From contig NZ_PTQW01000018.1 of assembly GCF_004343725.1 (NCBI RefSeq), positions 1 through 64,000 of the forward strand: DNA of 64,000 bases. Reading direction: 5' to 3'. A model generated the notes under the pieces. That model did not search any database. It was given only the letters and a program-made list of their open reading frames with translations, and was not told the origin of the DNA. The position numbers were made by a program, and so were the translations under genes. Position 1 is the first letter of the stretch. Every line of letters starts with the position of its first letter. The DNA is from Treponema sp. J25 (GTDB lineage: Bacteria > Spirochaetota > Spirochaetia > Treponematales > Breznakiellaceae). Shown piece after piece: positions 1 through 64,000 of this stretch.

Positions 1-2
1 TA

Positions 3-80
3 CTGGGTAAGCGAACTGCGAACTATGGTCTGGATTATCCCTTCCCGATGGGGAATGTAAGTTCCCATACCTATACATAG
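3..80 (+). CDS. possible C-terminal tail of a truncated gene
   Basis: Reading frame 3 is open from the window edge to a TAG at 78-80 and encodes about 25 residues ending NVSSHTYT. The composition looks protein-like, but nothing here identifies a family. It may be the end of a gene that begins outside the window, or chance. No terminator follows it. Confidence 0.2.
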   Translation: MGKRTANYGLDYPFPMGNVSSHTYT

Positions 81-200
81 GCCAACAAACGATCATTTGC
101 TTGCGGTTTGGAAGAAAAAAGTGGGAAAACGGTGGACTGGCACCACCGCTTTCTGCCAGATATAGAAGCCACCTTAGTTAGAATGAAGGATGGGTGATCT

Positions 201-572
201 ATGGCTTGATATAGCGCACAGTTTCGGAATAGGGTACTTAAAAAACTCCTGCCTCCAGAGAGCCGGTCGGCGGTCTCGTCGGCCCGAGAATACAATCTTT
301 CAGTGACGACCATCTATGGCTGGAAAGCAAGGATGCGACAGGGTACACTGCAAGAAGATGAAGGAGTGCTTTCAAACCGAGAGAGGCCATTGGCAGAGAT
401 GCTTTCGCTCTTGCTCGAAACCCGAAGGGTTAGCGATGGTGCAGGACCTCAGGGACGACTGGTAGCCGAAGAGCGACGGATTGCCCTGCGAGATTCGATC
501 GAGGATGCGGTGAAGCACGGTGCGCGCCTGGCTCCCATATGCAAAGCGCTGGGTATTCATCCATGGACCTAA
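201..572 (+). pseudogene. decayed IS3-type transposase OrfA fragment
   Basis: An ATG at 201 is followed by GCT and then TGA, after which the same frame stays open to 572. It encodes YSAQFRNRVLKKLLPPESRS and then a helix-turn-helix segment (REYNLSVTTIYGWKARM), as at the start of IS3-family OrfA proteins. The later part ends with an HTH-like stretch (APICKALGIHPWT) after an apparent internal deletion. The early stop, the shortened middle and the absence of any OrfB or terminal repeats mark it as a remnant. A GTG at 303 could start an 89-residue product, but a function is unlikely. Confidence 0.65.
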
Positions 573-769
573 GAAGGTCCGGTAATCAGGTGATAACTTG
601 CTTGACAAAGAGCGGTCTCTCTCTTGATGAGGATGAAACTACAAGAAATAGTAGAGTTTTTATTAAGCAAAGGATTTAAGCAAGAATACAAACAATAATT
701 TATTTTTCGAAATAGATACAAAGGATGGCCGTTGTTACGAATATCTAAAAGAAACATTGCTAGAATTGA

Positions 770-2335
770 TCAATCCTTCCTGAAATGGCAACCCACACTT
801 CGTTTATCATGCATGGCGGCTCGGACTACGAGTTGGGCCGTTTCTACCCCATTCCGTAACTCAATAATGTCCCGGGTAAGTTCTGCTTCTCGATAAAATT
901 TATAGATTCGGTGGGCATGATAATTAAGGTCCGACATGGCCCGCTCAAGACTTTTCTTTGTTCGCACGATACCGGCGTGGTACCACATAATTGACTTAAT
1001 TAAGTTCCAATCTTGATATATCACCATGGGTTCAAAATACTCTGGCGAAGCCGGTTTTTCCCAATCAGGAATGGCGGCAAGTCGCTTTTTGGCAATGGGC
1101 CTATGGGTTTTGCTTATATGTTCCGCCGCACGGATTCCCCACAGGAGTCCCTCCAGGAGGGACGTAGAAGCCAGCCGATTGGCCCCATGAACGCCGGTAC
1201 AACTGACTTCCCCCACCGCATAGAGCCGTTGAATCTGGGTCTTCCCATTTTCATCAACCTTAATTCCACCACAAAAATAATGGGCCGCCGGCGTTACCGG
1301 AATAGGCTCCCGGGTAATATCGATTCCCCCCTCTAAACAGGTGGTATAAATCTTTTTGAACCGTTCGGGAATGGGTACTTCTCCTTTGTAATAGTGCGCC
1401 AAATCGAGATACACATAGCTTGTACCAAGCCGGGCCATTTCTTCGAAAATAGCCCGGGCTACCACATCCCGGGGCGCCAGATCTCCCAGCGGAGAGTACC
1501 GCTCCATAAAAGGTTCACCAAGTTTGTTAATCAAGCGGGCCCCTTCGCCCCGGAGACTTTCAGAAATGAGAAAGCGACGAATATCCTTATGATACAGGGC
1601 GGTAGGATGGAACTGCACGAATTCAGCATTGATAATATCCGCTCCGGCCCGGTAGGCCATGGCGATACCATCACCTGTGGCCTCTTTAGGGTTCGTCGTA
1701 AATTGATAAATGTTCCCAATACCACCGGTGGCCAATATCACCGCATCAGCAAAAAGGGTATGTACTATGCCAGTGGCGTTCTCCAACACATAACAACCAA
1801 AAACTTCCCGGGTTTTATAAATTTCCTGGCAATCGGTAGAATGGTGATTGTTTGTTATCAGATCGATAGCGGTCCAGCCGGTTTTTATTTCTACCCCTAT
1901 TTTCAGAGCATAGGCGATAAGATATTCTTCGATAACATCGCCCGTATGGTCCTGAGCATGAAGGATCCGCCGGACCGAATGGGCCGCTTCTTCGGTATAG
2001 TCGTAGTCACCATCCCGACCACGACTAAAGGGTACCCCTACCGTATCAATAAGAAAATCGAATACCAGCCGGGGACCTTCCCGGGCCAACAACGTTACCG
2101 CTTCTTTATTATTATAATGACAGCCCGCTTCATAGATATCCCGGGCAAGAAGTTCAGGATTATCATTTCCATTCCAGGCAATAATGCCCCCCTGGGCATA
2201 GTGGGTGTTACATTCCCAGATTTCCTCTGCCTTGGTAATAACAAGGACATGCATGCCCGCCTGCCGGGCTCGAATGGCCGCTGAGAGTCCCCCAATACCA
2301 GCACCAATCACCAACACATCCACATGAAGCGACAT
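770..2335 (-). CDS. nadB: L-aspartate oxidase
   Basis: Flavoenzyme of 521 residues that oxidises L-aspartate to iminoaspartate, the first step of de novo NAD synthesis in the cytoplasm. The FAD-binding GAGIGG motif is at residues 11-16. Family signatures HPTALY, SLRGEGARL and HGANRLASTSLLEGL are present, and the C-terminal helical domain is complete. Length is normal for NadB. It is the last gene of a minus-strand nadC-nadA-nadB cluster, only 3 bp after nadA, so translation is probably coupled. No clear terminator was seen downstream. Confidence 0.95.
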   Translation of the reverse strand: MSLHVDVLVIGAGIGGLSAAIRARQAGMHVLVITKAEEIWECNTHYAQGGIIAWNGNDNPELLARDIYEAGCHYNNKEAVTLLAREGPRLVFDFLIDTVGVPFSRGRDGDYDYTEEAAHSVRRILHAQDHTGDVIEEYLIAYALKIGVEIKTGWTAIDLITNNHHSTDCQEIYKTREVFGCYVLENATGIVHTLFADAVILATGGIGNIYQFTTNPKEATGDGIAMAYRAGADIINAEFVQFHPTALYHKDIRRFLISESLRGEGARLINKLGEPFMERYSPLGDLAPRDVVARAIFEEMARLGTSYVYLDLAHYYKGEVPIPERFKKIYTTCLEGGIDITREPIPVTPAAHYFCGGIKVDENGKTQIQRLYAVGEVSCTGVHGANRLASTSLLEGLLWGIRAAEHISKTHRPIAKKRLAAIPDWEKPASPEYFEPMVIYQDWNLIKSIMWYHAGIVRTKKSLERAMSDLNYHAHRIYKFYREAELTRDIIELRNGVETAQLVVRAAMHDKRSVGCHFRKD

Positions 2336-2338
2336 CGT

Positions 2339-3433
2339 TTATCCTTCCGTTAATTCTATCATGCGAGAAAGGGCTGCCTTCGCCTGAGTTTTTGCAAGGG
2401 GAGGCACCGAAACCACAGAGAGTACAGTTCCCGGCGCTCCATTTTCGTAGTCCAGAATAAGACGAAGGGCTTTCAGCACTTCTTCAAGACCTATGCGCGC
2501 CATGTTAGGGCATAGGGATTCCCGCAGGGGAACAATCTTTTTTTCAGGGAATTCCGCTGCCGCTCGATACACAAAATTAAGCTCCGTACCAATAGCCCAG
2601 CAAGAGCCAGCCGGCGCCGCCCGTAGCATTCGGTACAACCATTCGGTAGAACCGGCGCCATCGCTGGCCGCAACCACCTCAGGGTCACATTCAGGATGTA
2701 CCAGTACCTTTATATCAGAATAACAAGCCCGCACTCGTTCTACATCTGCCACCGTAAACGCCTTATGAACATGGCAATAACCATCCCACAGGAAAAGCAC
2801 TCCATCCGCAGGTGGAAACATGCTTGCGACGACTCCCCCACTCAGGGAACTTACATTCCCCTGTTGATCGATTTTAAAAATTTTTTCAAGAGAAAGACCA
2901 AGGCGGCGGGCCGTATTAATACCCAGATTAAAATCGGGAGAAAAAAACACCGGTTCTTTACCTTCCATATAATGTGAAAGAATTTTTTCTGCATTACTGG
3001 AAGTGCAAATCGCCCCTCCCCTTTCGCCGGTGAGAGCCTTTACCTCTGCGTAGGAATTCATATACGTAAGAGGAACTACAGGACGGCCCACTACACCATC
3101 AAGCTGTTCCAGGGCTTTCAGCATGAGGGGAAGATTGATCATATCCGCCATGGGACAGCCCGCCCGAAGATCGGGGCTTATCACCATCTGGTTTTCCCGA
3201 GCCAGGATTGCGGCACTTTCGGCCATAAAACGGACACCACAAAGGAGGATATACCGGGCCGAGGTTTTTGCAGACTCCACCGCAAGCCGATAGGAATCCC
3301 CAATACAATCACTTATAGCAACAACCTCACCCCGCTGGTAATGATGGGCCGCAATAAAAAGTTTGTCCCCTAAGGCTTTTTTGATAGAGCGGATTTCCTC
3401 TTCTATCCCATGAATTGTGGAAGTGATATTCAT
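2339..3433 (-). CDS. nadA: quinolinate synthase
   Basis: Condenses iminoaspartate with dihydroxyacetone phosphate to quinolinate, using a [4Fe-4S] cluster. The protein has 364 residues. The three cluster cysteines expected for the family are visible: C93 in AGCPMAD, C220 in GYCHVHKAF and C308 in CPNM. An AAHHYQ motif near residue 28 and HPEC near 246 also fit. It sits between nadC (80 bp upstream) and nadB (3 bp downstream), which supports a dedicated NAD operon. Confidence 0.95.
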   Translation of the reverse strand: MNITSTIHGIEEEIRSIKKALGDKLFIAAHHYQRGEVVAISDCIGDSYRLAVESAKTSARYILLCGVRFMAESAAILARENQMVISPDLRAGCPMADMINLPLMLKALEQLDGVVGRPVVPLTYMNSYAEVKALTGERGGAICTSSNAEKILSHYMEGKEPVFFSPDFNLGINTARRLGLSLEKIFKIDQQGNVSSLSGGVVASMFPPADGVLFLWDGYCHVHKAFTVADVERVRACYSDIKVLVHPECDPEVVAASDGAGSTEWLYRMLRAAPAGSCWAIGTELNFVYRAAAEFPEKKIVPLRESLCPNMARIGLEEVLKALRLILDYENGAPGTVLSVVSVPPLAKTQAKAALSRMIELTEG

Positions 3434-3513
3434 GTGTTTCCCTTTGTATAATATTCAGTTCCCTTATTGCCCACTGCTCTACTTCCTCCTGGAACAGCCC
3501 CATCAAAGCCCCA

Positions 3514-4377
3514 TTAGGATCGTCCTTTTTCATGCTTTAACGAAAAATCAAAGGCCCGGACGCTGTGGGTCAATTCTCCAAAGGAAATATAGGTAAGGCC
3601 CGTCCCCGCCAGTTGGGCAAGCCGTTCTTCGTTCATATTACCCGAAGCTTCGGTTTCTATTCGTCCACCTATAATTTCAAGGGCTTGGCGGATTTTCTCA
3701 TTATCCATGTTATCCAGCATGATCCGATCCACCCCGAGGGCCAGGGCTTCCTGTACATCCGCCAGGGTCCGGGTTTCGACTTCTATTTTGAAACGGCGCC
3801 CCCACTTTTTACGGACCCGTTCCACCGCGGCGGTAATTCCCCCTGCCGCATCGATATGGTTATCCTTGAGCAGTACCATATCGTACAGTCCTATCCGATG
3901 ATTGGCAGCCCCACCGGTGGCCACCGCATATTTTTGGAGCATCCGAAAACCCGGCAGGGTTTTGCGGGTGTCAAGAATTTGAACCGGCCGGGATCCCCCA
4001 TACTGGCGGGAAATGCTTACTAACTGGTGAGCTCGGGTGGCCACCCCTGAAAGATGGCAAATAAAATTGAGGGCCGTCCGTTCTCCCATCAAAATAGATT
4101 TTACCGATCCCCGTACCTGGGCCACTATATTCTGAGGTTCTAGAACAGCCCCATCGTCATAGAACCACTTTATGGTTATCCTGCGATCAATCTGACGAAA
4201 AACTTCTTCAAACACCGCATTACCACAAAGAACCCCTTTGTCTTTTGCTATGAGTCGAAAGGTTCCCTTTTCTTTCCCTGTAAAAACAGCGATGGTCGAA
4301 ACATCCCCTGCTTTTCCCAGGTCTTCTTTCAGGGCCTCGCGCACAAGACGAACATAGTATGCTTTTTTAAGTTCCAT
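3514..4377 (-). CDS. nadC: nicotinate-nucleotide pyrophosphorylase (quinolinate phosphoribosyltransferase)
   Basis: Converts quinolinate and PRPP to nicotinate mononucleotide. The 287 residues contain the family motifs ILDTRKTLPGFR (catalytic arginines and lysine), HRIGLYDMVLLKDNH, KIEVET and MLDNM in the expected order. It is the first of the three nad genes. It begins only 28 bp after the stop of the YesN-like regulator, with no hairpin between them, so read-through from the two-component pair is possible. No strong Shine-Dalgarno sequence precedes the ATG at 4377. Confidence 0.94.
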   Translation of the reverse strand: MELKKAYYVRLVREALKEDLGKAGDVSTIAVFTGKEKGTFRLIAKDKGVLCGNAVFEEVFRQIDRRITIKWFYDDGAVLEPQNIVAQVRGSVKSILMGERTALNFICHLSGVATRAHQLVSISRQYGGSRPVQILDTRKTLPGFRMLQKYAVATGGAANHRIGLYDMVLLKDNHIDAAGGITAAVERVRKKWGRRFKIEVETRTLADVQEALALGVDRIMLDNMDNEKIRQALEIIGGRIETEASGNMNEERLAQLAGTGLTYISFGELTHSVRAFDFSLKHEKGRS

Positions 4378-4405
4378 GGGCGTACTATATCAGAACTAGA
4401 GGAGC

Positions 4406-5941
4406 TTAGTAAATGTGTGGCGAGAATGTTTCCTCTTCGCATTGTTCCCAGCCCGCATGGTGTTTTTGATATTCCCCGGGAGATAGTCCTACCGCTTCCT
4501 TAAAGGTTTTCATAAAGTATTTTACATCCCCAAAACCAGAGCGCTCGGCGACCTCATACACCCGGTAACAGCCTTTTTTTAAAAGTTCTCTAGCATGGGA
4601 AAGACGTAAATTTTTTAGGTACTCATTAAAATTAACTCCCATGACTTGTTTAAACACTTCAGAAAAATAGGTATAGTTTACTGAAACGTGATTTGCCACC
4701 ACCGTCATATTAATGGGCTCAGTAAAATGACGGTGAATATATAAGAGGGCTTCCTGGATAAACGGATAGGGATGTCTTCTTTCCGCAAGTTGCATATCCA
4801 AATACAGGAGTAAATCCTGCCAGTCCTTTTTGTATTCTTCAAACGTATAATAGTTAAAAACTTCTTGAAGACAAAGATATTTAGCATAGAGATAGGGGTC
4901 CTGATAGAGGGTTTGTTTAAAGGGGTCTCCCACCCGGTCATGTAAAAGTTTATGCAGACCCCATAACCATACCCCCTTCTTTTCGTCCCCTTGCGTCAGA
5001 GGGGGGGCAAAAATCCGTTGAATTTCCCGAAGCAAAGAAACCGTATCGCCACTTCCTATCTGATACACAAGGCGCTCAAAACTTTCAGAAAGTTTTCTTT
5101 CCCCTTGTTCATATAACGATACGGCGGGCTCTCCTCTCTCTAAAGAACGGTCATCCATATCCTCAGAACCCGAAAATTCATGGTGATACACAACCACGGG
5201 CTCACTACTGAGATAGGTGGCCAGGCATGCGATGCGGGCTTCTTCTAAAGCCCGGGAAGCGGTAGTAAGATAGGTATATACGTTTCCATACCCAACCTGC
5301 AGGGAATATCTGGCAAGGATGTTCTTTACTTTCTCCCAATCCTGTTCATAGATAAGGCAAAAAAGGGCATATCGTTTTTCTTCTATTATGTATACTAACT
5401 TCTTTAAATCTTCCAGCGACTCTACCTGTTCTCTTTCGTTAAAACGGATTCCCGCTATTCGATAGGGTCTAGCCAGCTGGGGAGACCGCCCCTGTAAGGG
5501 GGACTTCACCCGATTCCAGTATGCAAAATGCTGCAGGTTCTGTTCCAGCATCAGTTTTTTACGATGATGGATTTTTTCGAGGGCCCGCTCAATGGTCTGG
5601 ATTAATTCCTGTTTATCAACTGGTTTTAAAAGATAGGCGGAGGCACCGGCATTGATGGCCGAGCGGGCATAGGCAAAATCATCATATCCCGAAAGCACAA
5701 TAATTGCAGGCCGTTCATGTTCCGGATGCCCTTTGATATATTCCAGAAGGGCAACCCCATCCATCCGCGGCATTTTGATGTCCGTAATCACCACATCCAC
5801 CGGCTCTTTTTCTAAAACTTCCCGGGCCGCTTCCCCATGGGAAGCCTCGAGAACTTCCATGGTCGCATCAAAATGTTCTCTGATAATTTTAGCAAGCCCA
5901 GCCCGAATGGGTTTTTCATCATCTACAAGAAGAACCCGCAT
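4406..5941 (-). CDS. YesN-type response regulator, AraC-family DNA-binding
   Basis: Response regulator of 511 residues. The N-terminal receiver domain (about 1-120) has acidic residues D7/D8, phospho-acceptor D54 in VVITDIKMPRMDG and K106 in LLKPVDK. A variable middle follows, and the C-terminal ~100 residues form a double-HTH AraC domain (VANHVSVNYTYFSEVFKQ; VYEVAERSGFGDVKYFMKTF). It directly abuts the sensor kinase gene: the kinase stop and regulator ATG are adjacent. In Bacillota and spirochaetes, YesM/YesN pairs next to Lpl-type importers usually activate them in response to extracellular sugars. The importer upstream is the likely target. Confidence 0.9.
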   Translation of the reverse strand: MRVLLVDDEKPIRAGLAKIIREHFDATMEVLEASHGEAAREVLEKEPVDVVITDIKMPRMDGVALLEYIKGHPEHERPAIIVLSGYDDFAYARSAINAGASAYLLKPVDKQELIQTIERALEKIHHRKKLMLEQNLQHFAYWNRVKSPLQGRSPQLARPYRIAGIRFNEREQVESLEDLKKLVYIIEEKRYALFCLIYEQDWEKVKNILARYSLQVGYGNVYTYLTTASRALEEARIACLATYLSSEPVVVYHHEFSGSEDMDDRSLERGEPAVSLYEQGERKLSESFERLVYQIGSGDTVSLLREIQRIFAPPLTQGDEKKGVWLWGLHKLLHDRVGDPFKQTLYQDPYLYAKYLCLQEVFNYYTFEEYKKDWQDLLLYLDMQLAERRHPYPFIQEALLYIHRHFTEPINMTVVANHVSVNYTYFSEVFKQVMGVNFNEYLKNLRLSHARELLKKGCYRVYEVAERSGFGDVKYFMKTFKEAVGLSPGEYQKHHAGWEQCEEETFSPHIY

Positions 5942-7729
5942 TTATTCAATCCTCTCGATATGTTCCTTACTGCCAGACGCAGGAAGAGGAATACGGACTA
6001 CCGTACCTACTCCCATGGCGCTTTCAATCTCCAGGCAATAGGAACGGCCAAAAAAGAACCACAGCCGCTCCTGAATATTCTGTAGCCCCACCCCGCCGGA
6101 GGCATCCTGCAGGGCCTGTCCTTTTTCAAGGGCCAGCCGAACCGCCGTAAGCCGCTCGGGAGACATCCCTATTCCTGTGTCCTGTACTTCTATCCAAATA
6201 TACGGGGTTTTTTCGGTTACCGTGATGGAAATAGTCGCATCTTCTCCCCGGGGCTCAATTCCATGTTTTACCGCATTTTCTACGATAGGTTGAATCAACA
6301 GTTTAGGTATTTCCAGATTTTGATAGGGCCCCAGCGGGGCCACGAGCAGGGTAATTCTATAATCATTTCGAATATTTAAAAATTGAATGTAATCCTGGAT
6401 ATAGTCGATTTCCTGTTGGAAAGGGACTCGAGCATCCCGTAACCGCAAGGCATAGCGCATCAACCGCCCCAAAAGGGTAAGGCTCTGAACCACATCAGCC
6501 TGGTCATATACCTCTGCCTGCATTTTAATCGATTCCAGGGCATTATACAGGAAATGGGCGTTGATTTGATTTTGCATGGCCCGAATCTGGGTCTGGGCCA
6601 CCAATTCATGTTCCTGTTTTGTTTCCTCTAAAAGGGTATTGATTTGAGCTACCATGGCGGTAAAAATAGTGGCCATCTCGGCCACCTCATCGTGGCCTTC
6701 CACCGACAGGGAGACCTGGAGATTCCCATCCCGAATCGCCCGAAGCCCATTCATGATAACAAAAAGACGGCTAAATAAGCGCTGGGTAGCCATATGGATA
6801 AACCCGAACATGAGGAGAATCGAAGCAAGTAGTATCATCGATGCCCCCAGACGGATAAGGGTAAGAGAAGCCACTATTGTTTTCATCGACCGATAATGGA
6901 TAAGGGCTAGATCAAGCCGGGGGATGCGGGCAAACGCTACAAGATACTCATTTGCCCGGAATCGATACCTAAAATAGCCTGCGGTTTCTTTGGGGTACTC
7001 CTTTTGCAGGTAATTCAAAAGTCCCTCTTCGAGCATATTCGGTTGTACAAAGAAATTTGAACCGGCCATGACCACTGTTCGCCCTTCGGGCAAGGCATCA
7101 AGCCGCGTCCCCTGCTCCATAGTTCCTCTCATAGTGGGATGGTTATAGGCAAAGGGGGCAAACTCTTCCATCCGCACCCCAATCTGAAGGATACCAACAT
7201 GGCGCTTGTTGAGTTGCAATTCACTGGTAAGGTATACCGCCGGTTCTATCTGGAGGGCCACATCGGAAATAATGTGATTTTCATAATTAAATATCCATCG
7301 GGGAAAATTCTTATTCTTGATGCGATCTTCCCGGAACACCAGGGGCCATCGCTCGGGGACAATGGGGTTTTCGATAAAAAGATGCACCTTATATATCATA
7401 GGCTGGGCAAAAAGAATCCGTTCCAGCGCTTTTGTATGATAGAGAAGGTTTTCTACAATGGTTCCCGTATCCTCAGGGCTAGAAAAAAGAAAAAAATGAA
7501 GAAGGGTGTAATCGCTTCCTATAACGCTTTCAAGCCGTTCCATCTGATCTATCATCGTTTCCATATAGGTCCGCTGGTCCCGGACCGTCCGCTGGGCTTC
7601 TAAGGCAAGAGATTCAATAAGGGAATTGCTCAAATACTCGGATCCCCCAATGATCAAAATAAAGAGGGGAATCGCTATTATTACCGTGTATACCACGGCT
7701 GCCTGGGTAGAAAATTTCCAGTGTCGCAC
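5942..7729 (-). CDS. YesM-type sensor histidine kinase
   Basis: Membrane sensor kinase of 595 residues. A TM helix at about 10-32 and another near 285-308 flank an extracytoplasmic sensing domain. A HAMP segment, the His_kinase domain with H392 in NQINAHFLYNALE, and an HATPase domain (N box IVENAVKHGI; G box QDTGIGMSPERL) follow. The only in-frame start is GTG at 7729; the upstream frame has just non-start codons before a TGA. A TATAAT box lies only 6 bp upstream of that GTG, so the message may be leaderless. It is transcribed with the response regulator and separated from the ABC genes by a terminator. Confidence 0.9.
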   Translation of the reverse strand: MRHWKFSTQAAVVYTVIIAIPLFILIIGGSEYLSNSLIESLALEAQRTVRDQRTYMETMIDQMERLESVIGSDYTLLHFFLFSSPEDTGTIVENLLYHTKALERILFAQPMIYKVHLFIENPIVPERWPLVFREDRIKNKNFPRWIFNYENHIISDVALQIEPAVYLTSELQLNKRHVGILQIGVRMEEFAPFAYNHPTMRGTMEQGTRLDALPEGRTVVMAGSNFFVQPNMLEEGLLNYLQKEYPKETAGYFRYRFRANEYLVAFARIPRLDLALIHYRSMKTIVASLTLIRLGASMILLASILLMFGFIHMATQRLFSRLFVIMNGLRAIRDGNLQVSLSVEGHDEVAEMATIFTAMVAQINTLLEETKQEHELVAQTQIRAMQNQINAHFLYNALESIKMQAEVYDQADVVQSLTLLGRLMRYALRLRDARVPFQQEIDYIQDYIQFLNIRNDYRITLLVAPLGPYQNLEIPKLLIQPIVENAVKHGIEPRGEDATISITVTEKTPYIWIEVQDTGIGMSPERLTAVRLALEKGQALQDASGGVGLQNIQERLWFFFGRSYCLEIESAMGVGTVVRIPLPASGSKEHIERIE

Positions 7730-7735
7730 AGGAAC

Positions 7736-7766
7736 ATTATACCAGCACCTCGGCGACCGATGTCAG
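7736..7766 (-). promoter_or_regulatory. sigma70-like promoter of the sensor kinase gene
   Basis: On the minus strand there is a perfect TATAAT (7741-7736) and CTGACA (7766-7761) with a 19-bp spacer, which is slightly long. The predicted transcription start falls at or next to the GTG start at 7729, which would give a leaderless mRNA. Confidence 0.5.
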
Positions 7767-7835
7767 AAAATATCTTCGGTTTGGTGTCTTTTTTTCGGTT
7801 TGAGGGATTTAGGTGTGGATGGCGGGCCCTCGCGA

Positions 7836-7870
7836 GAAAAAAGCCCGGCTCATAACGGGCCGGGCTTTTT
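7836..7870. terminator. rho-independent terminator after the ABC operon
   Basis: An inverted repeat with arms AAAAAGCCCGG and CCGGGCTTTTT encloses an 11-nt loop. It lies about 57 bp after the stop of the solute-binding protein gene (minus strand), with a T-run in that direction. The symmetry makes it potentially bidirectional. Confidence 0.85.
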
Positions 7871-7927
7871 AGAACCAGTCCTTGCATGGACCGGTCCTCT
7901 CCCGATCTTCAGCATCAGACCGTTCGG

Positions 7928-9565
7928 TTACTTTATGCCCAGCTTCTGTTTATTGATCTTCATCTTTTCAGTCTGGACAGCCTGGACCTTTGCGATTCCC
8001 TTATCCTGCTTAAACTTCTGAAGTTCGTTCCAGATCTGGTCAAACTCGGCATCGGTCTTGGCTCGCAAGAGCCGGGGCAGATCTCGGCCCCAGCGCCGGG
8101 CTATTTCTTCGGCAATAAGGGCTTCGTCAGAACCGGGGGTAAGCTGGAGATTGTCGTAGGCCGCAAAGGAACGTACATAGGGCCGGGTCCACAGCTGGGG
8201 CTGGGCCAGAGCAGGAGAGTACTTGGCTCCCCACTGATCTGCCCAGGGGTTATCCATGAGCATCCAGTAGGTATACTGAACACCATACTTTGTCTCCTGG
8301 GCATTCTTGTCAGTCTGATCAAGCTTTTCTATCTCCGGCAACAACTGGGGAACCCCATTTTTCATGGTATAGGTAACATCGGGGATACCAAAATAGGTGT
8401 CAAACTGCCCTTCCTCGCTGATTAAGTAAGTTAAGAATTGAATGGCCCGGGCGGGATCCTTACAATTTTTTGAGATAAGGGTGATGGTCCACCCGGAAAT
8501 TCCTTGTCCCCCCAGGGTATGAGGATCCTTGCGGGAATTCTTTGGTCCATCCACCGCGATGTACACCATGTTGGGATCCCGGTTATACAGGGCCATCTGG
8601 GCGGCCTGCATATCCCAGTTTTGATATAAGAGGGCAAAATACCGCCCCTGGGCGGCCTTTTCTTCGATCTGAGAACGTTTATCTACAAAGATATCGGTAA
8701 CCAAGAGCCCTTCTTCATTGGCCTTGCGGAACATTTTAAGCCAGCGGATGTAGTCCGGATCGGTACTGCGATCGTAGATTTTGCCATCCTTTTCGTAGGG
8801 AATAGCCAGGAAGTTCTGGATATACCCCTCGAGGGAAGCATTCCCCACATCGGTAAATTCCTGGAACCCAATCGGAATAAGGGGCTGACCACCCACGGTG
8901 GGGAACTTCGCCTTTGCGGCCCGCAGGGCATTCAAGAAGCCCTCGGGGGTGGTCATGTCGGGCTTACCAATGGCTTCGTAGATATCCTTTCGCACCAGGA
9001 AGGTCTGATTGCTGGTCAGTTTCCCCTTCAGTTTTTCGTAATCCTGGGGAGTATAGGATGCGTTAGGGTACCCATACACATGCCCATCGGGCTGGCGGTA
9101 CCAGCCAAGTTTTTGAGGATTGGCTACCTTAAAGAAGTAGGGGTCATACTGCTGGGCGAGCACATCCAGAGGGAGCACCAGACCCGCATCAATCATCATG
9201 GGGACCTGGCCTTCCCACCACCCGATGGTGATAAGATCCGGCAGGGTATTCCCCGCAATCATGGAGTTCATCTTTTCCGCTTCATTCCCTGCGGGGACAA
9301 TGAACCGAACATTCACCCCCGTTTTCTGGGTGATATACTTGGAAACCGCCGAATCCCCCCATTGCCGGGCAAACCAGCTAAAATTGATGTACCAGTCAAA
9401 GGTGATGGGGGTATCCTTGTTCAACTTCCACCCCGGCGTAGAACCCGTACCGGCGACCGTCTTTGTCCCGGCCTTTGGGGCTCCTTTATCCTGGGACCCT
9501 TCTGCGAACACCACAGCCCCTACAAGCAATAACGTCAGGGCTGTTCCAAGCAATTTCTTTACCAT
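7928..9565 (-). CDS. extracellular solute-binding protein, LplA/LipO type
   Basis: Substrate-binding component (545 residues) of a CUT1-type sugar ABC importer. It has an N-terminal signal peptide (hydrophobic core about 5-20) ending VFAEGSQ, with no lipobox cysteine, so a soluble periplasmic protein is predicted. The size and motifs such as NTLPDLITIG and the late WADQWG segment fit the large LplA-like family-1 binding proteins. It is the third gene after two permeases, and its substrate is not shown by sequence. The neighbouring phosphorylase, GH30 and beta-1,3-glucanases suggest beta-1,3-gluco-oligosaccharides. Confidence 0.88.
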   Translation of the reverse strand: MVKKLLGTALTLLLVGAVVFAEGSQDKGAPKAGTKTVAGTGSTPGWKLNKDTPITFDWYINFSWFARQWGDSAVSKYITQKTGVNVRFIVPAGNEAEKMNSMIAGNTLPDLITIGWWEGQVPMMIDAGLVLPLDVLAQQYDPYFFKVANPQKLGWYRQPDGHVYGYPNASYTPQDYEKLKGKLTSNQTFLVRKDIYEAIGKPDMTTPEGFLNALRAAKAKFPTVGGQPLIPIGFQEFTDVGNASLEGYIQNFLAIPYEKDGKIYDRSTDPDYIRWLKMFRKANEEGLLVTDIFVDKRSQIEEKAAQGRYFALLYQNWDMQAAQMALYNRDPNMVYIAVDGPKNSRKDPHTLGGQGISGWTITLISKNCKDPARAIQFLTYLISEEGQFDTYFGIPDVTYTMKNGVPQLLPEIEKLDQTDKNAQETKYGVQYTYWMLMDNPWADQWGAKYSPALAQPQLWTRPYVRSFAAYDNLQLTPGSDEALIAEEIARRWGRDLPRLLRAKTDAEFDQIWNELQKFKQDKGIAKVQAVQTEKMKINKQKLGIK

Positions 9566-9578
9566 ACAAAGCCTCCTT

Positions 9579-10493
9579 CTAACCCTTTATTGAACCTATC
9601 ATGATCCCCTTCACAAAGTACTTTTGGAGAAAGGGGTAAATCACAATGATGGGAGCGGTGGTGACCACCATGGTGGCCATTTGCACCGATTGGGAGTTTA
9701 CCTGCCCCGCCGAAATACCCACGGGCATGGCCACCACCGCCCGGGATGCGGTGGCACTTGCCACAACCCGATACAAAAAGGTCTGGATCGGCTGGAGATC
9801 GGGGTTGTTAATGAAGATCACCCCCATAAAGTAGTCGTTCCAGTTATAGACCCCATTAAAGAGGGCGATGGTCGCAAGAACCGGCATTGAAACGGGAAGG
9901 ACGATACGTAAAAAGATAACAAAATCGTTAGCCCCATCGATCCGGGCCGATTCTTCCAGAGCCGCGGGCAACTCCCGGAAAAAACTCACAAAGATGAGCA
10001 TGTTCCAGAAGCTAAAAAGACCGGGAATAATGTAGACCCAAAAGGTGTCGTAAAGACCAATGCTTTTAAGCAAGATAAAGTAGGGAATCAGGCCCCCCCC
10101 AAAGAACATGGTGATGGTCCCGAGGAGCATATAGAACTTCTGGCCTACGAGGTACCGCTTGGAAAAGGCATAGGCCACCATAGAGGTAAAGAAAACGCTC
10201 GTAATCGTACCAATCAGGGTTCGCCAGATCGTCACATTAAAGGCCTTAATAATGTTCTTATCCAGGAAGACAGTTTTATAACTTTCCAGAGTAAACTTTC
10301 GGGGCCACCAGTAAATTCCCCCCAGCATGGTATCGGCGGACTCGTTAAAGGACAGAACTACCGTATACCATACGGGGTACAGGGTGATGAAACAGACCAG
10401 AACCATCACGAGTTCTAAAATCCGCTCGGCAACCTTTTCTCGTAAGAGCTGTCTATGTAACGAAGCATGATGATGTATAGACCCAGACTTCAC
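9579..10493 (-). CDS. CUT1 ABC permease, LplC/YtcP type
   Basis: Inner-membrane permease of 304 residues with six predicted TM helices. The cytoplasmic EAA loop reads ALEESARIDGANDFVIFLRI, as in MalG/LplC proteins. The C-terminus KYFVKGIMIGSIKG is typical of this subfamily. It follows the LplB-like permease by 27 bp and precedes the binding protein by 13 bp, forming a three-gene importer operon. No ATPase is encoded nearby. Such systems commonly share an MsmK/UgpC-type ATPase encoded elsewhere. Confidence 0.93.
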   Translation of the reverse strand: MKSGSIHHHASLHRQLLREKVAERILELVMVLVCFITLYPVWYTVVLSFNESADTMLGGIYWWPRKFTLESYKTVFLDKNIIKAFNVTIWRTLIGTITSVFFTSMVAYAFSKRYLVGQKFYMLLGTITMFFGGGLIPYFILLKSIGLYDTFWVYIIPGLFSFWNMLIFVSFFRELPAALEESARIDGANDFVIFLRIVLPVSMPVLATIALFNGVYNWNDYFMGVIFINNPDLQPIQTFLYRVVASATASRAVVAMPVGISAGQVNSQSVQMATMVVTTAPIIVIYPFLQKYFVKGIMIGSIKG

Positions 10494-10520
10494 GGTTTCA
10501 ACTCCTTCTCCACAGGTTCC

Positions 10521-11459
10521 CTAAAACAGGGAAACCTCATTCAATTTTTGGGTTACCTTATTGGCGATAAAGAGCAAAATGAAGGCTACCACCGACTTAA
10601 AGAGCCCAATAGCAGAAGCATAGGAGTACCGCATACTCCTCATGGCCACATGGTACACGTAGATATCAATCACATTAGAACGGGGCGCATTCAGGGGGTT
10701 CCACAATACCAGGATTTGATCAAAATTAGAATTCAGTAGCCCCCCGACGGCCAGGATGAAAAGGATCGTTATGGTTCCCTTGATACAGGGCAAAGTAATA
10801 GAAAACATCTGTCTAAGGCGGCTTGCACCGTCAACCGTGGCAGCCTCGTACAACTCCGGGTCAATCCCCACAATCGCCGCCAGGTAAATGATGGCGGACC
10901 AGCCAAGCTCTTTCCAGATATCAGAGATAATCACCACCCACCAGAAATACTGAGGTTCTGCAAGGAACGTTATACCCTCCTGGGTAAGGCCGGCTAATTT
11001 TAAAAGCTGATTCACCAGTCCCGTGTTGGAAAGCCAGGTGGTAAGGATTCCCCCAAGGACCACCCAGGACAAAAAGTGGGGCAGGTATGAAATAGTTTGC
11101 ACCCACCGTTTAAACCGGGGACTGCGGAGTTCATTCAACAACAGGGCAAAAATGATAGGCAGGGGAAACCCGATAAGCAACTTAAGGATAGAAATCCCCA
11201 GCGTGTTGGTAAGGATGTTTAAAAATTCCGGATCCTTTATAAAATTGATAAAATGCTGGAAACCATAATTCGAAGCCCAGGGGCTCTGCAAGAAATTCCA
11301 GCTGAAAAGGGATTCGGTAATCCGGTAATTCCGTTTAAAGGCCACTAAAATCCCATACATGGGCGCATAGTTAAAAATGAGCATCCACAGAACCCCCAGC
11401 AGGGCCATGACCTGGAGATACCGTTGTTCTTTAAATTTGCTCCACCAAGTTCTTTTCAT
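10521..11459 (-). CDS. CUT1 ABC permease, LplB type
   Basis: Inner-membrane permease, partner of the LplC-like protein. The EAA loop is YEAATVDGASRLRQMFSI, and six hydrophobic segments are visible. The ATG at 11459 is preferred (312 residues) because GAGGAA precedes it. An ATG at 11519 would add 20 residues without a ribosome binding site and without family-like sequence. It is the first gene of the importer operon and is divergent from the phosphorylase gene, as expected for a shared catabolic locus. Confidence 0.9.
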   Translation of the reverse strand: MKRTWWSKFKEQRYLQVMALLGVLWMLIFNYAPMYGILVAFKRNYRITESLFSWNFLQSPWASNYGFQHFINFIKDPEFLNILTNTLGISILKLLIGFPLPIIFALLLNELRSPRFKRWVQTISYLPHFLSWVVLGGILTTWLSNTGLVNQLLKLAGLTQEGITFLAEPQYFWWVVIISDIWKELGWSAIIYLAAIVGIDPELYEAATVDGASRLRQMFSITLPCIKGTITILFILAVGGLLNSNFDQILVLWNPLNAPRSNVIDIYVYHVAMRSMRYSYASAIGLFKSVVAFILLFIANKVTQKLNEVSLF

Positions 11460-11480
11460 ACCGTTCCTCAATACAGATGC

Positions 11481-11509
11481 AGTATACGGGGGGCTGGTAG
11501 AAGTTGGAT
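11481..11509 (-). promoter_or_regulatory. candidate promoter of the ABC importer operon
   Basis: Minus-strand TATACT (11486-11481) lies 21 bp before the preferred ATG. Seventeen bp upstream is ATCCAA, a very poor -35 box. A good -10 with a weak -35 is what an activator-dependent promoter, such as a YesN target, would look like. This is inference. Confidence 0.35.
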
Positions 11510-11560
11510 AGCGTTGCATTTTTCATATTGGTGTTTTTTTTTCGGTTTTCGTCCTCTCAG

Positions 11561-11574
11561 CGCAATCGATTTCG
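11561..11574. promoter_or_regulatory. LacI-type operator candidate
   Basis: The sequence CGCAATCGATTTCG differs at one position from the perfect palindrome CGAAATCGATTTCG found in the GH3 promoter at 45068-45081. It abuts the -35 box of the phosphorylase promoter, so a bound protein could block or position RNA polymerase. Confidence 0.6.
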
Positions 11575-11603
11575 TTGACCGGCAAAAAGGGAGATTCTAT
11601 ACT
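11575..11603 (+). promoter_or_regulatory. sigma70-like promoter of the phosphorylase-GH30 genes
   Basis: TTGACC (11575-11580), a 17-bp spacer and TATACT (11598-11603). Transcription would start near 11610 and give a leader of about 170 nt before the ATG at 11778. Confidence 0.7.
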
Positions 11604-11777
11604 GGAAGAGTAGGAAGCAGACAGAGAAACATACCGGCCCGGGGAAACAAACCGGGAGCGTCGAGAGAGGCGGGTCTGGTTGCTTGTTTGCACCGCCGGC
11701 CATTTTGAAGGAACCGGTAAGATTCTCTAGCAGCGAAGAAAACATGAGCGCAGGAATATGTGATAAGGAGTTTGGGT

Positions 11778-14700
11778 ATGCCAGACATAAACGGCTATTT
11801 TACCACTTTTCTGGAAGAAACCTTTTATAAAATCGAGCACTATGACAGGATGCCCTCATTTTTCATGACCCTGGTAAGTGCCTCCGATATATGGAATTTC
11901 CTCTGGTCCCATGGGGGGCTAACCTGTGGCCGCCGGGATGCGGACCGGGCAATCTTTCCCTATTATACCGCCGACAAAGTCGCCGATGGGCGGTTTTACA
12001 CCGGGCCCTACACGGCTATACGTATCAGGGAGCAGCACGGAGATGGCATGGGGACTTCCGCGACGCATACCATGGTCTGGGAACCCTTTGCGGAAGAGAA
12101 AAACCCTGCATGGAATATTGAGCGGAACATCTACAAAAACACAAGCAGCTCTAAAGTATATTTTGAAGAAATTAACCATAGCCTGGGGCTTTGTTTTCAA
12201 TATGGATGGCTTTCCAGTCATCGGTTTGGCATTGTACGCCATGTGCGGCTCATATCGCTTAAGGCGGAAACTCGCTCTCTAGAAATTCTTGATGGCTGTC
12301 AGAACATCCTGCCCGCCTGCATCACCGCAACGCTCCAGAACGATACCAGCGTGCTCCTGGATGCCTACAAAAAAACCGATCTCGAGCCGGAAAGTGGACT
12401 TGCCATCTTTGGGGTTTCTTCTATTGTTACTGATCGGGCGGAACCCAGCGAAGGACTATTGGCCAACGTGGGGTGGTTCAGCCACACCACCAGCGTATAC
12501 CTCCACCCCACCACGGTTCAGGCATTTAAAGAGGGACGCCCTCTTCCGCAGGATACCTGTATCAAGGGTCTGCGGCCAAGCATGTTCACCTATCAACAGA
12601 TAGAGCTGGGCTCCGCAAAATCTCAGGCCGAGTGGTATCAGGTATTCAATACGAGTCTTGATGCCTGCGCCATCGTAGAATTGGCGAACCTGCTGAAGGA
12701 TCGAAGGGCCGCTACCGCCGCCCTCGAGCAGGATATACAGGCGGGACAGGCTCAGCTTGAAGCATACCTGGCCGCAGCGGACGCACACCAGCAGGGCGGA
12801 GACGAAATGACCTGTGTACATCACAAAGAAAACGTGCTTTTCAATATCATGCGGGGTGGTATCTTTTATGATACCTATCAGGTGCCCCTGGCGGATGTGC
12901 AGGATTTTATCGCCCACCGGAACAAGGCCCTTGCCCCCCTGGCAACGCAGTTATTCGGGGGGATGGGAGAAACTACTTCCTATCAACAGCTTTTAGAAAG
13001 GGCAGGGGCATCCCAGAATCCCCAATTTGAACGGCTCTGCCTTGAGTACCTTCCCCTTACCTTCTCCCGCCGCCACGGAGACCCCAGCCGCCCCTGGAAC
13101 CGCTTTTCCATAGAAATCCAGGATGACCAGGGGAAACCCCGCCTGAATTACCAGGGAAACTGGCGGGATATTTTCCAGAACTGGGAAGCCCTGGCCTATT
13201 CGTATCCGGTCTATGTGCCAGGGATGGTAGCTAAATTCCTTAATGCCCTTACCATCGATGGCTATAATCCCTATCGGATCACCCGGGAAGGGATCGACTG
13301 GGAAGTCGCGGAACCGGACAATCCCTGGTCCAACATTGGGTACTGGGGCGACCACCAGGTTATCTATCTGCTTAAACTTTTAGAGTTGCTTGAAGCAACC
13401 CAAAAAGAACAGGTATACCGCTACTTGAACAAAAAGGTTTTTTCCACCGCCAATGTCCCCTATCGTCTTAAAACGTATCAGGAAATCCTTAAAAACCCCC
13501 GGGATACCATCGCTTTTGACCATAGTCGGCACCGAAAGATTATGGAAGAAGTAGAACGGTACGGGACCGATGCCAAGCTGGTCCGTTCCTCTGATGGGGA
13601 GGTGGTGCTCGTGAATATGACCACCAAATTACTCACCGTCCTTACGGCAAAGCTGGCCAACTACATCCCGGGTGGTGGCATCTGGCTTAACACCCAGCGG
13701 CCTGAATGGAACGATGCCAACAATGCCCTTGCCGGTTGGGGACTTTCCATGGTAACCCTCTACTATCTCCATCGTTACGTGTTGTTCCTGGAACAGGTGT
13801 ATCAAGCGGCCCCCCAAACGGAGCATGAATTGCCTGAGGAGGTGCACCAGCTTTTCAGCCAGCTTGCCCACAATTTTGCCGGCACACCCCCCGAAACGCT
13901 CCAGGACCCCCTGGAACGACGGCGCTTTGTAGACAAAAACGGCCTTCTGTACGAAGAAGCCCGTACCAAGCTGTACGATCATGGGTATTCGGGAAGGACA
14001 AAAACCCTTTCGTCCGCGGAACTGCTAGCGGGTGTAGCGGCCTTCCGCACTCATATTCAATCCTGTATACGGCAAAACAAACGGGTCGACGGTCTGTATC
14101 ATGCATATAATACCTTAAGCCTTGATACCAAAGGGGGCATGCATATCGATTATCTCGATGAGATGCTCGAAGGCCAGGTGGCAGTTCTTTCTTCCAATTA
14201 CTTAAGCGAACAAGAAGCCCTGGACCTTTTCCGGGCCATCCGGAGAAGTCGCCTCTTCCGGGAAGATCAATACTCGTATCAACTGTACCCCGAAAAGGAA
14301 CTTCCCCATTTCCTTGCAAAAAACAGGGTACAACCGGCAGAGTATGAGAACATTCCCCTCCTTAAAAAGATGGTAGAACAGCAGGATCGACGCATCCTTG
14401 CCATCGATATCGAAGGGATTGGACACTTTCATCCCAGTTTCCGTAATAGTTCGTATCTTGAAAGAGCCCTGGACAGGCTACTGGAAACGAACGCCTACGA
14501 TCGGACTCTTATTGAACAGAGCCGCGGGGCCATTCTTTCCCTGTATGAAAAAATCTTTAGCCACCGCACGTTCACCGGTCGGTCGGGAACTTTTTACGCC
14601 TACGAGGGATTGGGCAGTATCTACTGGCATATGGTATCCAAGTTACTCCTGGCCGTGCAGGAACAGGCCCTGCGGACCCATACCCCGGCTATTCGGAAAG

Positions 14701-15170
14701 CCCTTATCGAAGCCTACTATGATGTTCGCAAAGGGCTTGGTTTTAACAAAACCCCGTCCCATTACGGAGCCTTCCCCATGGATCCCTACTCCCACACCCC
14801 CGCGGGACAGGGTGCCAAACAGCCGGGTATGACCGGCCAGGTAAAAGAAGGGGTCCTTACCCGCTGGGGAGAATTGGGTCTTCGTTATCAGGAAGGACTT
14901 CTTTTTATTCAGCCCCAGCTTTTACAGCACCGGGAATTTGATGAGCATCACCAACTGCATTTTACCTTTTGTGGGGTTCCCTTTACCTATGAACTGAGCC
15001 CCAATGAAAGAGCCCTTCGCGTAAGTACCAGCACCGGTACCTATGAACGCCCTATCGATGATTTTTCCCACTGTCATCTGAGTCGTGAAGAAAGTCAGGC
15101 CCTTATGCAGCGGGATGGGAGCATCCAGCATATTCACATCATGATTAAGGAAGAAGATCTATGGAAATAA
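11778..15170 (+). CDS. GH-Q clan glycoside phosphorylase, GH149/GH161-like (putative beta-1,3-glucan phosphorylase)
   Basis: Cytoplasmic protein of about 1130 residues without a signal peptide. The start is ATG 11778, chosen because AAGGAG lies 7 bp upstream; a GTG at 11760 lacks this. The N-terminal third looks like the beta-sandwich of GH94-related enzymes (HGDGMGTSATHTMVW). The central and C-terminal parts look like an alpha/alpha toroid, with PDNPWSNIGYWGDHQ around residues 512-526 where the clan carries its catalytic acid. The size exceeds typical GH94 cellobiose phosphorylases (~810) and fits GH149/GH161 (~1100). The next gene is GH30, and secreted GH64/GH16 follow, so beta-1,3-gluco-oligosaccharides are the likely substrate and glucose 1-phosphate the product. 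Clan membership is fairly sure; the family is inference. Confidence 0.65.
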   Translation: MPDINGYFTTFLEETFYKIEHYDRMPSFFMTLVSASDIWNFLWSHGGLTCGRRDADRAIFPYYTADKVADGRFYTGPYTAIRIREQHGDGMGTSATHTMVWEPFAEEKNPAWNIERNIYKNTSSSKVYFEEINHSLGLCFQYGWLSSHRFGIVRHVRLISLKAETRSLEILDGCQNILPACITATLQNDTSVLLDAYKKTDLEPESGLAIFGVSSIVTDRAEPSEGLLANVGWFSHTTSVYLHPTTVQAFKEGRPLPQDTCIKGLRPSMFTYQQIELGSAKSQAEWYQVFNTSLDACAIVELANLLKDRRAATAALEQDIQAGQAQLEAYLAAADAHQQGGDEMTCVHHKENVLFNIMRGGIFYDTYQVPLADVQDFIAHRNKALAPLATQLFGGMGETTSYQQLLERAGASQNPQFERLCLEYLPLTFSRRHGDPSRPWNRFSIEIQDDQGKPRLNYQGNWRDIFQNWEALAYSYPVYVPGMVAKFLNALTIDGYNPYRITREGIDWEVAEPDNPWSNIGYWGDHQVIYLLKLLELLEATQKEQVYRYLNKKVFSTANVPYRLKTYQEILKNPRDTIAFDHSRHRKIMEEVERYGTDAKLVRSSDGEVVLVNMTTKLLTVLTAKLANYIPGGGIWLNTQRPEWNDANNALAGWGLSMVTLYYLHRYVLFLEQVYQAAPQTEHELPEEVHQLFSQLAHNFAGTPPETLQDPLERRRFVDKNGLLYEEARTKLYDHGYSGRTKTLSSAELLAGVAAFRTHIQSCIRQNKRVDGLYHAYNTLSLDTKGGMHIDYLDEMLEGQVAVLSSNYLSEQEALDLFRAIRRSRLFREDQYSYQLYPEKELPHFLAKNRVQPAEYENIPLLKKMVEQQDRRILAIDIEGIGHFHPSFRNSSYLERALDRLLETNAYDRTLIEQSRGAILSLYEKIFSHRTFTGRSGTFYAYEGLGSIYWHMVSKLLLAVQEQALRTHTPAIRKALIEAYYDVRKGLGFNKTPSHYGAFPMDPYSHTPAGQGAKQPGMTGQVKEGVLTRWGELGLRYQEGLLFIQPQLLQHREFDEHHQLHFTFCGVPFTYELSPNERALRVSTSTGTYERPIDDFSHCHLSREESQALMQRDGSIQHIHIMIKEEDLWK

Positions 15171-16570
15171 TTTCGATTATTGAAACGGCCAAGGGGGAAA
15201 CCCCTTTTCAGAAATGGACAGGGGATGCCCTTTTTCAAAAGATAAAAACTCCTACCGAAAGGCCAAAGAGTCTTGTAGGGCTCAGGATTTTTCCTCAATC
15301 CCCACAGCAGGTCATTTTGGGTTTTGGGGGTGCCCTGACAGAATCTTCCGCCTACGTACTGAGCCTGCTCCCCCAAGAAAAACAGGAAGAGGTTCTGTTC
15401 GCCTATTTTGATTCTTCTGAGCACAACTATACCTTTGCCCGAACCCATCTTAATAGCTGTGATTTTTCCCTTGGAAACTGGGTATGTATGGGAAGCCCAC
15501 CGCCCCCTGGCAGCGATCTTTCCGCAACCTTAGAAGGTTTTACCATGGAACGGGCCAAGCGTTATCAGATTCCCCTGCTCAAAAGGGCCCAGCAAGCCCA
15601 TGGGACTCCGCTGAATCTGGTGCTTAGCCCCTGGAGTCCCCCCGCATGGATGAAGGACAACGGGGATATGAACCACGGCGGTAAGCTGAAAAAGGAATAC
15701 TATTCCCTCTGGGCTCGATACATCGCTCGCTATATTAAAGAATTAAATTCCGAAGGGATTTTGGTTTGGTCTCTTACGATACAGAACGAACCAGAGGCAT
15801 CCCAGGTGTGGGATAGCTGTCTCTGGACCGCCAGGGAAGAAGCGGAGTTTGCGGTTCACTATTTGCGGCCGGTTCTCCGGGAAGAAGGACTAGAGCATAT
15901 CAAGATTCTTATCTGGGATCATAATCGGGATCGTCTTTGGGACCGGGTACAGGAAAGCCTTTCCTACCCTGGTGCGATAGAGGCAATCGATGGAGCCGCC
16001 TATCACTGGTATTCCGGGGATCAGTATGAAACGGTGCAACAGGTAGCTACCGCCTACCCTGATAAACTCCTGATTTTTACAGAGGGATGTATTGAAGCGG
16101 GGCCCCATCATGGGGCATGGTACAGCGGTGAGCGGTATGGCCACAACATCATCAATGATTTAAACCATGGCTGCCAGGCATGGATCGATTGGAACATCCT
16201 TTTAGATATGCAGGGAGGGCCTAATCATGCGGGGAACTACTGCGATGCTCCAATTTTAGCAGACCCTGCAAACGGGACAATCCATTACCAGAGTTCTTAC
16301 TACTATCTTGGACACTTTAGTCGTTTCATTAGTCCCGGGGCACGGTTAGTACCCAGCCGGGTGCTTGGAGACTGGTTCCCGCCGGGTATCGATGGGCGTT
16401 TGCATAACCTGGTAGAAGCCTGTACGGTCAGGAACCCCGACGGAACCCTGGTGCTGGTGGTCATGAACCGCTCAGAAGCCCCTGTGTGGTATCAGCTTCA
16501 GTTCGAAGAACAAACCTGCTGGTACATCAACCTTGCGCCCCGGAGTATTCAGACGGTACAGATGAAATAA
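15161..16570 (+). CDS. GH30-family glycosidase, cytoplasmic
   Basis: Glycoside hydrolase of 469 residues with a (beta/alpha)8 barrel and a short beta-side domain. The acid/base glutamate is in TIQNEPEASQVW (about residue 209) and the nucleophile in IFTEGCIEAG (about 307), both at the usual GH30 spacing. There is no signal peptide, so it acts inside the cell. Its ATG overlaps the phosphorylase end by 10 bp, indicating coupled translation. Bacterial GH30 members include beta-glucosidases, beta-1,6-glucanases and beta-xylosidases. In this context it may remove glucose, or beta-1,6 branches, from imported laminari-oligosaccharides. Confidence 0.85.
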   Translation: MEIISIIETAKGETPFQKWTGDALFQKIKTPTERPKSLVGLRIFPQSPQQVILGFGGALTESSAYVLSLLPQEKQEEVLFAYFDSSEHNYTFARTHLNSCDFSLGNWVCMGSPPPPGSDLSATLEGFTMERAKRYQIPLLKRAQQAHGTPLNLVLSPWSPPAWMKDNGDMNHGGKLKKEYYSLWARYIARYIKELNSEGILVWSLTIQNEPEASQVWDSCLWTAREEAEFAVHYLRPVLREEGLEHIKILIWDHNRDRLWDRVQESLSYPGAIEAIDGAAYHWYSGDQYETVQQVATAYPDKLLIFTEGCIEAGPHHGAWYSGERYGHNIINDLNHGCQAWIDWNILLDMQGGPNHAGNYCDAPILADPANGTIHYQSSYYYLGHFSRFISPGARLVPSRVLGDWFPPGIDGRLHNLVEACTVRNPDGTLVLVVMNRSEAPVWYQLQFEEQTCWYINLAPRSIQTVQMK

Positions 16571-16652
16571 ACGAGGATAGAATAAAGGCCAGGTTTGAAA
16601 GGAGAAATAACAATACTAACCATGAGACAAAATATATAAATTATAACAGAAA

Positions 16653-16746
16653 AAATCCTCCTAAAACCGAAAATTCCCACCATTTACAAGAGAAAAAGCC
16701 CGGATGAAACTTGATAAATTGCATTTTTATCCGGAAAGGAGGATTT
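16653..16746 (+). promoter_or_regulatory. GH64 mRNA leader that can sequester its ribosome binding site
   Basis: AAATCCTCCT at 16653-16662 is perfectly complementary over 10 bases to AGGAGGATTT at 16737-16746, which is the Shine-Dalgarno sequence and everything up to the ATG. Inside the intervening loop is a second stem, CCGGATGAAA (16700-16709) with TTTTATCCGG (16725-16734), one G-U pair, ending 2-3 nt before the Shine-Dalgarno. Pairing would hide the ribosome site. This suggests translational control; no ligand or known riboswitch class is recognised. Confidence 0.5.
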
Positions 16747-18783
16747 ATGAAGAAAGGGCTATGGTGGGGAATCGGTGTTTCCCTGTTCTTATCAGCCTGC
16801 AGCATGGGTATGCTGGATTCCGGAAAGGTTCTGGAACAAAACATGACGTCCCGGGCACTTACGGGTACCAATGGCACCCTGGAAATCACCAACATGACCG
16901 GCACTGCCATGACCGTTACCTGGAAGTCCGGAGTCCAGGTAAGCTATGCTCGGCTTTATGTATCGGAGGGGAACGGCACAGGCCTCGTGCTTGCAGCAAA
17001 GGACATGAATTATTCCAACGGAGTGTATTCTTATACACTGAGCCATCCCACTTTTACTTCTGGAGCAAAAATATACCTTACGGTCCTTAAAAACCAGAAC
17101 GGTGTAGAAACCTGTATTCCCCAGGGTATTCTGTCCCAGACCACAAGCTGGGCACAGATCACCTATGGAGATGCTTCTCTTGGCCCCGAGTCCAGCGGCT
17201 CCACAGGCACCGGTGATTTAGTAGAAGGCGCAATATACAAAATTACCGCCGCCTGTTCGGGCAAAGCACTTGATGTTGCGGAGGTATCCAAAAACCCTGG
17301 TGCTAACATTCATCAGTGGGAGTTTGTACAGGGCGAGAACCAAAAGTGGAAGCTCGTATCCAGTGGCGACGGGTACTGGTATATCGAATCGGTGTGGAGC
17401 GGCCTCGTTTTGGATGGGGATGGCTGGGGAACCGCCGATGGGACTAACGTTATCCAATGGACCCGAGGAAACAACCAGGCGAACCAGAAATGGAAGATTG
17501 AGCCCAACGGAGACGGCACCTACCGCCTGACTAACCTTCACGCCAACAAGGTCCTGGATGTATCCGGCGCTTCTACGGCAAACGGCGCGAATGTTCAACT
17601 CTGGACATGGAATGCTTCATCGGCCCAGCGGTGGACCTTTACCCGGCTGGATTCGACAAGCGGAACAGGCGGGTCCAGTACCACGAACTTGATTCCTCTC
17701 CAGCCAAACATGGAAATGACTATCCAGTTCGTCAATAATACCCGGGGAACCTATTCAAATGACCGCATCTGGATTTGCGTTATCGGCCGCAATCAGGCGC
17801 AGCAATTCTGCTATCTCAAGCCCGATGGGACCCTGGTTCCCATTACGGCGAATCAGACCAGTACTGACTGGTCTTACAGGCTCAGTGATATTACTGGATT
17901 CCAGGTTCCCCAGAACATGAGTTCCGCCCGGCTCTATATTTCCATGGATAATTGGGTTGTCATGCGGGGTATTGTGGATGGCGCGGGCAACATCGGCATT
18001 GTGCAACCGGACCTGAACAATCCGGCGGATCCAAACAGCACCCTTATTTTCGATTGGATTGAATTCACCGTTGCTCCGGGAGCTTTCTGGGGGAACACTA
18101 CCCAGGTAGATCAGTTTGGGTTCCCCATTGTCATGGAAATGTTCAATGATTCTGGGGCCTCCTATGCATCATTCAAAAAAGTCGGCATCAGCAAAACCAG
18201 GGAAGAAATTTTCTCTGCCTTTGAGCAGATACCCCAGGCAGAATTCCGCTCCCTGGTTAAACGGCCCTACCGCATCATTGCCCCCTGCAAAGGCGAATTC
18301 CGCGTCGGCAGGACCTACGGCACCTATATGCAAAGCTATGTGGACGAGGTATGGAACTACTACAAAACCAATACGCTTACCTTTAACCATCCTCTGGGGA
18401 CATTTAACGGCCGTGTTCTCTCAGACGGGCGCTTTGAATTTACCCGAATCAGCGACGGCGGAAAATTCTACATCGCAAGAAAGCCCAATAATGATGAGGT
18501 TTTCGAAGGATCCGGAGTTCTCGCCTCCGGCAATACGGTAGAATTGGCCATTCAGGCCCAAATCTGCGCAGCCTTTAACCGGCACATTGTGCAGGATCCC
18601 GCTAATTGGGCCAATCCCAGCGCATACTATCAGGCAGGACCGGCCAATTACTACGCTAAATTCTGGCATGACAACAGCATTAACCCCCTGGCGTATGGAT
18701 TCTGCTATGACGACGTCGCAGATCAGAGTTCCCTTATCGAAAGCCATGCGCCCCGGGGACTCGTATTAACGATCGGATGGTAA
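16747..18783 (+). CDS. GH64 beta-1,3-glucanase lipoprotein with CBM13 module
   Basis: Secreted lipoprotein of 678 residues. The start is ATG 16747 behind AAAGGAGG. The signal peptide has lipobox LSAC with C18. A beta-sandwich module at about 40-140 resembles CBM56-type glucan-binding domains. A ricin-type CBM13 trefoil (about 158-303) shows three QxW repeats (ENQKW, NQANQKW, SAQRW). The GH64 thaumatin-like catalytic domain spans about 320-678. E439 in DWIEFT and D455 in TQVDQFGFP have the 16-residue spacing of the catalytic pair known in laminaripentaose-producing glucanase. It probably releases laminaripentaose-sized products at the cell surface. The first two modules are repeated in the next gene. 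Confidence 0.88.
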   Translation: MKKGLWWGIGVSLFLSACSMGMLDSGKVLEQNMTSRALTGTNGTLEITNMTGTAMTVTWKSGVQVSYARLYVSEGNGTGLVLAAKDMNYSNGVYSYTLSHPTFTSGAKIYLTVLKNQNGVETCIPQGILSQTTSWAQITYGDASLGPESSGSTGTGDLVEGAIYKITAACSGKALDVAEVSKNPGANIHQWEFVQGENQKWKLVSSGDGYWYIESVWSGLVLDGDGWGTADGTNVIQWTRGNNQANQKWKIEPNGDGTYRLTNLHANKVLDVSGASTANGANVQLWTWNASSAQRWTFTRLDSTSGTGGSSTTNLIPLQPNMEMTIQFVNNTRGTYSNDRIWICVIGRNQAQQFCYLKPDGTLVPITANQTSTDWSYRLSDITGFQVPQNMSSARLYISMDNWVVMRGIVDGAGNIGIVQPDLNNPADPNSTLIFDWIEFTVAPGAFWGNTTQVDQFGFPIVMEMFNDSGASYASFKKVGISKTREEIFSAFEQIPQAEFRSLVKRPYRIIAPCKGEFRVGRTYGTYMQSYVDEVWNYYKTNTLTFNHPLGTFNGRVLSDGRFEFTRISDGGKFYIARKPNNDEVFEGSGVLASGNTVELAIQAQICAAFNRHIVQDPANWANPSAYYQAGPANYYAKFWHDNSINPLAYGFCYDDVADQSSLIESHAPRGLVLTIGW

Positions 18784-18808
18784 TAACGACATGCAAGGAG
18801 GAAAATTG

Positions 18809-20482
18809 ATGAACGGAAAACGTTATCCATTACTATTCATGGCTGCCACGCTGCTGGGACTCTTAGCATCATGCAACCTTGGCACTCTGGAATCCCCAGC
18901 CTTGGCCGGAAGTCCTGATTTAAGCCGCGCCATTACCGGACCGAATGGAAGCATCGATGTCACCGGTATGACCGGGACCAGCATGACCGTCACCTACAAC
19001 GCGGGAAGTCAAATAAGCTCTGCAAAACTCTACGTTTCAGAAGGTAACGGTACTGGACTTGTTCTGGCCGCCCGGGAAATGAACTATTCTGGAGGTGTGT
19101 ACAGTTACACCTTAAGCCACCCCACTTTCACAGCGGGGGCTAAAATTTACCTCACGGTTCTTAAAAATGTAAACGGTGTAGAAACCTGCGTTCCCCAGGG
19201 AACCCTGGCAAACACCCTAAGCTGGGCCAGTATTACCTATGGAGCCAGCAGTTCCGACACATCGAGTGGAACACCGGCCACTTTAGCATCCGGAGCAACC
19301 TATACGCTGGTCGCCAAATGTTCCGGCAAGGCCCTCGATGTAGCAGAATGGTCTACCACCGCAGGTACCATCGTCCATCAGTGGACCCTTGGAAACAATC
19401 AGGCAAACCAGCAATGGGTTATCACATCCACCGGCGATGGGTACTGGTACATCAAGTCTGTTCATTCCGGCTATGTATTGGATGTTAAAGACTGGTCACT
19501 TGAAGATGGAGCCCAGATTGTCCAATGGTACTGGGGAAACCAGGCAAACCAGAAATGGAAAATCGAGCTCATGGAAGACGGATATTACCGGTTAACTAAC
19601 CAGCATTCCGGGAAAGTTCTGGATGTCTCGGGCGCTTCAACCCAGGATGGGGCAAAGGTACAACAATGGACCAATAACGACACGAGCGCCCAGCGATGGA
19701 AGATTACCCAGGTTACCGGATCTTCCTCAGGTGGCGGTACCGTGACCCCTGAAATACCGGGCTACCGCCTTGTATGGGCCGATGAGTTTGATGGTACAGC
19801 ACTCAACGGAAACAACTGGGTTTATGATATTGGGACCGGCTCTGGAGGCTGGGGCAACAACGAGCAGCAGTACTACACAAATCGGAGCCAGAACGTCAGT
19901 GTTTCCGATGGGATGCTTAAGATTACGGCCCTCCGAGAAAACTACAATGGATCAGCCTGGACTTCCGCACGGATCAAAACCCAGGGGAAAAGAGAATTTA
20001 CCTACGGGCGTATAACTGCACGGATTAAGCTTCCTAATGGGACGGCCCTCTGGCCTGCATTCTGGATGCTGGGAAGCAACATACCCCAAGTCAGCTGGCC
20101 CGCATGCGGCGAAATAGACATTATGGAACATATCAACTCAGAAGCCACGGTCCATGGCACTATACATTGGGACAGCAACGGTCATGCAAGCTGGGGCCAG
20201 CCTACCAACAACAATTACTGGAACAATTTCAATGTCGACGTCACCCAATGGCATGAATACACAATTGAATGGGACTCATCTTCGATAAAATGGTATGTGG
20301 ACGGAAAACAGTTCATGGAAGCCAACATCGCCAACGGTGTTAATAGTACAGAAGAGTTCCACCGTCCCTTCTTTTTCATCATTAACCTTGCGGTGGGCGG
20401 ACAGTGGCCCGGCTACCCAGACGGAAGTACCCCTTCTTCTGCATCCATGTACGTGGATTATGTAAGGGTCTACCAAAAATAA
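18809..20482 (+). CDS. GH16 endo-beta-1,3-glucanase (laminarinase) lipoprotein with CBM13 module
   Basis: Secreted lipoprotein of 557 residues. The start is ATG 18809, with AAGGAGG upstream. The signal peptide ends in lipobox LASC. A CBM56-like module (about 40-145) and a CBM13 trefoil with QxW repeats match those of the GH64 protein. The GH16 jelly-roll follows from about 310. Its active site GEIDIMEH places E435, D437 and E440 as nucleophile, helper and acid/base, with the extra methionine typical of laminarinases. It lies 25 bp after GH64 and is probably cotranscribed. It would provide random internal cleavage alongside GH64. Confidence 0.92.
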   Translation: MNGKRYPLLFMAATLLGLLASCNLGTLESPALAGSPDLSRAITGPNGSIDVTGMTGTSMTVTYNAGSQISSAKLYVSEGNGTGLVLAAREMNYSGGVYSYTLSHPTFTAGAKIYLTVLKNVNGVETCVPQGTLANTLSWASITYGASSSDTSSGTPATLASGATYTLVAKCSGKALDVAEWSTTAGTIVHQWTLGNNQANQQWVITSTGDGYWYIKSVHSGYVLDVKDWSLEDGAQIVQWYWGNQANQKWKIELMEDGYYRLTNQHSGKVLDVSGASTQDGAKVQQWTNNDTSAQRWKITQVTGSSSGGGTVTPEIPGYRLVWADEFDGTALNGNNWVYDIGTGSGGWGNNEQQYYTNRSQNVSVSDGMLKITALRENYNGSAWTSARIKTQGKREFTYGRITARIKLPNGTALWPAFWMLGSNIPQVSWPACGEIDIMEHINSEATVHGTIHWDSNGHASWGQPTNNNYWNNFNVDVTQWHEYTIEWDSSSIKWYVDGKQFMEANIANGVNSTEEFHRPFFFIINLAVGGQWPGYPDGSTPSSASMYVDYVRVYQK

Positions 20483-20530
20483 GGTTTTCTCAAAACCAGC
20501 AACGCTTTTTTAGAGGTACCACAAATGGAC

Positions 20531-20572
20531 AGGCACCGTCAGCCTAGGAGTGGCTGTGGTGCCTCATTTTAT
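20531..20572 (+). terminator. hairpin terminator after GH16
   Basis: Arms AGGCACCGTCAGCC and GGCTGTGGTGCCT pair over most of their length around a short loop (20531-20564) and are followed by CATTTTAT. The T-run is weak, so termination may be partial. It ends the glucanase transcript before the chitinase promoter. Confidence 0.6.
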
Positions 20573-20624
20573 GTTTCCCGCTGAATACCATACAATTCGG
20601 TGGTAACTTTTTAAAAATTTGGAA

Positions 20625-20653
20625 TTGACAAAATGAAAATCTGGGTGAACAAT
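20625..20653 (+). promoter_or_regulatory. candidate promoter of the chitinase gene
   Basis: Perfect TTGACA (20625-20630), a 17-bp spacer and AACAAT (20648-20653). The weak -10 suggests a regulated promoter. The leader would be about 40 nt and contains AAAGGAGG before the ATG at 20703. Confidence 0.55.
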
Positions 20654-20702
20654 AGTACTGTCTATTTTGTTCTTTCACTGTACAAACTAAAAGGAGGTTT
20701 GA

Positions 20703-23700
20703 ATGAAGGCCAAACAGAACCTGATTCGGTGGCTTACGGGTATGCTGTGTGCCGTAAGTCTATGGTCATGCGCGAACCCTTTTAACTTAGGGCAGCATGT
20801 CGTGAAAAAAGAAGCAGCCGCAGCCAGAGCTGCAACTACAGGGTCGAGCCGCCGGGTCGTCGGCTATTTTGTTGAATGGGGTATTTACGGAGCCCATGAC
20901 AATTATTATGTGACATCGATACCCTTCAACAAAATTACCCATATTAACTATGCCTTTGTGGGTATTAATCCAACGACCTTTGCAGTAGAAGTCTATGATC
21001 CCTGGGCATCCTTAGAAATAGTCTATCCCGGTGAAAGCTGGGATACTCCCTACAAGGGTAATCTGGGGATGCTTAGAAAGATGAAACTCCAGTATCCTCA
21101 CGTAAAGGTTTTAATCTCCGTTGGCGGCTGGACCAAGTCCCATGGATTCCATGCGGCAGCCATGACCGAATCGAGCAGACGGACCACCGCCAAGAATCTG
21201 GTGGCCTTCATGAAACAGCATGGACTCGATGGTATCGATATAGACTGGGAATACCCCGGAATTAATCGGCCCGCTGATCCCAATGATCAATACGATAAGG
21301 GAGCCCCCGGCGGCCCCGAAGATATGGTCAATTTTCCGCTTTTCCTAAAGGCAATTCGGGAAGAACTCGACGCCCAGGGGGCTATCGATGGACGGTATTA
21401 TGAGCTTACGGCAGCTATCGGTGTTGGCTACGACAAGATTGCAGTCACCGATCCAGCGGAATACAGCAAATATCTTGATGCACTTAACCTGATGACCTAC
21501 GACATGCACGGCGGGTTCGAAACAACAATAGGGCATCAAGCCCCTCTCTACCCCAATCCCAACGACACCCATGAGCCCTTGGTGAACGAACGGTATAACA
21601 TCGATTGGGCGGTAAAAAAGTTTTTAAGCCTCGGGGTGCCTGCATCCAAACTTGTATTGGGCATCCCCTTCTACAGCCGGGGCTGGAACAATGTTTCAGG
21701 GGGCTGGGATGTAAACGGCGACGGCAAAAGCGACGGAATGTTTGGAACCGGAGGGGGAACCCTGCCGGGCAAATGGGGTATCGGAGGCCAGAGCCCCTAT
21801 TTCGCTATAAAACAGCTTGAACAGCAGGCGGGCTGGGAAAAATTCAGAGACCCCTACAGCAAGGTCCCCTGGCTTTTCAACAGAAACACCAGGGAACTGT
21901 ATACCTATGATGATGCAACATCGGTTTCGGTTAAGATGGACTACATCCTTCAGAACAACCTTGGCGGCGCCATGTATTGGGAATTTGACGGCGACGACTG
22001 GAAAAATGGCTACGATCTAGTAAACATTATAGCGGACAAAATGCTTTCCGGAGGAACCGTTTCCCAGGACCAGACACCGCCTACCATACCGGCAAACCTT
22101 AGAGTTACCGCAAAAACCGCCTCATCCGTAAGTCTTGCCTGGGACGCAAGCACCGACGCGAACGGCATTGCAGGCTATGAGGTATTGATAGCCGGCTCGG
22201 TCAAAGCCACAACCACTACCACTTCGGCGACCATAAGCGGCCTGGCCGCAGCCACTTCCTACGGCTTTCAGGTCCGCGCCTTTGATCCATCAGGGAACAG
22301 GAGTACCGCAAGCCCGACCCTTACCGTAACGACCGAGGCAGACAGTACCGGAACTCCGGATAATCCTCCTGCCGAAAACGGACCAGCTACGGGTGTACCT
22401 GGGACACCCTTCCTGGAACAGACAAAATGGAACGGCGAGGCAACCTTCAGTCTACGGATGAACATGTGGTGGGGAAACAATGGGACCAAGCTGGAAATTT
22501 TGGAAAATGGCGTAGTAGTGGTAACAAAAACCTTGGTTGATAATTCCCCCAATCCTCAAAGTGCAATAATAGAATTTACAAACAAACCCAATGGGACCTA
22601 CCGTTACAAGGCACGGCTCAGCAACCGGTTTGGCGCAAGCGAATCTTCTGAAATCACTTATACCGTAACCCAGGGAACAGGTGGATCTACCGGAGGCAGT
22701 ACCGGCAGCGGAGACAGCGGCAGTACGGGGGGAACCACAGGAGGCTCAACGGGCGGTAGTACTGGCAGCGGGGACAGCGGCAGCACAGGGGGAACTACAG
22801 GAGGCTCAACGGGCGGGACCACCCCGGCCTGGACACCAGGAACCTATTATGCGGTAGGAGCTGTTGTTTCTTGGAATAACTATCTTTGGACATGCCGTCA
22901 GGCCCATACGGCCCTGGTAGGCTGGGAACCGGGGAATGTGCCCGCCCTTTGGCTTCAGGGTGAGAGCGCCGGAGGGAGTGGAGGAGATACGGGCACACCG
23001 GCCATACCAGGTATTCCTGGTGGGTTGAGCGCGACAGCCCTGGGAACGACGAGCATTCTCGTCCGCTGGGATAGTGTATCCGGTGCGACAGGATACGATA
23101 TTGAAGCCGATGGAACCGTTATTTCATCGGTCAGTTCGCCCTGGACGCACAGCGGACTTGCCGCCGGCAGTTCCCACAGATACCGGGTAAGAGCAAAAAA
23201 CAGTGCGGGCACTTCCGCATGGTCATCAGAAATACAGGCTGCAACCACCAGTAGTTCCGGAAACACAAGCGGCACACTCCCAAAGCGGATCATGAGCGGC
23301 TATTGGCATACCTGGACTGGCGGCCCTGGCTTTATCAAACTGCGGGACGTTAATCCATCCTGGGATGTTATCAACATAGCCTTTGCCGAACCAGTCAGTC
23401 CCGGGAGTGGAGACGGCCAGATGAAATTTGTTATCTCTGGACTCACCGCGGACTACACCATCAACGACTTTAAGAACGATATCAAACTGCTCCAGGGCAG
23501 GGGTAAAAAAGTGGTCCTATCCATCGGTGGCTATGAAGGTTATTTCTCTCTGAACAGCGCCTCCGCTGTTTCTACCTTTGTTAATGCTATATCTGGTTTT
23601 ATTACTGAATACGGCTTCGATGGTATCGATATTGATCTTGAACAAACGTCAGTAGCCCTGCTCAGCGGGGCAGATCCGGATTTCCGCAATCCCCAGTCTC

Positions 23701-24266
23701 CCAAAGTGGTTAACATGATCAGCGCTATCCGCCAAATTTGTGATCGGTTTGGCCCTAACTTTATACTTTCCTGGGCACCGGAAACCTTCTATCTCCAGAT
23801 GGGACACCAGTTCTACGCAGGACTTAACGCCTATGTGGATAACCGCTCCGGATGTTATATTCCCATGATTCATGCCCTCCGGGACAAAACTACCTATGTG
23901 CAGGCCCAGCTCTATAATTCCGGCTCCATCATGGGCAACGACGATAGGCCCTACAGCATGGGGACTGTGGATGGCATAGTCGCCATGTGCGAAATGCTGA
24001 TCACAGGCTTTACCGTTAATGGGAACGCAAACTACTTCTTCCCCGGTCTGAGGCCTGACCAGATCGTCATCGGCGTACCCGCTTCTTCCTCTGCTGCCGG
24101 CTCTGGCCAGATATCAAACGCAAATTTACAGCAGGCATTTTCTATTTTGGAGAGTCGGTATCCCGGTATCCGCGGCATCATGGCCTGGTCCATCAACTGG
24201 GACAACTACCAGAACAACAACAGTTTTGTAGTTTCGAATAGGAATTATTTAAATACTTTACCTTGA
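20703..24266 (+). CDS. two-catalytic-domain GH18 chitinase lipoprotein
   Basis: Lipoprotein of 1187 residues (signal peptide, lipobox LWSC). Modules in order: a first GH18 barrel (about 48-445) with DGIDIDWE, catalytic E183; a fibronectin III domain (about 460-545); a ChiA-N-like beta domain (about 560-655, WWGNNGTKLEILENG); a Gly/Ser/Thr linker with tandem repeats; a CBM5/12-type chitin-binding module (about 706-755, WTPGTYYAVGAVVSWNN); a second fibronectin III domain (about 765-850); and a second GH18 barrel (about 860-1187) with DGIDIDLE, catalytic E980. The two barrels belong to different GH18 subgroups, so they may cut chitin in complementary ways. It stands alone with its own promoter and terminator. 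Confidence 0.93.
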   Translation: MKAKQNLIRWLTGMLCAVSLWSCANPFNLGQHVVKKEAAAARAATTGSSRRVVGYFVEWGIYGAHDNYYVTSIPFNKITHINYAFVGINPTTFAVEVYDPWASLEIVYPGESWDTPYKGNLGMLRKMKLQYPHVKVLISVGGWTKSHGFHAAAMTESSRRTTAKNLVAFMKQHGLDGIDIDWEYPGINRPADPNDQYDKGAPGGPEDMVNFPLFLKAIREELDAQGAIDGRYYELTAAIGVGYDKIAVTDPAEYSKYLDALNLMTYDMHGGFETTIGHQAPLYPNPNDTHEPLVNERYNIDWAVKKFLSLGVPASKLVLGIPFYSRGWNNVSGGWDVNGDGKSDGMFGTGGGTLPGKWGIGGQSPYFAIKQLEQQAGWEKFRDPYSKVPWLFNRNTRELYTYDDATSVSVKMDYILQNNLGGAMYWEFDGDDWKNGYDLVNIIADKMLSGGTVSQDQTPPTIPANLRVTAKTASSVSLAWDASTDANGIAGYEVLIAGSVKATTTTTSATISGLAAATSYGFQVRAFDPSGNRSTASPTLTVTTEADSTGTPDNPPAENGPATGVPGTPFLEQTKWNGEATFSLRMNMWWGNNGTKLEILENGVVVVTKTLVDNSPNPQSAIIEFTNKPNGTYRYKARLSNRFGASESSEITYTVTQGTGGSTGGSTGSGDSGSTGGTTGGSTGGSTGSGDSGSTGGTTGGSTGGTTPAWTPGTYYAVGAVVSWNNYLWTCRQAHTALVGWEPGNVPALWLQGESAGGSGGDTGTPAIPGIPGGLSATALGTTSILVRWDSVSGATGYDIEADGTVISSVSSPWTHSGLAAGSSHRYRVRAKNSAGTSAWSSEIQAATTSSSGNTSGTLPKRIMSGYWHTWTGGPGFIKLRDVNPSWDVINIAFAEPVSPGSGDGQMKFVISGLTADYTINDFKNDIKLLQGRGKKVVLSIGGYEGYFSLNSASAVSTFVNAISGFITEYGFDGIDIDLEQTSVALLSGADPDFRNPQSPKVVNMISAIRQICDRFGPNFILSWAPETFYLQMGHQFYAGLNAYVDNRSGCYIPMIHALRDKTTYVQAQLYNSGSIMGNDDRPYSMGTVDGIVAMCEMLITGFTVNGNANYFFPGLRPDQIVIGVPASSSAAGSGQISNANLQQAFSILESRYPGIRGIMAWSINWDNYQNNNSFVVSNRNYLNTLP
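22695..22814 (+). repeat. 60-bp tandem repeat (two copies) in the chitinase linker
   Basis: Copies at 22695-22754 and 22755-22814 differ at only a few bases and encode a 20-residue Gly/Ser/Thr unit. The repeat is in frame, so copy-number changes would alter linker length without disrupting the protein. Confidence 0.85.
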
Positions 24267-24329
24267 GAGCACACACTTTTTTCTAACGAAAAAAGTAACC
24301 CCTCATAATAAAAATTTCTTTCATTTTGG

Positions 24330-24353
24330 GCCTCCCCTTTAGAAAGGGGAGGC
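24330..24353. terminator. bidirectional terminator between convergent genes
   Basis: Perfect 10-bp stem GCCTCCCCTT / AAGGGGAGGC with a 4-nt loop lies between the chitinase stop and the stop of the minus-strand permease. Short A- and T-rich flanks occur on both sides. Confidence 0.7.
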
Positions 24354-24384
24354 AAACTTTACAAAAAAACTACAACCACATAAC

Positions 24385-25275
24385 CTATTTCCCTACAGCG
24401 CCCATGCTGACCCCTTCCATAAGGTATCTATAGAACAACACAAAAAGAATAAGGGTGGGAAGAGTAGAAACGAAGGCCCCTGCCATTAAAACACCAATTC
24501 CTCGGAAAGGATCACCCCAGCCAGCAGTAAATCGTACCAGAGCAATAGGTAACGTGAGTTTGTCCGGGGAATTAAGTACTAAAAGGGGCCAGAGGAAACT
24601 ATTCCAAGAACCTATAAATGTCATAAGAGAAAGAACGATAAGGGCTGGTCGCACAAAAGGCACTACTATCGAAATCATAAAACGAAAACGAGAACAACCA
24701 TCGATCCAGGCCGCATCTTCAAGGTCTCGCGAAATCCCAAGCATATACTGTCGGAGCATAAACACACCAAAGGTACCCCCAAGGCCGGGAATAATAAGCG
24801 CAGAAAAAGAATCCATCATACCCAGAGCATGAACAATAAAATAATTGGGAACTAAAAACAAAATCCCGGGGAAGGCAAGAATGGCGATATATGCCCAAAG
24901 TACAATTTTTTTGCCACGAAATTCGAGCCGGGAAAGAGCATATGCTGCGGGGACACAAATAACTATCGTCGCAATGATAGAAAGGGCTGCCACAATCAAC
25001 GAGTTCTGGATACCTTTAAGAACACTAATTCCACTGGCAGGAGCAAAAAGAAGTTTATAATTCTCAAAAGAGATTGTTTCAGGTATCCATCGGGGGACTC
25101 GTTCTGCCGCTGCTAGCTGAGAATCTTTAAGAGAGGTAACAAACATCCAAATAACAGGAGAAAACCAGAGGAGACAAAAAATCCACACAAGGATTGATTT
25201 AATCCAGACCCATTCTTTCTTATTGAATCCTAAACGACGCCGTCGTTTTTTAAGGAGCCCCGTTTTTTGTTCCAT
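24385..25275 (-). CDS. CUT1 ABC permease, MalG type
   Basis: Inner-membrane permease (about 296 residues) with six TM helices. The EAA loop is LEDAAWIDGCSRFRFMISIV. ATG 25275 is preferred because GGAGGAG lies just upstream; an earlier ATG at 25293 lies inside the end of the preceding permease gene. It is the last gene of a minus-strand importer operon (binding protein, MalF-type, MalG-type). Arabinan-degrading genes lie next to it, so arabino-oligosaccharides are a reasonable but unproven substrate. No ATPase gene is present. Confidence 0.92.
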   Translation of the reverse strand: MEQKTGLLKKRRRRLGFNKKEWVWIKSILVWIFCLLWFSPVIWMFVTSLKDSQLAAAERVPRWIPETISFENYKLLFAPASGISVLKGIQNSLIVAALSIIATIVICVPAAYALSRLEFRGKKIVLWAYIAILAFPGILFLVPNYFIVHALGMMDSFSALIIPGLGGTFGVFMLRQYMLGISRDLEDAAWIDGCSRFRFMISIVVPFVRPALIVLSLMTFIGSWNSFLWPLLVLNSPDKLTLPIALVRFTAGWGDPFRGIGVLMAGAFVSTLPTLILFVLFYRYLMEGVSMGAVGK

Positions 25276-25276
25276 A

Positions 25277-26182
25277 TCACATCTCCTCCGCATTTTTTAT
25301 AGAACGGGTTAAACCAAAAAGTTGAATCAATGCAAATATAAGAACCACCGCAAAAATATACCAGGAAATAGCCGCAGCTCTTCCTAATGCTTGTACATTA
25401 ATTCCGGTAGAATACAGGTAATGGACCATCGTTCTGGTACTACCTGCTGGGCCCCCGCCCGTAAAGAAATACACTTGGTCGAAAAGACCAAAGGCTAAAA
25501 GAACCTGTCGAACCACATCAAAAAAGAGAACATTCCGAATCCATGGCAAGGTAACATGAATAAAACGAAGCCAGGGACCTGCTCCATCCAACTCTGCAGC
25601 CTCGTATTGTTCTTTGGGTATCCGTCGCAATGCTCCTAAATAGAGAAGAACGCTAAAACCAACAATCCACCATACGGTAACAAAAATAATGATAGCCCAC
25701 GCCCGACTAGTATTTTCAAACCAGGAGACCGTTTGACTAATAATTCCTAACTTGTGCAAATAGTAATTTGCAAGGCCCCCTGGATGGGATGCAAAGATCC
25801 ATTTCCAGGTAGTAAGAATTCCCACAGAACCAAAAAAGGTCGGCGATACCAAAGCCACAAGGATCCACAATTTCCCGTAAATATTTTGATTTAAGAGACT
25901 AGCAAAAAGAAGCCCCACTATAATCACCAAGGGGAAACTAATAATCGCGAAAACAACCGTATTTTTTACCGCAAGCCAGAATTTATCATCCGTAAAAATT
26001 CTGACAAAATTTCCAAAACCTATAAAAGATTTATTTCCCAAAAGACTCCAATTATAAAAACTAATAACGCCGTTTATCACAAGAGGAATTACTATAAAAA
26101 GGAGGAATAGCGCCAGATGGGGCAACAAAAACAACCAGGAACTCATTTCTTTCCTAAGGGCATAAGCCGATTTCTTTTTCAT
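25277..26182 (-). CDS. CUT1 ABC permease, MalF/UgpA type
   Basis: Inner-membrane permease of 301 residues, six TM helices, with EAA loop YEAAELDGAGPWLRFIHVTL. Its stop lies 1 bp before the preferred start of the MalG-type gene, implying translational coupling. A stable hairpin separates it from the binding-protein gene upstream, as in malE-malF regions, and would allow the binding protein to be made in excess. Confidence 0.92.
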   Translation of the reverse strand: MKKKSAYALRKEMSSWLFLLPHLALFLLFIVIPLVINGVISFYNWSLLGNKSFIGFGNFVRIFTDDKFWLAVKNTVVFAIISFPLVIIVGLLFASLLNQNIYGKLWILVALVSPTFFGSVGILTTWKWIFASHPGGLANYYLHKLGIISQTVSWFENTSRAWAIIIFVTVWWIVGFSVLLYLGALRRIPKEQYEAAELDGAGPWLRFIHVTLPWIRNVLFFDVVRQVLLAFGLFDQVYFFTGGGPAGSTRTMVHYLYSTGINVQALGRAAAISWYIFAVVLIFALIQLFGLTRSIKNAEEM

Positions 26183-26220
26183 GGAAACACCTCAAAAAAT
26201 ATATACCCCTACTACACAAA

Positions 26221-26238
26221 GGGGGAGCGAGCTCCCCC
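26221..26238 (-). promoter_or_regulatory. intercistronic hairpin after the binding-protein gene
   Basis: Perfect stem GGGGGAGC / GCTCCCCC with a 2-nt spacer lies between the binding protein and first permease. On the minus strand it is followed by TTTG, too short for full termination. Partial termination or mRNA stabilisation is likely. Confidence 0.6.
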
Positions 26239-26256
26239 AATTCTTACTTTAGAGGG

Positions 26257-27534
26257 CTAGTGGGTTGCCCAGTAATCATTCAGAATAGTCTGTACCGCCT
26301 TAGCAGCCTTGTCCATTGCTTCTTCGGGACTCAATTTTTTAGTAAAGAGACAATCTTCGAGATACACCGCTATTTCATCCTGAACTTCCGATATATAGGG
26401 GAACATCTGGAAAGATTTCACATACTGAACCTGTTGAGCTACTGTCCAAATATGAGGAAGCTTCTCTTTCAGTTCCTTCCCTTCTGCAATAGACTTACGA
26501 GACGGAGTTTGACCTGCGGCATACCAGTCAATCATATGATCCCAAAGGTATTTTACCCAGCGCATGGCTGCTTCTTTTTTCTTTGCATCCTTCAGCATAG
26601 TATCGGTGAGCGCAATAACATGGGATCCCCCAAATACGGCTTTGGTGGTACCTAGCTGCGGGGCGACTGCATATCCGAAATCTTTCCCTAACAGGTTCTT
26701 CCAGGAATTGATTGTCCAAATGCCGGTAATAAGTACGGAAGCATCTCCCGATTCAAAAGCAGGACCTGGATCAACAATTCCCGAAGGAATAATATTTTTC
26801 TGCTGGAGTTCGAGCAAGAATTTCAGCACTTCTACACCCGCCTTTTGGAAAGCCGGAGCCTTAAAGTCGGGAGTTAAGAGGTCTCCCCCAAACTGCCACA
26901 AAAGATGGGTCCAAATCCAGGTCCAGTTCATGTTCTCATAGTAAGGAGTAACCCCTTTTGGCGTTACTTTTACCAGAGCTTCCATGGCTTTTACGAATTC
27001 CTCCCTTGTATACGGGGGTTTCTCTGGATCAAGACCTGCTTTACGGAAATTCGCCTTGTTGTACGCCATGTAGAAAATCCAAACATCGAGGGGTATTCCT
27101 ATCAATTTACCTTTATACTCAAGTCCTGAAAGAAGATTAGGATAGATATCATTTACATCGATCCCATATTTTTTTAACTCATCTTTAGTAAATCCAGAAA
27201 ACTGATCCAGATACAAGGGCATATCAAATTTTCGGATCAAAAGAACCTCTGGGGCAGTTTTGGTAGCCACACCGGTAGAAAACTTTTGCTTATACTCCGT
27301 AGAAGCTCCTACCACAAGATGGGTTACCTCCACATCAGGATTTGCCGCATTAAAGGCTTGGATAATCTTATCCATGTATGCCCCATCGGCCCCTGAAAGA
27401 GGAGTCATAAAGGTAATCTGGGTTTTACCCCCGCCTGTTGTTTTTTTACCAGTATCTTTCTGCCCCTCAGCAAAAAGACTAACCGATAAAACCGTACACA
27501 AACAACCTAACATTGCCCGTTGAAATATCTTCAT
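26257..27534 (-). CDS. extracellular solute-binding protein family 1
   Basis: Binding protein of 425 residues for the second CUT1 importer. The signal peptide ends SLFAEGQKDTGKK without a lipobox cysteine, the same junction style as the binding protein at 7928-9565. The fold motifs of MalE-like proteins are visible: a segment FNAANPDVEV near residue 65 and GDASVLITGIW near 255. It is the first gene of the operon, with a strong promoter at 27718-27746 that shares its upstream element with the other arabinan promoters. Arabino-oligosaccharides are therefore the best guess for its ligand. Confidence 0.9.
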   Translation of the reverse strand: MKIFQRAMLGCLCTVLSVSLFAEGQKDTGKKTTGGGKTQITFMTPLSGADGAYMDKIIQAFNAANPDVEVTHLVVGASTEYKQKFSTGVATKTAPEVLLIRKFDMPLYLDQFSGFTKDELKKYGIDVNDIYPNLLSGLEYKGKLIGIPLDVWIFYMAYNKANFRKAGLDPEKPPYTREEFVKAMEALVKVTPKGVTPYYENMNWTWIWTHLLWQFGGDLLTPDFKAPAFQKAGVEVLKFLLELQQKNIIPSGIVDPGPAFESGDASVLITGIWTINSWKNLLGKDFGYAVAPQLGTTKAVFGGSHVIALTDTMLKDAKKKEAAMRWVKYLWDHMIDWYAAGQTPSRKSIAEGKELKEKLPHIWTVAQQVQYVKSFQMFPYISEVQDEIAVYLEDCLFTKKLSPEEAMDKAAKAVQTILNDYWATH

Positions 27535-27717
27535 ATGGGCCCCTCCTTACTTAAAGGATTATATTACAAGACCGTGCTTCTCAGGCTTATCGCCCGAAAG
27601 CGGCTTGTTCCCATAACTTCAGATGCCCCTCTAAAATCCCCGAGAGGAACACATGTTTTATATCCCCGCATTACTGCGGTAACGAACACGCCTCTAACTC
27701 TTTTAAACCTCTCGATG

Positions 27718-27759
27718 ATTGTACGGCACCTTCTGAATACTGTCAAGTTTTTTCTAAAC
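27718..27759 (-). promoter_or_regulatory. promoter of the second ABC operon with TCTAAAC element
   Basis: Minus-strand TTGACA (27746-27741), 17-bp spacer, TACAAT (27723-27718). Six bp upstream of the -35 lies TCTAAAC in plus orientation (27753-27759), with a looser copy TATAGAC ten bp on. The block matches the promoter at 36083-36124 closely, including GTGCCG in the spacer. The leader to the ATG at 27534 is about 175 nt and shows no recognised riboswitch. Confidence 0.75.
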
Positions 27760-27829
27760 TATTATAGACTTTTTTTAATTTTTGCCCTATAATTTGCTAA
27801 AGACCCCAGTAGAAGAAAAGGTAAAATAC

Positions 27830-27858
27830 TTGTATTTTAGTTTTAGATATACTATCAT
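27830..27858 (+). promoter_or_regulatory. candidate promoter of the first ArsR-type regulator
   Basis: TTGTAT (27830-27835), 17-bp spacer, TATCAT (27853-27858), about 40 bp before the ATG at 27900. Match to consensus is moderate. Together with the divergent promoter it accounts for the 365-bp intergenic stretch 27535-27899. Confidence 0.4.
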
Positions 27859-27899
27859 CGAATCGTTAAAACAAAAGCGAATCCTAAAAGGATTATATT

Positions 27900-28817
27900 A
27901 TGATCCATTTAAAAGACATACGGGAAGGAACAAAGATTTTTTTAGCCCTGGGCTCAGAAATTCGGCTTGAAATCTTAGCTCTTATCTCTGAACATGGCAA
28001 ACTTAATATGAATGAACTGGCTGAACTATTGGGGCTTACCAAAGGGGCCCTTACAAGTCATATCCGAATGCTTCAGGAAGCTAATCTTATTCAGATCACC
28101 ACCGCCACAGGGAAACGAGGAACCCAGAAACTCTGTAGTCTTTCCCATGATACCCTTGTACTGGACTTTAAACATAATACAGTTAATGATTCTACGTATG
28201 AAATCGAACTGGATGTAGGATTGTATTTTAATTATGCTATTACTCCCACCTGTGGGATAGCCACGGTAGATCATGTTATCGGCAGCTTTGATGATCCTCG
28301 TTTCTTTAGCCACCCTGACCGAATTAATGCTGGCATCCTCTGGTTCGCGATGGGCTTTGTAGAGTATCGGGTACCCAATTTCTTAAAACCCGGACAAAAA
28401 ATGGAAGAAATGGTAATCAGCATGGAAATTTGTTCTGAAGCGCCGGGGGTTAATGAAAACTGGCCCTCAGATATTTATTTTCATATCAATAATACCTGTA
28501 TTGGCTATTGGACCAGCCCGGGGGATTTCGGATCTCCTAAGGGAATGTTAACCCCTTCATGGTGGTACAACAATTTGAATCAATATGGCCTGCTCAAAGT
28601 TCTTACCATAAATCATGAGGGGACTTTTATTGATGGTATTCAGATTTCACCGATTACTATCGATGATCTCGACTTAAATCATCAAAGTGAAATTTCTCTT
28701 CGTATTAGTTCTCCCAAGGAAGCAGAACATTGCGGAGGGGTAACTATTTTTGGCAAAGGTTTTGGCAATTATAACCAGGGTATACGAATCCTGGTAAAAT
28801 GGGCAGAAGCCACATAA
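27900..28817 (+). CDS. ArsR-type HTH regulator with C-terminal putative sensor domain
   Basis: Protein of 305 residues. The N-terminal ~90 residues form an ArsR-like winged helix (EIRLEILALISEHGKLNMNELAELL, recognition helix LTKGALTSHIRMLQEANLI) without metal-binding cysteine motifs. The remaining ~210 residues form an all-beta-looking domain with conserved DDPRFF, HPDRINAGILWFA and EYRVPNFLKPGQ. It may bind a sugar. A paralogue at 36267-37178 shares both domains. It is divergent from the ABC operon and followed 60 bp later by an intracellular GH43, so it probably controls arabino-oligosaccharide use. The sensor role is inference. Confidence 0.75.
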   Translation: MIHLKDIREGTKIFLALGSEIRLEILALISEHGKLNMNELAELLGLTKGALTSHIRMLQEANLIQITTATGKRGTQKLCSLSHDTLVLDFKHNTVNDSTYEIELDVGLYFNYAITPTCGIATVDHVIGSFDDPRFFSHPDRINAGILWFAMGFVEYRVPNFLKPGQKMEEMVISMEICSEAPGVNENWPSDIYFHINNTCIGYWTSPGDFGSPKGMLTPSWWYNNLNQYGLLKVLTINHEGTFIDGIQISPITIDDLDLNHQSEISLRISSPKEAEHCGGVTIFGKGFGNYNQGIRILVKWAEAT

Positions 28818-28877
28818 ATTGTGGACTCTGCAATAAAAACCGACTCCCCCATCAATCTTATATAAAGGACACAACCA

Positions 28878-29843
28878 ATGAACAACAGAGAGGACTTTTC
28901 TGTACCAGGACTTAAGAACCCCCTTATTGTACAAAGGGCTGATCCATGGATCTATCGTCATATTGATGGGTACTACTATTTTACAGCTTCTGTCCCTGAA
29001 TATGACCGTATAGAACTTCGTCGGAGCCGGACTCTAGCCGGCCTTGCCGAGGCCCCCACAAAAGTTGTGTGGTGGAAACATCAAAAGGGCCCTCAGAGCA
29101 AACACATTTGGGCTCCGGAGATTCATTACCTCGATGGCAAGTGGTATATCTATTATGCTGCAGGGCGGGCAGAGAACATCTGGCACATCGAAAAGTATGT
29201 GCTTGAATGTGAAGAAGAAGATCCCATGACAGGCCTGTGGTATGAAAAGGCCCGGATTGAAACAGGGGCCACCCATTTTACTCTAGACGCTACTGTGTTT
29301 GAACTTCGGGGGAAACGATACCTGGTATGGGCCCAAAAGCCAGACGATACTCCTACCGTAAGCAACCTAATGATCGCGGCTCTTAAAAACCCCTGGACCA
29401 TCGAAGGAGAGCCTGTACTTCTTAGTCGCCCTGAATACGAGTGGGAACAGCGGCTTTTTCATGTAAACGAAGGTCCAGCGGTACTTATTAAGCATAACAA
29501 AATCTTTATTACCTATTCAGCTAGCGGGACCGATCATAATTACTGCATCGGCCTTCTAATAGCACCAGCAGAAGCAGATCCTCTTGATCCTTCAGTATGG
29601 CATAAGAACCCAGAACCGGTTTTTAAGAGTTCTGAAAAAAACCATATCTACGGTCCAGGACACAGTTGTTTTACCACCTCCGAAGATGGAAAACAGGATC
29701 TGCTGGTTTACCACGCTCGAGATTACAAGGAAATCAAAGGGGATCCCCTCTATGACCCCAACCGTCATACACGGATCCAAAGAATTTTCTGGACCTCAGA
29801 TGGTATGCCAATCTTTGGAGAACCAATTCCAAACACTCAATAA
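28878..29843 (+). CDS. GH43 exo-alpha-L-arabinofuranosidase, cytoplasmic
   Basis: Five-bladed propeller enzyme of 321 residues without signal peptide. The catalytic triad is D22 (RADPWIYRH), D137 (FTLDATVF) and E198 (VNEGPAV). The start NPLIVQRADPWIYRHIDG and ASVPEYDRIELRRS resemble GH43 subfamily 26, known for exo-alpha-1,5-L-arabinofuranosidases; the subfamily is my recognition, not a computed result. It probably releases arabinose from imported linear arabino-oligosaccharides. It follows the ArsR-type regulator in the same direction and ends at a strong terminator. Confidence 0.85.
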   Translation: MNNREDFSVPGLKNPLIVQRADPWIYRHIDGYYYFTASVPEYDRIELRRSRTLAGLAEAPTKVVWWKHQKGPQSKHIWAPEIHYLDGKWYIYYAAGRAENIWHIEKYVLECEEEDPMTGLWYEKARIETGATHFTLDATVFELRGKRYLVWAQKPDDTPTVSNLMIAALKNPWTIEGEPVLLSRPEYEWEQRLFHVNEGPAVLIKHNKIFITYSASGTDHNYCIGLLIAPAEADPLDPSVWHKNPEPVFKSSEKNHIYGPGHSCFTTSEDGKQDLLVYHARDYKEIKGDPLYDPNRHTRIQRIFWTSDGMPIFGEPIPNTQ

Positions 29844-29891
29844 CCCAAAAGAGGCGTGGAACGTCGTTAAGGACCTTTTCAGGGTCTCAAT

Positions 29892-29945
29892 AAAAAAGCT
29901 GGGCACCCCAAAAGGGGCGCCCCATGAAGAAGGCTCTTTTTTTAT
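29892..29945. terminator. bidirectional rho-independent terminator
   Basis: Stem GGGCACCCC / GGGGCGCCC (one mismatch, AAAA loop) at 29901-29922, with an A-run before it and CTTTTTTT after it. It can end the GH43 transcript on the plus strand and the GH43 operon on the minus strand. Confidence 0.85.
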
Positions 29946-30049
29946 ATTCTACCCTTTTTGAGGGGTATTTTTATGTTCTGTATCCCGGCCTAGTTTTATT
30001 TATCCTTTCGCGTTTTCAATGATTCCACGATACCCGTACTCAACTTGCT

Positions 30050-31099
30050 CTATCTAGTCGGCGTAATCAAAGGAATCGTCCCCGCTTCATCATAGGTAAG
30101 ATAATCCACACAAACCGAACGCCGGTAGGATCCACCCCCCGGTAATGTGCCATTATGATAGAAAATGTACCATTTCCCTTTAAACTCAACGATTGCATGA
30201 TGACTGGTGTTGCAGTTTTCCGCATGGTTCATAAGCTTACCCCCTGGAACCCAAGGACCAGTAGGCTTGTCACTCGTGGCATAGACGAGTTGTTCTTCCC
30301 ATCCAGCGGCCCAGGAAAGATAATACCGTCCCTGATATTTATGAATCCACAGGGCCTCGGTAAAAGGCAGTCCCGCAACAAAGGGGAGCAAGAGTTTCTG
30401 GATCCCCACCTTCTCATCGAAGCTTATCATGTCTTCGTTAAGCTTCACATATTTAGGATAGGTGTTGCCAAAATACAGGTATGCCTGCCCATCATCATCA
30501 ATCAGGACAGTAGGATCGATGTCATCCCAGCTCCAGCGGGGCTGACCTGCAAAACGGGTCATTTCTGAGGTAATGAGCGCTTTTCCAAGGGCATCCTTAA
30601 AGGGTCCGGTAGGTTTATCCGCTACGGCTACCCCTATTGCCATTCCTCCCGTCGCCGCCTGTGCCACACTCACGTAGTAATAAAACTTGCCGTTCCGCTC
30701 CACTACCTGGGCTGCCCAGGCATTTCCATCAGCCCACGCAAAATCCTTTACTGACAATACTGGCCCATGGTTCGTCCAGTGCACCATGTCCTGGGTAGAA
30801 TAACAGTACCAGTCGTTCATCACATAGCTTGTCCCACCGGCGGGCGCTTCATCATGCCCTACATACAGGTACAGCGTATCTCCAACCACAAGGGCCGCAG
30901 GATCCGCAGAATAGATATCCCGAATGATCGGGTTTGACCAGGGAACTGATTCCTGTTGCACAGCCTCTGAAGTAACACAGGAAACAAGGAGTAGCCCCAC
31001 AGAGAGGGAGATTGCAACAAATGAAAAATAGCGCCCTCTTTTAAAAAGAGAATACACCCCCAAAATTTCCTTCACATATCTCCATCTGTTCTGTTTCAT
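30050..31099 (-). CDS. GH43 arabinofuranosidase/xylosidase-like lipoprotein
   Basis: Lipoprotein of 349 residues. The N-terminal region is long, with a hydrophobic core near 25-40 and lipobox LVSC. The propeller carries catalytic residues in YSADPAA, DIDPTVLID and FTEALWI, the GH43 base, pKa modulator and acid. C-terminal motifs NCNTSHHAIVEFKGKWYIFYH fit GH43 arabinofuranosidase/xylosidase subfamilies acting on decorated glycans. It is the last gene of a minus-strand operon, 3 bp after the endo-arabinanase, and probably acts at the cell surface. Confidence 0.85.
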   Translation of the reverse strand: MKQNRWRYVKEILGVYSLFKRGRYFSFVAISLSVGLLLVSCVTSEAVQQESVPWSNPIIRDIYSADPAALVVGDTLYLYVGHDEAPAGGTSYVMNDWYCYSTQDMVHWTNHGPVLSVKDFAWADGNAWAAQVVERNGKFYYYVSVAQAATGGMAIGVAVADKPTGPFKDALGKALITSEMTRFAGQPRWSWDDIDPTVLIDDDGQAYLYFGNTYPKYVKLNEDMISFDEKVGIQKLLLPFVAGLPFTEALWIHKYQGRYYLSWAAGWEEQLVYATSDKPTGPWVPGGKLMNHAENCNTSHHAIVEFKGKWYIFYHNGTLPGGGSYRRSVCVDYLTYDEAGTIPLITPTR

Positions 31100-31102
31100 T
31101 TC

Positions 31103-32776
31103 TTAGTCCTTATTCCCAAAGAAATATTCCCCTGTTTCGGGACAGAAAGTAGTAAACGTTATAGTTTTCCGATTCGTATTATCCTTTCGAGCCCAATCTA
31201 CCGCTTCAGAAACAATCCCTTTGTAAGTCCCAATAGGGGAACCACTCGTAGTTTTAAGGATAATCGTAATATTAGAGCCACTCACAGACCATGTCCCAGT
31301 ATAAGCCCCCGAAACAGTACCATCCAAATTCAGAGTTATTGCCACCGAAAGGGTTTCGTTCGCATCTTCTGTATTTACATTGCTACTACTCTGAACTCCT
31401 TCGTAATTGGTAAACTTAGCCCAGGTGGCACCCCGTATGGTATGGATTACCTTATAGGAACCCGACACTTCCTGAACCGTCATCGTTCTGAGGGTTTCGC
31501 CGTAGTATTCATTAGGATTCACGACCGGCCATCCATCTTCAGTAAAGTACAGTTGCCGAACCTGAAGATAAAACCACCAACTTTGTTTGAAATTGGTTCG
31601 GGTATGATGGGCCATAAAAATTTTGCCATTTTGAGCCACAAGGATAGATTGACCACCGGGACAACGCCAACCATATTCCCCACTAAATTGATGGGCCCCA
31701 AGAATTTTATTCCCATACTGATGGGAATCATTCCATGTCAAAGTAGTTAGGTCCTTCCCAGAGGCATCGTAATACGGCCCTGCGATTCCTTGAGATACAG
31801 GGCGACGACCAACCCGCACACTGTAATCGTACCCAAGATCTCCAAGGGAATAAAACAAATAGTAGTAATCTCCATAGCGGAAAAGACAGGCTCCTTCTGA
31901 GGCAACGCCGTTACCACCTGCAATTTGAGTTCCATATCCCCCACTTATTGTATCCGCCGGGTAACCACTTAGGGGCATTCCTGTATCATTATTAAGCCGA
32001 AGTATAGCTATACCCCCTTTCCAGGATCCATAGGTCATCCACATGTCCCCATTAGCATCCCAGATTATCTCAGGATCGATAGCTCCAAAGCCCTTATTCC
32101 AGGAACCGGCTCCCTCGTTCAAACAGTCCGCATCAATGGTTCCAGTGGTACGGGTAAAAGTGTAGCGAACTACCGTGGAACTCGTATACGTATTTGGGTC
32201 ATACTCATGGGCGGGGAGGTATGGCCCTGTCACTTTATCAGCGATTGCAAGGCCAATCCATGCCCGGGGCCGGTTAGCGTTATCTGCCACATCCACAATC
32301 ACGCCATGGTACATATAGTATTTCCCTTTGAATTTTATAACCGTAGGGGCCCAGGTATAGGCTGCATCATCGCTCGTAAAACCACACCAGCTTTTAAGAT
32401 CTTCGTCCCATTTCCCCAGAGCAGGCGTAGAAAGACACTCCCAATTGATAAGATCCTTTGATTTTCGGACCTGAATACCCCCCTGCCAGGTATTACCAAT
32501 ACTTGCATCGGTGGAAAACACATAGTACGTTCCATCATCATCTTGAAATAGCTTTGGATCGTGGGTATTTACCGGCCCCCACGTTGCAGGATTAGTATCC
32601 GTGATAGTTTTTGTGTATTTATCGATAAGAATCGCAGTATCGCCAGTGGAACTGGAATACTCACTGGTAAGACGACAAGCGCCTAGAAATAAAAAGAATA
32701 CCCCTCTTATCAGCATTTTAACCCATCTATTTGTTGTTAGTAGAAAGGGGGAATGAGAAGATTTAACCAATTGCAT
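31103..32776 (-). CDS. GH43 endo-alpha-1,5-L-arabinanase lipoprotein
   Basis: Lipoprotein of 557 residues. ATG 32776 has AAAGGA upstream; an internal ATG at 32716 would give a more typical short signal peptide but lacks a ribosome site. The lipobox is LGAC. The catalytic propeller (about 55-410) has THDPKLF, AIDPEIIWD and SEGACLF, as in endo-arabinanases. A C-terminal beta-barrel module (about 430-557, NLDGTVSGAYTGTWS) matches the extra domain seen in two-domain endo-arabinanases. It would cut arabinan chains into oligosaccharides outside the cell. Confidence 0.88.
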   Translation of the reverse strand: MQLVKSSHSPFLLTTNRWVKMLIRGVFFLFLGACRLTSEYSSSTGDTAILIDKYTKTITDTNPATWGPVNTHDPKLFQDDDGTYYVFSTDASIGNTWQGGIQVRKSKDLINWECLSTPALGKWDEDLKSWCGFTSDDAAYTWAPTVIKFKGKYYMYHGVIVDVADNANRPRAWIGLAIADKVTGPYLPAHEYDPNTYTSSTVVRYTFTRTTGTIDADCLNEGAGSWNKGFGAIDPEIIWDANGDMWMTYGSWKGGIAILRLNNDTGMPLSGYPADTISGGYGTQIAGGNGVASEGACLFRYGDYYYLFYSLGDLGYDYSVRVGRRPVSQGIAGPYYDASGKDLTTLTWNDSHQYGNKILGAHQFSGEYGWRCPGGQSILVAQNGKIFMAHHTRTNFKQSWWFYLQVRQLYFTEDGWPVVNPNEYYGETLRTMTVQEVSGSYKVIHTIRGATWAKFTNYEGVQSSSNVNTEDANETLSVAITLNLDGTVSGAYTGTWSVSGSNITIILKTTSGSPIGTYKGIVSEAVDWARKDNTNRKTITFTTFCPETGEYFFGNKD

Positions 32777-32790
32777 AGGGATTATCCTTT

Positions 32791-32829
32791 CTACCAGGAA
32801 TCTTCCGTTAACAGGAAGACTCCTGGTAG
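32791..32829 (-). promoter_or_regulatory. intercistronic hairpin before the endo-arabinanase gene
   Basis: Sixteen-nt arms 32791-32806 and 32814-32829 pair with one mismatch around a 7-nt loop. On the minus strand it lies between the LamG lipoprotein stop and the ribosome site of the endo-arabinanase. There is no T-run, so RNA stability or processing is more likely than termination. Confidence 0.6.
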
Positions 32830-32837
32830 GAAAATAT

Positions 32838-33590
32838 TTATTTTTTTACCGGGATGCCCTTCATGAGGGCCTGGATTTGTTTGTCCGTGTAGGCCACATC
32901 GGCGATAAGGATCTCATCCATCTTCCCAACAAAGAGGGGATCGGGCCAGTTGCTTGCCCCAATATAGATTCCGTTCTTTACCACCACCGAAGGCAATAGT
33001 TTGGTATACCCAAAGGCGGCCTGCTTTCCATTTACGTACATCGTCATCTTCTGGCCATTCACAGTAATCGCAAGGTGGACCCATTCTTTAGTTGGAAGGG
33101 AAGGTCCTAATACAATCACCGACCCCTGGGGGGCAAAAATATCGGCCCGCATTACTGCTTCGGCGCCGCTAAAACCAAACCACATATCTGCCGTTGCCCC
33201 ATCACCAAAATCGAAGATTCGGGCCCATCGAGGCCACGCCTCGGCATTTACCCAGGCTGCAAAGGTCCATTCTTTTCCTTCGAGGACCGTTGGTTTTAAA
33301 ACGATGTATGTCTCTGCCCCATCAAATACTAAAGCCTTACCAACCTTTCCTTCGGTGGTTTTAGGTGTATTCTGGCTAATTTCCGCATGGTTCCCTTTAC
33401 CAGAACTGTCCTTCAAAACGTTCCCTTCAATTTCATCCATCGTGTAAATTGCCAGAGCGTGTAAATCAAAATCTCCTGGAAGACTTTCCTGGGCAGTTTG
33501 AGCTCCGGAAGCACAGCTTCCTAAAGCCAAGATTGATGCAATAACAAGCCCCATCCAAAGAACTCGGTTTTTATTAGTATAGGTCTTCAT
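32838..33590 (-). CDS. LamG-domain lipoprotein
   Basis: Lipoprotein of 250 residues starting at ATG 33590 behind GGAGG. Signal peptide with lipobox LGSC. Residues about 45-245 form one LamG/concanavalin-like jelly-roll: IYTMDEIEGNVLKDSSGKGN at the start, AFWVN-like AAWVNAEAW, HLAITVNGQKMTMYVNGK, and VGKMDEILIADVAYT at the end. No catalytic residues are recognised. It lies between a porin and two secreted GH43 enzymes in one minus-strand cluster, suggesting a surface glycan-binding role. A second, interrupted LamG lipoprotein lies on the other side of the porin. Confidence 0.85.
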   Translation of the reverse strand: MKTYTNKNRVLWMGLVIASILALGSCASGAQTAQESLPGDFDLHALAIYTMDEIEGNVLKDSSGKGNHAEISQNTPKTTEGKVGKALVFDGAETYIVLKPTVLEGKEWTFAAWVNAEAWPRWARIFDFGDGATADMWFGFSGAEAVMRADIFAPQGSVIVLGPSLPTKEWVHLAITVNGQKMTMYVNGKQAAFGYTKLLPSVVVKNGIYIGASNWPDPLFVGKMDEILIADVAYTDKQIQALMKGIPVKK

Positions 33591-33617
33591 CTCTAACCTC
33601 CACAAAACCTCTCGACA

Positions 33618-33648
33618 ATCGTGGGGCCCTTAAAGGGACGCCCACGAT
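33618..33648 (-). promoter_or_regulatory. intercistronic hairpin after the porin gene
   Basis: Arms ATCGTGGG (33618-33625) and CCCACGAT (33641-33648) pair perfectly and enclose a second small stem around TTAA. It sits between porin stop and LamG lipoprotein start. A TTTTG appears only about 12 nt later, so it is a poor terminator but a good candidate for uneven expression. Confidence 0.55.
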
Positions 33649-33708
33649 CTCTTTACTTAGTACTGCAAAGAACAAAGTACCTTTACGTAACACCCTCAAC
33701 CGTATGTC

Positions 33709-34992
33709 CTAGAACCAGAAGGCAATATTGAGGGGGATATAATGGCTAATAGCCTGAGCGGCACTTTTTGATTCATAGCGATTGAACTGAGCTTGGTACC
33801 CAATCTGGATATAACCATTAGAGAAATTCTTTTTGAGGTACACGTTCGCTCCTGCACCGAGGGCCATGCCAGAGGTTCCGTCGGTAGGTTTGGTTGGGAT
33901 ATAGGCCGCATCGATATTAGTAGAAAAACCCAGATCTCCACTATCACCATCCACATAGCAGCCCACCTGACCAGAAGAATCAGATATATACGTAAAGTTC
34001 GCCCGGAATCCCGCCTGAACCTGGGGAATAGGAAGATCGTACAGCGTATCTAGAACCACCCGATCTAACAGAATTTGCTTTGCTACAGTATGGAAATTAT
34101 TCGCATAAGCAAAACGGTTACCCAGAGCAAGACGGAGCCCCGCCATAGGTCGAAAAGCTCCTGAAAGGTTGATATTATGCTTCATCCCCTGGGTTGAGGT
34201 CTTGTACTGGAAATTATACCCTGCCGCAAGATCAAAGCCGGTACCCATAAAATTGGAACTATCCCCACTAAGGTAGGCTTCTCGTACTACATCATCATCG
34301 CCTTCCCAGTTACTTGCACTATATTGAAGGCCATGGTAATACCCTGCTTTCAGATTTATCCCGATAGGCAAGGTATACTTCACATTGATCTTAAATTGAT
34401 CGATAAGGTTCTGCCAGTAGTTGTTTGCAGGCATGCTCCCCCAACCATCATTGGTTCCCCAGGGTTTAATGGGAAGCCCCGCCAGAATAGAAAGCCCCTG
34501 AACCATCGGTGGTTTAATCTCGACAGCCGTAAGATACTGTCCTACATCCCGGTCCGCCACGTTGCTCGCATAAATAAAGCCCCAGGCCTGATCATAGGTG
34601 ATGTATCCAAAGGCCTGCTCTTCGAATTTACCCGTAAGCACATCCAAATAGGGGGTCACGTTGATTCGTACATTTCCCTGATAAAAGGGAACATCGTCCC
34701 CATAAATGTCGTACCAGGTGTCAAGATCCGCCGCACCAAGACGAATTCCCAAAACAAAATGAATGTTTTGGGAATCCACAAACATGTTTACTTCGGTGCG
34801 TCCACCATACCAGGAACCTTGCCCTGCCCCATATTCAAACTGTTCCCAGCTACCACCCCCACTTTGCCGGGCATAGGTGGTTAACAAATAGTTAGAATAA
34901 TCGGCATACCCGTGAAACGTGACCTGTTGGGCCTGGGCTACCAAGCCAAGGGCTAGCAGCAGGCTAGCCATAATACCTATTCGTTTATTCAT
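33709..34992 (-). CDS. outer-membrane beta-barrel porin, putative oligosaccharide channel
   Basis: Protein of 427 residues starting at ATG 34992 behind GGAGG; an upstream in-frame start would put 13 charged residues before the signal peptide. The signal peptide ends VAQAQQ. The rest shows alternating amphipathic strands rich in Tyr, Gly and Asn, and ends with the terminal strand YIPLNIAFWF, whose last phenylalanine is the usual BAM recognition residue. No homologous family is named with certainty. Its position among arabinan-degrading lipoproteins suggests passage of arabino-oligosaccharides through the outer membrane. Confidence 0.8.
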   Translation of the reverse strand: MNKRIGIMASLLLALGLVAQAQQVTFHGYADYSNYLLTTYARQSGGGSWEQFEYGAGQGSWYGGRTEVNMFVDSQNIHFVLGIRLGAADLDTWYDIYGDDVPFYQGNVRINVTPYLDVLTGKFEEQAFGYITYDQAWGFIYASNVADRDVGQYLTAVEIKPPMVQGLSILAGLPIKPWGTNDGWGSMPANNYWQNLIDQFKINVKYTLPIGINLKAGYYHGLQYSASNWEGDDDVVREAYLSGDSSNFMGTGFDLAAGYNFQYKTSTQGMKHNINLSGAFRPMAGLRLALGNRFAYANNFHTVAKQILLDRVVLDTLYDLPIPQVQAGFRANFTYISDSSGQVGCYVDGDSGDLGFSTNIDAAYIPTKPTDGTSGMALGAGANVYLKKNFSNGYIQIGYQAQFNRYESKSAAQAISHYIPLNIAFWF

Positions 34993-35053
34993 ATACATCC
35001 TCCATCTTTTGTTTTGTGCTCTCAAGAGCAACCGCCATGTAATGATTTCTTTC

Positions 35054-35869
35054 TTACGGAAGTGTCCCGTTATAAAGCTGGGTTACCTCGCTTGCCGAAA
35101 GGGCCCGATCATAGATGACCACATCGTCGAGAACCACCCCCTGGGCCTGCCAGGTATCCTGACCAAACATGATCGAAACCTGGGCAGCGGTAAAGTTTTC
35201 ATAGGCGGTGTCATAGGTTCCCACCGCGGTTCCATTGATATAAAGGGTAGCTACCCCACTGGTATCCATCGTCTCAGTGACATGGAACCACTCACCCGTG
35301 GTAGGCAGGGTGGCAAAGATATCGCCCCAATTGTCAGCAAGGTCGTTCCGGTTACGGGCATAAAAACTCGTATCACTATTCGCTCCATGGCTCACAAAGC
35401 CTTCCCAGGGACCACTACTGGTCTTAAAAATCATGTGGGCCAGGGCGCCCCAACCAGTATTCCAGGTCCCCACCTTGGCCCAATAGAAAATGGTGAAGGT
35501 TTTTCCTACTAGATTATCAGGAAGGGTAAGATAAGCGACATTAAGAACGTTTGAAGCATTACTCAGATTCAATGATTTGTTACGATACCCTATTACATAG
35601 GAAGTACTCCCTGTAGCAGTGGCTGTATTATTGTTTCATGATTCATCATTAAGGTTCTCTTCAAATTGATACACTGCGACAGCCGTAGAATTGGTAAGAT
35701 TGAGAGCAGATGTGGTCTCTGGCGCCTCCTGTGTGGTATTTCCACTACTCCTCCCAATCGTGGGCATCCCACAACCAACCATAAACATTCCAATCCCCAC
35801 CAAGAAAATCGTTCTGGTTAAAACGATTCTGCTAACACCGGGCATATGCCCTCTTGAGCTTTTCTTCAT
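35054..35869 (-). pseudogene. LamG lipoprotein gene interrupted by in-frame TGA
   Basis: From ATG 35869 (AAGGAGG upstream) the frame encodes a signal peptide with lipobox MVGC and the start of a LamG domain, VAVYQFEENLNDES, then TGA at 35638-35636. The same frame continues without shift and completes the domain down to 35054 (NNNTATATGSTSYVIGYRNK, FTIFYWAKVGTWNTGWG, VVLDDVVIYDRALSASEVTQ). Related LamG domains have glycine at the stop position (DSSGN), so GGA to TGA is the likely change. A TTG at 35572 could start the distal part, but without a signal peptide. A sequencing error remains possible. Confidence 0.75.
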
Positions 35870-36082
35870 GCTCAACCTCCTTCGCTTAAGGCATTCATTT
35901 TCTCAAAGGGGTTGATCATTACTAATTTAGGTATTCATGACAGGCAGCATTCTCTGCGACTCCCCCAAACAGAGAACACCTACCTAACTCTAGCTATTTT
36001 TCCTAGCCAACAAGTTTAAATTCAACCGATATTTGTCATGAAAAACCTAAACTAATAACCACAACCCCCTTATTTTTTCTGT

Positions 36083-36124
36083 ATTTTACGGCACATATCG
36101 AATATTGTCAAATTTTTTCTAAAC
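36083..36124 (-). promoter_or_regulatory. promoter of the LamG-porin-GH43 operon with TCTAAAC element
   Basis: Minus-strand TTGACA (36111-36106), 17-bp spacer, TAAAAT (36088-36083), with TCTAAAC at 36118-36124 six bp upstream of the -35. The arrangement and sequence match the promoter at 27718-27759. The leader to ATG 35869 is about 205 nt; nothing else was recognised in it. Confidence 0.75.
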
Positions 36125-36200
36125 ATTTATACAAAAATTTATACCATTAGAATCAGGATGAAAGGGATTAATAAAACAAGAAAATTATCAAAAAAATAGT

Positions 36201-36243
36201 TGCAAAGAAATATTTTATGTACTATTTTATTTATATCTAAACT
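36201..36243 (+). promoter_or_regulatory. candidate promoter of the second ArsR-type regulator
   Basis: TTGCAA (36201-36206), 17-bp spacer, TATTTT (36224-36229). TCTAAAC occurs at 36237-36243, at about the transcription start, which would suit autorepression. Confidence 0.45.
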
Positions 36244-36266
36244 TTAATCAGGGAGTTGCCAAACCC

Positions 36267-37178
36267 ATGATTCATCTGAAGGACATACGGGAAGGGACCA
36301 AAATTTTTAAGGCTTTAGGATCCGCTGTTCGACTGGAGATTCTCTCTCTTCTTTCAGAATACCAGTATCTTAATATGAATGACCTGGCAGAATTGCTTAA
36401 AATCTCTAAAGGAGCGCTAACCAGCCACATCCGAATGTTACAGGAAGCGAATCTCATCGATGTAACCACCGCTATGGGGAAAAAAGGGATCCAAAAGATT
36501 TGCAGCCTTCCGCATGAATCATTAGTAGTGGACTTAAGTAACGACACCATCCCTGAATCGATGTATGAAATAGAACTAGACGTGGGGCTTTTTTTCGATT
36601 TCAAAATCAATCCTATCTGCGGGATTGCTACTATAGAGCATCTTATTGGAAGTTATGATGATCCCCGTTTCTTTGCTCATCCAGATCGGATTAATGCAGG
36701 GATATTGTGGTTTGCATCGGGTTATGTGGAATATCGAATTCCTAATTTCCTCAAATCTAATCAGAAACCAGAAGAACTTATTTTGAGTTTTGAAATAAAA
36801 GCAGAGGCCCCCAAGGGAAGCGACCGGGCTTCGGATATTCTTTTTTCAATTAATGACATTCCTTTAGGAACGTGGTCTAACCCCGTAGAACCGGTTACTC
36901 AAAAAGGGTTGCTCACCCCTACATGGTGGGAACCGACCTGGAGCCAATGTGGATTTATGAAAATCCTTTCCATCCGAGAAAATGGGACATTTATGGATGG
37001 GCTTCAACTTTCTAAGACCACTATTCATGATCTTGGGATTACCTCTACAAGCGACATCTGTTTCCGCATCAGTGTTCCCAACAATTCTGAAACCACCGGC
37101 GGACTTACTCTTTTTGGGAAAGGTTTCGGGAACTACAATCAGGGGATCAAGGCCAAGTTAAAATGGCACCCCCTCTAA
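36267..37178 (+). CDS. ArsR-type HTH regulator with C-terminal putative sensor domain (second copy)
   Basis: Protein of 303 residues, paralogous to the regulator at 27900-28817 along its whole length. The winged helix is nearly the same (AVRLEILSLLSEYQYLNMND; ISKGALTSHIRMLQEANLI), so both may read the same operator. The C-terminal domain keeps DDPRFFAHPDRINAGILWFA and EYRIPNFLK but differs more, especially around residues 175-240. It is divergent from the LamG-porin-GH43 operon and is followed 48 bp later by a GH43 and then GH51. It probably senses a different arabinan-derived ligand; this is inference. Confidence 0.75.
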   Translation: MIHLKDIREGTKIFKALGSAVRLEILSLLSEYQYLNMNDLAELLKISKGALTSHIRMLQEANLIDVTTAMGKKGIQKICSLPHESLVVDLSNDTIPESMYEIELDVGLFFDFKINPICGIATIEHLIGSYDDPRFFAHPDRINAGILWFASGYVEYRIPNFLKSNQKPEELILSFEIKAEAPKGSDRASDILFSINDIPLGTWSNPVEPVTQKGLLTPTWWEPTWSQCGFMKILSIRENGTFMDGLQLSKTTIHDLGITSTSDICFRISVPNNSETTGGLTLFGKGFGNYNQGIKAKLKWHPL

Positions 37179-37226
37179 TTTCGCAAGCAAACTCCCCCAC
37201 AGATTTTTATTCAGGAGGATATTTTT

Positions 37227-38765
37227 ATGAAACACCAGCGGGAATGTCGAAAAATATCGACTATTACAATACTTAGTTTAGCAGGAGCGGTAAGCATGTT
37301 TTCAGCCTGTGCAGAACTACCCCATCGGATAGACCCGGTTACTCTTAAAAAATCTTCTTTACGTACTGGTGTCTCTGTACACGATCCTTCTATCGTAGCG
37401 GCAGATGGGAATTATTACGTTTTCGGCTCTCATATGGCCTCGGCCGTATCCAAGGATCTTATCAGTTGGCAGCCCTTACACTCGGGAGTTACAAAGTACA
37501 ACAAACTATTCGACAATCTTTTTGATCCAGATTTAAGGGCTTTTAAATATGTAGGACGTAATAGTGAAGGGTCCTATTCGGTATGGGCCCCCGATGTTAT
37601 TTACAATCCCGTGATGGGCAAATGGATGATGTATTTCTGCACCACATCGACCTATATCAAATCTAATCTTTGCTTTGCCACCGCCGACTCTGTAGAAGGG
37701 CCCTATCACTTTCAGGATATTATTCTGTATTCCGGTTTTACACGAACAACCATTAAGGAAACCAATGTGGAAGCGGTTGTAGGCCCAGAAAACACAACTC
37801 GATATTTTCATTTTAATAATTACAAAAATACTCTCTGGCCCAACGCTATCGATCCGGCCCTGTTTTACGATGCAGAAGGACGCCTATGGATGACCTATGG
37901 ATCATGGTCGGGGGGTATTTTCATCTTGGAAATTGATCAAAAAACAGGGTACCCCATTCATCCTAAAGCCAATCCAGCAAAAGGCATTGACCCCTACTTT
38001 GGACGGCATTTAGCAGGAGGGTTACACAACTCAGTTGAAGGCCCTTATATCATCTATGACAAAACAAGTGGTTACTACTACCTTTTTGTATCTTATGGGA
38101 GCCTCCAGAGTAACGGGGGATACCAGATCCGACTGTTCCGATCTAAAAATCCTGATGGACCGTACACTGATAAAAAAGGAGAAACCCTCGATCAAGGGAA
38201 AGCAAACCATACTCCTTACGGAATAAAGCTGATGGGAAACTACAAATTCCCCACCTTTTTACAGGCCTACATGGCACCGGGACACAATTCAGCTTTAATA
38301 AATGAAACTGGTGACATTTTCTTAGTTCATCATACCCGTTTCGATGGAGGAAACGAATATCATGAAATCCGGGTTCGTCGCATGTTCCGTACCAGCGACG
38401 GGTGGGTTGTAGCAGCCCCCTTTGCGTACAACGGGACAGAAAAACTCGCCACTGGCCATACCATAGATGAGGTTTCAGGCTTTTACTATTTTGTCAACCA
38501 TGGAACAACCATTAGCTCGGTAATCGAAGAGGGAAAAGAATATTTCCTACAGACAAACGGACGGGTCCGGGACAACACTGGTCGAGACATTGGTAGTTGG
38601 ACCTACAATCCAACCACCGCAGACATACAGTTAGCATTAACAAACGGCCACTTCGAAGGAGTTCTTATCCAGACCAACGACGAAGCAGGCAACCCAACCC
38701 TTTCACTTACCGCTATCTCTGAAAATAATGAAGCCCTTTGGGGCGTTCAGTATTTACAACCATAA
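37227..38765 (+). CDS. GH43 endo-alpha-1,5-L-arabinanase lipoprotein
   Basis: Lipoprotein of 512 residues (GGAGG upstream; lipobox FSAC). Catalytic residues lie in SVHDPSIV, AIDPALFYD and SVEGPYIIYD. The PGHNSALINETGDIFLVHHTRFDGG stretch is typical of endo-arabinanases. A C-terminal beta module (about 400-512) resembles that of the enzyme at 31103-32776, so the locus has two secreted two-domain arabinanases. It lies between the second ArsR-type regulator and GH51 in one plus-strand operon. Confidence 0.88.
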   Translation: MKHQRECRKISTITILSLAGAVSMFSACAELPHRIDPVTLKKSSLRTGVSVHDPSIVAADGNYYVFGSHMASAVSKDLISWQPLHSGVTKYNKLFDNLFDPDLRAFKYVGRNSEGSYSVWAPDVIYNPVMGKWMMYFCTTSTYIKSNLCFATADSVEGPYHFQDIILYSGFTRTTIKETNVEAVVGPENTTRYFHFNNYKNTLWPNAIDPALFYDAEGRLWMTYGSWSGGIFILEIDQKTGYPIHPKANPAKGIDPYFGRHLAGGLHNSVEGPYIIYDKTSGYYYLFVSYGSLQSNGGYQIRLFRSKNPDGPYTDKKGETLDQGKANHTPYGIKLMGNYKFPTFLQAYMAPGHNSALINETGDIFLVHHTRFDGGNEYHEIRVRRMFRTSDGWVVAAPFAYNGTEKLATGHTIDEVSGFYYFVNHGTTISSVIEEGKEYFLQTNGRVRDNTGRDIGSWTYNPTTADIQLALTNGHFEGVLIQTNDEAGNPTLSLTAISENNEALWGVQYLQP

Positions 38766-38789
38766 AGCGCAGCAAAGAGGAGCATACGA

Positions 38790-40310
38790 ATGAAACACAC
38801 AGCAATCATCAATTTAGATGCACCGGGCCCCACTATAAACAAACACATCTATGGGCATTTTGCAGAGCATTTAGGCCGTTGCATTTACGGAGGTTTCTAC
38901 GTCGGCGAAGATAGCCCTATTCCTAATAAAGATGGTATCCGGCTTGATGTGGTAGAGGCCTTCAAAAGGCTAAACATCCCCAATCTCCGCTGGCCAGGAG
39001 GTTGCTTTGCCGACGAATATCATTGGATGGACGGGATTGGTCCTAAAAACAAGCGGCCCACCATGATCAATACCCACTGGGGTGGTGTTACAGAAAACAA
39101 CCATTTTGGAACCCACGAGTTTATGGAACTCTGCGAACTTTTGGGAGCAGAACCATACATTACCGGAAATGTGGGTTCTGGTACGGTTCATGAAATGAGT
39201 CAGTGGGTAGAATATCTTAATTTTGATGGCCAGAGCCCCATGACCGAACTACGAAAACAAAATGGTCGGGACAAACCCTGGAATGTCCGTTTTTGGGGAA
39301 TCGGGAACGAAAACTGGGGGTGTGGTGGTGGCATGACCCCTGAATATTACGCCGACAAGGCTCGAAATTATTCGGTATATTGTCGGAATTACGGGAATAA
39401 GCGGCTGTACAAAATTGCAGGGGGGCCTAATGTAGACGACTACCGATGGATGGAAACCCTCATGAAGAAGTTAGTATATTGCCCCTCAGGGCTTCCCGAA
39501 GATCGATTCGTCAATGGCATATCCCTTCACTACTATACTTTTGCAGGAAGCTGGGAACAGAAAGGGAAAGCCTTAGAAGCAGACAGCGACAAATGGCTTA
39601 TATTAATGAAAAATGCCTGGCGCATGGATGAGCTCATTACCCGTCATAGCGCTATTATGGATCAATACGATCCTCGCCGAAAAATAGGTCTTGTGGTAGA
39701 TGAGTGGGGCACCTGGCACCAGGTAGAAGAGGGTACCAATCCAGGTTTTCTTTATCAACAAAACACTATTCGGGATGCCCTTTCCGCAAGTCTTCATTTA
39801 GACATCTTCCATCACCATGCCAATCGGGTGGTGATGGCAAACCTAGCGCAGGCGGTCAACGTACTCCAGGCTCCCATCCTTACCGAGGGAGAAAAAATGG
39901 TGCTTACCCCTACGTATCATGTTCTTGAAATGAAAAAGGATCATATGGATGGTACTGCCCTCCCTATCATTTTGAACCCCGAAAATCCTGTGCTAGAATA
40001 CAACAATACAACCTTCCCAGCCCTTTCAATTTCTGCATCTCGAAAAAATGGAAGATTCTTGCTTTCCCTCACCAATATAGATCCCGAGAAATCATACCCC
40101 ATAAGCGTCGATCTGCGGGGTGGAGAGGTACAAAAAATGACTGGCAGAATTCTCACAAGCACAAAGCTTAACGGCCACAATAGTTTTGAAAATCCACACG
40201 AAGTAGAACCTCAAAATTTTACCGATTTCTCCATTAAAGGCGGTACGCTTCACTGCACTATTCCGGCTCATTCATTTATTACTTTTTCTTTTACAAGCAC
40301 GGTAAACTAA
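38790..40310 (+). CDS. abfA: GH51 alpha-L-arabinofuranosidase, cytoplasmic
   Basis: Enzyme of 506 residues with no signal peptide. The (beta/alpha)8 barrel has acid/base E174 in [12 protein letters not shown] and nucleophile E305 in VVDEWGTW, plus the N-terminal [16 protein letters not shown] motif; a beta-sandwich domain closes the protein. Length and spacing agree with bacterial AbfA enzymes. It removes terminal arabinofuranose from imported oligosaccharides. It is 24 bp after the secreted arabinanase and ends at a strong bidirectional terminator. Confidence 0.95.
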
Positions 40311-40317
40311 AAAAATA

Positions 40318-40351
40318 GGGCTACGCCAGGCATTTCCTGGCGTAGCCCTTT
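40318..40351. terminator. bidirectional terminator between GH51 and GH127
   Basis: Perfect 13-bp stem GGGCTACGCCAGG / CCTGGCGTAGCCC with a 5-nt loop. It has TTT on the plus side and a run of seven T on the minus side, so it can end both convergent genes. Confidence 0.9.
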
Positions 40352-40450
40352 AACATCGCCCAGACCTCAGAATTTTAAAATTTTGAAGTTCATCTCCGAA
40401 ACATCAAGGTGGCTTGGTCATAGTTCGATGTTTCCTCTCGTACAGCCTTC

Positions 40451-42847
40451 CTATGGTGCTTCCGTAAGCACCCGAAGCTCCAAAATACCACCGGCATAAC
40501 TCGTACCACCGGTGGTGGCGAAACGAAGCTCCGCAAAGACAAAGCCATTTTCATCAGCAGGGAGATTTTTAAGAATCTCAGGATCAATCCGATACTTCAC
40601 ATCCACCGGTCCATCGACCCCTTGAGGGTATAATTCTTCGGTGGCTATCACCGTCCCATTGACCGAAATAGTAAATTTCCGTTTAAAAGCTCCTACGGGG
40701 CCATCCAGACCATAGTACGCCACTAAGAGTGTATTAGCCCTATCTTTTTTGAATTTCATGCGATACGAGAAGTAGGATCCTAAGCCGCGGGCATCACGCC
40801 AGGTCATATCTACTGAAGGAAGATATCCCGAATAGGATTGCTTGCTCTTAAGATCGTGTTCAATTTCCGATTGCTGTTGTCCCGGGTACACCTTGTCGAT
40901 GGTCTGGGGACCATAGATGTCTTCTCGACTGGGGGCTTTATACTCCTGAGAATCAAAGTAAATGGTATATCGCTCATGATGCAGGGCAAAATAGGGAATC
41001 AAAATGAAGCGCTGCCCCTCTGAAAAAGCGCCAGGGAGAGATTCAAATTCAAGACGGGTAGGATCTTTTATTTTTATCCACTGGGATGAATTCTGAGGGT
41101 CCCCTAAGAAGGCCCCTATTTTCGTAGGATCTGGATGATACATCAATGAAAGATGATCCGCCACTACATCGGTGGAAGGGAAATTCTCCTTGCCAAGCCG
41201 GGCCGCCAATACCAGAGGGCCATACATAAAAGCAATTCGCCGTTCCCTATCCCGGGTTACATAGACATGCAGACCCATATTCCATTCAAGCTGAATTGAA
41301 GACCCAGAAGGAAAAGGCCCCGGAATGGTTATGTATCCGTACTCTTCGGTAGTGTAAACTTTGTCGTTATACGAAACTTTAAAAGACTCCCTAGCCCAGG
41401 CAGGGCGGCGAATACGAATCTGAGAAATTCCCTGGGAAGAAGAGGTTCCCCCGGAGGAACTAATTTCAATGTGAGCTTTCGTTTCATACGGGAAATTGGT
41501 AATTAATTGAAAAACACTTCCTTCGTTTTCATATCGAGAAGGAATAAATAGATTTACATACAGGGTATTTCCTTCTCGCACCCAGATAAAACGATTATAG
41601 CGAGCAGGATTTTCCATTCCTGTGCCGGTACAACACCAGAAAGAATTATCTTCTGTACCATATACTTTAAAGTGCCCCGGATCGGTGGACATAAAGTAAC
41701 ATTTTGCCCCCGTTTCAGGTTCCTGTGAAGCCAGAATATGATTATACAAGGCCCGCTCATAAAAATCGGCATAATACGAACTGGGGTTCCATCGAAACAG
41801 GTGTTCTGCCAACTTGAGCATATTGTAGGTATTACAGGTTTCGCAGGTATCCCGGGCAAGGCGTTCTTGATCTAGGGGCCCAAAGTGTTCACGTACCGAA
41901 TTTCCACCAATCACATAGGAACGATGGTCCACCACATTTTTAAAAAAGAACTCCGCAGCCCGACGATATTCTTCTTTTCCTGTAAGTTCATATAAGCGAG
42001 CCAAACCGATTACTTTGGGGATCTGGGTATTTGCATGGAGGCCCTGGAGCACATCAATCTCTTTCATAAGGGGATCCATAATACGATGATGGATAAATCG
42101 TTCCGCCATAGTAAGATATTTCTTCTCTCCCGTGAGGGCATACAATTCGGCAAAAACCTCACACATGCCCCCATGCTCACATTCGAGCATCCTTTGGAAT
42201 TGCTGTTCGGTCATAGCGGAAGTTCTGTTGATTGCCCAGTCGGCCATCCGACGCACGATGGATAAGGCAAGGGGATTTCCCGTAGCCACGTACACATCTA
42301 TGAGTCCCGCATATATCTTATGAATTGAATACCAGGGGACCCAATAGCCAGCGAGACTAAAGGCTTCTACCGAAAAAGTTCCTGTAGCGGCTATATCAAA
42401 GGGACGGCTTTCCACCCCTCCAAGATAGCCATCGGATCGTTGCAGACGGGCAAGTTCTTGAAGTACATAGCGAATCCGTTCTTCAATACGGGAGTCCCCT
42501 GTGACCTGCCAGAAAGCAGCCAGGGCAGACAAATAATGACCTAAAGAATGACCCGCAATCTGGCGACTTTCCCAACCACCGTAGCGGGCGGCCTTCGCTT
42601 CTGAGCCACGACCAAGGGCCTCAGACACTGGCGCCAAGAGTCGATCCGGTTCGAGACGAAGCACGTATTCAAGGCCCACCCTTTGAGATTGACCAAACAG
42701 AGAATTTTCTTGAAGCCGTACGATAGCCATCATTTTTCCCATGTCAGAAGGATTCATAGAAGCTCCCTTTTCCAAACTCTTACAGGATAACGATATAAAT
42801 ATGAGCAAAAGAATAAGAATACATCCTAAATACCGAAGTCCCTGCAT
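40451..42847 (-). CDS. GH127 beta-L-arabinofuranosidase lipoprotein
   Basis: Lipoprotein of 798 residues starting at ATG 42847 behind GGGGGAG; lipobox SLSC. The alpha/alpha barrel shows the GH127 zinc/cysteine site: E336 and C338 in DTCETCNTYNM and C405/C406 in FWCCTGTG, matching the E-x-C and CC pattern in which cysteine is the nucleophile. A C-terminal beta domain (about 660-798) follows. It removes beta-linked L-arabinofuranose, a linkage of plant hydroxyproline-rich glycoproteins and some arabinan decorations. It has its own promoter. Confidence 0.9.
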   Translation of the reverse strand: MQGLRYLGCILILLLIFISLSCKSLEKGASMNPSDMGKMMAIVRLQENSLFGQSQRVGLEYVLRLEPDRLLAPVSEALGRGSEAKAARYGGWESRQIAGHSLGHYLSALAAFWQVTGDSRIEERIRYVLQELARLQRSDGYLGGVESRPFDIAATGTFSVEAFSLAGYWVPWYSIHKIYAGLIDVYVATGNPLALSIVRRMADWAINRTSAMTEQQFQRMLECEHGGMCEVFAELYALTGEKKYLTMAERFIHHRIMDPLMKEIDVLQGLHANTQIPKVIGLARLYELTGKEEYRRAAEFFFKNVVDHRSYVIGGNSVREHFGPLDQERLARDTCETCNTYNMLKLAEHLFRWNPSSYYADFYERALYNHILASQEPETGAKCYFMSTDPGHFKVYGTEDNSFWCCTGTGMENPARYNRFIWVREGNTLYVNLFIPSRYENEGSVFQLITNFPYETKAHIEISSSGGTSSSQGISQIRIRRPAWARESFKVSYNDKVYTTEEYGYITIPGPFPSGSSIQLEWNMGLHVYVTRDRERRIAFMYGPLVLAARLGKENFPSTDVVADHLSLMYHPDPTKIGAFLGDPQNSSQWIKIKDPTRLEFESLPGAFSEGQRFILIPYFALHHERYTIYFDSQEYKAPSREDIYGPQTIDKVYPGQQQSEIEHDLKSKQSYSGYLPSVDMTWRDARGLGSYFSYRMKFKKDRANTLLVAYYGLDGPVGAFKRKFTISVNGTVIATEELYPQGVDGPVDVKYRIDPEILKNLPADENGFVFAELRFATTGGTSYAGGILELRVLTEAP

Positions 42848-42899
42848 AAAAAACTCCCCCTTTTTACCCAGAAAGCTCATACTAGGCTTTTTTAGGGAT

Positions 42900-42962
42900 A
42901 TTCTAAGGGGGAACTCTATTTTTTGTCAACAAAAACAATTACTATTTTAAACTAATCTAAAC
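42900..42962 (-). promoter_or_regulatory. GH127 promoter with paired T(C/T)TAAAC elements
   Basis: Minus-strand TTGACA (42929-42924), 18-bp spacer, TAGAAT (42905-42900). TTTAAAC (42946-42952) and TCTAAAC (42956-42962) lie 10 bp apart. Their gaps to the -35 box are 16 and 26 bp, one and two helical turns beyond the 6-bp gap at the two other arabinan promoters. Confidence 0.65.
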
Positions 42963-42980
42963 AAATCCCAAGCCTTTATC

Positions 42981-45023
42981 TCACTCCACCCCCCAGCCCA
43001 CCGGGAAGAGGGGTTTTTCGTTCCCTTGAATAAGGGTATCCAGGGGAAGCTGCTCCACCGAACGGGGCCAGGCACAGGGAAGTCGGCCAGTACTGGGAAC
43101 ATGTCCAAGAAGGATATCTACCACACCGGCTCCCTCGGTACCGGGAAGCCAAGCCGCAAGGATGGCATCGCAGGATAGGGACTCCTCATCCAAAACAAGA
43201 GGACGACCACTTATAATCACCAGGATAACCTGCTTAAAGCGAGTCCGGGCTTCCCGGAGGGCTTCTTGCTCCCGGGGAGGAAGTTCGGGTCGTGCCGTAT
43301 CACCCTTTCCTTCTGCATAGGGAAATTCGCCGGCCACCACGATACAAAGTTCACCCCTGTCCGATGCAGTCTTTGCGCCACTTTGAGGGGCATTCTTCGC
43401 TCCTGATCCTGAACCGGCGCCACTTCCCGGGGTTTCCTCAAAGTCAGCCCGCGGGTCATAGATGATTTCTACCCCAGGAAGAGCTTCTCGCAGGGCTCCT
43501 AGGATGGTAGTGCCGGCGGTGATGTTTCCGGGTTTACCCTGCCAGTCGATGGTCCAGCCGCCACATTGGATACCGATATCGTCGGCGGCCCAGCCGGCCA
43601 CGAAAAGGCGGCGGGGACCGGTACCGGCTCCTGCTACCCCTCCCTTCTCTGCCCCGCCGGCCTTTTCGGCCCTGGCCCCGGTGGTCCCCGAGCCAGACCC
43701 ACCTAACGGCAGAATCCCATTGTTTTTAAGGATCACCACACTTTTTGCCACCGCCTCCCGGGCCAGGGCCCGGTGGTCCGCAGAGCGGACCACCGAAGCC
43801 GGCTGGGCCGCAAGCACGGCCTCAAGGGGCGCATCAAACAAACCCATCTCAAACTTTACCCGCAAAATCCGGCGAACCGCATCATCAATCCGGCTGAGGG
43901 GAACCTTCCTCTTTTGTACTAATTGCTCCAGGGTGTCGATAAAACGGGGAGCATCGTAGGGGACCATCACCATATCGATCCCCGCATTTATTCCCTGTTC
44001 CACCGCCCGGGAATAATCCGGATCAATCTGATCAATACCGCCCCAATCGGACACCACAAAACCCGTAAATCCCCAGCTCTTTTTAAGGACATCGGTAATC
44101 AATTCCCGATGGGCGTGCATCTTGATGCCATTCAAACTGGAAAAGGATACCATGATGGTCCGTACCCCCGCTTCAACCGCCGCCTTATAGGGGGGAAACA
44201 GCACTTCCTCAAGATACGTCCTATCCGCCACCGTATCTCCCTGATCAATCTTATAGGTATCGGTTTTTGAAGTTCCCCAGCGGGTGCCGCCATCACCAAT
44301 GAAGTGCTTTGCCGTTGTTACCGGCCGCACCGGCAGTAAGGCCGCCGCATCTTTAAAGCCTTCGATGTAAGCCCTTCCGAGGCGGGCTACCAGGGCGCTC
44401 GATTCTCCATAGGATTCATAAAAACGGCCCCAGCGGGGGTCCCGGCCAACCGCAATACAGGGGGCAAAATTCCAATACACGCCGGTGGCAGCCATTTCCA
44501 GGGCGGTGGCCTTTCCGATACGGCGCACCAGGTCCGCATCTCCCGTAGCACCCAGCCCGATGTTATGGGGAAAAATCGTAGCGTTTTGTAGGTTATTGTG
44601 CCCATGAACCGCATCGACTCCGTAGATGATCGGGATCTGGAGGCGGGTTGCGAGGGCCTCTTCCTGATACCGGCGGATCATGTCCTGCCAGCCCTGCACC
44701 GTGTTAGGTCGAGGGGCTCCGCCTCCACCACTTAACACACTACCCAGAAAATAACGACTGATATCCCCGGGCCGCAGGCTTCCCCGTTCAATCTGGGTCA
44801 TCTGACCAATTTTTTCCTGGAGGGTCATGCGAGAAAGGAGATCCTCCACCCGTTTTTCAACAGGAAGTCCCGCATCCTTATAGGGAGCGTTCTGAGGAAC
44901 CTTACCTTCCGCTGCGTTTTGAGTACGACACCCTATGACTCCTCCTGCGAGCAAAGAAAAGAACAAAGCCCCACCAACAAATCTCAGGATGTTTTTACCA
45001 AGAGAGGGTCGGTTTTCTTTCAT
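42981..45023 (-). CDS. GH3 beta-glucosidase/exo-beta-glucanase lipoprotein
   Basis: Lipoprotein of 680 residues starting at ATG 45023 behind AAAGGAGG; the longer frame from 45089 would read through the operator. Lipobox VIGC. The N-terminal barrel contains the nucleophile D326 in FVVSDWGG and motifs IPIIYGVDAVHGHNN and AKHFIGDGGT; a C-terminal alpha/beta sandwich follows. Two Gly/Ala/Ser-rich inserts (about residues 453-490 and 560-585) interrupt the C-terminal domain and are unusual. The shared operator with the phosphorylase suggests hydrolysis of beta-1,3- or beta-1,4-gluco-oligosaccharides at the cell surface. Confidence 0.9.
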   Translation of the reverse strand: MKENRPSLGKNILRFVGGALFFSLLAGGVIGCRTQNAAEGKVPQNAPYKDAGLPVEKRVEDLLSRMTLQEKIGQMTQIERGSLRPGDISRYFLGSVLSGGGGAPRPNTVQGWQDMIRRYQEEALATRLQIPIIYGVDAVHGHNNLQNATIFPHNIGLGATGDADLVRRIGKATALEMAATGVYWNFAPCIAVGRDPRWGRFYESYGESSALVARLGRAYIEGFKDAAALLPVRPVTTAKHFIGDGGTRWGTSKTDTYKIDQGDTVADRTYLEEVLFPPYKAAVEAGVRTIMVSFSSLNGIKMHAHRELITDVLKKSWGFTGFVVSDWGGIDQIDPDYSRAVEQGINAGIDMVMVPYDAPRFIDTLEQLVQKRKVPLSRIDDAVRRILRVKFEMGLFDAPLEAVLAAQPASVVRSADHRALAREAVAKSVVILKNNGILPLGGSGSGTTGARAEKAGGAEKGGVAGAGTGPRRLFVAGWAADDIGIQCGGWTIDWQGKPGNITAGTTILGALREALPGVEIIYDPRADFEETPGSGAGSGSGAKNAPQSGAKTASDRGELCIVVAGEFPYAEGKGDTARPELPPREQEALREARTRFKQVILVIISGRPLVLDEESLSCDAILAAWLPGTEGAGVVDILLGHVPSTGRLPCAWPRSVEQLPLDTLIQGNEKPLFPVGWGVE

Positions 45024-45057
45024 AAGAAACCTCCTTTTCATCGCATAAAGCACCGTC

Positions 45058-45086
45058 AGTATACTATCGAAATCGATTTCGCTCAA
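45058..45086 (-). promoter_or_regulatory. GH3 promoter with embedded LacI-type operator
   Basis: Minus-strand TTGAGC (45086-45081), 17-bp spacer, TATACT (45063-45058). The perfect 14-bp palindrome CGAAATCGATTTCG (45068-45081) fills the spacer, a classical repressor position. A near copy is at 11561-11574. Confidence 0.75.
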
Positions 45087-45300
45087 CAAAAGAAGGGTCC
45101 CTCCAGAAAATCTTCCTCCTTTTCTGAAAAAAAAGCGGCCCTTATCATTTCATCTTACCTTTTACAAACAAAAATGATAAAAAATAATTAGAAAAAAGGT
45201 CCCCAGAAAGGGGAAGTGTCTTCCTTGTTATAAAGCTGAAGCCTGGATGGAAGAAGGCAACCCACGGAGCGTCACCGGGTTGCAAAAAAGGAGGTTAACC

Positions 45301-46305
45301 ATGAAACGAATCGCGTTAAGTGTCCTTGGTGCAGTATTGCTCTGTAATGCCGTAGGAGCGGGAGATTTCTCCTTGAATCTTCTTGCGGCCTATTATCCAC
45401 CGAACCTAGGGGGCTACCAATCAAGCGGATTTGCCCCCATTAACTACACCTATATAGAAGGGCAGGAGCCCCCATCGGCCCTGAGAAGCCTGGGTTCCAC
45501 CTGGGGTGGGGCAGAAGCGAAGGCGGTTCTTTCGTATACCCATTCAACACCTTTTTTAGCAGGGCCGGGGCTAATGGCAAACAATGCCGTAACCGGGAAG
45601 GGTTCCCTTGAACTTTCACCGGTTTCCATAAATGGCGTGGGACAGTGCTCCCTATCGCCCATCGCCTTTCTGGTCTTTGATGCCGGCGCAGCCCTTGGCA
45701 CCGGCTGGACTGCCGGCCCCTTCCAGGGACTTGGGCTGAATCCGGCCAGCAATGACCTTTCCCTTCAGCTCACCCCCTTTGGAGGCCTTGTCTGGCGAGT
45801 CTGGGGGGCGGGGACGTTCCAGTTTGATGTGGCAGCCCTCTTCCCGGGCGAATGGAATCACCTTGTTTTTGTGGTGACCGCTAAAGTGGAATATAAGGCG
45901 TATACTGGCGCCACCGATCATCAGGCATGGCTCTACGAAGCCGATGGGGGAGAAAATTTTAACGGTACCAAATTCTACGGCACCTATATTGTCGGCTACC
46001 AGATGCCGCTCCTGGTGAACTTTATAGGTTTTATGGCTGAAAGCGAAGAATGGATCGACGAAGTGCGAAATTACAGTACCATGGCATCAGGCGGATGGGG
46101 ATCAGACTTTCGATTCTGGCAGCTTAGTTCCTTGATCAATCTTAAGCTTGGAGAAAAGGATAGTCTTCTTCTCCTCTTTCAATTTAAACGAGATCGGGAC
46201 TATACGGACGCCACCACCAGGAATCGCTCCTTTGAAACCCGGGTATTCGAAGCTCCCTACTGGTATTTTAACCGCATTGCCCTTTCGTATACCCACACTT
46301 TCTAG
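45301..46305 (+). CDS. putative outer-membrane beta-barrel protein
   Basis: Protein of 334 residues starting at ATG 45301 behind AGGAGG. The signal peptide ends VGAGDF. The mature part alternates short amphipathic strands with Gly/Asn turns and ends RIALSYTHTF with a C-terminal phenylalanine, as in BAM-inserted barrels. No family is recognised. It stands between the divergent GH3 gene and the carotenoid-gene remnant, and no link to either is evident. Confidence 0.65.
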   Translation: MKRIALSVLGAVLLCNAVGAGDFSLNLLAAYYPPNLGGYQSSGFAPINYTYIEGQEPPSALRSLGSTWGGAEAKAVLSYTHSTPFLAGPGLMANNAVTGKGSLELSPVSINGVGQCSLSPIAFLVFDAGAALGTGWTAGPFQGLGLNPASNDLSLQLTPFGGLVWRVWGAGTFQFDVAALFPGEWNHLVFVVTAKVEYKAYTGATDHQAWLYEADGGENFNGTKFYGTYIVGYQMPLLVNFIGFMAESEEWIDEVRNYSTMASGGWGSDFRFWQLSSLINLKLGEKDSLLLLFQFKRDRDYTDATTRNRSFETRVFEAPYWYFNRIALSYTHTF

Positions 46306-46430
46306 ACTGCTAAAAAACGGCCCAAAAGGAAAGATGGGGAGACATTGCTCCCGGCAAGGGGAAACGGGGGGCATCCCCGGCGCCACCAGGGAGAGGACCT
46401 AATAAGGCCCGGAGAGCATGCATCAGACCA

Positions 46431-46800
46431 TTAAAGTTTCGTACCGCGGGAGCTACCGGCAAATATCGGAAGTTCCAGCAAGCGGGCCCGGTTATATCGC
46501 TGAATGAGAATAAAGGGAACATTGGCCAGGAACGCATAGGCAAACATGATAAGGTTTGCCGGCCAGGGGTTCCAGAAAAGGCAAAGGGGATAGAACAGAA
46601 AGGGCAAGAGGTGAGACAGTTCGGCCCGGCAGGTTTCTAAAACAAAACGGGCAAAGTAGTCCCGATCATGCTGGGCCAGGTGGGATTTATCAAAGGGATG
46701 AAAAGGGAAGAGGGCCCCCGCCTCTGGCAAGCGATCCTTCCATGTATGAATTCGGAATAACCGACGATACAGCGAACCACGGCGTTCCCATCGGTGGAAC
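46431..46800 (-). pseudogene. crtO-like acyltransferase fragment (C-terminal part)
   Basis: In the frame ending at 46431 the sequence reads HRWERRGSLYRRLFRI, WKDRLPEAGALFP, ETCRAELSHLLPF and FAYAFLANVPFILIQRYNRA. These match glycosyl-4,4'-diaponeurosporenoate acyltransferase (CrtO), which acylates the sugar of C30 carotenoid glycosides. About 120 of roughly 165-180 residues remain; the N-terminus and start codon are gone. It is joined out of frame to a crtQ-like fragment near 46800, pointing to an internal deletion. Assignment is from motif recognition. Confidence 0.6.
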
Positions 46801-47083
46801 CGTCATCCACAACGATGATTTCCCGGGGCCGCAGCGTCTGTTTCTTTAGGGACTGCAAAAGGCCAGGAAGCCGCCGTTCTTCGTTACGGGCGGGGATAAT
46901 CACCGAAAAAAGTGGCACCGAAAGAGAAGGAATTGGCCTGGCATCCTCACCGGTATCACCGGGCTTAGAATCAGGGGGATCCAAAGAAAGCAGGGAGAGG
47001 GGGGCCGTATAAAAACGGCGCAGTCGCAGAAGCCCAAGGGATGCAAGACATATAAAGATACAGAACTGTATCAGGTCCCCCAT
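46800..47083 (-). pseudogene. crtQ-like family 2 glycosyltransferase fragment (N-terminal part)
   Basis: From ATG 47083 the frame gives an N-terminal membrane helix (IQFCIFICLASLGLLRL) and the start of a GT-A domain, FSVIIPARNEERRLPGLL followed by EIIVVDDGSTDG. This layout resembles CrtQ (4,4'-diaponeurosporenoate glycosyltransferase). After the DDGSTDG motif the family-like sequence stops and the frame continues as nonsense while another frame becomes CrtO-like. About three quarters of the enzyme is missing, so it cannot be functional. It follows the HD hydrolase gene by 8 bp. Confidence 0.6.
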
Positions 47084-47091
47084 GATACCTA

Positions 47092-47811
47092 CTATACTGA
47101 CTTGGGGACACAAAGAAAAGGGCGCGATCCCTTTTTATTTACCCCCCCCGATTCAGAGCCGTTAGAGGCCTTGGTTTCAGCAAGCCTCAGAAAAACGCGC
47201 AGGTCCCGCTGGGTAACGATCCTGCGGGCGCTTTCGATAAATTCATCCATGTGAGCAAACCCCTCGGATTTAAGGAGTGCCGCCTGAATCCCCATCTCTA
47301 GCCGGTCTAGTTGACGAATAAAACGAGCCTCGGGGCTGGTACCGGCTTCAAATTCTTCCCAGAGAGCAAGGAATCGCTCTGCCTGCGGCAAACCCGCCAC
47401 GACCCTGACAAAGGCTTCCCGCTCCCGCCGGTATTTTTCTTCTTTAGAAATGCCATCGGCGGGGGTAATATCCCCCGCATACACTTCTCCCAGTTCATGA
47501 ATCAGGGCCATTTCCACACAGCGATGGGCATCGAGGCCGGCAAAATCCTCGGTTTTACCGAGGTGGTCCGCCAGAAGTAACGCCAGCAGGGCCGTACCGA
47601 AGCTATGGTCCGCCACCGATTCGGCCCGGAGTTCCGGCACCCCGCGCTTAAGCCAGCCCTGCCGATACAGGCCCTTCAGGTCCATCATCCGAACAAAGGC
47701 CCGCAGAACCGTTTCGGCCACAGGAAGATCAGCTGGTGACATCCGATCTTCCTGGATCGGTTGTTTTGATTTAAATAGCCGTCCTTCACTATCCTTAAAC
47801 TTGCGTTTCAT
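47092..47811 (-). CDS. HD-domain hydrolase, YfbR/HDDC2-like
   Basis: Protein of 239 residues starting at ATG 47811, inside the end of the MFS gene (17-bp overlap). The domain resembles HDDC2/YfbR 5'-deoxynucleotidases: VADHSFGTALLALLL with H69, MALIHELGEVYAGDITP with H105 and D114. The metal-binding HD pair is written HE (H105-E106), an odd change that might alter metal use. It may dephosphorylate deoxynucleoside monophosphates; the substrate is not shown. It lies in a minus-strand group with the MFS gene. Confidence 0.75.
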   Translation of the reverse strand: MKRKFKDSEGRLFKSKQPIQEDRMSPADLPVAETVLRAFVRMMDLKGLYRQGWLKRGVPELRAESVADHSFGTALLALLLADHLGKTEDFAGLDAHRCVEMALIHELGEVYAGDITPADGISKEEKYRREREAFVRVVAGLPQAERFLALWEEFEAGTSPEARFIRQLDRLEMGIQAALLKSEGFAHMDEFIESARRIVTQRDLRVFLRLAETKASNGSESGGVNKKGSRPFLCVPKSV

Positions 47812-49048
47812 ACGACAAAATCCTTCGATCCCAGCGATCCACCGCGATGGCAAGTACTGCCCAAAGAAGGCATATCCCAGCGGTAGCTAGCCATAAAGAC
47901 CTATAACTTCTTTCCGCAATGATCCATCCGCCTATCAACGGTCCAATGACCCATCCCCCCGAATAACATACTCCTACAAAAGATTGAAACGAAGCCCGCC
48001 AGTTGGCCGGAGAATGTCGGGCAAGAAAAACCCCTGTATTCGTGGCTGCGATAATTTCACCTATCGTCCATATCACGGTAGATAAGGCAAATCCCCAGAA
48101 CGAAAGTGGGAAGGATAACATCCCAAAACCAACCACATAAAAAAGACCTGAAAGAAATAGGCATCGCATTGGAGTCCAGAAACGTAAAAGACGCGCAATC
48201 GGGATAGAAAATAAAATAACCATTATCGCATTAAGAGACATAAGGTATCCCATAGTTCGTGGTCCCTCATTCCCCATGAGACGAGATACCGTCATAGGCA
48301 AGCCAAACCCCGTTTGCGAATAGGTAAGATTAGAAAGAAAGGCAATCCCTGAAAAAGCCATAAGTATAGGCCTAGACACAAAGGCCAGAAAAGCTCTCCG
48401 ATCATCGTGATGTTCCAATGATGAGGCCACATGACATTCCTGTGGTATTTGAACTCCAGTAGCAATGAGCAATACTGAAAACACGGTAGTAAGAGCATCG
48501 CCCCTAAAAAGCCAGGGAAGAGAACGCTCAAAAAGTACCGCCGCCACAAGAGGTCCCAGGGCAACACCCACATTAATAGACCAGTATTGGAGACCAAAGA
48601 CCTCTTTGCGTTTATCCGTAGGAGCTAGATCAGTAAGAACAGCACTAATAAGCGGTCGGGCGCCACCTCGAAAAAGGCTCCCTAATATAATAAGCGAGGG
48701 AACCCATGAGGCATGAACCATAAAACTCAAAACCAGATTGATGCCAGCATCCAGGCCCTGAAACAGAATAAGACTCTCTTTTCTACCAAGTCGGTCAGCC
48801 ACCCATCCCGAAAGTACTGAACCAATCACAGAAGCGGTAAACACAAGGGAAATGATAAAACCGGTACGAGCCGTGTTATAACCTAAAATACGGGATAAAT
48901 AAAGCGCCAAAAAAGAACCCACAAAATCACCAAATCGGTTTATCATCGTAGCAAAAAACATAGACCACAAAGAAGTTCCAAACCCCCGATAGGGGATAAG
49001 AAGTTTTTTGATAATTTGTAACGATTTATCTGTATAAGCTTTGTACAT
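47795..49048 (-). CDS. MFS transporter
   Basis: Integral membrane protein of 417 residues with about 12 TM helices. The motif between TM2 and TM3, GWVADRLGRKES, is the MFS signature A. Segments such as RPLISAVLTDLAPTDKRKEVFGLQYW match drug-efflux type (DHA1-like) members. The substrate cannot be told. A promoter lies directly before the ATG and may produce a leaderless mRNA. The HD hydrolase overlaps its end, so both are cotranscribed. Confidence 0.88.
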   Translation of the reverse strand: MYKAYTDKSLQIIKKLLIPYRGFGTSLWSMFFATMINRFGDFVGSFLALYLSRILGYNTARTGFIISLVFTASVIGSVLSGWVADRLGRKESLILFQGLDAGINLVLSFMVHASWVPSLIILGSLFRGGARPLISAVLTDLAPTDKRKEVFGLQYWSINVGVALGPLVAAVLFERSLPWLFRGDALTTVFSVLLIATGVQIPQECHVASSLEHHDDRRAFLAFVSRPILMAFSGIAFLSNLTYSQTGFGLPMTVSRLMGNEGPRTMGYLMSLNAIMVILFSIPIARLLRFWTPMRCLFLSGLFYVVGFGMLSFPLSFWGFALSTVIWTIGEIIAATNTGVFLARHSPANWRASFQSFVGVCYSGGWVIGPLIGGWIIAERSYRSLWLATAGICLLWAVLAIAVDRWDRRILSYETQV

Positions 49049-49057
49049 AATAAAAAG

Positions 49058-49085
49058 ACTATACCCTAAAAAAGAGGACTAACAA
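49058..49085 (-). promoter_or_regulatory. promoter of the MFS-HD genes
   Basis: Minus-strand TTGTTA (49085-49080), 16-bp spacer, TATAGT (49063-49058). The -10 ends 9 bp before the ATG at 49048, with no ribosome binding site between, so the message would be nearly leaderless. Confidence 0.5.
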
Positions 49086-49176
49086 AATAGCCTACGCCTC
49101 TTTTCCCTAGATTCTGAGAAAAGAAAAGATTGTAATTTTTTGAAGAATACCTAAGGTCGCCAGGACAATATCATTT

Positions 49177-50865
49177 CTACACTTCCAGCTTTCTTAGTTT
49201 CCGTTCCCCAAAGGGGATATAGAACGCCAGGAGGCCCCCAACAAGGAAAAGCGGCACGACCACCATGGCCAGTGTTAGCTGTACCCATGTCTGAGCCCAG
49301 AAAATGGTAAGCACTGCGGCACCAATCAATACTAGAATCTCCATGAGAATCATGACCACCGCGTTCATGTTTTGCTTCATGGCCGCCACGGGACTTTCCC
49401 AATTGAGCCGGGGGGCTAGGGTATCGATATACAGGCCTATCACATTAAACAGCGCTGAAAACGTTAAGGAAGAAGCCAGCACAAACGCCCCCAGGGGAAG
49501 CTCAAGTTGAAATAAAAAAAGGCCAAGGAATACCGCTATCAGGGAACCTGCAAGACCAAAAAGAAGACCATGCAGCAACTTTGCCATAAGATACAGGGAG
49601 GAAGAAACCGGTAGGGTTTTCATATAGCTTATATGCTTGGCATCCCGAGAAAGGGCAGTGCAGGTAATGCTGGTGGCCGACCCAAGGAAGGCCCCCACCA
49701 GACTGCTCGCGAGAACCTGGTAAAGGGGAGTAAGGGATGTCCGGATGGCTTCCCGTAGTTCGTTCAACGAACCCTGATTTCCCAGAGAAACCACCAGGCT
49801 TATCCCAATTAAAAGGGGAATCAGGATAATGATGAAGGGGCCGTTCAAAAAATAGACCGGTTCCCGGTTCATGCTTCGCAGCTCCCGCAGAAGAAGGGCC
49901 ACCAGTTTTCTCTGGGGGCCGGTCTTCGTCTTAAGAAAAGCCGCTGTTTGGGTTCGGCTCATTCGCTTGAGGTGCTGTTCGGAGAACAGACGGATTACCT
50001 TCGTATGGAGCGGCGCCAGGACAAAGAAAACTCCGTAGGCGGCGAGGGAAACTAGCCCCACAATCCCCAGTAACGCCAGGGTATACCACGGATGGGCCGC
50101 TTTAAAAAGCGCCACCAGGATGAATTGGAGGGGCGGCAGTGCATCAAGAAGCCGTACAAAGGTCTCGTTGGGACCCTGGAGCAGGGCCATCAATTCTTCG
50201 GGAGTAGCGGATGAGTAAAGGAAACGGTTTATCGAAAAATTAAAGAAGAAAATTATCCCCATCATGGCTAAACCGACAAGTACCAGTATCCGGTCCCGGT
50301 TACGGAAAAACTTGCTCGTTAAAAGAAGGGGAATACTGATGCAGTAGCCGAGGGCGCTCACCCATATCGTTGTCATAAGGACCACGAGCAAGGCGTTTAT
50401 AAAAAAGAGCCAGGGCATCTTCTCCGCAATCCCATACAGCACAAAACCACCACCCATGGCAAAAAGAGCAAAAGAAAAATGGGGGATCGCGAGGGATGCG
50501 GCCTTACCCACCAACAGGTGAACCGGTCGCACCGGCAGGGTCGCCAGATAGGTCTCCATCTCGTTCGTATACACCGTAGAAAAGCCAGAGATAAAACTTA
50601 TGAAGGCGACCACAAGGCCACCATACAAAAGAGCATAGACGAGCACCAGCCGGGCAAGACCGATAGGGGCCAGAATTTGATATAACGAAGAATACACCTC
50701 CCAGGACATATACCCAAAGGCACCAAATATATACCCAAAAAGGATGATGGTACCCCCCAGTTTCAACAGGCTTTTTGCAGATATCTTGCCGTGAGGATCT
50801 CGCAACGTCGGAAGCGCATAAAAGGTGGTAAAATAAAACCGGATGATGGAGCCTATGGCTTTCAT
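49177..50865 (-). CDS. ABC-2 type exporter membrane protein
   Basis: Membrane protein of 562 residues with about 12 hydrophobic segments in two halves around a central cytoplasmic stretch (RTQTAAFLKTKTGPQRKLVALLLRELRSMNREP). The pattern fits large ABC-2 type permeases of exporters. Its GTG/ATG region overlaps the end of the ATPase gene by 4 bp, so the two subunits are translationally coupled. The substrate is unknown. Nothing links it firmly to the OmpA-like gene upstream except cotranscription. Confidence 0.82.
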   Translation of the reverse strand: MKAIGSIIRFYFTTFYALPTLRDPHGKISAKSLLKLGGTIILFGYIFGAFGYMSWEVYSSLYQILAPIGLARLVLVYALLYGGLVVAFISFISGFSTVYTNEMETYLATLPVRPVHLLVGKAASLAIPHFSFALFAMGGGFVLYGIAEKMPWLFFINALLVVLMTTIWVSALGYCISIPLLLTSKFFRNRDRILVLVGLAMMGIIFFFNFSINRFLYSSATPEELMALLQGPNETFVRLLDALPPLQFILVALFKAAHPWYTLALLGIVGLVSLAAYGVFFVLAPLHTKVIRLFSEQHLKRMSRTQTAAFLKTKTGPQRKLVALLLRELRSMNREPVYFLNGPFIIILIPLLIGISLVVSLGNQGSLNELREAIRTSLTPLYQVLASSLVGAFLGSATSITCTALSRDAKHISYMKTLPVSSSLYLMAKLLHGLLFGLAGSLIAVFLGLFLFQLELPLGAFVLASSLTFSALFNVIGLYIDTLAPRLNWESPVAAMKQNMNAVVMILMEILVLIGAAVLTIFWAQTWVQLTLAMVVVPLFLVGGLLAFYIPFGERKLRKLEV

Positions 50866-51614
50866 ACTCTGGAGCCTCCGCTTTCATCGCCACTTTCCAC
50901 TAGTTCCAGGAACAGGGACTCCAGGGAACCATCCTTTCCCCGAAGATCCTTAAGCTCATCCAGGGTACCGGTAAATACAATCGTCCCTTTATTGATGATG
51001 GCAAGGCGGTCACAGAGTTTTTCGGCCACTTCCATCACATGGGTTGAGAAAAAGACACATTTTCCTGCCCGGGCCCGCTCCCGCATAAGTTCCTTCAGGT
51101 TAAAGGCTGCCTGGGGATCAAGTCCAACCAGGGGTTCATCGAGGATCCAGTTGGACGGATCCGAAAGGAGGCTGGCGCATACCATGAGTTTTTGCTTCAT
51201 TCCCCGGGAGTAGCTGCCGATCTGACCGGCAAGCACATCGGCTATTTCGAAACGTCTGGTATAGACTTCGATCCGTTCCCGCCGGGTTTCCCGGTCTATT
51301 TTGTACAGGTCCGCAATAAAATTAAGGAATTCGATACCCTTCAGCCGGCTAAAGAGTTCCGGGTTATCCGGTACATAGCCGATGCGGGCCTTTGCTTCCA
51401 GGGCCCGGGAGGGAAGTTCCAGCCCATCCACGGAAATAAGCCCCTCATCAGCCTCAAGGGCTCCGGTAATCAACTTGATAGTGGTGGTCTTTCCGGCTCC
51501 GTTGGGGCCAAGAAATCCGAAAATACACCCATCAGGGATGGTTAGATCGATAGAATCCAGGGCCTTTGTTTTATTCTTGCTGTAGGTTTTGCTTACGTCT
51601 TGTAGGGTAATCAT
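50862..51614 (-). CDS. ABC transporter ATP-binding protein
   Basis: ATPase of 250 residues. Walker A GPNGAGKTTT starts at residue 36, the signature is SYSRGMKQKLM, and Walker B is NWILDEPLVGLD, followed by the switch histidine in FFSTHVMEVAEKLCD. The divergent signature and CcmA/NatA-like start (ITLQDVSKTYSKNKTKALD) place it with exporter ATPases. It pairs with the ABC-2 permease that overlaps its end and follows the OmpA-like gene by 14 bp. Confidence 0.93.
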   Translation of the reverse strand: MITLQDVSKTYSKNKTKALDSIDLTIPDGCIFGFLGPNGAGKTTTIKLITGALEADEGLISVDGLELPSRALEAKARIGYVPDNPELFSRLKGIEFLNFIADLYKIDRETRRERIEVYTRRFEIADVLAGQIGSYSRGMKQKLMVCASLLSDPSNWILDEPLVGLDPQAAFNLKELMRERARAGKCVFFSTHVMEVAEKLCDRLAIINKGTIVFTGTLDELKDLRGKDGSLESLFLELVESGDESGGSRV

Positions 51615-51628
51615 CCCATCCTCCCTTC

Positions 51629-53392
51629 TTATTGCAGAATAGTTATCTCTACCCGTCGGTTCTTAGCTTTGCCGGCCTCAGTGCTGTTATCCGCCAGGGG
51701 TCGTGTGCTCCCCCATCCCTTGTATATAAACCGCTCCGCCGGAATACCCCGGGCGGTCAGTTCATCCACGATTTTTTTAGCCCGCCGAACCGAAAGCTCC
51801 TGCTCTGCCGCAGGGCGTCCCACGGCGGCGGTGTGACCTTCCACCAGGATAAGCGGTTGGTTGGGGGAAGAACCCAGGACAGACTTTATGGCCCGGGCAA
51901 TCAAATCCAGTCGCCCCCGCTCGCTGCTCAGAATTTCGTCTGAATCGGCCACAAAACGGATATCCCGGACGGTGAGCTTTACTCCCTCGGGGACCGCCGC
52001 CACCTCTATGTTTTGGGCGGGGAGGTCCACCGTAGCCGGCCTATCCGAAGAAGCCCCCGGGCTGCCACGCCCTTCATCAAGCTGAAAGGCCCCATCCACC
52101 GTGACCCCATCGCTTCCTGATCGCAGGGCTATGCCCTCGGGGACTTCCCCTTTCTCTCCTCCAGAAGGTTCAGCCTTACCCACAGGGGACGCCACCCCAC
52201 CGGATGCCGGGGGGCTTCTCTTATCATCAGCCCCTATTCCCCCGGCCCCTGGTGCCCCGGTCCCCCCGCTAGAGGTCCCTCCACTAGCCACGGCGCCAGT
52301 TGAATCGGCGCCAGAGGAACTCCGCCGGTCAGCAAGATCACTTCCCCCACCGCCGGAAGCCCCACCCGCCGCGGCACCCGTCGAATCGGCACCACCAGCC
52401 TTGCCTCCCCCTCCGGGGAGCCCTTCGGGGGCGCCCAATTGCCGAGCCACCTGGGCAAGGACCGCCGAACGGTCAAAGGGCAAGAAGCTTTCGCTGAACG
52501 TCAGGGTAAACCCCTTGTAACGCACCGAAGAACCATCGGGCCACAGAAAGGTTTCATCCAGGGTATCCCGCATCAGAACAAGCCGACCATCGGCAACCCG
52601 AATCAATATATCTACCACATGGGTACCACTTGCTTCGATAAAGGGGCCTGAAGCCTCCTGGCCTACCCCAGGTTGATTCGTTTGGGAACTCCCGCTTCCC
52701 ATCGTTTTTTGATCCGTTTTGCTTCCCCTGCTTGTGGCCGTCTTGTAGCGGGTAGCATACTGAGCCTGTATCCGATAGACCTGTTCTCCCTTATAGGGCT
52801 CCTCGCCCAGGAAACGGTATTCCGCCAGGATAGGAAGTTTTACCTGATTACCATCGTTACGGGGATCTACGATGCGTTCCCCCGCAGCAATCCAGATATC
52901 CCCCGGGCGAAGGGCTTTCTCAGGGAAAACAGGGAAATTGCGCAACAGCGGGTATCCCCGATCATCCACCAGTCGTATTGAGCCTGTTTTTGAGAGGATA
53001 AATTCAACCGGAATGATATCATCCAGCGGCCGGGCCACTTTTTGCAGGTCCCGCAGGGTTTCCTCAAACACGTAGACCGTGCCGCGGTATCGCACCCCCT
53101 CGCGTTCCTGAAAGGGATCCAGGCGGTAACGGGTTTCCCGATATACATGCCCTGTATATTTGCCATTATCGTAGCGGGCCCAGTTAGACCGCTCAACCAG
53201 CGTATAGGGGCCGGGGAAGCTCTGAACAAGAACAACCCCGGAGGCGGACGATGGCATAGGTAGGGAATTAGAAGAAGAAGGGGCTCCCTGGTTCTGGGAA
53301 AACAGATAAACGGGAAAGACAGAATAGACAATGATTGTCCCCAACCAGCACAGGGGACTTTTCCGTTTTTGCATGGATTCAGTATCTGACAT
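51629..53392 (-). CDS. OmpA-family protein with N-terminal unknown domain and Gly/Ala-rich linker
   Basis: Secreted protein of 587 residues with a signal peptide (hydrophobic core about 15-32). Residues about 50-310 form a beta-rich domain of unknown type (VLVQSFPGPYTLVERSNWARYD). A low-complexity Gly/Ala/Ser/Pro stretch (about 325-440) follows. The C-terminal ~120 residues are an OmpA-like peptidoglycan-binding domain: FVADSDEILSSERGRLDLIA, LILVEGHTAAVGRP, LSVRRAKKIVDELTARGIP, and NRRVEITI. It probably anchors an envelope structure to peptidoglycan. It starts the operon with the ABC exporter. Confidence 0.85.
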   Translation of the reverse strand: MSDTESMQKRKSPLCWLGTIIVYSVFPVYLFSQNQGAPSSSNSLPMPSSASGVVLVQSFPGPYTLVERSNWARYDNGKYTGHVYRETRYRLDPFQEREGVRYRGTVYVFEETLRDLQKVARPLDDIIPVEFILSKTGSIRLVDDRGYPLLRNFPVFPEKALRPGDIWIAAGERIVDPRNDGNQVKLPILAEYRFLGEEPYKGEQVYRIQAQYATRYKTATSRGSKTDQKTMGSGSSQTNQPGVGQEASGPFIEASGTHVVDILIRVADGRLVLMRDTLDETFLWPDGSSVRYKGFTLTFSESFLPFDRSAVLAQVARQLGAPEGLPGGGGKAGGADSTGAAAGGASGGGGSDLADRRSSSGADSTGAVASGGTSSGGTGAPGAGGIGADDKRSPPASGGVASPVGKAEPSGGEKGEVPEGIALRSGSDGVTVDGAFQLDEGRGSPGASSDRPATVDLPAQNIEVAAVPEGVKLTVRDIRFVADSDEILSSERGRLDLIARAIKSVLGSSPNQPLILVEGHTAAVGRPAAEQELSVRRAKKIVDELTARGIPAERFIYKGWGSTRPLADNSTEAGKAKNRRVEITILQ

Positions 53393-53552
53393 AGTCCCTT
53401 ATTATGCAAGTATGATATAAAAAACACCTCAGTCTATGGTCCTTCGGCACATCTAAAATCTAAAAAGGGGCCCCCTTTCCATAATTTCATAATTTTCCAT
53501 ACTTTTCTTCTCGCCCCCTGACATTTTCATTGTTTTCATATACATTTCCCCT

Positions 53553-54128
53553 ATGGAATTATTCCGTTGTCCCTGGTGCCTGTCGGATCCGCTGTACATG
53601 GCCTATCACGATACCGAGTGGGGAACTCCCCTCTGGGACGATGGGGCCCTTTTTGCCCTTCTGGTACTGGAGGGAGCCCAAGCAGGGCTCTCATGGCTTA
53701 CCATCCTTAAGCGGCGCCAGGGCTACCTTGATGCGATGGATCGCCTCGATCCCCTCCGGCTTGCCCGGTATACCGAAAAAGACATAGATCGGCTCTGTCA
53801 GGATCCCCGGATCATTCGAAACCGGCGGAAAATAGTGTCGGCTATTTCCAATGCCCGGGCCTTTCTTAACCTTCAAGAGAAAAAAGGAAGTTTTGCCCAG
53901 TGGCTGTGGGGTTTTGTAGACGGGAAGCCCCTGGTAAACTCGTGGAATGATATAAAACAGATACCGCCTAGCACCCCCCTTTCTGAACGGATTTCCCGGG
54001 AACTTCAAAAAGAGGGTTTTTCCTTTGTGGGCCCCACCATTGTATACGCGTATATGCAATCGGCGGGCCAGGTAAACGATCATTTAGTACGGTGTTTTCG
54101 GCACAAAGAGTTAACGGGGAAACAGTAA
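53553..54128 (+). CDS. tag: DNA-3-methyladenine glycosylase I
   Basis: Base-excision repair glycosylase of 191 residues that removes 3-methyladenine from DNA. The zinc ligands expected for Tag are all present: C6 and H19 near the N-terminus, H177 and C181 near the C-terminus (NDHLVRC). Catalytic E40 lies in VLEGAQAGLSW. Length is normal. It is divergent from the OmpA-like gene. The 160-bp region before it contains AT-rich sequence and a short perfect palindrome but no confident promoter. Confidence 0.95.
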   Translation: MELFRCPWCLSDPLYMAYHDTEWGTPLWDDGALFALLVLEGAQAGLSWLTILKRRQGYLDAMDRLDPLRLARYTEKDIDRLCQDPRIIRNRRKIVSAISNARAFLNLQEKKGSFAQWLWGFVDGKPLVNSWNDIKQIPPSTPLSERISRELQKEGFSFVGPTIVYAYMQSAGQVNDHLVRCFRHKELTGKQ

Positions 54129-54174
54129 AAGTCCTGTAAAAAGGCCCAATCGACAGAAATCTTTCTTGCTTGAA

Positions 54175-54203
54175 TTGCACCAATATCGGCCCTGGTGTAT
54201 ACT
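54175..54203 (+). promoter_or_regulatory. promoter of the DUF2804 gene
   Basis: TTGCAC (54175-54180), 17-bp spacer, TATACT (54198-54203). The leader of about 120 nt contains an inverted repeat, GGTTCCC with GGGAACC, before the GGAGGG ribosome site. Confidence 0.6.
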
Positions 54204-54331
54204 ACCTCTACACCGTAGGCTCGATGTAAGAATACCGCCGGAGGTGATTTCCCGGTTCCCTTTGTATGGTATTGGAAGGCAAGGGTAGATAGGGGAACCA
54301 AACCGGTAATGCGATATCCGGGAGGGTTGTG

Positions 54332-55381
54332 ATGTACAAACGGGATATTCTGCCTTCTCGTCCCAGTCCGGTAGAAGAAGGGAATCCTATTTTTGGGACC
54401 TGGACCAAGGCCTTTGACGATGTGAACCTGCTGAGCATTAAACACCCCTTCTCTACCCATCTTCCTAAGTTTATAAAAAAATATCGAATAAAAGAGTGGC
54501 AAAGCTTCCAGATTCAAAATGATACCTACTATCTCACGGTAGTGGTAAGCAATGTGCGCTATTTCCGGATTGCCCAGGTTTTTGTATGGAATAAGGAGAG
54601 CAAAGAAAAACTGCTTTTCCGTAAGGTCCTGCCCTTCGGAGCATGGAAATTACCCCGGAGTCTGTCTAATGCGGCCTTTACCAGCCGGAGTTACGGATTC
54701 TACATTCGAATTCATAACTGGCTCGATGCGGATCTTATCGAACTTGACCTTGACGTAGAGCCCACCAAAAAACGGCCGTCCTTCACGGCCCACCTGGAAC
54801 TGGATTTTGCGCGACAGAAAACCACCCCTATGGTAACCCACCTTCCCTTTTCAGAACGACGATCCATGTATTCGTTCAAAGCCATGACCAGTGTACGGGG
54901 GGACCTCGTGTTTGGGGGACAGCATCTCTCATTTAGCCCCGAACGCACCGCAGGGCTATTCTTTGATTACAAGGGCTTTTTCCCCTATCGAATGCGACAC
55001 CTGTGGTGCAATGGTTTTTCCTACCATGAAGATAAACAGCTTTTTGGATTTAGTATTGCCGAAGGCCAGACCCGGGACACCTTTCGATATAACGAAAATG
55101 CCCTCTGGTTCAAAGGGGAACTTACCCCTTTGCCACCCGTAAAAATCACCATGCCCGAGGGCCCCGAATCGGACTGGGTGATTCAGGACCTGGAAGGCAT
55201 GGTAGATCTTACCTTTACTCCCCAGGAAACGATCCGCTTCGGCTTCAATTATTTTGTCGCCCATAGTGAATACATCGCTCCCTTTGGGGTATATAATGGG
55301 ATGTTAGTAACCAGAGATGGGATACAGATCCCCGTCCGTAACCTCTGGGGAACGGGCGAAAAATTGTACTTACGGGTGTAA
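54332..55381 (+). CDS. DUF2804 family protein
   Basis: Protein of 349 residues, start ATG 54332 behind GGAGGG (a GTG one codon earlier is too close). The sequence (GNPIFGTWTKAFDDVNLL, RYFRIAQVFVWN, WCNGFSYHEDKQLFGFSIAEGQ) fits DUF2804, a beta-rich family without a known activity. No signal peptide or membrane helix is present. The next gene begins 5 bp later, so the two unknown proteins are probably made together. Confidence 0.7.
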   Translation: MYKRDILPSRPSPVEEGNPIFGTWTKAFDDVNLLSIKHPFSTHLPKFIKKYRIKEWQSFQIQNDTYYLTVVVSNVRYFRIAQVFVWNKESKEKLLFRKVLPFGAWKLPRSLSNAAFTSRSYGFYIRIHNWLDADLIELDLDVEPTKKRPSFTAHLELDFARQKTTPMVTHLPFSERRSMYSFKAMTSVRGDLVFGGQHLSFSPERTAGLFFDYKGFFPYRMRHLWCNGFSYHEDKQLFGFSIAEGQTRDTFRYNENALWFKGELTPLPPVKITMPEGPESDWVIQDLEGMVDLTFTPQETIRFGFNYFVAHSEYIAPFGVYNGMLVTRDGIQIPVRNLWGTGEKLYLRV

Positions 55382-55386
55382 GATTT

Positions 55387-57537
55387 ATGGCAAAACGCCC
55401 ACCGGCAATTTATGAACCAGGAGAATTAGATCGGATTCGTCAGAAATTAGGGCCCCTTGACCCTGAGGAGGCCCGCCAATTAGCCCAAAAATTGGGCGGG
55501 GAAGTAGGGGTAGAAAAAACCTACATTCCTCAACGAGAACATCCCCATCGCAAGGGTAGAGAAGAAACGGTCTCCGTTTCGGTGAAGGGAAGTGCTCCAC
55601 GCCATAGGGTAGAAGTAATCGAACAAGAAGACGAAACGAAGGGGTGGCGAAAAAGTAAAAAAAACCCATCGTCGGCCAGCGAGGATGATCCTACCAAAAC
55701 CTTCCATCTCTCGTATCGAGAACGGGTAAAAATGGATCGCTGGGCCAGCGATGTCACCTTTGAAATAAAAAGCCCCATCCAGGTACTGTTTTCCATCCTG
55801 TCGGTCTTTAAAGATCCGCCGGATCTCGTATACCATCGATTTGTCACCGAGCGGATGAATGAGTATTACAGCAAACTAGAGGCCCTCGTTACCGCCGTCC
55901 GGAGCCTTTTACCCCGAAACAATGTACACCGGAACGAAGCATTTAGGCTCCGCTATCCCTTTGCGTACCAGGTTATGGACACCCTCCGCTACTGGAATAT
56001 TGAACTTATAACCAGCGAACTAGGTCGTCTCCAGGCCCATCCCCGGACGGTACAGGTTTCGGATTTCTCAGATATCCTCAAGGCCTTTTACCGGCCAATC
56101 ATCCTTCTGGAACAATTAGATATAGAACATCACGTTAAACCCCTTTTTAAGATCCTCTATACCTTTTTGTATCAGGAAAATCCCCAGGAGGCTCAGCAAA
56201 AACACCAGGCCATGGTTCGCAAAGCCCTCGTCAATTATCCCCTGGTAATGAAAAATATCCGGTATCTCTTGTATCCCCTCCTGATGAAACTGCTTTCCGA
56301 TCGATGGTTTGATTACGAAGACTTCTTTAAGTGGCGAAAAAACAGGATCTATCACTTCTTGCAGATTAAAGAAAGCGATCGGCTGTCTCCACCCGAACCA
56401 GAAGATATGGGCCCCCGGGAACCAAAAGAAAAAGAAGCGGAATCCAGCCCCGCTCCAGAAAAAGAAGAAGACATCCCTCCCCTTATCCAGGAACCTGTCG
56501 AAACGCTTCAGAGTACCGAGTCTTCCCAGGGAACCGGTGAACAGCCTTCCCCCCAAGAGACAACAGGAGGTACAGCAGAACATGGGGCGGCTCCTGTTGC
56601 GGCGGTTTTATCCCGGGCCGTGCAAAAAGGGCTGGATACCTTAGGGCACCTTTTCCCGGGGATTCCCTGGCAGCGTCTCGGCGAATACCCCGATCTGTAT
56701 CCGTACTTTTCGCGGGTCTTTGATTTTCGCCGGGGCTATGAACTTATTCATCCCCGGGACCCTATGCTCCACATTGCGGTGCTCATGCATATTTTGGAAG
56801 AACTCTTTTATGGGCTACGCTATGTTCGTTTCGGTATTATCAACACCGAACACACCGACCCCGCCCGCATCGATGATACGATCAGTCGCATTATCACCAA
56901 TTGGCACGAATACATCGAACGAATCCTGGAAAAAGATTACCTCCATCGCCTGGATGAATATAATGAGGCCCTTACTACCGCCAGCGACAGCCGATCTTCC
57001 AGCTTTACCAAACGGCTCCTTTTGGAGATTAACTGGATTAAACGTCTGTATTTTTTGCCTTACCACACTTTTGATTCCTTCGGGCCCCCACCCTTTAATC
57101 GAAATGAAATTACGCCTATCTACTCAGACGTCCATAGCCTTAAAAAAATCCTTACCCTGGTGGCGGCGGATATCGAGGAGGCTATAAAAAAGGGAGGAGC
57201 CGAAAGACAGGTAACCTGTTCTACCCTGGATAATCCCTGGGAACCCTACGTGTTTCAGATCCCCAATCCCCTTTCGGTCCGGCTTGATGCTCTTTTAGGG
57301 GGAAAGAAATCCAGGAAAAAAACCAATGCGGCCCTTATCTTTTTCACTATTGCGGTGGTAACGGTCCTGGATCATATCATGAATAACCAGCAAAGTTGGG
57401 CCTACTCTGAAAAAGCGGCGGGGCCCCTCCGTTCCACGGAAGAAGAATTTTCCGAGGGCCTATCCGCCCTGGCAAGTCCCGATCCGGAGGCGCTTTTTAA
57501 GGAATCCTTAAAGAACCGCGAGAGTCCGGCTGAGTAA
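55387..57537 (+). CDS. large conserved-looking protein of unknown function
   Basis: Protein of 716 residues that I do not recognise. The N-terminal 110 residues are charged and low in structure (YIPQREHPHRKGREE). Residues about 115-355 look helical and soluble (IKSPIQVLFSILSVFKDPPD; YRPIILLEQLDIEHHVKPL). A Glu/Pro/Ser-rich linker spans about 365-415. A second helical region covers about 420-660 (LMHILEELFYGLRYVRFG; NWHEYIERILEKDYLHRLDEY). There is no signal peptide; one moderately hydrophobic stretch occurs near 650-670 (AALIFFTIAVVTVLDHIM). It is cotranscribed with the DUF2804 gene and convergent to HD-GYP. A spirochaete-specific cytoplasmic role is a guess. Confidence 0.7.
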   Translation: MAKRPPAIYEPGELDRIRQKLGPLDPEEARQLAQKLGGEVGVEKTYIPQREHPHRKGREETVSVSVKGSAPRHRVEVIEQEDETKGWRKSKKNPSSASEDDPTKTFHLSYRERVKMDRWASDVTFEIKSPIQVLFSILSVFKDPPDLVYHRFVTERMNEYYSKLEALVTAVRSLLPRNNVHRNEAFRLRYPFAYQVMDTLRYWNIELITSELGRLQAHPRTVQVSDFSDILKAFYRPIILLEQLDIEHHVKPLFKILYTFLYQENPQEAQQKHQAMVRKALVNYPLVMKNIRYLLYPLLMKLLSDRWFDYEDFFKWRKNRIYHFLQIKESDRLSPPEPEDMGPREPKEKEAESSPAPEKEEDIPPLIQEPVETLQSTESSQGTGEQPSPQETTGGTAEHGAAPVAAVLSRAVQKGLDTLGHLFPGIPWQRLGEYPDLYPYFSRVFDFRRGYELIHPRDPMLHIAVLMHILEELFYGLRYVRFGIINTEHTDPARIDDTISRIITNWHEYIERILEKDYLHRLDEYNEALTTASDSRSSSFTKRLLLEINWIKRLYFLPYHTFDSFGPPPFNRNEITPIYSDVHSLKKILTLVAADIEEAIKKGGAERQVTCSTLDNPWEPYVFQIPNPLSVRLDALLGGKKSRKKTNAALIFFTIAVVTVLDHIMNNQQSWAYSEKAAGPLRSTEEEFSEGLSALASPDPEALFKESLKNRESPAE

Positions 57538-57660
57538 GGAGGACTCTGGGTTCTACCTTCCCTAAGGCCGTACCTCTACTCTCTTAATCCGCCCGAAGGG
57601 GTACTATGTCTGTTTACAGAACATCCGACCCTAGGACTCATGGCCAGGGCGACCAACATC

Positions 57661-59229
57661 CTACGCTTTTAGTATCTCTTCCAATGCTTGTACAACCATG
57701 GGATCTACTTTGCCGCAGGACGCTTCGTCCTGGATAATCTCCAGGGCCCGCAAGGGGGAGACCGCTTTCTTATAGGGCCGGTCTGCGGCGGTCAAGGCAT
57801 CATACATATCCGCCACCGCCAGGAGTCGGCCAGCGAAAGGGATAGCCTCGGCCTGGAGACCCTCAGGGTACCCTGACCCATCAAGCTTTTCGTGGTGGGT
57901 TTTTACGATGAGGGGAATCTGGCTATACTCTGGCGGCCAGGGGATTTTCTTTACAAACTCATAGGAATACACCACATGTCGCTGGATCAACTCCCGTTCT
58001 GCATCATTAAGGCTCCCCCGGCGGATAGCCAGGCTCCGAATTTCTTCCTCTGTCAGGAGAGGAATTACCTCTCCATCTACCCCCCGTACCGAAGGGAGCG
58101 GAACAGAAAGGATCCGCTCGATAATCTGGACTGGGTCCTCGTCGGTAAGGCTTGGCTCATTCAAGCGTTCAATCTGACGGGTAACCGCTACCAGTTCTTC
58201 TAGAATTTTCTCCCGTTCCTTATCAAGCTGCTGGAGCGTTTCCGCAGAAGGGGAATTGCGCCGCAGGGCAAAATCCAATTCCAGGGAACGGCGAAGATAC
58301 TTAAGCCGCAGTTGCAGCTTTTCGAATTCCCAGGGGTAGAGCTTCTTAGCCTTTACAAAAACCGCCGGTTCTATATAGACCTTGCCAAAATCGTGGAGAA
58401 GCCCCGCATATTCCAGGGCCTTTATCTCGTTCTCAGAAAAAACAGGACCCTTCCCTTCTTCTTCCTGTTTCCGGTTAATCCGGCGGGCCAGCTGGACCAC
58501 CATCATGGCCACCCGCTGGGAATGCCCGCAGGTGGCAGGGTCCCGCTGTTCCACCGCATCCACCGCGGCCCGCACAAATTCCTCAAACTGGGACTGAATC
58601 TGCCGGATAAGCCGGGCGTTTTCGATGGCAATAGCGGCCTGATTTGCGATGGCCTGCATCATGGAAAGGTACCGTTCCTTAAAGGGAACCACGTAGGTTT
58701 CTACATCTGCGGGGGTCCGCAAAATAATCCGATGGGCATCCTGTATCTGTTCTCCTTCTTTAGAATTGATGAGTTGAATCACCCCCATAACAGACCCATC
58801 GTAGGTAAGCATGGGAACTACCAGCATGGAACGGGTCCGATACCCATAGCGAAGGTCAAAACTGTTATTAAAACGAAAGGGCACATCCGGCGGTAAGTTA
58901 TACACATCGGGGATGTTCAGGCTTTCGCCGGTTAACGACACATACCCCGCAATGGATTCGGTTGTCCGGGGCATGGTAAAGGTTTCATATTGAACGGGTA
59001 TGGAATGGTTGTAACTGTAGGTAAAGCGCAGCCACTCCCCCTCGGGGCCCCCTTCCACAAAGAAGATACTACCCCCATCGGCCCCTGTAATATCCTGACT
59101 GATATGCAGGATTTTTCTTAAAAGCTGGTCCAGATCTTTCTCTCGGACCAGTTCTTTCCCAATTTCTATCATCCGGAATTGATCTTCATAGACATCCTGC
59201 AATTCCCGATGGGAAAGATTCGCTTCCAT
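57661..59229 (-). CDS. GAF and HD-GYP domain protein, putative cyclic-di-GMP phosphodiesterase
   Basis: Cytoplasmic protein of 522 residues. A GAF domain (about 20-210) senses an unknown small ligand (ITGADGGSIFFVEGG). The HD-GYP domain follows, with HSQRVA, LLHDFGK (about residue 277) and the GYP signature HHEKLDGSGYPEGL (about 446), the metal and substrate-binding residues of cyclic-di-GMP hydrolases. A long charged insertion of about 120 residues separates the HD and GYP parts (LKYLRRSLELDFALRR). Its start lies 2 bp after the helicase stop, so it is cotranscribed with the recombination genes. Confidence 0.9.
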   Translation of the reverse strand: MEANLSHRELQDVYEDQFRMIEIGKELVREKDLDQLLRKILHISQDITGADGGSIFFVEGGPEGEWLRFTYSYNHSIPVQYETFTMPRTTESIAGYVSLTGESLNIPDVYNLPPDVPFRFNNSFDLRYGYRTRSMLVVPMLTYDGSVMGVIQLINSKEGEQIQDAHRIILRTPADVETYVVPFKERYLSMMQAIANQAAIAIENARLIRQIQSQFEEFVRAAVDAVEQRDPATCGHSQRVAMMVVQLARRINRKQEEEGKGPVFSENEIKALEYAGLLHDFGKVYIEPAVFVKAKKLYPWEFEKLQLRLKYLRRSLELDFALRRNSPSAETLQQLDKEREKILEELVAVTRQIERLNEPSLTDEDPVQIIERILSVPLPSVRGVDGEVIPLLTEEEIRSLAIRRGSLNDAERELIQRHVVYSYEFVKKIPWPPEYSQIPLIVKTHHEKLDGSGYPEGLQAEAIPFAGRLLAVADMYDALTAADRPYKKAVSPLRALEIIQDEASCGKVDPMVVQALEEILKA

Positions 59230-59231
59230 AC

Positions 59232-62200
59232 TTAAAAACCTCCCTCCCCTTCTGGCATAAATACCAGAGGGTCCTCCATAAGCCCCATGGAGTCAGTTCT
59301 TTTCAGCGTTTCCTGAGCCAGCTTAAACAGAACATCCGGCGCTAAGGGGTCCGTCATCTCCCGTATCTCTTCGTGACGCAAATAATACAAAAAACACCGA
59401 ACCTGCTTATCAGAAAAAGCGGGGGCTCCGAGACGATAACATTCCAGTTGCACCCGATGGAGTTCGGGAAGTATTTCTTTATCGGTTTTAAAATCGACAA
59501 TAATGCATTCTTGCTCGGTTTCATATATAAGATCCATGGCCCCCCGAACCAGAATGGACTGGAAAGGCCCCTTTTCATCTGAGGAGAAAAGGGGAAGATG
59601 GAACAGGAAAGGAAACTCAAAGCAATAGTTTGATGAGCGAAGCACCTCGTGACCATAGGGACTCTGGAAGAAACGAAGGGCCTGCTCTAAAGCTTCCGTG
59701 ACCAAAGTTTCTTGCTTTTTTTGGGGGACCCCCAGCCGGGAAAAAGAACGCCGCACCGACGAGGGTAGCGCCTCCATGAGTTCTCCCACGGAGAATTGCC
59801 GCCGCCATGTTTCCAGGGTTTCATCAAAGAGTTCCCCTTGCAAGGACCGGCCACCTTCTCTTTTCGGCGGGCTTTTTTCATTGGCAAAAGGAGCGGTCCC
59901 TTCCGGGACCTGATCCGCCAGGCCCCGCAGTCGAGGGAACACATAAGCCAGGATACTGTGAGAAAGGGTCCCAAAGGCAGTTTCAAGGCTCTCTTCTTTC
60001 GCTTCCATGAGGTACCCAGCGTGGCCACGCTCTGCCTTGGCAGCCGCAGAACCACTGGCCGCCGGGGAAAGTTCCTTCTCGGGGGCCGGCAAAATTGGTT
60101 CTCTGGAGAAGGGCAGCGATACCTCTGCCTCTTTTCGGGCATCGTGTCTCTGCCCTCCGTCCTGAGCCCCGATGTGAAGGTCGAACCTTTTCTCCCCTTG
60201 CCACACCACCTCCATCGCGGTGGGGCTCGTCCACCAGGGAAACGCCAAGGGAGGCTCTAGTATAACCGATTCCCCGTACTTCATTCCATCGCCAGGAGGT
60301 TCTTCTTGTTCGGCCCTTTTCCCACGCATAGAAGGACTTTCCTCTAGTGCTGCGCTACGGCCTGCCGGGGCAACCGGTGCATCCCCTTGAACATCTTTCT
60401 GGAAGAGCGGCCTATTTTCGACGAGAGACAGTCTTTGCTTCCGGGCAGCCTCAATGCCCTCTTCCAGAGCTTTTTTATCAAGCAGAGAAAGAGGGGCCAG
60501 GCTATACAGGGCTGGATCCATGCCGTTTTCTGTCCCAAAAGCAGAGGCAAGGAGATCAAAGAAGGTTTTCTCTTTCTTGTCATCCTTTGCTAGAGGAGCC
60601 TGAAGAATACGGCGCAGACTTTCTTCTGATGGTTCTTGTGTCGATGAAGATTCTTTTTCTGACTGTTCTTCCTGAACACCCGAATCTTCCTGTTTTTTTA
60701 GGCCCCTTCGCCGGCCCACAAAGATAAGCCGCTGTTCAGCCCGCGTAGCTGCCACATACAAAAGCCGCTTAAATTCCGCAAAGGCCTTCTTCGCTTCTTC
60801 CTCTTTTGCTATTTCAAAATAGTAGGACCTTACCTTATCCTCTTTTTTCTTTGCGGGATCCTCAAGCACCACGATGGGACCCCACTCAGGGTGCCAGTAG
60901 TACAGGGAATCCATCTTTTCCCCCTTCAGGGAACTCCCACAGAGGGGAATAATGACCACCGGGAACTGGAGGCCCTTGCTTTTATGAATGGTGAGAAAGC
61001 TTACCTCATTTTGGGCTTTCTCTCCTTCCCCATCAATGCCGGTTAACCGTTCCTTTGATCCAATGCGGGGGGCCAGTTCATCTACAAAGGCCGCCGCCGA
61101 AAGTCCCCGACGATCCGCATCCAGGGCAAGGTGATAGAGGTATTCAAATTGGTCCACGAGGTGACTTCCCCGGGGGTGTTGGAGAAGATACGACCGATAC
61201 CCCCATTCATACCACAGGCTTGCCATAAGGGCCGCAAGGCCCACCTTATCGATTTTTTTTTGGATAAATTCGTACAATTGACGCCCCAGTTCATAACGGC
61301 GTCGCTCCTCCTGGGAGTTTTCTTCTGCAACACCGTCGTTCCACCAATGGGAAGGCGGGTCCGGGGGAAAGGGGAACGAGGCGCCGCCCGGACGGGCCGC
61401 ATCATAAAGGATACGGCTCGTTACCTGGTCACCGAGACCCACCAGGGGAGAACGGAGCACCGTCCCATAGGCATTAGTGTCCCGGGGAGCAAGCACCAAC
61501 CGAAACAGGGCATATATATCGTGGACAGGACCTTCAGTAAAAACCCCCCGGGGGTCAATGGCCCGATAGGGAATACCTATCCGCTGAAAGATCTGTTCAA
61601 ACACCCCCTGATGGGTGGTGGTACGAAAGAGCAGGGCCACATCTCCAAAGTGGAACTCTCCTTCCCTAACCCCTTTCAGAATTCGCTGGGCAATGCAGAG
61701 GGCCTCCGATTCATTGCCGGTTTTAAGGTTCTTTACCTCTGGGGTATCTTCTTCGGCCAGGTATATCTCTACCCGCCTTGTCTGTTGAGGACCCCCCTTT
61801 AGGCGGATAGCGGGATCAGATGGGATTTCCCGGTCATGGCCCCGTTCTTCAGAGAAGGGATAGAGGGCGTCAAAACGGTAGGTTGCCTCATAGGGCGGCA
61901 CCTCTGCAGAGGGGGAGGAGAAAATCTTACGGAAAAGGACGTTGAAAAAAGCGAGCAGCTCTTTAGCGGAGCGATAATTATTTTGAATATGGAGTACCGG
62001 AGAGAGCCCCGGAGGATTGGCCCGGCTCAGGTCCTGGGCAAGGGAATTAAACACCGTGACATCGGCCCCTCTAAATCTATAGATCGATTGCTTTTCGTCC
62101 CCTACAAAAAAAAGCTTGTTCTCTTCCAGGTCCTCCGGTAAGGGGATGCCATCGCAGAGGCGGTCCCGTTTTTCTGCAAGCAGAAACAGGAGATCCCGCT

Positions 62201-63296
62201 GGAGCCCATTGGTGTCCTGGAACTCATCAATCATGATGGCCCGAATTTCTTCTTTGTAAAATTGGCGGAGGGCCCTATCGTTTTTTAAAATATCCAGGGC
62301 AAGTTCAGAGAGGTCCCGAAAAGAAAGAAGGGCCCTCTGGCGCCGCTCCCGGTTAAACCGCTGGGCAAAATCATCCAGAACAATGCCCAGGGCCTGATAA
62401 GCCTCTTGGTAAATCACAAAGATTTCTACCTGTGCCAGTTTTTCCCTCACATCTCTCAGTTGGGTAAGAAGTTCCTTCCACTCCACAAGAAAAGGCCTGG
62501 TAAGCCGGCCCCTGGGCATGTCCGTTTCTTTAGCCCACCTGAGAAACTCGGCGGGTAACTTCCCCGTCCTTTCATATTCCCCGGCCCAGCGCTCTAACAT
62601 TCGAAGTGGCTCTTGATAGTTCTGGGGGACCTCATAGGTTTCTCCCAGGGCTACAAATCTCTTAAGAAATTCCTCCCCTTCTTTTTGTTTTCTTTGATAT
62701 TGTCGCTCCGCGTCCTGTAACAGACCCTCGAGAGCCTCGGTGAATGTTTTTTGAGGGATTAATGAGACATGTTCGATGGCGAGGTGAACAAAAAAATCCT
62801 CCACCACCCTATCAAACGAGGCAAGGGCCACGAGGGTACGGACCGCCCTATTATCCCGGTGTTCCATCAAACATTCCAGGGCACAGTGGCGGGCCAGAGC
62901 TTCCAGCGCCAGGGGCTCCACCATAAAAGACGGGGAAATGCCATAGGTGGTACACCCACTGCGAACAATAGTAGCGCAGAAGGAATCGAGGGTAGCAATT
63001 CGGGCTTCGTGGAAATGTTCCAGTTGTTCCGCCAGAAACTCATCGGACCCCTGGAGATGCTCTTGCTGTAAGCGCCGATAGATACGGTCCAGCATTTCCA
63101 TGGCCGCTTTGCGGGTAAACGTTAGGGTAAGGATCGAGTGAACCGGCAGCCGCCGTTCCTTTACGAGCCGCACGTACCGTTCGCTGAGAATAGCCGTTTT
63201 CCCCGACCCTGCCCCGGCGGCAACCACCACATTGTGATCCGCCCGACAGGCCGCTTCTTGAAAGACATCCAGTCTCATAGACGCGTAGCTCTCCAT
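59232..63296 (-). CDS. addA: AddA-like UvrD/RecB helicase-nuclease
   Basis: Protein of 1354 residues. Superfamily 1A helicase motifs in order: Walker A GAGSGKT (28-34), MIDEFQDTNGLQRDLLF (Walker B), FVGDEKQSIYRFRGAD, NNYRSAKELL, FLTIHKSKGLQFPVV and LYVAATRAEQRL. The C-terminal PD-(D/E)XK nuclease has GAMDLI, IVDFKTDK and a helix with LECYRL. A charged linker of about 250 residues lies between. It processes double-strand DNA ends for recombination repair. ATG 63278 overlaps the stop of the upstream nuclease gene as ATGA and may be the real start. The symbol rests on domain order. Confidence 0.88.
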   Translation of the reverse strand: MESYASMRLDVFQEAACRADHNVVVAAGAGSGKTAILSERYVRLVKERRLPVHSILTLTFTRKAAMEMLDRIYRRLQQEHLQGSDEFLAEQLEHFHEARIATLDSFCATIVRSGCTTYGISPSFMVEPLALEALARHCALECLMEHRDNRAVRTLVALASFDRVVEDFFVHLAIEHVSLIPQKTFTEALEGLLQDAERQYQRKQKEGEEFLKRFVALGETYEVPQNYQEPLRMLERWAGEYERTGKLPAEFLRWAKETDMPRGRLTRPFLVEWKELLTQLRDVREKLAQVEIFVIYQEAYQALGIVLDDFAQRFNRERRQRALLSFRDLSELALDILKNDRALRQFYKEEIRAIMIDEFQDTNGLQRDLLFLLAEKRDRLCDGIPLPEDLEENKLFFVGDEKQSIYRFRGADVTVFNSLAQDLSRANPPGLSPVLHIQNNYRSAKELLAFFNVLFRKIFSSPSAEVPPYEATYRFDALYPFSEERGHDREIPSDPAIRLKGGPQQTRRVEIYLAEEDTPEVKNLKTGNESEALCIAQRILKGVREGEFHFGDVALLFRTTTHQGVFEQIFQRIGIPYRAIDPRGVFTEGPVHDIYALFRLVLAPRDTNAYGTVLRSPLVGLGDQVTSRILYDAARPGGASFPFPPDPPSHWWNDGVAEENSQEERRRYELGRQLYEFIQKKIDKVGLAALMASLWYEWGYRSYLLQHPRGSHLVDQFEYLYHLALDADRRGLSAAAFVDELAPRIGSKERLTGIDGEGEKAQNEVSFLTIHKSKGLQFPVVIIPLCGSSLKGEKMDSLYYWHPEWGPIVVLEDPAKKKEDKVRSYYFEIAKEEEAKKAFAEFKRLLYVAATRAEQRLIFVGRRRGLKKQEDSGVQEEQSEKESSSTQEPSEESLRRILQAPLAKDDKKEKTFFDLLASAFGTENGMDPALYSLAPLSLLDKKALEEGIEAARKQRLSLVENRPLFQKDVQGDAPVAPAGRSAALEESPSMRGKRAEQEEPPGDGMKYGESVILEPPLAFPWWTSPTAMEVVWQGEKRFDLHIGAQDGGQRHDARKEAEVSLPFSREPILPAPEKELSPAASGSAAAKAERGHAGYLMEAKEESLETAFGTLSHSILAYVFPRLRGLADQVPEGTAPFANEKSPPKREGGRSLQGELFDETLETWRRQFSVGELMEALPSSVRRSFSRLGVPQKKQETLVTEALEQALRFFQSPYGHEVLRSSNYCFEFPFLFHLPLFSSDEKGPFQSILVRGAMDLIYETEQECIIVDFKTDKEILPELHRVQLECYRLGAPAFSDKQVRCFLYYLRHEEIREMTDPLAPDVLFKLAQETLKRTDSMGLMEDPLVFMPEGEGGF

Positions 63297-64000
63297 TCTT
63301 CAGGAGCATAGCCCTTCCATCGTCCCGAAAGGCGATCCGCCGCAAACGGGACCCGACACACGGACCGAACCGAACAATCCTCACACACCTCTTGATGCTC
63401 CAGGTCCGGTACGGGGAAATCCCCCGATTCAAGGGCCTCAATGTATGCTTCACAGAGCCAATCCACCATCTCAAGGGTAGCTTCGTAGCTATCCCGGGTA
63501 ACCGGTAAACGGCGGCTGTTCGTTGCAGACCCTATGGGGTCAATCACCTTCTGCAGATTTCCCTCTTCCAGCGAATACAAGCGGGCCCGATGCACCTTTC
63601 TGCATTTTTCTTCTATCGGGGTGTGTTCCACCATCCGGATATACGCCGCTATTTGAAGGTCGTACATGTTTTCCCGGGAGGGAAGGGCGCTTTCCTGGAG
63701 AAGCAGGGCCCCCGGATCGGGAAGCCGCTTCCGCTTAAAATCGGTAATCATGAGGTTCCCCTCCCTATCCATCGTCAAAAGATCAATTCGTCCAGCCAGT
63801 CGGTAGGAGGAAGCGGCCCCTTCTTTTCGAGGCAAGGCATAGAAGGCCCCATCGAATTCCACCCCCACGATGCGATGCCCTGAGAGATTCTCCATATCCT
63901 GGGCCAGGTAGTCCCGTAGACGCCCCCCAATGCGAGTAATCAGCATGTTGTAGACCTCTTCCTGGAACACCCCTTCCTGGCGTGTAAAGGTCTTTCGTAC
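63275..64000 (-). CDS. PD-(D/E)XK nuclease, AddB-like C-terminal part (partial)
   Basis: The coding frame runs off the right edge, so only the last ~240 residues are seen. It shows a PD-(D/E)XK core (EFDGAFYALP; LAGRIDLLTM; MITDFKRKRLPDP; YDLQIAAYIRMVE). The three cysteines C-x2-C-x5-C in EVCEDCSVRSVCRVPF are typical of the iron-sulfur cluster of AddB- and Cas4-type nucleases. Its stop overlaps the AddA-like start, as in addBA operons, which favours AddB over Cas4. The N-terminal helicase-like part cannot be checked here. Confidence 0.8.
   Translation of the reverse strand, partial: VRKTFTRQEGVFQEEVYNMLITRIGGRLRDYLAQDMENLSGHRIVGVEFDGAFYALPRKEGAASSYRLAGRIDLLTMDREGNLMITDFKRKRLPDPGALLLQESALPSRENMYDLQIAAYIRMVEHTPIEEKCRKVHRARLYSLEEGNLQKVIDPIGSATNSRRLPVTRDSYEATLEMVDWLCEAYIEALESGDFPVPDLEHQEVCEDCSVRSVCRVPFAADRLSGRWKGYAPEEWRATRL

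Follow-up and report, generated by a model that had tools for sequence, protein, structure and literature searches.

A candidate 16-bp palindromic operator for two ArsR-type regulators of an arabinan gene cluster in Treponema sp. J25

Several promoters of an arabinan gene cluster in Treponema sp. J25 carry a common element. Sequence comparison indicates that this element is a 16-bp palindrome, TTTAGA-N4-TCTAAA, of which the heptamer TYTAAAC is one half plus the following C. The cluster lies in a 64,000-nucleotide stretch of contig NZ_PTQW01000018.1, hereafter called the window. The elements are probably the operators of the two ArsR-type regulators encoded in the cluster, which would then be a one-component arabinan regulon with two paralogous regulators. 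This operator identity is well supported, because the motif came from genomes with relatives of the regulators and, applied to the window, picked out the right promoters. The original prediction, which took TYTAAAC words to be binding sites of the ArsR-type regulators, is thereby supported as to the regulators, whereas the element itself is the longer palindrome, a site at 27836–27851 has to be added, and the sites at 27.74 kb and especially at 36.1 kb are weak. Carbohydrate regulons are usually under the control of AraC, LacI, GntR, ROK or similar proteins, and for sugar regulators of the ArsR type a single case, ArbA (2021), had been predicted. New here are the operator as such, the fact that it is shared across phyla, its tandem and phased layout, and a domain resembling a carbohydrate-binding module (CBM) in the regulators.

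Relatives of the regulators were gathered from 80 foreign loci and from related genomes, and their upstream regions were compared. The palindrome TWTAG-N6-CTAWA occurs 9 times upstream of these relatives at a gap of 6, against 0.3 expected, and the same half-sites at other gaps from 0 to 20 occur in 0 to 2 copies each. With the loci correctly stranded, 15 palindrome sites lie upstream of the relatives, including TTTAGAAATATCTAAA and TTTAGATAAATCTAAA. When a symmetric 22-bp matrix built from the foreign sites only is run across the window (about 64,000 positions), ranks 1 to 3 fall at the promoters of regulator 2, regulator 1 and the GH127 gene, and a Firmicutes-only matrix selects the same three sites. 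For each region containing one of these sites (B, E and A in Table 1), the score is higher than in dinucleotide shuffles of that region (p between 0.0005 and 0.0025), and 0 of 60 shuffles of the whole window reach 16.4. The ranking by the foreign matrix and the shuffle tests together identify TYTAAAC as one operator half plus C. It is very improbable that such words are present merely because they occur in AT-rich promoters anyway: although the bare heptamer is at its chance level in the window and 2 of 300 permuted matrices have all three top matches in these AT-rich regions, the three promoters are precisely those chosen by independent foreign matrices, each scores beyond the shuffles of its region, and the palindrome is specific to a gap of 6.

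The pentamers of the consensus at gap 6 are matched at 9 of 10 positions in sites A and B; site E scores 16.9, and the C and D sites are weak matches. Genome-wide, exact TWTAG-N6-CTAWA has 12 copies, against 39 for a reversed control, and none of the 12 is in this cluster; the related pattern TATTTTA-N8-TAWAC has 6 copies, 3 of them within the arabinan cluster. Site B overlaps both the last bases of a likely -10 box, TATTTT (36223–36228), and the region in which regulator 2 starts. Site E fills the spacer from TTGTAT (27830–27835) to TATCAT (27853–27858), a possible promoter of regulator 1; it was missed by the original prediction because it does not contain TYTAAAC. A gap of 16 bp separates site A, centred at about -60, from the GH127 -35 box downstream of it. 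Site C1 overlaps the -35 box of the transporter promoter, is centred at about -39.5 and contains most of the TCTAAAC at 27753–27759; C2 lies exactly 20 bp upstream of C1, with its centre at about -59.5. Site D1 overlaps the -35 box of the 36.1-kb promoter. The low scores at the conspicuous 27.74- and 36.1-kb promoters (9.9 and 9.5, and 3.6 and 6.6, respectively) count against the reading of all these elements as operators, as does the lack of exact TWTAG-N6-CTAWA copies in the cluster. The rank 4 match of the window, at 37812–37827 (12.2), is inside a GH43 gene (37227–38765) and is probably due to chance.

Table 1. Genes, promoters and candidate operators of the arabinan cluster, in window coordinates
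Feature	Position	Strand	Sequence	Score, rank, p	Basis and remarks
ABC transporter for sugar, two permeases and substrate-binding protein (SBP)	24385–27534	-			Pfam BPD_transp_1, SBP_bac_1
Transporter promoter	27718–27746	-	TTGACA-17-TACAAT		Direct reading and promoter score; drives SBP–permease–permease operon
Operator C1, weak	27743–27758		TCAAGTTTTTTCTAAA	9.9, rank 5
Operator C2, weak	27763–27778		TATAGACTTTTTTTAA	9.5, rank 6
Operator E	27836–27851		TTTAGTTTTAGATATA	16.9, rank 2 of 64 kb, p 0.0025
Regulator 1	27900–28817	+			Pfam HTH_5, HTH_24; ArsR-type winged helix plus C-terminal domain of about 210 residues
GH43 enzyme downstream of regulator 1	28878–29843	+			Pfam
Two GH43 enzymes, minus operon	30050–32776	-			Pfam
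36.1-kb promoter	36083–36111	-	TTGACA-17-TAAAAT		Direct reading and promoter score; faces LamG lipoproteins–GH43–GH43 operon, 30050–35870
Operator D1, weak	36108–36123		TCAAATTTTTTCTAAA	3.6, rank 48	Position by homology with C1
Operator D2, weak	36128–36143		TATACAAAAATTTATA	6.6, rank 16	20 bp upstream of D1
Operator B	36226–36241		TTTATTTATATCTAAA	18.3, rank 1 of 64 kb, p 0.0005
Regulator 2	36267–37178	+			Pfam; same architecture as regulator 1; residues 92–303 modelled as CBM6/35/36-like jelly roll
GH43 enzyme and GH51-type alpha-L-arabinofuranosidase downstream of regulator 2	37227–40310	+			Pfam
GH127 beta-L-arabinofuranosidase	40451–42880	-			Pfam
GH127 gene promoter	42900–42929	-	TTGACA-18-TAGAAT		Direct reading
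Operator A	42946–42961		TTTAAACTAATCTAAA	16.5, rank 3, p 0.002

Other descriptions of the motif were tried and rejected. Direct repeats with a 10-bp period (TCTAAACtatTATAGAC) were dropped, as the foreign sites show an inverted repeat; the 10-bp steps result from the nearly self-complementary hexamer TNTANA. De novo palindromic expectation maximisation (EM) over all upstream regions returned AT-rich noise only. Four neighbourhoods of other genomic matches were examined, namely an alpha-amylase/amylo-glucosidase locus (score 15.3), a sigma-54 activator, AsnA with SOR/SNZ, and RnfC-like genes, and from these neighbouring genes the other matches are taken as chance.

The heptamer is placed largely as predicted. 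TCTAAAC is present at 27753–27759 and 36118–36124, with a gap of 6 bp to TGTCAA, the -35 box, in both promoters, which are near-consensus, and the GH127 promoter has TGTCAA at 42924–42929 with TTTAAAC at 42946–42952 (gap 16) and TCTAAAC at 42956–42962 (gap 26). Arithmetically, all these words do fall on the same helix face, as proposed, being spaced in steps of 10 bp, but the pair of heptamers at GH127 together make up a single palindrome, one half each. The fourth TCTAAAC, assigned to the start of the second regulator gene, exists at 36236–36242, one position before where it had been put, and stands 24 nt ahead of that gene's ATG (36267), not in the gene. Judged by frequency alone, the bare heptamer does not stand by the original prediction's own yardstick, because it occurs in the window as often as chance predicts (20 copies, 20.1 expected) and is not enriched near the regulator relatives (33, 43 expected). 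Within the intergenic DNA of the window it is enriched (5 copies, 1.5 expected), and three of the four copies of GTTTAGA-N(0-30)-TTGACA in the 3.18-Mb genome are those at the transporter, 36.1-kb and GH127 promoters.

The resemblance between the 27718–27746 and 36083–36111 promoters, originally put at about 45 bp, is confirmed by an ungapped alignment with 40 identities in 49 positions; this alignment scores 31, and 300 shuffles reach at most 17. The block of -35 box, spacer and -10 box has no further copy in the 3.18-Mb genome with up to three mismatches allowed. Beyond the promoter boxes and operators, the spacers at 27718–27740 and 36083–36105 share TATTC-N5-GTGCCGTA, which within the genome is found only in these two promoters and is absent from L009, a locus whose regulator is 57% identical and whose divergent gene encodes a GH127 enzyme. 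These exclusive spacer letters, the paralogy of the two regulators and the low matrix scores at both promoters are what would be expected if the conserved block were mainly the trace of a duplicated regulator-plus-promoter unit in which a strong sigma-70 promoter was kept, the TCTAAAC words at 27753 and 36118 then not being operator halves. We consider this rather unlikely, since L009 retains TCTATACTATTATAGA at 6 bp from its -35 box, TTGACT, despite a different spacer, and weaker tandem sites at a distance of 20 bp on either side are typical of the family. The L009 sequence is identical to TCTAAACTATTATAGA of the window at 15 of 16 positions; its whole-site matrix score is low.

The genes behind these promoters encode an ABC transporter, four GH43 enzymes, a GH51-type enzyme, a GH127 enzyme, LamG proteins and the two regulators. 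The 36.1-kb promoter is followed first by a LamG lipoprotein gene (35054–35868, minus strand), which starts near 35870 with a good ribosome site before the start and is interrupted by one in-frame TGA (NDES-stop-NNN); it may be a pseudogene or reflect a sequencing error.

The two regulators are paralogues with 61% identity. Pfam HTH_5 matches both (E 3e-9 and 3.5e-8) and 40 of 42 relatives. An AlphaFold2 model built on the 42 relatives (pLDDT 91.9) has an ArsR winged helix at residues 5–87, which compares with CadC and CzrA at a Z of about 12 over 79–80 residues. Neither regulator has a Cys before residue 79, and both score below the cutoff of 55 of the NCBIfam model HTH_metalloreg (45.7 and 44.5). 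Since their DNA-binding helices are free of Cys, they are not classical metalloregulators. ArsR/SmtB metalloregulators such as CadC, CzrA and SmtB share the winged-helix fold but have about 100 residues and bind metal, whereas the window regulators have 300 residues and an added beta domain. Residues 92–303 modelled alone form a jelly roll (pLDDT 92.8), and the nearest folds are CBM6, CBM35 and CBM36, with Z from 9.4 to about 8 (best rmsd 2.9, 124 aligned), moderately above the usual background. This C-terminal domain matches no Pfam family, including no Pfam CBM, and has about 10% identity to CBMs. Its invariant residues W148, E155, Y156, E176, N196 and W221 are binding-site candidates only, and its conserved aromatic residues are W148, Y156, W203 and W221. 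Since a Z of 9 is moderately above background, we infer, rather than conclude, from the modelled fold, the conserved aromatic residues and the gene context that the domain may bind sugar. CBM6, CBM35 and CBM36 are known as enzyme modules, whereas here such a fold would be the putative sensor domain of a transcription factor. The recognition helix, at about residues 47–54, reads KGALTSH in the window regulators and in L009, and NGA[LMI]T.H in most relatives compared; the KGALTSH variant may explain the diverged operators of this lineage.

The foreign sites are concentrated between genes. Sites with a score of 12 or more number 76 in 123 kb of intergenic DNA and 18 in 847 kb of coding DNA, and many of them stand before genes for SBP, GH43 and GH51 proteins. 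The operator code is common to spirochaetes and Firmicutes and goes with arabinan genes. Second sites at plus and minus 20 bp around 59 strong foreign sites have elevated mean scores (z 15 and 7), and partners with a score of 5 or more occur at 12 of 57 and 5 of 57 positions, against a background of 0.7%. At promoters of genes other than those of the regulators, which are predicted promoters, upstream sites cluster near -50, -60, -71 and -80 with helical phasing (Rayleigh R 0.73, period 10.3, n=17); since the loci are mutually related and the promoters predicted, the p-values for spacing serve as guides only. The -10 boxes of promoters with upstream sites are mostly non-consensus. The operator is centred at about -72 in the predicted SBP promoters of three Lachnospiraceae loci (L039, L041 and L047), and L032, L044 and L051 also have it 28 bp from a TTGACA on the opposite strand. 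At several regulator genes the operator overlaps or follows the -10 box of the predicted promoter and at several overlaps the gene start. The GH51 sites of L028, L029, L036 and L054 have positions from +1 to +95. In the clade with MREI-type regulators, GH51 sites follow the start, and repression is suggested there.

These positions lead to a plausible model of regulation, which amends the mode of action originally envisaged in that the regulator genes look repressed and the transport and hydrolase promoters look activated. The regulator would be a dimer in which an ArsR winged helix is joined to a CBM-like domain, the C-terminal domain sensing an arabinofuranosyl oligosaccharide or arabinose, and the dimer would bind the 16-bp TTTAGA-N4-TCTAAA palindrome. 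Sites in or just behind the core promoter of the regulator genes would bring about autorepression. The sites of the transporter, the GH43 operon and GH127 lie at about -40 and -60, upstream of or just overlapping the -35 box, some of them paired in tandem at a distance of exactly two helical turns, and a sugar-bound dimer at these upstream sites would probably help RNA polymerase. Binding, ligand, dimerisation and the direction of regulation are all inferred here, and for direct activation of the structural genes by the regulators we judge the case to be evenly balanced.

ArsR proteins are mostly repressors, and it is possible, though we regard it as doubtful, that the regulators are repressors everywhere, released by sugar, with the upstream sites occluding the -35 box or looping to the sites at the regulator promoters. 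The overlap of C1 and D1 with the -35 boxes, the consensus TTGACA of the promoters and the GH51 sites at +1 to +95 agree with repression throughout, as does the prediction of ArbA as a repressor (PMC8579813). Direct occlusion is unlikely at the GH127 site, 16 bp beyond the -35 box, and at the foreign SBP sites, phased from -50 to -80, and the mostly non-consensus -10 boxes at promoters with upstream sites likewise speak against repression there. Tentatively, we extend the dual reading, with activation as well as autorepression, to a widespread, little-characterised ArsR–CBM-like one-component family that may directly activate the promoters of arabinan uptake and degradation from helically phased, often tandem operators (about -40, -50, -60, -71 and -80) and repress its own gene.

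The closest precedent is ArbA of Caldicellulosiruptor, an ArsR-family regulator of abfA and of arabinoside use, predicted to be a repressor from the positions of its sites (PMC8579813). By description it resembles the window regulators, being ArsR-type and devoted to arabinoside use, and its gene is divergent from an arabinofuranosidase gene, the intergenic region between them holding three predicted sites (PMC8579813). Linkage to arabinofuranosidase genes (GH43, GH51-type and GH127) with sites at their promoters is found in the window and in the relatives. The present system differs from ArbA in having a pair of paralogous regulators, a gene cluster that includes a transporter along with GH43, GH51 and GH127 enzymes, and sites upstream of the -35 box. 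Placement of the repression type, in the 5' UTR or over the promoter, is seen at several regulator genes and some GH51 genes but not at the transporter or GH127, the promoters being predicted. Table 7 of a study of Geobacillus lists an 'ArsR family' gene in the arabinan cluster of strain 56T3 next to genes for an SBP, two permeases and a GH43 arabinanase (PMC4428132); it is like the window regulators in its neighbours, by the annotation alone, the table reporting neither sites nor function. The dual logic proposed here is that of Rv2034 of Mycobacterium tuberculosis, an ArsR-type dimer that binds a palindromic site, represses itself and activates other genes (PMC3338718). Rv2034 shows that an ArsR-type dimer can both repress and activate; the likeness is at the general winged-helix level, and Rv2034 is not a sugar regulator. 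The literature searched contained no other published ArsR-type carbohydrate regulator besides ArbA and nothing relevant on ArsR proteins, either with carbohydrate-binding sensors or in connection with arabinose in rhizobia.

The family is directly testable, as it offers a defined 16-bp site, three strong sites in one cluster, a high-confidence protein model with a likely sugar-binding domain and the clear alternative of activator or repressor, and the regulons of fibre degraders in rumen and gut could then be predicted. A third paralogue, 38% identical, is encoded on contig 28 of the same genome (L008, 3325–6014), divergent from a GH51-type arabinofuranosidase gene as in the ArbA arrangement; this locus has a weak operator match only (10.2 at 5062). 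Three annotated plasmid relatives, in Enterococcus faecalis, E. raffinosus and Priestia megaterium, have no convincing operator adjoining the regulator; the operator thus does not extend to every member of the wider family. In a collection of 259 plasmid records, regulator relatives turn up commonly in Rhizobium, Sinorhizobium and Enterococcus, and one relative in E. raffinosus (L186) is divergent from a gene pair for an MFS transporter and a GH43 enzyme.
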